A stretch of 32,237 bases of DNA, from NCBI GenBank assembly GCA_001630475.1, contig KV419399.1:904594-936830 (forward strand), in the 5' to 3' direction. A model generated the notes under the pieces. It saw nothing but the letters and a program-made list of their open reading frames with translations. It made no database searches and was not told where the DNA came from. The first letter of the stretch is position 1. Each line of letters begins with the position of its first letter. Below are positions 1 through 32,237 of this stretch, in pieces. The position numbers were made by a program, and so were the translations under genes. The stretch comes from Sistotremastrum niveocremeum HHB9708. Lineage: Eukaryota; Basidiomycota; Agaricomycetes; Sistotremastrales; Sistotremastraceae.

Positions 1-106
1 ACATGGGTATACCTGCATGGGTACCTGTACCTGGCAAGTACGAGTATGGGATTTTGCCTAAAAAAAACAGGCAGGTACCTGCCCGCAGGTACCTGAGTAC
101 CACAGG
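1..106. repeat. GGTACCTG-word repeat, probable edge of a transposable element
   Basis: This stretch is built from repeated, partly palindromic words (GGTACCTG, CAGGTACC, GGGTAC) on both sides of an A8 run. Such dense short-word repetition resembles the subterminal regions of the MITEs elsewhere in the window, but the words differ and no matching second end or target duplication is visible because the window starts here. It abuts the 3' side of the minus-strand secreted-protein gene and replaces where its conserved cysteine region would be expected. The element class is not determined. Confidence 0.5.
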
Positions 107-479
107 TACATATTCGTTGGAGGCCTTAGTGCACGCGTCTGGGGTTCCAAGCAACTTCGATTGATGGACTGTTTGCACGCCCACAGTATCTAGTGATATG
201 CATTGGCAATGTGATTCCGTCGTTGAGAAATTATAGCTCACAACCAGAATTACACGTCTGACGCAACCGCTCGTATGTCCGACCTATTGAACATTGTGTC
301 AATATACTGTTGAATATCGCAACATCTGATATTTGATACGCACACGGTGTCTCCTTGATGGTCAAGGTATACCAGTCCATCGCAACTCCTTTGCATACCG
401 TATTGCCAGTGAGTGTTTGGCTGAAAGCCGTCGCAGATAGCCATCCAAGTCCCCCAATAAGAACCAGACCATTCTTCAT
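107..479 (-). CDS. Truncated secreted/membrane protein gene (WYT...ETPC...TYERLRQ family), 5' part only
   Basis: The ATG at 479 opens a signal-peptide-like N-terminus (MKNGLVLIGGLGWLSATAFS). The unspliced frame then gives the motif DWYTLTIKETPC. Removing introns at 284-343 and 190-241, both with GT...AG ends and phase 1, joins it to RTYERLRQTCNSGYTVGV and then a stretch ending DACTKASNEYV. This cysteine-spaced pattern is what I recall from a basidiomycete family of secreted or multi-spanning proteins of unknown function; the family match is from memory. After about 107 the frame enters the GGTACCTG repeat and stays open to the window edge, but the expected later cysteines are not seen. The gene is therefore either interrupted by the repeat or continues outside. 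Exons are 344-479, 242-283 and about 107-189. No function is proposed. Confidence 0.5.
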
Positions 480-579
480 CGTAAACTGAGAATATGAGAA
501 GAAAACACAATAGAGAGAGATGGCCGTCCTTGCGCTGCAAATCTTCGGGGGCGATAAGTACCCTCTCATTCGAGACAGT

Positions 580-1849
580 TATGCACCGGGACATAGCAAG
601 ACGATGATCCAAGGAGTCATTCCAGTTGAGCCCTCATGTGATAACAATTTCATAACTCTTGGTCCTGCATCCGACTTTGATATGCAATGTTGAGCACAAT
701 GATTCGAATACGATTGCTTTGAAGGCACGACAAAGAATTGAGGTCTCCTAGATACATTGCAATAGATCGAAGGTCCGAGAGCTATAATCACAAGGTGTTT
801 GAATTGAATCATTTGAATGTGTCAAGACGGGACCAATGACCATTAACAGAATGACCGTACGCGTTGGAGAACTTGAATCGCTCAACTTGCAATCGAGCCT
901 ACCAGTATAATCGACCTGCAGATAATTCAGGTCAGGGCCCTGAGCCCCCCACAGGCCGCATTTGGACTTTTGACGAGCTTTCTTCATTTTCATGTTCATC
1001 AATGAGTCATCACGAGCACGATCTGTTCCGCATCAACTTTACTTGCAAACAGACTGGGCATGAGATCCTACAACATCCATGGTGCACTCTGTATAGGATT
1101 GGAGTTGATTAGAACAAAATGAGTCCCGTGAGCTCGTCGTTCAACGTACCTCCAACCTCTCAGATCTCAAAGGTCGTCGTCAAGCAATCATCAAGCGAAC
1201 GGAGATACTGCGGAGATGGCTGCTACTTTTGATTTCGCGATAGACGCTCAGAGCTTTGCCTCCGAAACGCGATTCCGCTAATACACCACCACCACCACCG
1301 CTTGTGTGCGCCCCTCAAGAGTCTCGCTACGAATGATATACGCCGAGAACTTGGGAAGAGTCCGATGAATCATTTCGCTTAATGTTCGTATCTACCATAC
1401 GCCACCATACCTCTCCACAGCTTTTTTGAGGTGCAACACTCCCACATGAAAAATGTGACATGATTCACGGTGACATGCAGATGCACTGGCAACTGCTTCA
1501 TTCTCACCGAGATCGCATCTGTCGATAAGCTGGTGGTGATCCTTCAGAAACTGAGCTTATAGATCTATCTGATGCTAACCCCCATCATGATGGTCGGGTT
1601 GACTCGTTAGGCGAATCGCCGGCGCGCAAAATTGTGCCACTGGCACCGCATAACTTTGCGAACGCGTCACCGCAGACTTCCAATCCACGTTTCAATCCAC
1701 GTATCCAAATTGCCGTTGAGCCCCAGGCTTGCGCGCAGATCTTGCCAACCTGGAAAATCTTGCCGGCTCTGTGCTACATGTACAAGATCACGCATCAACC
1801 GTGCAACGGAAGGCAAACGACAACGAACGGTCATGTCAATAAGAAATGA
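580..1849. other. Intergenic stretch without a supported gene
   Basis: Only short reading frames occur on both strands. None has a recognisable motif, a plausible splice series or similarity to other parts of the window. A (CAC)-type run lies near 1281-1300. I see no terminal inverted repeats here. Confidence 0.5.
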
Positions 1850-1855
1850 TTTATT
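1850..1855 (-). terminator. Poly(A) signal of F-box copy A
   Basis: AATAAA on the minus strand, seven nucleotides past the position where the unshifted stop codon of copy A would lie (1862-1864). It is the best candidate for 3' end formation of copy A. Confidence 0.35.
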
Positions 1856-1920
1856 CTAAGCTTACGCGTAGAAGTCGTCAGCTACAGGCCCGAATACAGG
1901 CTTTCGAAGCTCGAGAATGT

Positions 1921-3988
1921 CTACAAACACTTGACATTCTCAAGATTCAAGTTCTGGCTGCCGGAATGCTTCTCTATCCAGATGCATCGGGAATCAATCA
2001 CCAATCTCGACAATTTGAAGCCAGCGGTCATGCGATTCGATAAGCATGTCAGAAATAGGCCATGACGATGTTTGCTTTCCTGCAATTTCCTCTGTTCAAG
2101 GGCTTCAAAGGACATATCAGATGCTTCGAATACCCTTTCATCGTCGGCGGGGTCATCGCCGAGTGGACAGGAAATTCCGACGTAATAGTCTTTTTCATAT
2201 CCAAGGTGAAGAGAGACCAAGCACGGGAAAGGCATCTCTGAGAGTAGGCCTGTGATTCCCAGAATGTTGAACAACTCTTCATCCACAGTCCCTCCAACCT
2301 CCAACCTCGTGATACCGCTGAATGCGGTCACCAATGTAGGCCAAACACATGGTGGAGTATCACGAAGGCACCAAGAACGCGGGTGCTGATGAACCGTGAG
2401 ATCCGTCACGTTCTTGAACGAGTGAATGATCTCGTCCAGATTGGCGTACCACCAGCTTTGAAGGGTTTCTTTGCATGTGATTTCTCCACGAAGATCTACT
2501 TCAAGCGAATGTCGCTTTTGAGGGGATGTGGACTGAGGATCTGGGAATATGGCTTTGATAACGTCATACGTGACTCTCAGCTCTAGAGATGTGCTGCTTG
2601 CCATGTGATTGGCGACATATGTAGGTAGAAGGGGAGCAGTACAGCCTGTCGAAGGTTGAAGAGATATGTTGAATTGAGCAGGATGATCAAACGTGTAGGT
2701 GTTGAACATTTGTTCCAGCTCATTTCTAGACAAAGGCCATGTCTTCAGTTCTCGAAGATTTTTAAGAGATAAGACTGAGTCATCAATCTGTGCTTCGGGT
2801 CCCATATACTCTCTGGTCATAACTGTGATTCCAGAGAATACGAGAACTTCGAGCCCAGAACAACGCCGGAGAAGGGTCACAATATCATTCCCGCCAAGAT
2901 GGACTTTACTGAAGATGACGCGAATTTCTTGAAGCGACGCGGGGAGAGTGTCGACCCAAGTTCCCTTCAGTAAACATCCTCGAAGTTCTAGAGTTCTCAG
3001 GGAGAGAAACGATGTACACGACGGTAGCGCGTAAGTGCGCTCGTCATCGTGGACAAGCAGGTGAGTGAGTAAAGGCGCCAGATTGTGAGTGATGATATTT
3101 TCAAGAAGAAGAACTGCCGCAGCCGGATTTTGTGGCGGTTCGGGCTCTCCCCATCCACGAAAACCTCGGAAATAATCTGCCCAGGGATGGAATTCAATTC
3201 CCCGTGCTCTTTTGATGTGGTTCATTAGTAGCTCTGAATATTTTTGGTCGAAAGATGAGTCATCGTTTGTCGAAATGGCTAGCTGGAGTCCTGCATTCTT
3301 ACTTAGAGTAAGATATTTTGCGATTTTCCAGTAGGGCCATGAGAAATTGATCGCGGACCAAAATCGCGGGTCGGTTCGAACGATATGAAACCATGTGGAG
3401 CAACTGCGTCCGTGTTGTGTGTTGTTCAAGATTGATGTTATAAATTGTAAAGAAGGGACGTACACCAGCATGATGTCCATTAAATATCTAGAAGCATGGT
3501 CTTGCTTTCGGTATCCATTACGTCCACAGTCGTAACCTTGGTAGAATTCTGTTTTACGAGCAGATTGGGCGTATCGAAGCAAAATCTGCCCTTGTAACTC
3601 CCTTGGAAGAGCTTTCAAGAAGGCTGTCTCGAAATTGGACTCTCGATTCATCGCTGATGTGGTTTCTGAGAAAGCCGCACTCAAATGCTTCATAGTCTTT
3701 TGAGCAGCTGCGTGAAGCTTGTTCGCCTGAGAACGTAGAGTACTGGCAGTATTGTCATTCTTGATAGTCTCTCTGACTTCTTCTCTGAGATTGCAGTGAA
3801 TGCCGAAGTCAATGATAGGATTAGTAGACGTCTGAACTGGAAACGAGAACTTACACGTGTTTTGTAGCCGTTTGAAGAATTTCGATCAGTCTCTCGATAT
3901 TTTCATCCAGAGCTTGTGCACCAATCTTGCCAGATCGGATAACTAGATTGTCTATGAAAGACCACGGCTTCCAGTGCTCATTATCCAT
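1921..3988 (-). CDS. F-box-like/LRR protein, paralog A (645 aa, C-terminus shortened by frameshift)
   Basis: Three exons, 3855-3988, 3464-3784 and 1921-3403, with introns of 70 and 60 nt, both phase 2 and conserved in the paralogs. Residues about 1-44 are a short helix (KIGAQALDEN). A charged helical stretch follows, then an F-box-like core (LPRELQGQILLRYAQ ... CSTWFHIVRTDPRFW), then a long leucine-rich C-terminal region with LRR-like strands such as SLRTLELRGCLLKG. Family knowledge suggests a substrate-recognition subunit of an SCF ubiquitin ligase; the substrate is unknown. The ATG at 3988 aligns with that of copy E. Compared with E, one nucleotide is missing just after the VK codons near the end, so a TAG at 1921-1923 cuts off roughly 20 residues; the older frame runs on to 1862-1864. 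A small MITE sits just upstream. Probably expressed but slightly truncated. Confidence 0.75.
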
Positions 3989-4015
3989 TGACGCAAAAGA
4001 AAGAGAAACGTGGTA

Positions 4016-4283
4016 CTGTGCTCCAACAAACAAGTGTCCCTACCCCCGTGACATGTGACCAAAATGAACCAAGTGTCCCACTGTCCCAGACCCAAATTTT
4101 CTGCGTGACCAAAGCAAAAAATGTGTCCCAAATCGCATTTCCGAGCCGAAAAATGATTTTTGAAATTTTATTTTATATAAAAAGTGTCCCAAAAATCTAT
4201 GTGACGCGTGACAGGACACTTTTTAGTGTCCCAAAGAGAGGTGGTGTGACGCGTGACTGGGACATATGATTGTTGGAGCACAG
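4016..4283. mobile_element. Small TA-flanked MITE (Tc1/mariner-like), 268 bp
   Basis: Inverted ends CTGTGCTCCAACAA and TTGTTGGAGCACAG are flanked by TA on both sides. The wider 17-bp palindromic end GTACTGTGCTCCAACAA makes the exact border ambiguous by a few bases. The interior carries repeated words (AAGTGTCCC, GTGTCCCAAA, GTGACGCGTGAC) and no transposase. It separates the start of copy A from upstream sequence that still aligns with the region upstream of copy E, which shows it is an insertion. The superfamily is inferred from TA and the end sequence only. Confidence 0.65.
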
Positions 4284-4523
4284 TACAGCAGTCGGACTCT
4301 CCGAGAAGTCCGGATGACGATTTCAAGTCCGACAAGCGCGGACGTCCATCCAGTTTTTCCGCTATCTAACGACTCTCAAGATTGTCCAGAGTCAGAAGAA
4401 GAGAAAGAGATATTGCTGAAGGTGATAGATTCGTGTAGACAGGAAACCTATGACGAGGACGATAGTCGGATTATCTCGGATACTCAGTTCGTAGTCGTGC
4501 TTCGAGTTTCAAATATTAATAAC
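4284..4523 (-). other. Upstream region of F-box copy A
   Basis: On the minus strand this sequence aligns with the spacer upstream of copy E: both contain TGGACGTCC...CGCTT.TCGGACTTG followed by ATCCGGA.TTCTCGG. Copy C has a related block near 17486-17530. It may hold the promoter or 5' UTR. In copy E it is also open in the coding frame, so an N-terminal extension cannot be excluded. Confidence 0.4.
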
Positions 4524-4980
4524 TAGTGTTTGAAAGTCGGGTCAGGTCAGGTTTTGGGCACCTCCGAGGCGATGACTGCAACTTCTAGTGGTCATGGTCA
4601 TGAGATTTTGCCATGACCATGACTGCTAGCGGTTGTGGTCTTGCCAAAACTGGGTGACCATGACCAGACTTTGACCAGTCTTTGTGGTCATGACCTCAAA
4701 AAAGTCCTAAATCTCCACTTTTTAATACTTAATCTGGTTTGTTGGACCTCATATATGATGTATATGACAAGCAGAACACGCCAGAAGGCCTGGGGAAGGC
4801 TCTAGACAATGATCTACCTATGCTGGTCATGGGGTCCAGTCATGGATTACCGGGAGGTCCATGACTGCAACCTGACCATGAGCCCCAAGGCATGACCATG
4901 ACCACGGTCTGGTCATAGTGGTCAGGTTCCAGTCAAGTTACGGTTTTTGAGCAGTCGTGTGACCCGACTTTCAAACACTA
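4524..4980. mobile_element. hAT-like MITE E1, 457 bp
   Basis: Ends TAGTGTTTGAAAGTCGGGTC and its inverted copy at 4961-4980 are flanked by a perfect 8-bp target duplication TTAATAAC (4516-4523 and 4981-4988). Eight-base duplications and TAG/CAG-type ends point to the hAT superfamily. The flanks are full of the words GGTCATG/CATGACC, while the centre (about 4690-4850) is unique sequence shared with element E5 in the opposite orientation. There is no coding capacity. It lies in the spacer between copies B and A. Confidence 0.85.
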
Positions 4981-5046
4981 TTAATAACGTTAACCGCTTA
5001 GTCAAGTCTTCAGCTTTTGAGCGACATGACAGTATGGTATATTCAT

Positions 5047-7646
5047 TTACAAATTCTTCATTGCGTCCCACACATCGGGAGTCTTACGGTTCCACCCAGG
5101 TAGCGAGTACTGAATCTCGACATTATCAACGAACCGCTTCACAGATTTCAGGTTCAGCTCGTTTTGATCACGCTGCCTCTCAATCCATGAGCACCAAGGA
5201 TCAACAACCAGCCTTGACAACTTCACACCCGCAGACATACGTTTTGCCTAGTGTTCTGAGGTCCAGTCACGACTGGACTTTTGACCCCCGGAGGGTGCGA
5301 CTGGCAACTGCCGGTCCGGTTGCTGTCCAAAATTTGGTGTGACTGGCAACTGCGACTGCGGTTGCGGTCCGGCGACCGGTCACGGCTGCGACCAGTTGCG
5401 CAACCAGTCATGGCCACTTTTTCCAGTCACAATTGGTCTTTCATCAATATTTTAATCATTATTATATTATATATGCTGTATATACACCTCACATGATGTG
5501 ATACATGCCTATAGACACCAATATATACTGTACATGTCACTCAAAACACCCATTTGAGACCCAAAATACCCTCTGGGTACCCTGGTTGGGGACCCTTAAG
5601 GGTCCTCGGTTGCGACCACGGTCACGACCAGTCATGACTGCGGTTGCCGGTTGCCTGATTTTCCAAGAACCTGGGCAACCGGCAACTGCGGTCCGGTCAC
5701 GGTCCGGTCGCAACTGCCGGTTGCCACCGGTCACGGCAACTGGACCTTGGAACACTAGATTTGCCAAACATGTCAAGAGCACTTGTTGATCTTTCCACTT
5801 CTGCTTCTTGTCGTCTGAACTTGAATGTTCGGACCGATTACGAGCAGGATTGGATGCACGCTGATCGAGCCAAAGGGACACCAGTTTTGGCCATGGCATA
5901 CCCGAGCCTGAACTGGGTTGTCCCAATATTATGAACATCTCATCTCTGAGATATCCGCTAATTTCGACGCTTGCAACGTGAATGCAGACGGCAAGTAACG
6001 AAGCCCAAACGCTCCAGTCATCGACCCCATGGCTGACACGAAGATGAGTCAAGTTGATGAAAGGACGCACGACCTCGTTCGCAATGCTGGTTCGACTACG
6101 CAAAGAGGTTCGTTCGTCCTGAATGTTCACCTCCACTCGATACAAGACAGTTGGGTTTCCGATATCAGCGAACGTGCTACAAATGGACTCTCTTCGGGTG
6201 TTCCACACCTCAAACTTTAGGGATTTAGTGCGCCTCATGGAATCAACGAGATGATCGGGAATCGTTGGGAAATAGAAGTCCCAGTCCATGGATAACCTAA
6301 CCGTGGACAGACACCGGAACGCAAAGCTGTTGAATAGGCGCTCCACCCCGCCTCTGGCAAGTGTCCAAGGTACCAAGTCTTGAAGACAATCCATGGAGAC
6401 GGCAGAGTGGTCAATCGATGTCATGATTTCTTCGCGCTCTCGAGGAACGACTTCGTTGTATAAGAAGAGGACCATTTCAAGCTTTGGATATCGTTTGAGA
6501 AGGAGGGTGAAATCGTGGTCATTGGCCGTGATTTCGCTGTTTATTATGTGGATGATTTTGAGAGAGGCGGGTAGCGATGATATCCATGGTCCGCTCAATA
6601 AGCATCCTCTGAGCCGGAGAGTGCTCAGGGAAGCAAACGGCATGCACTGCGGGAGAGGAAAATACAAAGCAGGATCAGCAACGGAGTGCCATCCGTTGAT
6701 CCGGAGGTGAGCGAGAGCAGGAGCGGGTTGTGTGCAAAGGAGATCCGAAAGCCATTTCATGCTCGAACCTACGGATGGATCTGATCCGAATGGAAATTCG
6801 TATCCGACGGTCCATGTTGCCTGCCGACTTGTCGACGAATGAGAACCGTCGGTGTTAAGCTCGATGGCTTGAACGCGATTCAAATGCTTCAGGAAGAGAG
6901 GTGCTTTGGAAGTCATCGATTCATCGTGAGTTGGGATTTCCAAATAAAGTTTAGCGTTTTTGCTGAGGACAAGATGTGTTTCAATCCGCCTTTGAGGCCA
7001 ATCGAAGTCGACAGTGTTCCAAAATCGTGCATCCGTGCGAACAGTATGAAGCCATGTAGAACATCTGCATGTCCAAATTTTATTAGATGTCGAACACGCC
7101 GCTGCATGCGAAGGGAATTCACGTACACCAACATAACAGGAGCCCACAACAAAGACCGAAACCTCCGTTCTCCAACTTCTCGTCGATGATGATGCTCCTC
7201 AAGAGAAAAGTCAGATTCGGCGCACCGATGTAGGATATCAGTCTGGATCTCCCGCGGCAGAGTTCTCGCGAAGGCTGAGTCGAAGTTGGACTCTCTCTTA
7301 ATCGCTGATTCCGCCCTGTCAAAAGATGCCAGTGTCATTTGACAAGTCGCGTGAATATCCATCGCTTTGGATCTTAGCGCCTCGGCGCTCCTGTCGATCT
7401 TCACAGCAGCTTTGACCTCTGCTCTAAAATCGAGTCCCAAGTCGATCAAATCCCCGAGCCGGATAGACTGAACCCAATGACTCACACGTTCTCCGCAGCT
7501 ACTTGAAGAGTATGGAGTAGCTTCTCGATTGTTTCATCCAAAGCCCGTGCACCGATGTTCCCAGCACGGCTGACCAGGTCGGCCATGAACAATGATGGTG
7601 CCTCATCCTCGGGTTTTCTGGCGGATGAAGGCGATAGATTCGCCAT
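5047..7646 (-). pseudogene. F-box-like/LRR protein, paralog B, last exon split by MITE E2
   Basis: Exons are 7486-7646, 7127-7423, 5758-7064, and, beyond the MITE, 5047-5248. Introns of 62 nt each match the positions and phases of the other copies. The start is either the ATG at 7646 (MANLSPSS) or that at 7586 (MADLVSRAG), which aligns with copy D; upstream of 7646 the frame is open but without ATG. Residues show the N-terminal helix, then IDRSAEALRSKAMDIH, then the F-box-like core LPREIQTDILHRCAE ... CSTWLHTVRTDARFW, then LRR-like repeats. Apart from the MITE I find no lesion. Reading through the insertion would replace the last 60-odd residues (after LLTCLAN) with 73 residues encoded by the MITE, ending at 5537, for a 661-aa chimeric protein. 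Closest relative in the window is copy D. Whether it is a functional gene or a pseudogene is open. Confidence 0.7.
5249..5757. mobile_element. hAT-like MITE E2, 509 bp, inside copy B
   Basis: Ends TAGTGTTCTGAGGTCCAG and CTGGACCTTGGAACACTA are imperfect inverted repeats. The flanking 8-mers GTTTTGCC (5241-5248) and GATTTGCC (5758-5765) match at 7 of 8 positions, as expected for an old hAT-type target duplication. Words such as GGTTGC, GCAACTG, CCGGT and GACTGG recur on both strands. Reversed, the segment around the GGACCCTTAAGGGTCC palindrome matches E3. No transposase is encoded. It interrupts the LLTCLAN(R)MSAG motif of copy B. Confidence 0.8.
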
Positions 7647-7739
7647 TGAATGGATTGAGAAAGGATGCCTTCTTGTATTGGTGGTGTCCGAGCCTGCTTG
7701 CCACCCGTCCTGGACGTCCTCGGGAAATTCAACCTTCAA

Positions 7740-8535
7740 CCTTGCGATTTCAACTCCGACTCCGGATGCCGATTAACAAGCAAGAGAAGCCATTGCTGTG
7801 ATTATTTTATGTTGGCTTGCAGCCTTATCAATGCGGGTATCAATCACAAATTCCTATCCCAATATCTCAAAACCATCCAGATATCCAGAGTCGCCAGGGT
7901 CGCAAAAAATGAGGGTTCATATGCAGCATGCTGCTGCATGCATCGGGTGACGGGTGTAGAAATCCAAGATGTTGGATGCGAATGTGTCGATGACTACATT
8001 CTCGGTACATACAACGTACATATCCATCCAACGGAGGATGAGCTCTGGACGATCATAATTTAAGGTTCCTGGAGGAGCGTGTTTATCAATTGAGACGTTC
8101 TCGGAACCTTGAGCTCGTGTTCATGACGACAGGGTAGAAATTGAAAGCCAACGCCGTCGGGGAAAGAAAAGCAAAGGCAGAGAAGGTGAAGATATCCGCT
8201 CACATTCCGTGTCACCCTGGACTCCTGAAGTTGCACCTGAACAGTGACCTATCAGCGGTCGAAGGTCGACGGTCAAACAGCGCATCGCATGAATTCATCA
8301 CCTCCGATTCATCCACTCGTTGAATCCTGGAATCACTCATCCACCCTCCGTACACTTAGCGACGTAGCGACGTCAAGATCCAATAATTTGAAATAAATGG
8401 GTGATAAAGCGTAAATTTCAAGGGTGAACGTGTCAACCTGTCGACTCACCGAATCCAGAAACTTTACCTAGTTTACATGTACTGACGCTTTGACTGGGGA
8501 CTTACTATTGCTCAGCAGTGCCAAGAGAGAATGAC
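7740..8535. other. Intergenic region between copy B and the GH47 gene
   Basis: Just upstream of copy B the minus strand still resembles the region upstream of copy D (GGAGTCGGAGTTGAAATC). Further on I see no supported gene. A short self-complementary tract (GCAGCATGCTGCTGCATGC) lies at about 7924-7942 and a short direct repeat TAGCGACGTAGCGACG near 8358-8373. Confidence 0.4.
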
Positions 8536-8640
8536 ACCCTCATCTCAGTCCAGCTTACTCCATTACACGAATACACCGACTTTGTACCTGCTTTGTCTCC
8601 ACTTACCCGCTTCCCTCGCCGTCTCCTACCCTATTTGGTA
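8536..8640 (+). promoter_or_regulatory. Pyrimidine-rich probable transcription start region of the GH47 gene
   Basis: A CT-rich stretch precedes the coding region, typical of fungal transcription starts. A good 5' splice site (GGTAAGTG) lies at 8638, and a branch-like ATTAAC followed by ACACAG occurs at about 8890-8908, so a 5' UTR intron is possible. No clear TATA box was found. Confidence 0.3.
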
Positions 8641-8966
8641 AGTGAAACAACGATGCCGAGCTGCCGAAGAGGAAGTGCCGAGTTGCCGAGGGGATAAGGA
8701 TGCCGATTGCCGATGCCAAGAGATTGAATGCATCGGTTTCGGAGGCATCGGATGCCCCGCACGGCGCACGAGCGAGTGTGACCTGTTTTTCCTGCTCTGC
8801 TCGTGTCGTGTTCGACGTGTCTACCTATCCATTCATCCTCCTCATCACAGCTTTCCTCGTCGTCGGCGTCTGCTTCGTTGTCGACCTCACATTAACAACG
8901 AGGACACAGCACGGGCAGACCCACGTCCTAGAACGACGTGCCTGAACCTCAGACATCGAGTTGGAG

Positions 8967-11900
8967 ATGTTCCCTCAATATCAACGCGGACCACGTCCCT
9001 CCCAACGAAACGTAAACCGTCGTCTCGGACTCGTCCTCACAGTCCTAGGCGGCGCATCCCTATTCGCAGTATACATCCTCACCACCTCCCATCCTTCATT
9101 CTTCACACAAGGTCGATATCCCCCATCACGTCCACACGGACGACCTCTAGGTCGTCCTAAACCCACTTCCCCCTCTGAGTCTAACTCCAACTCTGATTCT
9201 AATAAGGGAGGGAAGGGAGGGGGAGAGGTACATATTTTACCGATTGGGAATGTGGGACCTGGATATGAGGACGAGTATGAAGATGGAGAAGGAGGGGGGA
9301 TGGAAGTGAGTGAGGAGGAGAAAGAAGATGAGATGGATAGGATTATATGGACTGATAGAGCTGGTCAAGTTAAATCTGCCTTCCTCCACGCTTGGAATTC
9401 GTATGAAAAATACGCGTGGGGGTACGACGAGGTATTGCCTATCTCTGTCGGGTCCACCAACAAGTACGTCCTCTTCTTATTCCTAGTGAAAATAATGCTG
9501 ATGGTAGTACGAAAGCTTTAATGGATGGGGCGTATCAATCGTCGATTCACTCGATACTCTCCTCCTACTCGGCCTAGGCCCTCAATTCGACCGAGCAATG
9601 GACCACGTCAACGCACTCAATTTCACCCAATCACAACACGACGTCGCCCCCTTCTTCGAAACTACAATCCGATACCTCGGAGGCCTATTAAGCGCATACG
9701 CACTAGTGGAAGATGGGATTGAGATCGAGCCGATGCGCGAAGGGGGGATGAGGAAGGATCGGGAGATGCTTAGATCCCGGTTTGGTGGAGATGCGAAAGG
9801 GAAGGCAGGGGGGTATAGTGCGAGTGAGAGGAGACAGATTGCGAATACGCTTCTTACACGCGCAGATCAACTCGGTCTCGCGCTCCTCCATGCATTCAAC
9901 ACCACATCAGGTCTTCCAGCCTGGGGCGTTAACACCGTCACGTGAGTCCCCCCTCCTCTATCTTTTATCAAACAAATATGCTGATGGTGGTGTAGACATC
10001 GTCAGCAGAACACCTACTCCGCCCTCCTCGCCGAAATTGGCTCCTGTCAAATGGAATATAAATACCTCGCATATCTCACAGGCCGAAAAGAATATTTCGA
10101 CACTGTGAATGATATAACGGACCGTATGGAACGTGCACAATTGGTTCAGCTGAGAGTTGCTGAAGCGAAGAAGATGAGAGAGATGAAAGCTGCTGCTAAG
10201 GAGGCTGTGAGTGACTCGGTGGATTTGGAAGATGATTCCATTGACGGGGAGGGAGGGAAGGTTGTGATTCAGGAAGATGTAGGAGAGGAGGAAGAGGAGT
10301 TTGTGAGGACTGGAGGGTTGAATGGGATGTGGGGGACGAGATGGGATATCGGATCTGGTGAATCTGTCGACCGTACGTCTCTCAGTTTATTATATTCCAC
10401 AAAAGTACTGACGACCAATGATGCAGAGTATATTGCCGTCGGCGCGCTGGCGGATAGTGCATACGAATATTTATTGAAAGGATATCTCCTCTCCGGACGT
10501 ACCGAAAAACGTCTTCTCGACATGTGTACGTCTCCCTCCCCCTCCTCTCAACTATTCAATGTATCGTTTAATTGATGATGTGATACAGATCTAGCAGCAT
10601 CAACAACAGCCCTCCAAAACCTAACCTACATCTCCCCAACCCGCAACCTCCTTTACATAACCGACTCCACAAACGCATACCCCTCACACAAATTCGAACA
10701 TCTATCCTGTTTCTTCCCAGGCCTCTTAAGTCTAGGCGTCGAATCTCTCAGCGTAGAAGAATGGGCTCCGCTCTCCTCGAGTCGTCTCTCAATCCTCCCT
10801 CCTCCCCCTCCTCCACCTCCACAAATAATAAATCCCTTCGGTCCTCCACAACCTCCCCCACCTCCCCCTTCACCCCCCTCCCCCCATCCCTTCGACAAAA
10901 TCGAGTCAAAGGACAAAACGCGCGGCTCATTCGGCTCATCCTACACATCCCTCCTCGGTCCCCTTACTCCCTCTCAACTTCGCGATCGACATAGTATAGC
11001 TGCACAAGGGGTGGCGGAGACTTGTTGGGTGCTTTATGGGGATAATCCGACGGGGTTGGGGAGTGAGACTGTGTTATTTGATAGGCCTACGGGGTGGATT
11101 GTTTATCCGCCGAAGGAGGGTATTCCTACCAGGTCTACGAAACGGGACTTGGACGAGAGGGACGGGGAGGTGGAGAGGGGTGTGGAAGATGAAGGAGGGC
11201 TCGAGATAGGCTACGTCGGGGAAGGAGATCTCTCCCCCACCGAAGGAGAGAAGAAAGAGTTGACACCGGAAGAAAAGAAAGAGAAACAGCGTCAACGACT
11301 AGAAGTCGTCAACGCAGCTGCCGAACGTCAAAAAGCAAAGGAAGAAGCCGCTCGACAAAAAGCTGCTCTAAAGGATTCCTCTCCACCTCCACCTTCCGCT
11401 CCCAATTCACCCGAATCGCCTAATCTTCCTCCTAACCCATTCCACGGCTCCTCCGGTACATCAAATAAAAAAGGAGGAGGGATATTTAGTAAGCCGAGTG
11501 GACCGACGTATGATATGTCTGCGGGGAGGTGGTGGGATGCTATTGACGCGTGGGAGAGTGTTGGGAGGAAAGGCGCGCTCAAGGGCTCGGGAAAGAAGGA
11601 TGTATGGAGCGATGTCCTGCTTCGCGCCAAGCTCGCTGGACAACCACTCGACGACTCCGCTCCTGAGGCCAATCCTGCGGCTGATAACAATAACAACCCA
11701 GCCGCCGACACTCCTCCTCCTCCCACCCGTCCCGACTCCCCAGGCACAAAGGGGAAGACAGACACAAAGAAGAAAGAGAAGATAAAGATGGATTATACAG
11801 TCCAAGATGCTCGATGGCTTATGCGTCCTGAAACACTCGAATCGCTCTTTTTGATGTATCGATATACAGGAGACGAAGTGTGGAGGGAGAGATGTTGGAA

Positions 11901-12407
11901 GGTTTTTGAGGGGATGGAGAAGTATTCCCGTCTTGGACAAAGTGGGGAGGGTGGAGGGCCTAAATCTAAGAATTTGGATGATAAGGGAGATGGGTATGTT
12001 GGGTATGCGAGTGTGAGGGGGACGAATATCGCTAGGGAGGATGATACCGCAGCAGCGGGTGGCTCGCCGAAGGGAACGAATACGAAGACGGGGAAGTGGA
12101 GTGGATGGTCTCAATATGAAAATTCAATGCCTTCGTACGTCCCCCCTTCTTCACCCCTTACCCCACCCCCACCCCCACCCCCACCCCAATCACCAATCAA
12201 CAAATCTCGATCATACATCTCGATACTAACGCACGTCACAGATACGCCCTCGCCGAGACATTCAAATACATATACCTATGTCTTCTCGATCCCTCAGAGA
12301 GCGAAGCGTTACTTCCTAAGGATAAATGGATATTTAATACGGAGGCGCATCCTTTCCCTGTGTTTGAGTGGAGTGAGAGGCAGATTGAGGAGTGGGGGAT
12401 TCGGTGA
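8967..12407 (+). CDS. Class I alpha-1,2-mannosidase, glycoside hydrolase family 47 (1036 aa)
   Basis: Six exons: 8967-9463, 9516-9941, 9996-10372, 10427-10525, 10589-12134 and 12242-12407. The five introns (52, 54, 54, 63, 107 nt) splice to one open frame. Residues 20-38 form a signal anchor, so a type II ER/Golgi membrane protein is expected, trimming alpha-1,2-linked mannose from N-glycans. GH47 landmarks in order are FNGWGVSIVDSLDTL (about 167), EIGSCQMEYKYL (321), GALADSAYEYLL (439), the cysteines C507 and C612 that form the family disulfide, RPETLESLF (879) with a conserved catalytic Glu, and FNTEAHPFP near the C-terminus, whose Thr1015 is the usual calcium ligand. The usual enzyme core is about 450-500 residues. 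Here low-complexity inserts expand it: acidic (about 70-125), Gln/Lys/acidic (about 350-430), polyproline (about 535-570), and Lys/Pro-rich (about 630-860). Start: first ATG before the membrane anchor. Splice sites are supported by family alignment from memory. Confidence 0.93.
12161..12188 (+). repeat. (CCCCCA)n microsatellite in GH47 intron 5
   Basis: Short tandem run of a C5A-type unit inside the last, longest intron of the mannosidase gene. Confidence 0.8.
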
Positions 12408-13284
12408 TCTTTTGACGGGACGATGGACTCCTCGTGGACGGAATGATCCTCGTTGGTCCGGGCGGCGTGACGAGGGCGGCGGCGGCGGATTGGAGGGCTT
12501 TATCTCGCAATGAGGTCCAAGGTGGCCGAGGGGAGGCTGGGAAATGTGAAGGTGCAGATCGTCAACGTTTGAAGACCTCACTTTGAGACGAGTCGAGTCG
12601 ACGTGGCATCTCCCACCACCGTCCCCAGTATCAGTATGTTTATATCCAGATCTATTTCCACTCATCTTCTTTCTTACTTTGGCCTACCATCATGCATCGG
12701 GTCATACGCGTACTATTTGGTCATCACTCTCATTATACTCTTTTCTCTTTCCTTTTGCGGCGGATTGCTCTTACAGTGTTATTGTACTCGCACTCGTTGT
12801 GTATTTTTATATTATCTCATGGGATTTTTATTCTCTATCTGGCCCGATCACGGCTCGATCGCGTATTGTGAGAGCTAGCGTCAACATTGAGCTCGAAATA
12901 AAGTTGTGAGCTGGACGAGGGGAATTGGAAGATATTCTCGTCTTCAGGTTCGAGTTATTCTTGGCGGCGTCTCTAGATTTCGCGGATTTTGATAAGGGTT
13001 ACTAGTATGCTAGCGCGTCGAGCCTAACGCATGGACACTGCAAAACAACACCGGTTTGAGTTCATTCGATTTCATTGATGTTCGTGACTATGAATATAAC
13101 TATGAATATTGTACAATTACACTTCCTTTCCGGAATTATTGTAAGCGGAGTAGTGTACTCAAAAGACAAGAAAAGATAATACGAAAGGATCCGCAGATCC
13201 GGATGCATGCTACAGTAAACTCCATTGCAAATGTCGTCCGTCATTCGTCGAGGGTAAGCGGGTTCGGGTTAGATCAGGAGGAGA
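12408..13284. other. GH47 3' UTR and convergent intergenic region
   Basis: Sequence between the stop of the plus-strand GH47 gene and the stop of the minus-strand DUF6593-like gene. Short frames here lack recognisable motifs and are taken as untranslated. Confidence 0.5.
12897..12902 (+). terminator. Poly(A) signal of the GH47 gene
   Basis: AATAAA 490 nt past the GH47 stop codon, the only perfect signal noticed on the plus strand before the convergent gene. Confidence 0.4.
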
Positions 13285-15880
13285 TTACTCCTCGTCCTCT
13301 TCGTCCTCCTCCACTTCTTCGGCTTCGTCCTCCTCCTCCTGATGATCATCATCTTCATCTTCTTCATCCGCCCAATCCCTCTTCCTAACCGTAACATCAG
13401 TCTTCGCCCTCCTCCTCCCCCTCATATCCATCCCATTCATCCCTCCAGCCATCCACTCCCTCCTCCCTTCATACCCAAATCCACCTCCCCCAATATCAAT
13501 CTCGCGCAATCCAACACTCGAGAATCCGCCCACAGGCGATAGAGGTGACCAAGGCGATAAAGGCGGTAAAGGAGCACCCGCCGCGGAGGAGGAAGAGGGG
13601 GTGGAGGAAGGTTTCATGTCGACGTCTTTGGATGCGTCGCCTAGGTATATGAATGTGAATTCGCGCTTTTCGCGGCGGGGGGTTAGGATTGGTGTTGGTA
13701 TTGGAGGCGGAGACGTTGGGTGTGATGTTGATGGTGTCGATGTTGATGTTGATGATTGAGCAGAGGTTGAGGTGACGGGAGTAGGGGCGAAATGAGCGTG
13801 TGGTTCTGGTTTTTGCCAGGGGTGAGGTTGAACGGACGATGGCGATGACGATGTATGAGGATGATGAGAGAATTGGGGAAGATGAGGAAGATGCGGTAAA
13901 TGCGGTAAATGAGGAACATGAGAAGATGAACGTGGATGTGGATGTGAATGCGATGATGGTGAATTCGAGCTCGTACTCGATCTCTGTGAAGTCGACCCGG
14001 AAGCCGAAGCTAACGTATCCGTATTCGAATGCGAATGCGAAGCGACAGATATCGAGGTCGACAGTGTCGATCCAGAGGGTCTTTCGTGACATTTCCCACC
14101 TTCGATACATCCCCCTTCACACCTCCTCGTAATGTCAATGACGACTTCAGCTTCAGAAGGCGAAGGGAGGACGAATGGCGTGATGAATTTCTCAGGATGA
14201 CGACTGCTATGCGAGAGGGAATGAGAATGACTATGACCATGTCCGTGAAAGTACGAATGAGCCGGGGATTGAGTGTGAGATGTTGAGGAAGGTGTACGTG
14301 GAGTCCGAGGCGTCTTGGGAGTTTTAGGAGTTCGGAGGAGCGTCGAAGATGATGTGGAGAACGTCGGTGCTGTCTTTAGTCGATTCAGCCTCGGACGAGG
14401 ACGCGTCTGAGTCTGAGTCGAAGTTTGAGTATATGAAGTCGCTGCGGACGCGGCGACTGATATTGACGATGTAGCAGGAGCCAGGGTCGATGTTGTAGCA
14501 GATGAAGATGAAGAGACGATCGTGGTAGATGTCTTGGAGAGTGCTAACTTGACCGATCTTGCATCCGAGGTATGTGAAGCGCTATTCGTCGATGTATGAC
14601 TCGTATGACTCGACGTTGATCCGGATCCGGAGAAGATGGAATGACCATCTTCGAATGTCACTGATGCCGACGTCGGCGTCAACATCCCAGCCCTAGCCCC
14701 CGTTCCATGTTCCTGCCCAATTGAACTGCGATAGCTCTTCCGTCGAATAGCAGTTAACCGTAAACTCGGCTTTCGGCGCACAGCCGGCGTCGTCGGTGCT
14801 GCTGGCGGAGACTCGACAGCGTGGGAATGCGATGAGCCGGAGCCGGAAATAGAGGAGGAACCTAATTTGGACGGTGACGTCATAATCCGTAAACTCTTCA
14901 TCGACTTCATCGAGCGCATTCCCGAGCCCGCCGACGCTCCCGACCCGCCCGCACCCGCGCCCGACGCAGCTCCCGATCCCGATCCCGTCGATCCCGGAGT
15001 TACGGGAGTCATCACTCCGCCCACGCCCACAGAATTCGACGTAGAAATAGCAGTCGTCATAGTTCCCATAGTCGTGGACGAAGTCGCAGTAGAGCCAGAG
15101 TGGACCATCCCCGGAACGGGAATACTGACTGAAATGGTAATATTTTTCGGTTGTGGAAGTTTGATTACATTGTTCAGACCGCTTGGACCTGGGTCAAGGG
15201 TTACGGTGCCGTTCTCCGTCGATTGAATGTATCTCCATTCGTCCTTTCTGGCGGTTAGGAGGATCGTGGAGAGGACGAGATCGTCCATGTGTGGGTGACC
15301 TGAAGGAAGGACGACGAGTCTGGATTTCGAGGAGGGTACGAACAAAGCGAGGAGGACGGTGCCGGATGTAGAATGCGTGGAGAGCATAGGGAGAGTGTGT
15401 GGTTGAGAATGAGACGAAGATGAAGGCGAAGTTGGTGTGAGAGGTGATGAGGGTGGCGAATTTGCAAGGTGGTATTCGTACGAGGCTTCACAAGTCCATA
15501 CTTGAGACTCAACGTGCGGAATGAGAGAACCATCATTCGAAGTAAGGTTAAGGCCATTAAGAAGATCATGAAGCGTTCGAGAAGACGATGATAGTGGACG
15601 CCATTTGAACGTTTGATTAGGCGCAGTTATGGGCGTGAATTTTCTCCAGCTAAGACAATCAGGATGCGGCGGTAATGAAAGAAGGCACGACGTACCTAGC
15701 GAATGGGTTCTTCGACTTTTGAAACCAACTGTCCACCGGAACAGGTGGCAGACTCAAGCCTTGCTCGGCAGCTGCAGTTCTTGAGACACAAACCGCTCTG
15801 CTCGTTAAGCCGCCTGCACTGCTTCCGTGACCGTTGGGGATCCCATAGCCAGCCCACAACACCTTCCCAATCTCATTCAT
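13285..15880 (-). CDS. DUF6593-like protein with long Ser/Thr/His-rich disordered tail (849 aa)
   Basis: Two exons, 15696-15880 and 13285-15649, with a 46-nt intron (GTACGT...TTAG, phase 2) joining KSKNPFA to SWRKFTPITAPNQTFKWRP. The N-terminal 150-220 residues look like a small beta-rich domain: FKWRPLSSSSRTLHDLL, an aromatic strand, then GTVLLALFVPSSKSRLVVL and MDDLVLSTILLTARKDEW. This resembles fungal DUF6593 proteins from memory, with no known function. The remainder is low complexity: Gly/Ser-rich, Ser/Thr-rich, a (Gly/Ser)-His tract, HLP tandem repeats, and a C-terminal Asp/Glu tail. One island, VVIDITRRCEGGC with a further Cys six residues on (C-x3-C-x5-C), looks conserved rather than random. 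The start at 15880 is the first ATG in the open frame and is uncertain, since the frame stays open to about 16282. Confidence 0.6.
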
Positions 15881-17480
15881 CGTCTCACTCCCTGAATCCA
15901 GGGCACGCTCCGGAGCGCCCATTCGAGAAGATGGACCATTTGTTCCACGAAAAAGAGTGGTGGTAGAGCCGCGAGTGCATGTCGCATAGACAACTTGTTT
16001 CGATATAGGACAAGTCAAAGGGGTATCGAGTATTGATGGGCCGGCAAGACAGAGCGTTTGAGCGGGACACAGCAAGGATCCTGATCGTTCGGTACCAGAC
16101 CTTTTCATCATCCTCGAGGTCACAAGTCGACGTTCCAGCCAACTAGTGGGCGACTCGGAAAGTAGGTCCACGCCAACAGACGAGCGGTCTTTGTAGTAAG
16201 TAGCACGACACGACGGATGGAGTCGAGTATAGTCTGTACAGTCATCCCGACCTTGGAACTGCACGGCGAGTCCTTGCACCACGGTAACGGCCTGTCTGAC
16301 TCATTACCTGCGTCTTTTGCCAGAATAGAAATGAACAGGTGGAGGCGGCGTCTTCGCCTAATCCGGAAGGTGCCCGACTCCGAACTTCCGACTCTCAGGC
16401 CTTCCGAGCTTCGCGAGCGAATTCAGTCCGTTGCATTTGTTATGCAGCGCTCCTCACGCTCATCTCCCTCTGGGCCCTCAGGGCATGTGCTTCGCTTTCC
16501 ACCCCAGATTTAATTCGAGTAGAGTTAACCGCTGCATGTAGGTCTTCGTCCGGCGGTGCAATCGACTCGAAGGAAGCTCGTTCGCCTATAGGTACGCTTA
16601 GCAGCTTAAAGTTCTCCGTGGGGCTTGCACGAGCGTGTTTTTCGGAACTACCCCTTCGCTGCGTGCATCTAAGTGTTGGGTGGTGCGATGGGAAAGACTC
16701 TGCGTGGTGGAGATACATTGCAAGATGCGCGATCACACGTGATGAGTTATCGACTCTATGCTGAGTATATCCCAGCTTCCATTTCTCAAACGCTCTCAGG
16801 ATTCAAATTTATCTACGGAATCACGATACTCGTAAATCCACCTCTCGAGCGACTTTCCCTCTCAAGCTTTTCCCTTCGAACATTCCATCCCCTCCCTTCA
16901 CCTCAACCTCAATCTCATGTCAACTCTCAAAATATCCATTTCCCCAATCGCTACGTCTCGCGAATGCGCGCATCATAGCTCAGTAATACATCATCGGGGA
17001 CCTTAATGTTCAGCCAGCCTCGTTTCCCCAATGTCCGTAGATTATCCATCCATCATTTGCTGGCCGTTGCCGGGCTCGGCGCCGAGCCCATCCAATCTAT
17101 CAACGCCAGGCACTACTTTACTTGCCATGCTCTGTGGGGTTTATAAGGTCCATCTAAACCAGGTTCCTGATTCGAAGCGACTCAAGCCCTTCTGGCTGGC
17201 ACGACATGTAAATCTTAGCGACGGGCTTTTCTCGGCCGTTCCTATTATGGCCGCAAAGCACTCGCATACTCCAGAAGGATCCTGCAGGAGGGAATGAATT
17301 CGAATGAATGCCCTCTGCAGAAATACTCTGCCCAGTGTATGTGAGGAGAATTCTCTGTTTCGAAATACTTGGGACGTCGCCGACTCGTTTGGCTTGGCTC
17401 CCATTTTTAAACTTTGTTCCCTGTCACCTCCTCTGTAATTACATGTAGGGTTGTAACAACAATCAAATATAATATACTAT
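15881..17480. other. Intergenic region without a supported gene
   Basis: Several open frames of 80-200 codons exist on both strands in a GC-richer part (16300-16700), including a plus-strand one at 16339-16764. None shows a domain, paralog or splice series I can support. The strands are about equally open, which argues for base composition or a degenerate repeat rather than a gene. Confidence 0.4.
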
Positions 17481-17751
17481 AGTGTTGGACTTCGCTTGTC
17501 GCCGAAGTTGTCGGACTTGGAATATCGAATGACCCGTAATGGCTCCCGTGATGAATCGCTCGATATCAAGATTATAGATCTTGAGCTCTTAATCGGCAAT
17601 GACGGACGTTCCAAGTTCAGATATAATGGAGAACAACTCTTATCGGTCTTCGATCGAGGAGCTGGTCTTGCGGGCTGGCAACAACGGGGGCTAAGCTCTG
17701 GATGAAGCAATAGCAAAGCTTATTGACGTTCTTGAGGCGGCTACAAAACAC

Positions 17752-19386
17752 GGATAATACTATTTGGCAACCCGGTTTCCCGGGTTGTTTCGAATTTTCT
17801 TACAAATCATGATCCCGGGATAATGGTGTCTAACCCCGGAGTCAAACGTAAATTGTATTCAGGGAACTAGGACATTGATGAAGAGGCTCAATAACTAGTA
17901 ATTTTGCAAAGAGATCCGGGACTTGGGATGGCAAATTTGTAGAAAGAGTGACAGGCGAACGATGATGATAGCCGAGTAGGAGGTTTGGTGTGAGGAGCAG
18001 AAGATTTTCGTCGAGGATGGGCTGTGCGAGCTCCAGAACTGGTAGGGTGTTTGGTGATTTGAGTGATGATGTCGGCTTCGGTCCTGAAGTAGGGGCAGTG
18101 AAGGGAGCAGGAGAAGCGATCTCTTCACATCGCGACGATAAGGATGCGTTAAATAGCGGAAACCTATTGCTAAAGACAACAAGTTGGAGGGGGTCCCGGA
18201 AGAACAGAGGGGATTATCGGTCGAGGTCGTCCTATCCGATCTGAGGGTATCAATGACAGACTGGGGCGAGGGTTGGAATGCGAGACGCGCGCAAGTTGAG
18301 AAGAGATGAGTCGCATCATGGAGATGGGACAAGGACGTCGATGAGGGAGCGGAGAGTCGAGACTACACCAACGAGAGAAGGGGAGAAGGTCGTCAGCGCT
18401 CCATGTTGAAGAACAAGTAAAAAAAAGCGACACACACGTACGGGTGTTCGACGAGGTTCGTGAGCTATTCATTCATTCATGCCATCTTCCTTGTACAATA
18501 GATGCAATCAGACTCCTAATACCGATTCCTTCGTCCGGTGGGCGAGGCGAAAGGAGCTTCCAGTTGCAGACTCCTCAGTACGAGAACTACGGATGTCGAG
18601 ACAACTGTGCGAGTGAGCCGGCTGTTGGATGCAGCTATACGCATGGATCAACGTGGATGGATAAGAGTCGAAAGCCTCAGAGACGTTATGCAGAACCCAT
18701 CGTGAACTCGAGACGTTGAGAGCCAGCGTCAAGCAAGTCCTGCATGGCGCGAATAGGGTTTTAAGGTCCAGTCCATGTGACTGCAAAAAACCGCAGTTGC
18801 AGTCAGGTTGTGACTGGACCTGCAGTTGCGGTCTTTTGGATTTCTGAAAATTTGGCAACTGGCAACTGCAGTTGTGACCAGTCGCAACTGTGGTCGCAAC
18901 TGAGGACCCTTAAGGGTCCCCAAACAGGGTGGTCACAGGGTATTTTGGGTCTCAAGTGGGTCTTTATACCCTTGTTTTCATTATATATTGGATTATATAG
19001 TGTTATTAAGTATTACTAGACACTATATGACCACTGATAAGACCCAAAAACAATATATAAATGAATAAAATAGTGGTTTATACCAGTTATGACCTCAGTT
19101 GCTGCCCATGACTGGTCAGGCAACTGGTCTCTTTGTGACTGGTTGCTAGACCCTGCAACCGGTTGCAGCTGCCAGTCATGCAAAAATTGGGTCCGCAACC
19201 GGACCGGCAGTTGCCGGTTATGAGAAAAAAGGGCCAAGGTCCAGTCATGACTGGACCTTAAAACCCTAGGCGCGAAGGAAGTCGCTCGGCGTTTGCCGGA
19301 CTCAACGCTCATGATCCTTGCTTACTTCAGAAATCATATCTTGATCACAGCAACCTCCGAAACCGGGTTGCCAAATAGTATTATCC
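17752..19386. mobile_element. Non-autonomous Mutator-like (MULE) element, 1635 bp, with a nested MITE
   Basis: Perfect 28-bp terminal inverted repeats (left 17752-17779 beginning GGATAATACTATTTGGCAAC, right 19359-19386) are flanked by a perfect 9-bp duplication ACAAAACAC (17743-17751 and 19387-19395). A 9-bp duplication with TIRs of this length suits the Mutator superfamily. Removing the element and one duplication restores the exon 1/intron 1 junction of copy C exactly as in A and E. The roughly 1.1 kb of own sequence encodes no transposase I can recognise, so it would depend on an enzyme elsewhere. The MITE E3 is inserted inside it. Confidence 0.85.
18754..19268. mobile_element. hAT-like MITE E3, 515 bp, nested in the MULE-like element
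   Basis: Ends TAGGGTTTTAAGGTCCAGTC and the inverted GACTGGACCTTAAAACCCTA are flanked by a perfect 8-bp duplication GGCGCGAA (18746-18753 and 19269-19276). Flanks carry repeated AACTGCAGTTG, GGTTGC and CAGTCATGACTG words. The central part is about 90 percent or more identical to that of E4 by eye, although the outer ends differ. It is younger than the MULE-like host element. Confidence 0.88.
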
Positions 19387-21186
19387 ACAAAACACGTGTT
19401 AGTTCTCTTTCGCAGTCAATCATTCCGATGTTTGACTGAGGTCTGTTCTGTGTTTCTAGATCGGAGATCAGGGAGACTCTCAAAATAGATAGGACCGTCC
19501 AAGTCGATAGCTTAAGGTCGAAAGCGATTGATATCAACGCAGTCGCTCAGAAGACTGTATCAGAGTTGGGTGTCGCCTTCTCACAGGCGACGTCAGCGTT
19601 GAATCGCGAGTCTAATTTCGGCACGGCCTTCTCGAGGGCTCTTCCAAAAGAGATACAAGCAGATATTCTACTCCAATATGCCAAATCGTTCGACGAGGAG
19701 AGCTTCTACGGTGGTTATCTGCATGCGCACGAAAACTGGAGACATATTCCTCGCATTTCAAACTGGGCCGATATAATGCTAGTGTACGTCCGGGTCCTAT
19801 CAATGTGATGTACAAGTTTAATAATATACAATTCATAGGTGCTCCAGCTGGTATCATATCATTCGAACGGATCCGCGATTCTGGACTTCAATCAGTTTCG
19901 CGTGGCCTCGATCCAAGATACAGACATATCTTACCCTCAGCAAACAAGCCCGACTCCATCTAGCACTCCCTACGGCAAACCCATTCATTCTTCACAAATC
20001 GGAGCTGCTTATGACGCATGTTCATCGCGCCCAAGAAATAGAGCTCCATCCTCAGGTTAGACCCGTACGAGCAGGGGTGATTCTCAATTCATACCCGTGG
20101 GGCAACAACGTCCCTGAGATCAGTCCAGTCTGGCAGTTCATGTCGGATATTATCGATCAGAAACTGGCGCCTTCACTCACTCATCTCATGATCGAGGATC
20201 ACAATAGCATTTACACTCTTCCATCGATCATGTCATTTTCCACTCTGAGCATCCTCGAACTGAAAGGGTGTTTCTTGAGAGGGCCGTGGGCCGAGACTTT
20301 CCCGGCATCTCTTCGAAAGATTCACATCTTCAGAAGTGACATTCATGCCGATCTTCATGATCTCTTGAATCTCCTCCGACGCTGTGCCATGCTTGAAATG
20401 CTCATATTTTCTTGGAACGAGGTTTCGCCTCGTGAACATGGAGAATCTATTGCACGGACTGACCAATCCATATGCGTCAAACATCTTCGAGGACTGGAAA
20501 TTTGGCATTCTGAAAAACACAAAATGGAGCAGTTCTTCGATAGCTGCACATTCCATCGTCTAAGTTCACTCAAGATCTATATCCAGCACCCACTTTCTAC
20601 CCCTCCCTTCGTACCCAGTTACTTCTCCGAACGCATGGCACGTACCACATCTATGAAGCTCAGAGTGACGGACATCTCCATCGGAACCACGTTCGCGGAT
20701 CCTAGTTCCCCGGACGTGCAGTATTTCCTCGACGTGATTTTCTATAGAGAGCAAAAATCAGCACCTGAATGGCACACTAATTTCAACGAGGTCATCCACC
20801 ATTTCACAAACCTGACACATCTAATGTTCCATCAACCTCGTTATGGCGACCATGGGTCACTACGATGTGCATGGCCTTCGCTAGTCTCGGTATTCAGAAG
20901 CATCACAATCTTGGAAGTTGGTGGGTGTATTGACGAAGAAATGTTCATGATCTTGGGAAGTCGTACAAGGAAAGGGCCTGACACGGTCTCCGAGATGCCC
21001 TTGCCTTGTTTGGTATATCTTCGTCTCGAGGATGACCAAGCCCATCCAGATAGGTTTTATCGGCCTCTTACCGAAGAAGAAGAAGAAGAAAGTCTAGCCT
21101 CCCCGGAGGATGTGTCTCGGTCGAAGAAGGCAAAACACCGCTATGAATTATTGTTGACCTGCTTATCGAATCGCATGGCTGCCGGT

Positions 21187-21691
21187 TAGTGTTTGAAAGT
21201 CCAGTCCACGTGACTGCAGGCAACCGCAGGTCGTGGTGGGGTCGTGACTGGACTGCAGTTGCTGGTCATCTAGATTTCTGAAAATCAGGCAACCGGCAAC
21301 TGCAGTCATGACCAGTCGCAACTGTGGTCGCAACCGAGGACTCTTAAGGGCCCTCAGACAGGGTATTTTGGGTGTCAAGTGACCATTTATGGCCATGTAT
21401 TCATCAAATATGGTACCATATAGTGTTCCTATGTGTTAATACACACTATATGACCACTAATAAGACTCAAAAACAATATATAAATGAATAAAATAATGGT
21501 TTATGCCAGTTATGACCTCAGTTGCTGGCCATGACTGGTCAGGCAACTGGTCTTTTTGTGACTGGTTGCCGGACCCTGCAACCGGTTGCAGTTGCCAGTC
21601 ATGCAAAATTTTGACAGGCAACCGGACCGGCAGTTATCAGTCACGGGCAAAAAGTCAAAAAGTCCAGTCGCAACCGGACTTTCAAACTCTA
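21187..21691. mobile_element. hAT-like MITE E4, 505 bp, inside copy C
   Basis: Ends TAGTGTTTGAAAGTCCAGTC and GGACTTTCAAACTCTA (one mismatch in the outer 16) are flanked by a perfect 8-bp duplication CTGCCGGT (21179-21186 and 21692-21699). The interior matches E3, including the ATATATAAATGAATAAAATA tract, while the outer ends are those of E1/E5. It sits in the last exon of copy C and its first three bases act as an in-frame stop. Confidence 0.88.
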
Positions 21692-21918
21692 CTGCCGGTG
21701 TCAAATTGACAAGACTGGCAGTGGATTCCTGTTGCATCTGGATAGAACGGGGAATCGATAATTGGGAGGTGAATTCAGAGCGTGTTGAGCGCTATGTGGA
21801 TACTTTTGAAATCGATGAGACTGTCATCAATTGGTATGCTTCGCTCCCTTCGTCGAACACCGGGGGTAGTGGACAATCGGGCTTGAAATCGAAGAAATGC
21901 GGGTGGAACTTGTGGTGA

Positions 21919-22287
21919 GTTTCAATGAGAGTCGCATGGTGTATTCCATTCTTCCCGCTGCCGATTCGCCTAATGACTCAGTCTCAATGAGAAGAAGCGT
22001 TTGCAAGTGCGTCTTCAGGTCAGGGGGGGAGGTTTGCGGTTCCAAAAGCTGCGGAGTGTTATGTTGCATAAATTAGATGCGGATGTTGAGCAGAATGATA
22101 CATCTGAATCTCTCCATGTCTGAAGTTCCGAGATGCCATCAGGCGGCCTGGGATCCTCGAAAGAAACTGCGACTCTTTTCTATCAACTTAGTATCAAGAC
22201 CCCATCTCGCTGCCCACCTCCCCTTGCCCCCCAGAAGGTAGTATTTGTAGCTTCGAGACATAATTCTATTCTATCTCGACAAAAAAA
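21919..22287 (+). other. Spacer between copies C and D
   Basis: The first 150 bp resemble the sequence around 27870-27990 downstream of relic F (a shared block reads ATGAGAAGAAGC against GTGAGAAGAAGC), which shows that C and F share a 3' flank. A C-rich/CT-rich tract at about 22205-22235, followed by A8 directly before an ATG at 22288, looks like a promoter or transcription start of copy D. Confidence 0.4.
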
Positions 22288-22586
22288 ATGAATTCAAGAT
22301 GTAAGGATTCCAACAGGCCAATGACTTTTGGAAGGCCGGTTCGGCTACCTCAGCCGGTTCGTCTTCCGGATTCGGATTCGGAGTCGGAGTCGAAATCACA
22401 AGCTTGGGCCGCCGGGACGTTGAACTCGAGGAGGGCATCCTCTGATGCAGCACGGGCAAGGATCTGACACAGACAGGAACAAGACTCAAGCGGACACTTC
22501 CATTCACCAACACAACGCTGAACGCTCCGTCATCATCTGCACCCAAGATAGAGAACGACTTGGAGAATGAGTCACCATCAGTGTTC

Positions 22587-25072
22587 ATGGACGAACTGGT
22601 CAGCCGCGCTGGGAATATCGGTGCACAGGCCCTGGATGAGACGATAGAGAAGCTACTTGATGCTCTTCAGTTGGCTTCGAAGCGCGTGTGAGTCGTTGAC
22701 TTTCCTCCACCAGTATGTTATGTCCGCTAATTTTGCCCGGGATTGGGGACGCGATTTTAGAGCAGATGTCAGAGCTGCTGTGCAGATCGACAGGAGCGCA
22801 GAGGCACTGAGAGCCAAAGCGATGGAGATTCACGCGACTTGTCAGATGACTCTGGCCTCTTTTGACACGGTCAAAGCAATGATCAATAGAAAATCCAACT
22901 TCGACACGACATTCGCGAGAACTTTGCCGAGGGAGATCCAGACTGATATCCTACATCAGTGCGCCGAATCTGAGCTCTCTCCTCGAGAGCAGCATCATCA
23001 CCGGAAAACTGGAGAACAGTATTTTCAATCTGCAAACTGGGTTCCTGTCATGCTGGTGTACGTGAAATCCCTTCGCATGCTCGACACTCGATGACATTCG
23101 AATATGTAGATGTTCTCCGTGGCTACCAATTATTCGCACGAATGCGTGATTCTGGAACACTATCGACTTCGATTGGCCTCAACGGCGAATTGAAACACAT
23201 CTTATCCTCAGCAAGAAGGCTAAACTTCATTTGGACATCCCAACGCACGATGAATCGATGATTTCCAAAGCACCGCTCTTCCTAAAGCATTTGAATCGCT
23301 AGTGTTTGCAAGTCAGGTCACTTAACCGCCAAATAACTGCGACTTAGCCATAACTTAACCATTTGTGACCTAACCATGGTTAATGGTCATGGCTCAGAGC
23401 TGGTGGTCAAGTCACAGTCATGGACCTCCCGGAAATCCTTGACCGCTTGCCTTGACCAACATGGGTAGATCCTTGTCTACAGCCTTCCCCAGGCCTTCCG
23501 ATGTGTTCTGCTTGCCATATACATCATATATGAGGTCCAATAACCTAGTTTAAGTAGTAAAAAGTGGAGATTTATGACTTTTTTGAGGTCATAACCGCAT
23601 TAACCGGTCAAAGTCAAGTCATGGTCACCCAATTTTGGCTTAACCGTGACCGTTGGCGGTTATAGGTTACAGCAAAACCCATTAACCATAACCGCGGTTT
23701 GGTTACGGTTAGGGCCTCCGAGGTGCCTATAACCTAACTTAACCTGACTTTCAAACACTATGAATCGCGTTCAAGCTATCGAACTTAACACCGAAAGATC
23801 TCCTTCGTCGAGGAGTCACCGGGCACCACGAACTGTCGGATACGAATTTCCATTCAGTTCGAGTCCATCCATAGGTTCGAGCATGAAGTGGCTTTCAGAT
23901 CTCCTTTGCCTACAACCTGCTCCTTGTCTTGCTCACCTCCGGATCAACGGGTGGCAGACCGTTAGTGATCCCAGTTAATATTTTCACTCCCGCAGTGCAT
24001 GCCTTATGCTTCGCTGAGCACTCTCCGACTCAGAGGATGCCTATTGGGCGGACCGTGGATATCAACGCTTCCTGCATCTCTCAAATTCATCCACGTGATC
24101 AACAGCGAGATCACGGCCAATGATCATGATTTTACACTCCTTCTCAAACGATACCCAAAGCTTGAAATGGCCCTCTTCTTGTACAACGAAGTCGTTCCTC
24201 GAGAGCGTGAGAAGACCATAACATCGATTGACCAGTCTGCCGTCCCCATGGAACGTCTCCAAGCCATGGCGCCTTGGACATTGAGCAGAGGCGGGGCGGA
24301 GCGCCTATTCGATAGCTTTGCCTTCCAGTGTCTGTCTACGGCTAGGATATCAATGGACTGGGATTTCTCTTCTCCAACATTACCCGATCGTCTTGTCGAT
24401 TCAATAAGGCGCACTGCGTCTCTAAAATTTGAGGTCTGGAACACCCGAAGAGAGTCCATCTGCAGCACGTTTGCTGACCCCGAAAACCCAACTGTCGTGT
24501 ATCGATTGGAGGTGAACATCGCGGATGAACAAGCTTCAATGCGTAGTCGAATCGGCATTGCGTATGAGATCGCACATTCTTTCATCAATCTGACACATCT
24601 TCGTGTCAGCCATGCGGTCAATGACTGGAGTGCTTGGGCTTCGTTACTTGCGGTCTGCGTTCACGTTGAAAGTGTCGAGATTAGTGGATACCTCAGGGAT
24701 GAGATCTTCCTGATCTTGGGAAGATCTGATCCAGGTTCGGGTATGCCATGGCCTAAGCTAGCGTCCCTTTGGCTCGATCAGCGTACAACCAATCCCGCCT
24801 CCTGTAGGTCCAGAGATCCGGACGATAAAAAGCAGTTCTTGAAGGATAGCTCAGTGCTACTGACGTGTCTGGCGAATCGCATGAACGCCGGTGTGAAGTT
24901 GTCGAGGCTGGTTGTGGACCCTCAGTGCTCATGGATTGAGAGGCTGCATGATCAAAACGAGCTGAACTTGATGCATGTGAAGCGTTTTGTGGATCATGTC
25001 GAAATTCAGGATTCGCTGCCTTACGAGTACGGCCAGAATCCCGGTGTGTGGGATGCCATGAACCATTTGTAA
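22587..25072 (+). pseudogene. F-box-like/LRR paralog D, multiply broken
   Basis: Exon 1 from the ATG at 22587 (MDELVSRAGNIGAQALDE) ends at 22687. Intron 1 is 22688-22760, exon 2 22761-23057 (297 nt, as in B), intron 2 23058-23109, and exon 3 runs from 23110 to the stop at 25070-25072. Lesions are a TGA at 23147-23149 in the F-box motif (RTNA-stop-FW where B has RTDARFW), MITE E5 at 23300-23760, a TAA at 23976-23978 where B has a Leu codon, and a 1-nt deletion about 8 nt later. Downstream of about 23999 the frame is clean for 357 codons with LRR-like repeats (SLSTLRLRGCLLGG) and the tail CSWIERLHDQNELNL. An older, longer 5' end from the ATG at 22288 is possible but is in another frame. Closest relative is B. 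Confidence 0.75.
23300..23760. mobile_element. hAT-like MITE E5, 461 bp, inside copy D
   Basis: Outer ends TAGTGTTTGCAAGTCAGGTC and the inverted complement of TAGTGTTTGAAAGTCAGGTT are flanked by a perfect 8-bp duplication TGAATCGC (23292-23299 and 23761-23768). Read in reverse it shares its centre with E1 (block with CCTCATATATGATGTATATG), but its flanks carry TTAACC/GGTTA words where E1 has TGACC/GGTCA. It interrupts the FLKHLNRVQAIEL motif of copy D. No coding capacity. Confidence 0.87.
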
Positions 25073-25439
25073 AGGTATATAGTATTCTGCAGTTGTGGCA
25101 TAGCCTGGTGGATCAACAAAGCGGTTCTTCCAATTTTGAATGACGACTATGAACTGAGCATCTGACAACATTTCTCACCACACGTTTACCGTCTATCCTG
25201 ATGTTCAGGATTATTTTTAGATGTTCCTTTATCTCCCGCTCTTGTGTAGCTTGAATGAATCTTCCCTTTCAATTTTGAGGGACCTATTCCAACCTAGAAG
25301 TCACGACAGCGAGAAGGCTGGTTGGACGTCCTCGCTTATCGGACTTGGAATTACTGGGCCATCCGGAGTTCTCGGAGTAGCGTCGCAAAGTTGCCTCTTC
25401 ACAGCACCCCAGAAACTGACCTCTCAGTACTTTGAACCA

Positions 25440-27528
25440 ATGGTCGAAGAGGATTGGAAGGCGCGGCATTTCATGAGAAAACTCGTTCAACGATCTGGCA
25501 AGATTGGCGCACAAGCCCTGGATGAAACAGTGGAGAATCTAATCGACATTCTTCGGGCGGCTACAAAACACGTGTTAGTCTTTTTTCCGGCTCAGCCAGG
25601 CAATCCAGTGATTGACTTGAGGATCCGCTATGATACCAGAGAAGACATCAGAGAGATTGTTAAGATCGACAGGAGTGCCGATACTCTACGGTCCAAAGCG
25701 AATGACCTGCACGAAGCAGCTCAAGCGACCATGAGGAGTCTGAGCGCAGCATTTTCAGAGACCACGTCAGCGCTGAATCGAGAATCAAATCTCGACACGG
25801 CGTTCTCGAGAGCTTTTCCACGAGAGATACAAGCAGATATTTTGTCTCGATATGTCCAGTTAACCTGTGAAGATGAATTCTACGAAGGTTACTCATATGG
25901 AAAGCCAAAATACCAAGCTCGAAGGACATCAGATGCTCCAGACTGGGCCCATATCATGCTGGTGTACGTCCCATCACTCCGCTTTTGCGTCTCTACCCTG
26001 ACGGCATACAACTTGAATATACAGATGCTCTACTTGGTTTCACATAACTCGCACGGATCCTCGATTCTGGACCGCCATCAACTTTGCATGGTCTCGATGG
26101 AAGATAGCAAAGTATCTTACGCTCAGTAAGAACGCAGAACTCGATTTAGCAATCCCGACGTACACGGACACAATTCTCGACGACGAGAAAACAGAGCTAC
26201 TCTTGAAGCATGTGAATCGCGCCAGAAGCATCGAATTCCATTTCTTTGGCGGATTTTTGAGCGCTGCTGTTGGTTTGGAACAAGCCGAACCGCCGCGGGA
26301 TTCAGTACTATACCTTCTCTCAGACATTATCAATCAGAATCTGGCCCCTCCACTAGCTCATCTCATGGTCCGCGATGGCGATCACACTTATACGCTGCCG
26401 TCGTCTGTATCCTTTCTCTCACTGAGAACTCTCGAACTTCGAGGGTGTTTATTGAAAGGAAACTGGGCCGAGACTGTCCCTGCCTCGCTCCTAGAACTTC
26501 GCGTCCACTACAGTGACGTCCACGTCGATGAATGGGATCTCTTCACTCTACTCGGACATTGTTCCAAACTTGAAGTTCTCATATTTTCTGGCAACGAAAT
26601 CTCGACGCGAGAGGCAAACCAGCTCTTGGCTCAGACAGAGAACTCTGCCATGTCTGTCAAAGACCTCCGAGAACTGCAGCCATGGCCTCTGACAAGGAAC
26701 GAACTCGAACAGATGTTTGGTACTTGCACGTTCAATCGTCTAACTGAACTCAACATCATCCTTCAACACCCGACTCCTCCCCTTCCACCCACTTGCCTCT
26801 CAGCTCACATGGCATGCAGCACGTCTTTGGAGCTGAGAGTGGGGTATGACTTCATCAAAGTTATATTCTCAGATTCTACATCAGCATCCCTGAACGTGCA
26901 ATATTCCCTTGAACTGAATATTCATGGGGAATCTAAAAAGGAACTTCAGGGCCAGTGGAACGCCACTTTGGAAGAGATCATTCAACCGTTCAAGAACGTG
27001 ACACATCTTAAGGTCCATCAGCATAAGCCTCGTAATACACCGCGTGGAACTTCGCGGTGTGTCTGGTCTTCCTTGGTCACCGCATTCAGTGGCATTATGA
27101 CATTAGAGGTCGGAGGGACCATTGACGAGAAGATGTTTGAGATCTTAAGAATGTCGGGCCCGACCTCCCAGATGCCTTTCCCATGTTTGGCATCTTTGCG
27201 ACTTGAATATGAGGAAGACTACGACGATAATTTGTCCTATCCTCTCAGTGATGATGAGAGAGAATCCAAATGGGGTGATCACTCTTATGAAGCATGGAAA
27301 GAGAAATGGCTGAAGGAAGCCAAACGTCGTCACGATCAATTGTTGACATACTTATCGAATCGCATGACTGTTGGTGCTCCGTTGCCAAGACTGGTGGTCG
27401 ATTCCCAATCCATCTGGATAGAGAAGCTTCCCGGCAGTGAAGAGTTGAATCCTGAGAATGTTAAGCGATTTGTGGATGATCTCGAATTCCGAGAGCCTGC
27501 ATTCGGGCCTGTAGTTGACGACTTTTGA
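25440..27528 (+). CDS. F-box-like/LRR protein, paralog E (653 aa, intact copy)
   Basis: Exons 25440-25573, 25640-25963 and 26025-27528 with introns of 66 and 61 nt, both phase 2. Exon 1 has exactly the same length as in copy A. Residues 1-44 are a short helix (MVEEDWKARHFMRKLVQRSG), 45-100 a charged helical stretch starting VEDIREIVKIDRS, and 104-165 the F-box-like core FPREIQADILSRYVQ ... CSTWFHITRTDPRFW. From about 260 there are leucine-rich strand-turn segments such as SLRTLELRGCLLKGNW and KLEVLIFSGNEIS. The tail ends EFREPAFGPVVDDF. Known family roles suggest SCF ubiquitin-ligase substrate recognition; the target is unknown. It is the only copy here without frameshift, nonsense codon or transposon. 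Intron 1 is a multiple of three without stop, so its retention keeps the frame. An upstream open frame from 25221 exists, but the homologous spacer in A does not keep it. Confidence 0.8.
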
Positions 27529-27620
27529 CTAGAATGATCAACCAAATCATATTCTTCTGACAGTTGATGCCTTTCGCTACTTACGTTGAGTTTCGACCAT
27601 TGTCTGAGCTATTCTTGAAC

Positions 27621-27990
27621 TGGTCGTCAAATTGCCTGAATGCCGATGGCAGTAGTGAGCTTCTGTTGCATCTGGATAGAACAGCAATCCGATGGTTGGG
27701 AGGTGAATTCGAAGTGTGTGAAGCGTGATGTGGATATTTTGGACAGGAACGTGTGGCGATTTTCGATGTGCGGCTGATGGTGTAGCGAATTCTGCGTACC
27801 GGAGCTGCGTTTAATAATGACTCAGGGCGGATTATCATGATGGGCGATTAGTATTGGATATTTTGGAAGATCAGATTCCGGAAGAAGATCACCGTGAACC
27901 GCCTATCGATGCAATCTCGGTGAGAAGAAGCATTGCCCGTGCGTTCTCAATTGGGGCCGTTGCAGTTCAAAAGGCTGTGGAGGGGACTGA
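27621..27990 (+). pseudogene. Relic F: 3' end and flank of a C-type F-box/LRR copy
   Basis: The block containing CTTCTGTTGCATCTGGATAG and GGGAGGTGAATTC aligns with the coding tail of copy C (21700-21820) and further matches continue through the C 3' flank (21950-22075). Frames are interrupted by several stops and indels. No 5' half is present, so this is a decayed fragment of a sixth family member. Confidence 0.6.
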
Positions 27991-28187
27991 GGGGTGCCAG
28001 TATGGTCGACGTCGCTGAAAGTAGATTGGACCTCAAGCGTGGTGAAATATGATGATTTGTCGAACTCCCTTCGAGTTATTAACATATATGATTCGTGACG
28101 AGAGCTAACTCACAAATTTGAACCTGCGTGTCGGTGGCAAAACTAATCCCAAAATAGTAAAAGCATCTCCGTGGTATCTCCGCTCGC

Positions 28188-28412
28188 TTGACAACGACGT
28201 TCGGGAACTTGAGTCAAAACAATCAAGCCGAATTCTATGCACCGTGGATATTGTATAACCTCGAGCTCCTTCCGCCTGCAAAGCTTGTTTTATATGGGAG
28301 AGATGAGTTAGAAGTGAGCATGGTTCGTCATTCCAATGACCTCGTTAGACTTCGGATGTTTAATCTAATCCTTTCCTACAGTAGGACTCTTCAATTCTTT
28401 GTCGTACGCTAG
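28188..28412 (+). CDS. Unassigned short open frame (74 codons)
   Basis: A frame with amino-acid composition more protein-like than most in the non-coding parts (AEFYAPWILYNLELLPPAKL, then VRLRMFNLILSYSRTLQFF). I do not recognise it. The first codon in the frame is not a clear ATG context, and no splice partner was found. It could be an exon or a remnant of a gene left of the Plavaka element, or chance. Confidence 0.2.
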   Translation: MTTTFGNLSQNNQAEFYAPWILYNLELLPPAKLVLYGRDELEVSMVRHSNDLVRLRMFNLILSYSRTLQFFVVR

Positions 28413-28679
28413 AACAACCCCTTGCCTTTGAAGAGATGACACGATCATGATATGGAACTGAATACTTCGACTCTAAATGACAGTGCTCAACGTTGCATCA
28501 ATCGACGGAGAAAGAGGGACTGAGCGTTGAGAAATCAAAGTGGGATGCAGGACGACGGATTACATCAGGAAACGGCCCCCCGGAATCAAAGTCGCTACAT
28601 ATTGCTGTAGACTCGTCGATTAATACATATCGTTGTGATAGAGGTTCATAGAGCTATAGAGCTTTCACGACACACACAT

Positions 28680-28870
28680 GGAGCTTTAGCGACCCTGTAG
28701 CGGTTCCATAGCAGCTGCGTAGTAAGTTGGCGAGATCAACTATCTCATAGCTTCCCCGTAGCAGTCCTGTAGCAGGCCTATAGCGATCCACAAATGCTTG
28801 ACATTCCGATAGCAACGTGTAGGATCCCAAGGTGTTCGCAGTGCTGTAGCGACCCGTAGTTGCTATATAT
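28680..28870. repeat. Subterminal short repeats of the Plavaka element
   Basis: Read on the minus strand, seven to nine variants of an approximately 10-bp word (YYGCTAYRGG, for example GGTCGCTACAG, CCTGCTACAGG, GGATCGCTATAGG, AACCGCTACAGGG) are crowded between the transposase stop and the presumed 3' end of the transposon. Such clusters are typical transposase-binding regions of DNA transposons. The terminal inverted repeat itself cannot be fixed because the other end is outside the window. Confidence 0.55.
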
Positions 28871-29022
28871 TGTCACGATATCAGACAGTAGACGCATGTT
28901 AAGTCTTGATTGAGATGAACTCAGAATTCAATCAGAAACCCGATAGAGCCTGGAGTGTTCGCGTATCATTCCAAAGATGCGGTTCAAGACATAATTCAAG
29001 GTGTTTGTCTATGATACATCGA

Positions 29023-32000
29023 CTACGATAATGTCTTGAAGGCCTCCCGCGATATATAGTCATTCAAGAAGAAAGTGTCACACAGGTGGAATACATTCTG
29101 TGGTGTCCATTTCTTGTCGGCGATCCGTGCTCCTTTGAAATCAGGAACAAGATGGACCGTTTGTCGAATTTTTGTAAGCGGAACGACACCGTACTCGTCT
29201 AAAAGTTTGATGCGATACATATTGACGTTTTGAGCAGCTGAACGTGGGAAGCGAGAGAACCACCGAACAAATACGAGCATCTGTTGTTCAGATGCTTTCG
29301 AAAAGAAATGATAATCGAGCGTGAAGAAGAATCGAACTCGGGCTACACGGTAGCCTTTGGGGATTGAGTTGGAATTCATCAGCCTAGCGCAAGTTGATAG
29401 GATCTAAAGCGTACCTTTTACACCATTCAAATTTACCATTTTGTCATTGACGTTGACCAGTACATTGTCAAAATGTTCGGGTTTGTTACCTCGAGCGATA
29501 TGACTAGAGACCGCAGGTTTTGCATGAATAGGCTCCGTGATACGCAGCTTTTGTCCTCGGACCAGGGCCGGCAAGGTAGCGTGAACTTGATTCCAGACAT
29601 CGAAGAGATCCGATGGTTTTAGCAGGAGAGGATCTTCATACTTGCCATTCAGATATTCTTGAACAGTGGCGAGGAAGTGACCGCCGTCATTGTATAACTC
29701 AGCAAGGCTTTTCGCGCTGATGGAGAGATGTCGGGGCTCGTTGGAAAATTTGAATTCGGAAGCGATACCACTAAAATCAAAGCCATTGTCAGCAAAGCAG
29801 CGTAACTGAAATTGACGACTTACGATAGACGAATGGCATCATCGTCCTCGCCCTCCGGTTTGACTTGCACAACGGCGGAGCCCTCTTCATCAACAATCGT
29901 GATCGTGGCATTTGTCGACTCAATCTCAGCCACATCACTCCCAGCTTCCGAGCTCGCGTCATCCGCGTCATCTGCGTCATCGTCCTCTTCCACATCCCGC
30001 CAATTATCTTGTGCCCACCTAATAAAATTGCTCCAGAAATGAAGAGCTTCTTGTCGGTTCATGATGAGGGTTTGTTGGCGGAGGTGATCTTTCCGATTTG
30101 AGCGACGATAGGGCACTTTTGCGAATTCAATGTGTAGACGTTCCGATATTTCTGTATTGTAACCGTCCAGAGAACCCCATCGTTTTATATGGTCGATGAA
30201 ATGAATGAGGGCGTGGAATTTTGGGAAATTGAAGTGTTCTCGAGCGCCAAGTTCAACGAAGACGTCCTTATTATCGTGGAACACAGCAAGCGAGCTTTGC
30301 ATGAGTTCGAGAGTTTCGGTAGAATGCTGAGTGAACGAAGAGTAATAGATGAAATCCAAAAGTGCCCGTGCGCACACGACAAGTTCGGTTCTTTCACCAC
30401 CAAGAACTGAGACCATCACTTTCTCCATTTCCTTAGCTTCCCGGCCAGTCCATTGTGATATCGTCAAAATGCCCTTGGCAAAGTGTCGAAGCGTTGAATG
30501 CTTCGGAATGCACTTGAAGCGCGCGTCGACTTCTTGTTCTCCGAGGATATGACATATCCATGGGACGAGGTGTGAGTGGAAAATTCCTTTATGAAGCTGA
30601 TGGAGAAGGTCGGGGGGGAATGCTTTATATACATGGAAGACGGGAAGATTCCGCCAGAATGGGTTCTTGATTGATCGGATGCCCAGACGATCAAGTTCCG
30701 CGGTATCGGAGAGCGGATTCTGAATGAAGACGTCTAATAATTCGATGCAGCTTCGAGAGCGAGGTTTTGATGGTGTGGGATCTTCGCGTTTCTTGGGATC
30801 GACTTCGCATTCAGGGCAGTAATTATCTTTGCAACAGGCAATGAGACATCGTTCGGGGTGGTCCACGGTGAAGACGGCGACGAAAGGGTAGATTCGACGA
30901 GACTTGTTATCAGAACAAGCCATCTCTACTCCACCGGATTCAGGGCCGAGAGAGTACAGCGGCTCGCAAATTTGGCGCATGCACTCATGGTAAAGCTCCC
31001 AACCTCCCACGCGACGACCCTCCTGGGTGGTGAAGCATTCCAGTTTTGCAACTGGAAGATATCCAACGAGCCTCCAGGCACGTCGGGACACCTTTCGTCG
31101 GGTTGACTTATTGAGGTTTCCGATAGTCATATAGACGGGCCACGCCACTTTGTCGCCGCTGAAGAGAGAGAGGTTGGTTTTGTCGGTAGCGAAGATGACG
31201 GGGACGATAGTCGAACGTTGTGGGAGACGCATCTGATAATGGATGTAGCGACAGCGATTAGCACCGAATTTAGAATTAGGTGCACACGGAGCGTACCTGC
31301 GTTTCCCACCACCAGTCCCCTGTCCACATCTCTGAGTAAAACCGCTCTGTCTTCGTCTCATCGCTCCACACTCTACAGGGCGCACACTTCATGTCATCTT
31401 TGAGTGCAGGATCGCCAATGATGTCTTGAATGCATTCGAGAATGTTACGGAAGTAGAGCTCGACCGTCTCGACCTCGGGAGCACCGTCATCAGTCAAGCG
31501 ATCCCCGGTGACTTTGATATCTGATGTTTTCCACTCCGGACCTTTAGGAAGAGTGTCGATAGTCTTGTAGAGACCCCGAGCAGATGAGAAAGGAAATTTC
31601 GCATCCTGAACCTTGGTTACCAAGTTCCTTGAATATTTGAGGAAATTTCGTATAAATGGAGGGACTTACGACAGGAAGCTTCAAGAAAGAGTTGATCTTG
31701 TTCTGGCTGACTCCAGAGGTTGCAAGCCACTTCGCCAGATCCCAATGCCCCTCAGACTCAAAGGGACTCCACATCTCTTTATCCTCGGCCTGCAAGCGTA
31801 TGCGGTGGGATTCGTATATTGAAGGACAGCTTCGGAGCGGGTATCCAGCCCGAGATTCCACGGGAAAGCGCTCTACGAACTCGTCCTCTGGGTCCTGAGA
31901 AGCATCTGGATCGTCATCGGCGTCTTCGACTGTAGCAGCTCGAGAACCCGTGTTCTCATTCAGGTGATCGTCGAGTGGGGGTAGAAAGGGAGGATCGTCC

Positions 32001-32142
32001 ATGTGGACATCGTCGTCGGCGGGAGTGGGTGTATTATGAGATCTGGCGGTGGTGGTGCTAGGAATAGCATGGCCTCTGCCTGCCCTCGACTGTCGCTTCT
32101 GAGCTCGAAGAAATCGCTCTCGATCTGAGTAGCACTGCGAAC
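29023..32142 (-). CDS. Plavaka-type transposase, 5' end cut by MITE E6
   Basis: Five exons in the window: 31670-32142 (truncated 5'), 31297-31611, 29824-31232, 29415-29770 and 29023-29354. Introns of 58, 64, 53 and 60 nt all have GT...AG ends, and the frame is open throughout. Family-typical segments in order are MWSPFESEGHWDLAKWLA, PKGPEWK, YSEMWTGDWWWETQ, ATDKTNLSLFSGDKVAWPVY, LVGYLPVAKLECF, the cysteine cluster CLIACCKDNYCPEC, FHALIHFIDHIKRWGSLDGY, NTEISERLHIEFAKVPYR and the C-terminal RVRFFFTLDYHFF. The enzyme moves the surrounding DNA transposon; Plavaka elements are common in Agaricomycetes. Upstream of 32142 the frame is replaced by a hAT-like MITE, so the N-terminus (usually with a zinc-finger region) lies beyond it. 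An acidic stretch near residue SQDPEDEFVE and another at DDADDADDASSE are linkers. Confidence 0.88.
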
Positions 32143-32237
32143 TAGAGTTCCAAAGTCCAGTCACGACTGGACTTTTTCCAAAATTCCTTGTGACTGGCAA
32201 CTGCGACCGGTTGCCAAATTCCAAAATGTCCATGACT
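32143..32237. mobile_element. hAT-like MITE E6, first 95 bp
   Basis: Begins TAGAGTTCCAAAGTCCAGTC, then CACGACTGGAC, GGCAACTGCGACCGGTTGCC and further words as in E2-E4. The preceding 8-mer CTGCGAAC (32135-32142) is the predicted target duplication. The right end is outside the window. It interrupts the first visible exon of the Plavaka transposase. Confidence 0.75.

Follow-up and report, generated by a model that had tools for sequence, protein, structure and literature searches.

Two families of short hAT-like transposons in the fungus Sistotremastrum niveocremeum HHB9708, called here E1 and E5 after the copies in the DNA that we analyzed, are built on a common scaffold and differ in the short words scattered through their arms. 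The word contrast between these two mobile sister families is real and non-random, although the first-pass annotation of the region overstated it. The reading we favor, with a probability of about one half, is that subterminal, binding-like (putative) words anchored on GGT would have turned over gradually and under constraint between E1 and E5, with recombination perhaps accompanying the turnover.

The window, by which we mean the whole stretch of 32,237 nucleotides (C6:904594-936830), belongs to a 34.7-Mb assembly of 111 contigs, which is the genome searched throughout. There is an inverted duplication inside the window, as well as five complete elements with TIRs, E1 to E5; a sixth begins at 32143. 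The features that matter for the argument are as follows.

4516..4523: left 8-bp TSD of E1, TTAATAAC
4524..4980, plus strand: E1, a MITE of 457 bp with GGTCA-type words (17 GGTCA, 0 GGTTA); self match and 8 further full-length copies
4692..4821, plus strand: core of E1, near identical in E5; alignment columns 171-300, limits set by us, with 8 of 130 consensus columns different
4981..4988: right 8-bp TSD of E1, TTAATAAC
5249..5757, minus strand: E2, a related GGT-rich element with GCAAC/GGTTG words; flanked by GTTTTGCC and GATTTGCC, which differ by one mismatch
6875..6882: empty site (pre-insertion state) in the opposite arm of the inverted duplication, homologous to the place where E5 is inserted; 8-bp overlap of the inverted pairs I4 and I5, and flank alignment
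18754..19268, plus strand: E3, a related element with TIR TAGGGTTTTAAGGTC and TSD GGCGCGAA
21187..21691, plus strand: E4, a related element with a TIR of the E1/E5 type, other words and another core; TSD CTGCCGGT; paralogous empty site
23292..23299: left 8-bp TSD of E5, TGAATCGC, read on the plus strand
23300..23760, minus strand: E5, a MITE of 461 bp with 16 GGTTA and 10 GGTCA; one among at least 28 full-length copies
23761..23768: right 8-bp TSD of E5, TGAATCGC, read on the plus strand

A TSD of 8 bp is a hAT trait, and hAT TIRs start with a TAG- or CAG-like sequence. The ends of E1 and E5 have the TIR TAGTGTTTGAAAGTC in common (the outer ends of E1 are inverted over 21 bp), and this TIR, the common center and the coordinates of both elements are confirmed as first annotated. 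With 8-bp TSDs, short TAG/CAG-like TIRs and a length (457-461 bp) that leaves no room for a transposase of their own, E1 and E5 look like MITEs of the hAT superfamily, and on sequence grounds they form two sister subfamilies within one non-autonomous hAT-like MITE. DNA searches of the genome find at least 10 E1-like places (one partial), at least 32 E5-like places (28 full-length and 4 partial, from the best 40 of 44 candidates, which were the ones scored), and one intermediate, a chimera. An exact 8-bp TSD flanks 36 of the 38 full-length copies (9 E1, 28 E5 and the chimera), one other having 1 mismatch and the last having 6. The exact TSDs and the empty sites for E5 and E4 therefore indicate that both word types have spread by transposition, as opposed to one copy mutating in place.

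Five partial copies (C43:233575, C12:12003, C22:364324, C24:426248-427436, which is split by an insertion, and C5:12517) enter neither the word table nor the alignment. An E1 copy of 531 bp (L040) is counted in the word table, which has 9 E1 copies, and is absent from the alignment, which has 8; the chimera is excluded from both consensuses and from the tree. In that tree (8 E1 rows, 28 E5 rows, midpoint root), the two families lie on opposite sides of a branch with support 100/100. All 42 places that match a pattern for the core with up to 3 mismatches lie in E1, E5 or chimera copies, partials included, and the same is true of the best 40 of 43 candidates in a DNA search with the core, so that neither set contains a further family sharing it. 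The copies differ somewhat in their placement: E5 (28 copies) lies at a median of 33 kb from a contig end and E1 (10 places, including a partial one) at 113 kb (p = 0.05), and E5 is closer to contig ends than uniform placement on the same contigs would give (p = 0.02). Because assemblies break at repeats and a contig end is not the end of a chromosome, these figures do not establish a subtelomeric bias of E5.

Counted copy by copy, E1 is a pure GGTCA family (15-18 GGTCA and 0 GGTTA in each of 9 copies), while E5 is mixed, with 10-13 GGTCA and 13-18 GGTTA in each of 28 copies. The first-pass annotation had proposed this count, taking mostly pure-word copies with conserved cores as the sign of a coordinated switch. 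The contrast itself is bimodal. Leaving aside the chimera (14 GGTCA and 10 GGTTA), there is no E1 or E5 copy between 0 and 13 GGTTA, and we do not observe what was expected if the idea were wrong, a continuous gradient of words combined with repeats and core that have diverged equally. Counting gaps, the two consensuses differ at 9 of 81 columns inside E1 words, at 8 of 130 in the core, and at a higher rate, 75 of 250, in the other arm columns (words vs. other arm columns, p = 6e-4). The statement that the unique bases between the words are unchanged thus does not hold for the arms of the consensuses.

Nor does the replacement extend throughout the element. The E1 consensus has 17 GGTCA, of which nine are the same in E5, seven have become GGTTA and one AGTTA. 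Conversely, GGTCA accounts for 7 of the 16 GGTTA words in the E5 consensus, and the other 9 correspond to GGTTT, GGTCT, AGTCA, AGTCG, GGTCG, GTTTG or gapped sequences, with transversions and an indel included. Within E5, word sites are polymorphic in at least two copies at columns 68, 74, 216, 304, 317 and 423; words therefore also change singly, site by site. By strand, the E1 words that changed are 6 of 8 on the plus strand and 2 of 9 on the minus strand (p = 0.057).

What is held constant is the GGT. Each consensus has 36 GGT on either strand, 29 of them at identical columns, and divergence in the arms is 9/93 for GGT, 25/60 for the two bases that follow it (the suffix), and 44/172 for the remainder (p = 8.5e-5 for GGT anchors vs. 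every other column of the arms, and p = 0.022 for suffixes vs. remainder). At 14 of the 29 shared anchors the suffix has changed, 12 times to TA and twice to CA. How much of this convergence could be chance was evaluated with two nulls of 5000 runs each. Null A keeps the changed columns fixed and redraws their bases from the observed matrix, a matrix that is derived from the differences themselves; the other null shuffles the changes inside bins of 40 columns. The E5 consensus has 16 GGTTA (E1 has none), in comparison with a mean of 8.5 and a maximum of 14 under null A, and a mean of 2.2 and a maximum of 8 when positions are shuffled. GGTTA was picked after inspection of the data, which a scan of all 5-mers from E1 to E5 (1000 runs) corrects only partly; in that scan GGTTA has the top enrichment. 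In the reverse direction, from E5 to E1, the 17 GGTCA exceed the shuffle null (mean 6.6, maximum 13) but do not rise above null A, which gives a mean of 15.1 (p = 0.09). The oddity thus lies on the E5 side, with its GGTTA, and not in the GGTCA of E1. Of the concerted replacement of words first described, the convergence on GGTTA beyond two nulls and the two classes of copies remain; the mixed words of E5 and the 9 of 17 words left untouched tell against it.

Comparing fixed differences with polymorphisms leads in the same direction with less specificity. The fixed/polymorphic counts are 13/27 for GGT, 21/29 for suffixes, 14/68 for other arm bases and 5/43 for the core, and the excess of fixed differences sits in GGT and suffixes taken together (34 fixed, 56 polymorphic), classes that are partly circular in being built from both families. 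As a control, among 29 trinucleotides GGT comes third, below CTT and GTT, and the test is therefore not specific to GGT. When suffixes are defined on E1 alone, the counts are 19/22 vs. 22/82 (p = 0.004), and on E5 alone, 15/20 vs. 27/82 (p = 0.054).

Substitutions private to one copy, which postdate its insertion, behave differently from those that separate the families. There are 56 in E1 and 39 in E5 (57 and 39 when consensus gap columns are included), and they fall evenly on the core (25 of 260 sites) and the arms (70 of 656; p = 0.72). The differences between the E1 and E5 consensuses, by contrast, are concentrated in the arms (p = 4e-6). Private C-to-T changes are 19 at CpG vs. 6 at CpA, although there are roughly two CpA sites for every CpG: in place of the excess of CpA-to-TpA change in repeat copies that marks RIP, we find CpG decay. 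Private mutations that are even and of the CpG type argue against RIP, and they indicate that something more than the local mutation rate sets the arms apart, either selection or older arms. As for the time course, the polarized shared changes within E5, taken by column, create GGTTA 4 times and destroy it 3 times, one unpolarized change destroys it, and of the 39 private E5 changes, 3 destroy GGTTA and none creates it. The polarized changes support neither a continued rise of GGTTA inside E5 nor a continuing drive, which counts against the reading we favor. Tandem slippage of words is discarded, as E1 and E5 have runs of only about 2 copies.

E1 and E5 have GGT-dense relatives in the genome: E2, E3, E4 and the element ends L018, L081, L084, L073 and L015. 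GGT density in the arms of these other members of the clan is 51-145 per kb, vs. 27 for the window. In these relatives and in E1, GGT words are almost never followed by TA: 0/36 in the E1 consensus, 0/39 in E2, 1/34 in E3, 0/26 in E4, 1/27 in the L018 end, 2/29 in L081, 1/26 in L084, 0/16 in the L073 host and 1/23 in the L015 end, or 6/256 in total, vs. 16/36 in E5. GGTTA would then be the derived state, given its rarity among the clan members counted besides E5.

The genome contains 21 matches to the hAT dimerization domain. In the stretches read around them, which mostly do not reach both ends, only L018 and more loosely L015 adjoin clan-type ends, with TIRs not identical to that of E1/E5. 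In L018 the domain (Pfam E-value 3e-13) adjoins the end TAGTGTTTTAAACTG with GGTCA/GGTCG words, and no second end is found in 2.6 kb; in L015 a similar clan-type end lies 0.8 kb past the hAT reading frame. No BED finger is detected in the L018 and L079 pieces, where 4 of 5 pieces other than the one with the dimerization domain have no Pfam family. Several candidates turn out to be something else. GGTTA at L023, considered as a hAT end, is a telomere-like repeat at a contig start. GCAAC-rich stretches near the hAT genes L014, L021 and L028, considered as transposon ends, match elements of the E2/E3/E4/E6 type, so they are probably neighboring MITEs. A long element on C14 (L072) is a pair of E4-type ends flanking a run of N, and a lone TIR at C68:49910, considered as an autonomous element, is an E4-type copy.

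Several other histories could produce the contrast between E1 and E5. One is that their arms are old and diverged and that the core (about columns 121-280) was shared later by recombination or gene conversion, in which case the contrast would be one of arm age. The contrast between arms and core could indeed come from recombination instead. Divergence between the families is stepwise, 0.39-0.44 in columns 41-120, 0.03-0.13 in 121-280 and 0.24-0.36 in 281-440, and the E1 GGTCA words have changed in all 5 cases in columns 17-96, as against 1 of 5 cases in columns 134-174 and 2 of 7 cases in columns 304-445. In E5 the core, with 130 of 461 columns, contains 18 of the 58 shared changes, so that polymorphism is not lower there; for E1 the count is 2 of 27. 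The chimera (C41, L041) has a GGTTA-type left arm, a GGTCA-type right arm and an exact TSD; its columns 1-200 are 98-99% like the best E5 match, columns 341-461 are 98% like the E1 copy on C2, and columns 281-340 are close to neither E1 nor E5. So E1 and E5 do recombine, and the chimera, the steps in divergence near columns 120 and 285, and the polymorphic core of E5 together make such a mosaic a serious rival. By itself it would leave unexplained both the retention of the GGT anchors and the convergence of suffixes on TA beyond the nulls, and no third family with such arms is present among the best 40 of 44 candidates of the E5 search. We regard a mosaic as the leading rival, possible if on the unlikely side, and mosaic history and word turnover may have acted together.

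We find it improbable that the words are the outcome of mutation, that is, of C-to-T change at CpA, whether RIP-like or by deamination, in a single lineage that was amplified afterwards. The seven changes from GGTCA to GGTTA and the one to AGTTA all involve CpA to TpA, and in words 8 of 27 CpA sites have changed C to T; this is little above the 6 of 30 in the arms outside words and the 2 of 17 in the core. C-to-T change confined to the repeats, as the first-pass annotation suggested, explains at most 7-8 words, since 9 of the 16 GGTTA come from precursors other than GGTCA, and the private spectrum described above disfavors it as the sole cause. The same annotation proposed a switch to another transposase with GGTTA as its word, which would lead one to expect a hAT gene framed by TAGTGTTTG ends and GGTTA words. 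E1 and E5 do separate in word content, with the chimera as the sole intermediate. But E5 copies retain 10-13 GGTCA, and the chimera combines mixed arms with an intact TSD (conversion in place would keep the TSD too). The pattern of clustered GGTTA occurs at 150 places genome-wide vs. 50 for the reversed control, and among the matches listed (C4 to C47) these are in E5 or the chimera except for C4:1010566, C26:386445 and C38:134670. Telomere-like L023 aside, none of the 21 hAT stretches has a GGTTA-rich end; these stretches are of 2.3-3.2 kb and mostly miss one or both ends, and flanks were read past them for 2.6 kb beside L018 and 1.2 kb beside L016. Such a switch thus has poor prospects. We assign a very small chance to a foldback hairpin, in which words that pair across opposite arms change together by compensatory or templated change. 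The folds of both consensus strands are more stable than those of 40 mononucleotide shuffles (z -10.8 and -7.2), 6 and 7 pairs are changed on both sides, vs. permutation means of 2.5 and 2.1 (p 0.021; 0/2000), and a local palindrome at columns 68-103 is changed on both arms. However, for those 6-7 compensated pairs 35-36 are broken, and the two folds have only 40 of about 156 pairs in common.

Returning to gradual turnover of GGT-anchored words, the arms of E1 and E5 would be sets of many short words in both orientations, in each of which a GGT anchor is conserved and the two suffix bases vary. The words would most likely serve as binding sites for the mobilizing transposase or another protein. 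Between lineages the anchors would have held the register while the suffixes shifted, mostly by point changes, to TA, giving GGTTA at some sites. The mobilizing machinery was probably tolerant of both words, and selection through mobility may have driven the convergence. A stronger version, which we hold to be rather doubtful, is that the MITE re-tuned its scattered putative binding words site by site, keeping GGT and settling in both arms on a single new suffix, under selection that followed a change in the mobilizing or silencing protein; this would be the cis side of an arms race, run without tandem arrays.

Short repeats near the ends are known in hAT elements, as far as the portions of the literature cited here describe them. 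The Ac transposase binds the short subterminal repeat AAACGG (PMC3260210), in Herves the transposase binds the subterminal repeat CG/AATTCAT (PMC3143072), and Hermes ends carry AAGT in relation to the BED domain (PMC10368747); E1 and E5 resemble all three in having short end repeats. In the same account of Hermes, the conspicuous repeat GTGGC is judged not to be the BED site, a caution that a conspicuous repeat need not be a binding site. Proteins derived from hAT transposases often prefer CGG or CGC, according to the part of PMC8097297 used here. Ds, the non-autonomous partner, shares TIR and repeats but not the interior, and maize Ds1 and Ds-like elements are, like E1 and E5, short and defined by TIR and subterminal repeat, with a heterogeneous interior; the sections of PMC3260210 that we draw on do not describe word change on a conserved core. 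Unlike Ac, Herves and Hermes as presented in these excerpts, E1 and E5 are two sister families on one scaffold whose putative binding words have different dominant suffixes. The closest parallel for motif change specific to a family may be drawn with the VANDAL elements of Arabidopsis and their VANC motifs (PMC5735166, PMC10398659), short non-coding motifs that vary by family with C-type and T-type variants, in the passages cited. There, the binding protein is encoded by the VANDALs, whose motifs stand in tandem arrays; E1 and E5 have neither a VANC-type protein of their own nor tandem arrays, and at 0.46 kb they have words dispersed in register. In the literature searched, whose coverage is partial, we found no description of MITE families whose dispersed words have changed in this way.

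Should the words be binding sites, E1, E5 and the natural chimera provide a ready series (GGTCA-type, GGTTA-type and mixed) for testing how many weak sites change jointly without the transposon losing its mobility. With old arms and a core shared by recombination, on the other hand, the two would be an example of MITE families exchanging modules. As for the rest of the window, its genes are intron-rich in appearance, and Pfam comparison of 8 of its 18 ORFs gives a Plavaka transposase and a GH47 above cut-off, the remainder being sub-threshold or without match.

When the GGTCA words, the five-letter repeats along the element arms, are compared between the hAT-like MITEs E1 (4524-4980) and E5 (23300-23760), 6 of the 8 changed words are found on the element's plus strand, and 7 of the 9 unchanged words on its minus strand (p = 0.057). 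A natural chimera of the two types occurs elsewhere in the genome, and it is flanked by an exact 8-bp target-site duplication:

L041 601-1059 (C41), left part E5-type, right part E1 (C2-like)

The E5 word GGTTA is also present within a telomere-like repeat, whose units are GGTTAG/CGGTTAG and not plain TTAGGG:

L023 1-115, at the start of contig C25, CTAACC and CTAACCG units

That E5 and this repeat have GGTTA in common is probably a coincidence.

The related elements E3 (window 18754-19268) and E4 (window 21187-21691) are 82% alike over their length, and the differences between their terminal inverted repeats (TIRs), E3 vs. E4, fall at identical positions of both ends (TAGGGTTTTAAGGTC vs. TAGTGTTTGAAAGTC / TAGAGTTTGAAAGTC). 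The TIR of E4 is of the E1/E5 type. We observe here a single scaffold with both ends altered in parallel.

E4-type sequences are found elsewhere in the genome, and the nested element comes with an 8-bp duplication, CTTAAGGG, as read by eye:

L073 1426-2301 (C31), nested insertion, an E2-type element hosting an E4-type element
L072 (C14:807500-809800), a run of N between two E4-type ends in facing orientation

The window also contains an ORF matching Plavaka transposase:

29823-31388, minus strand (Pfam E-value 4.6e-77)
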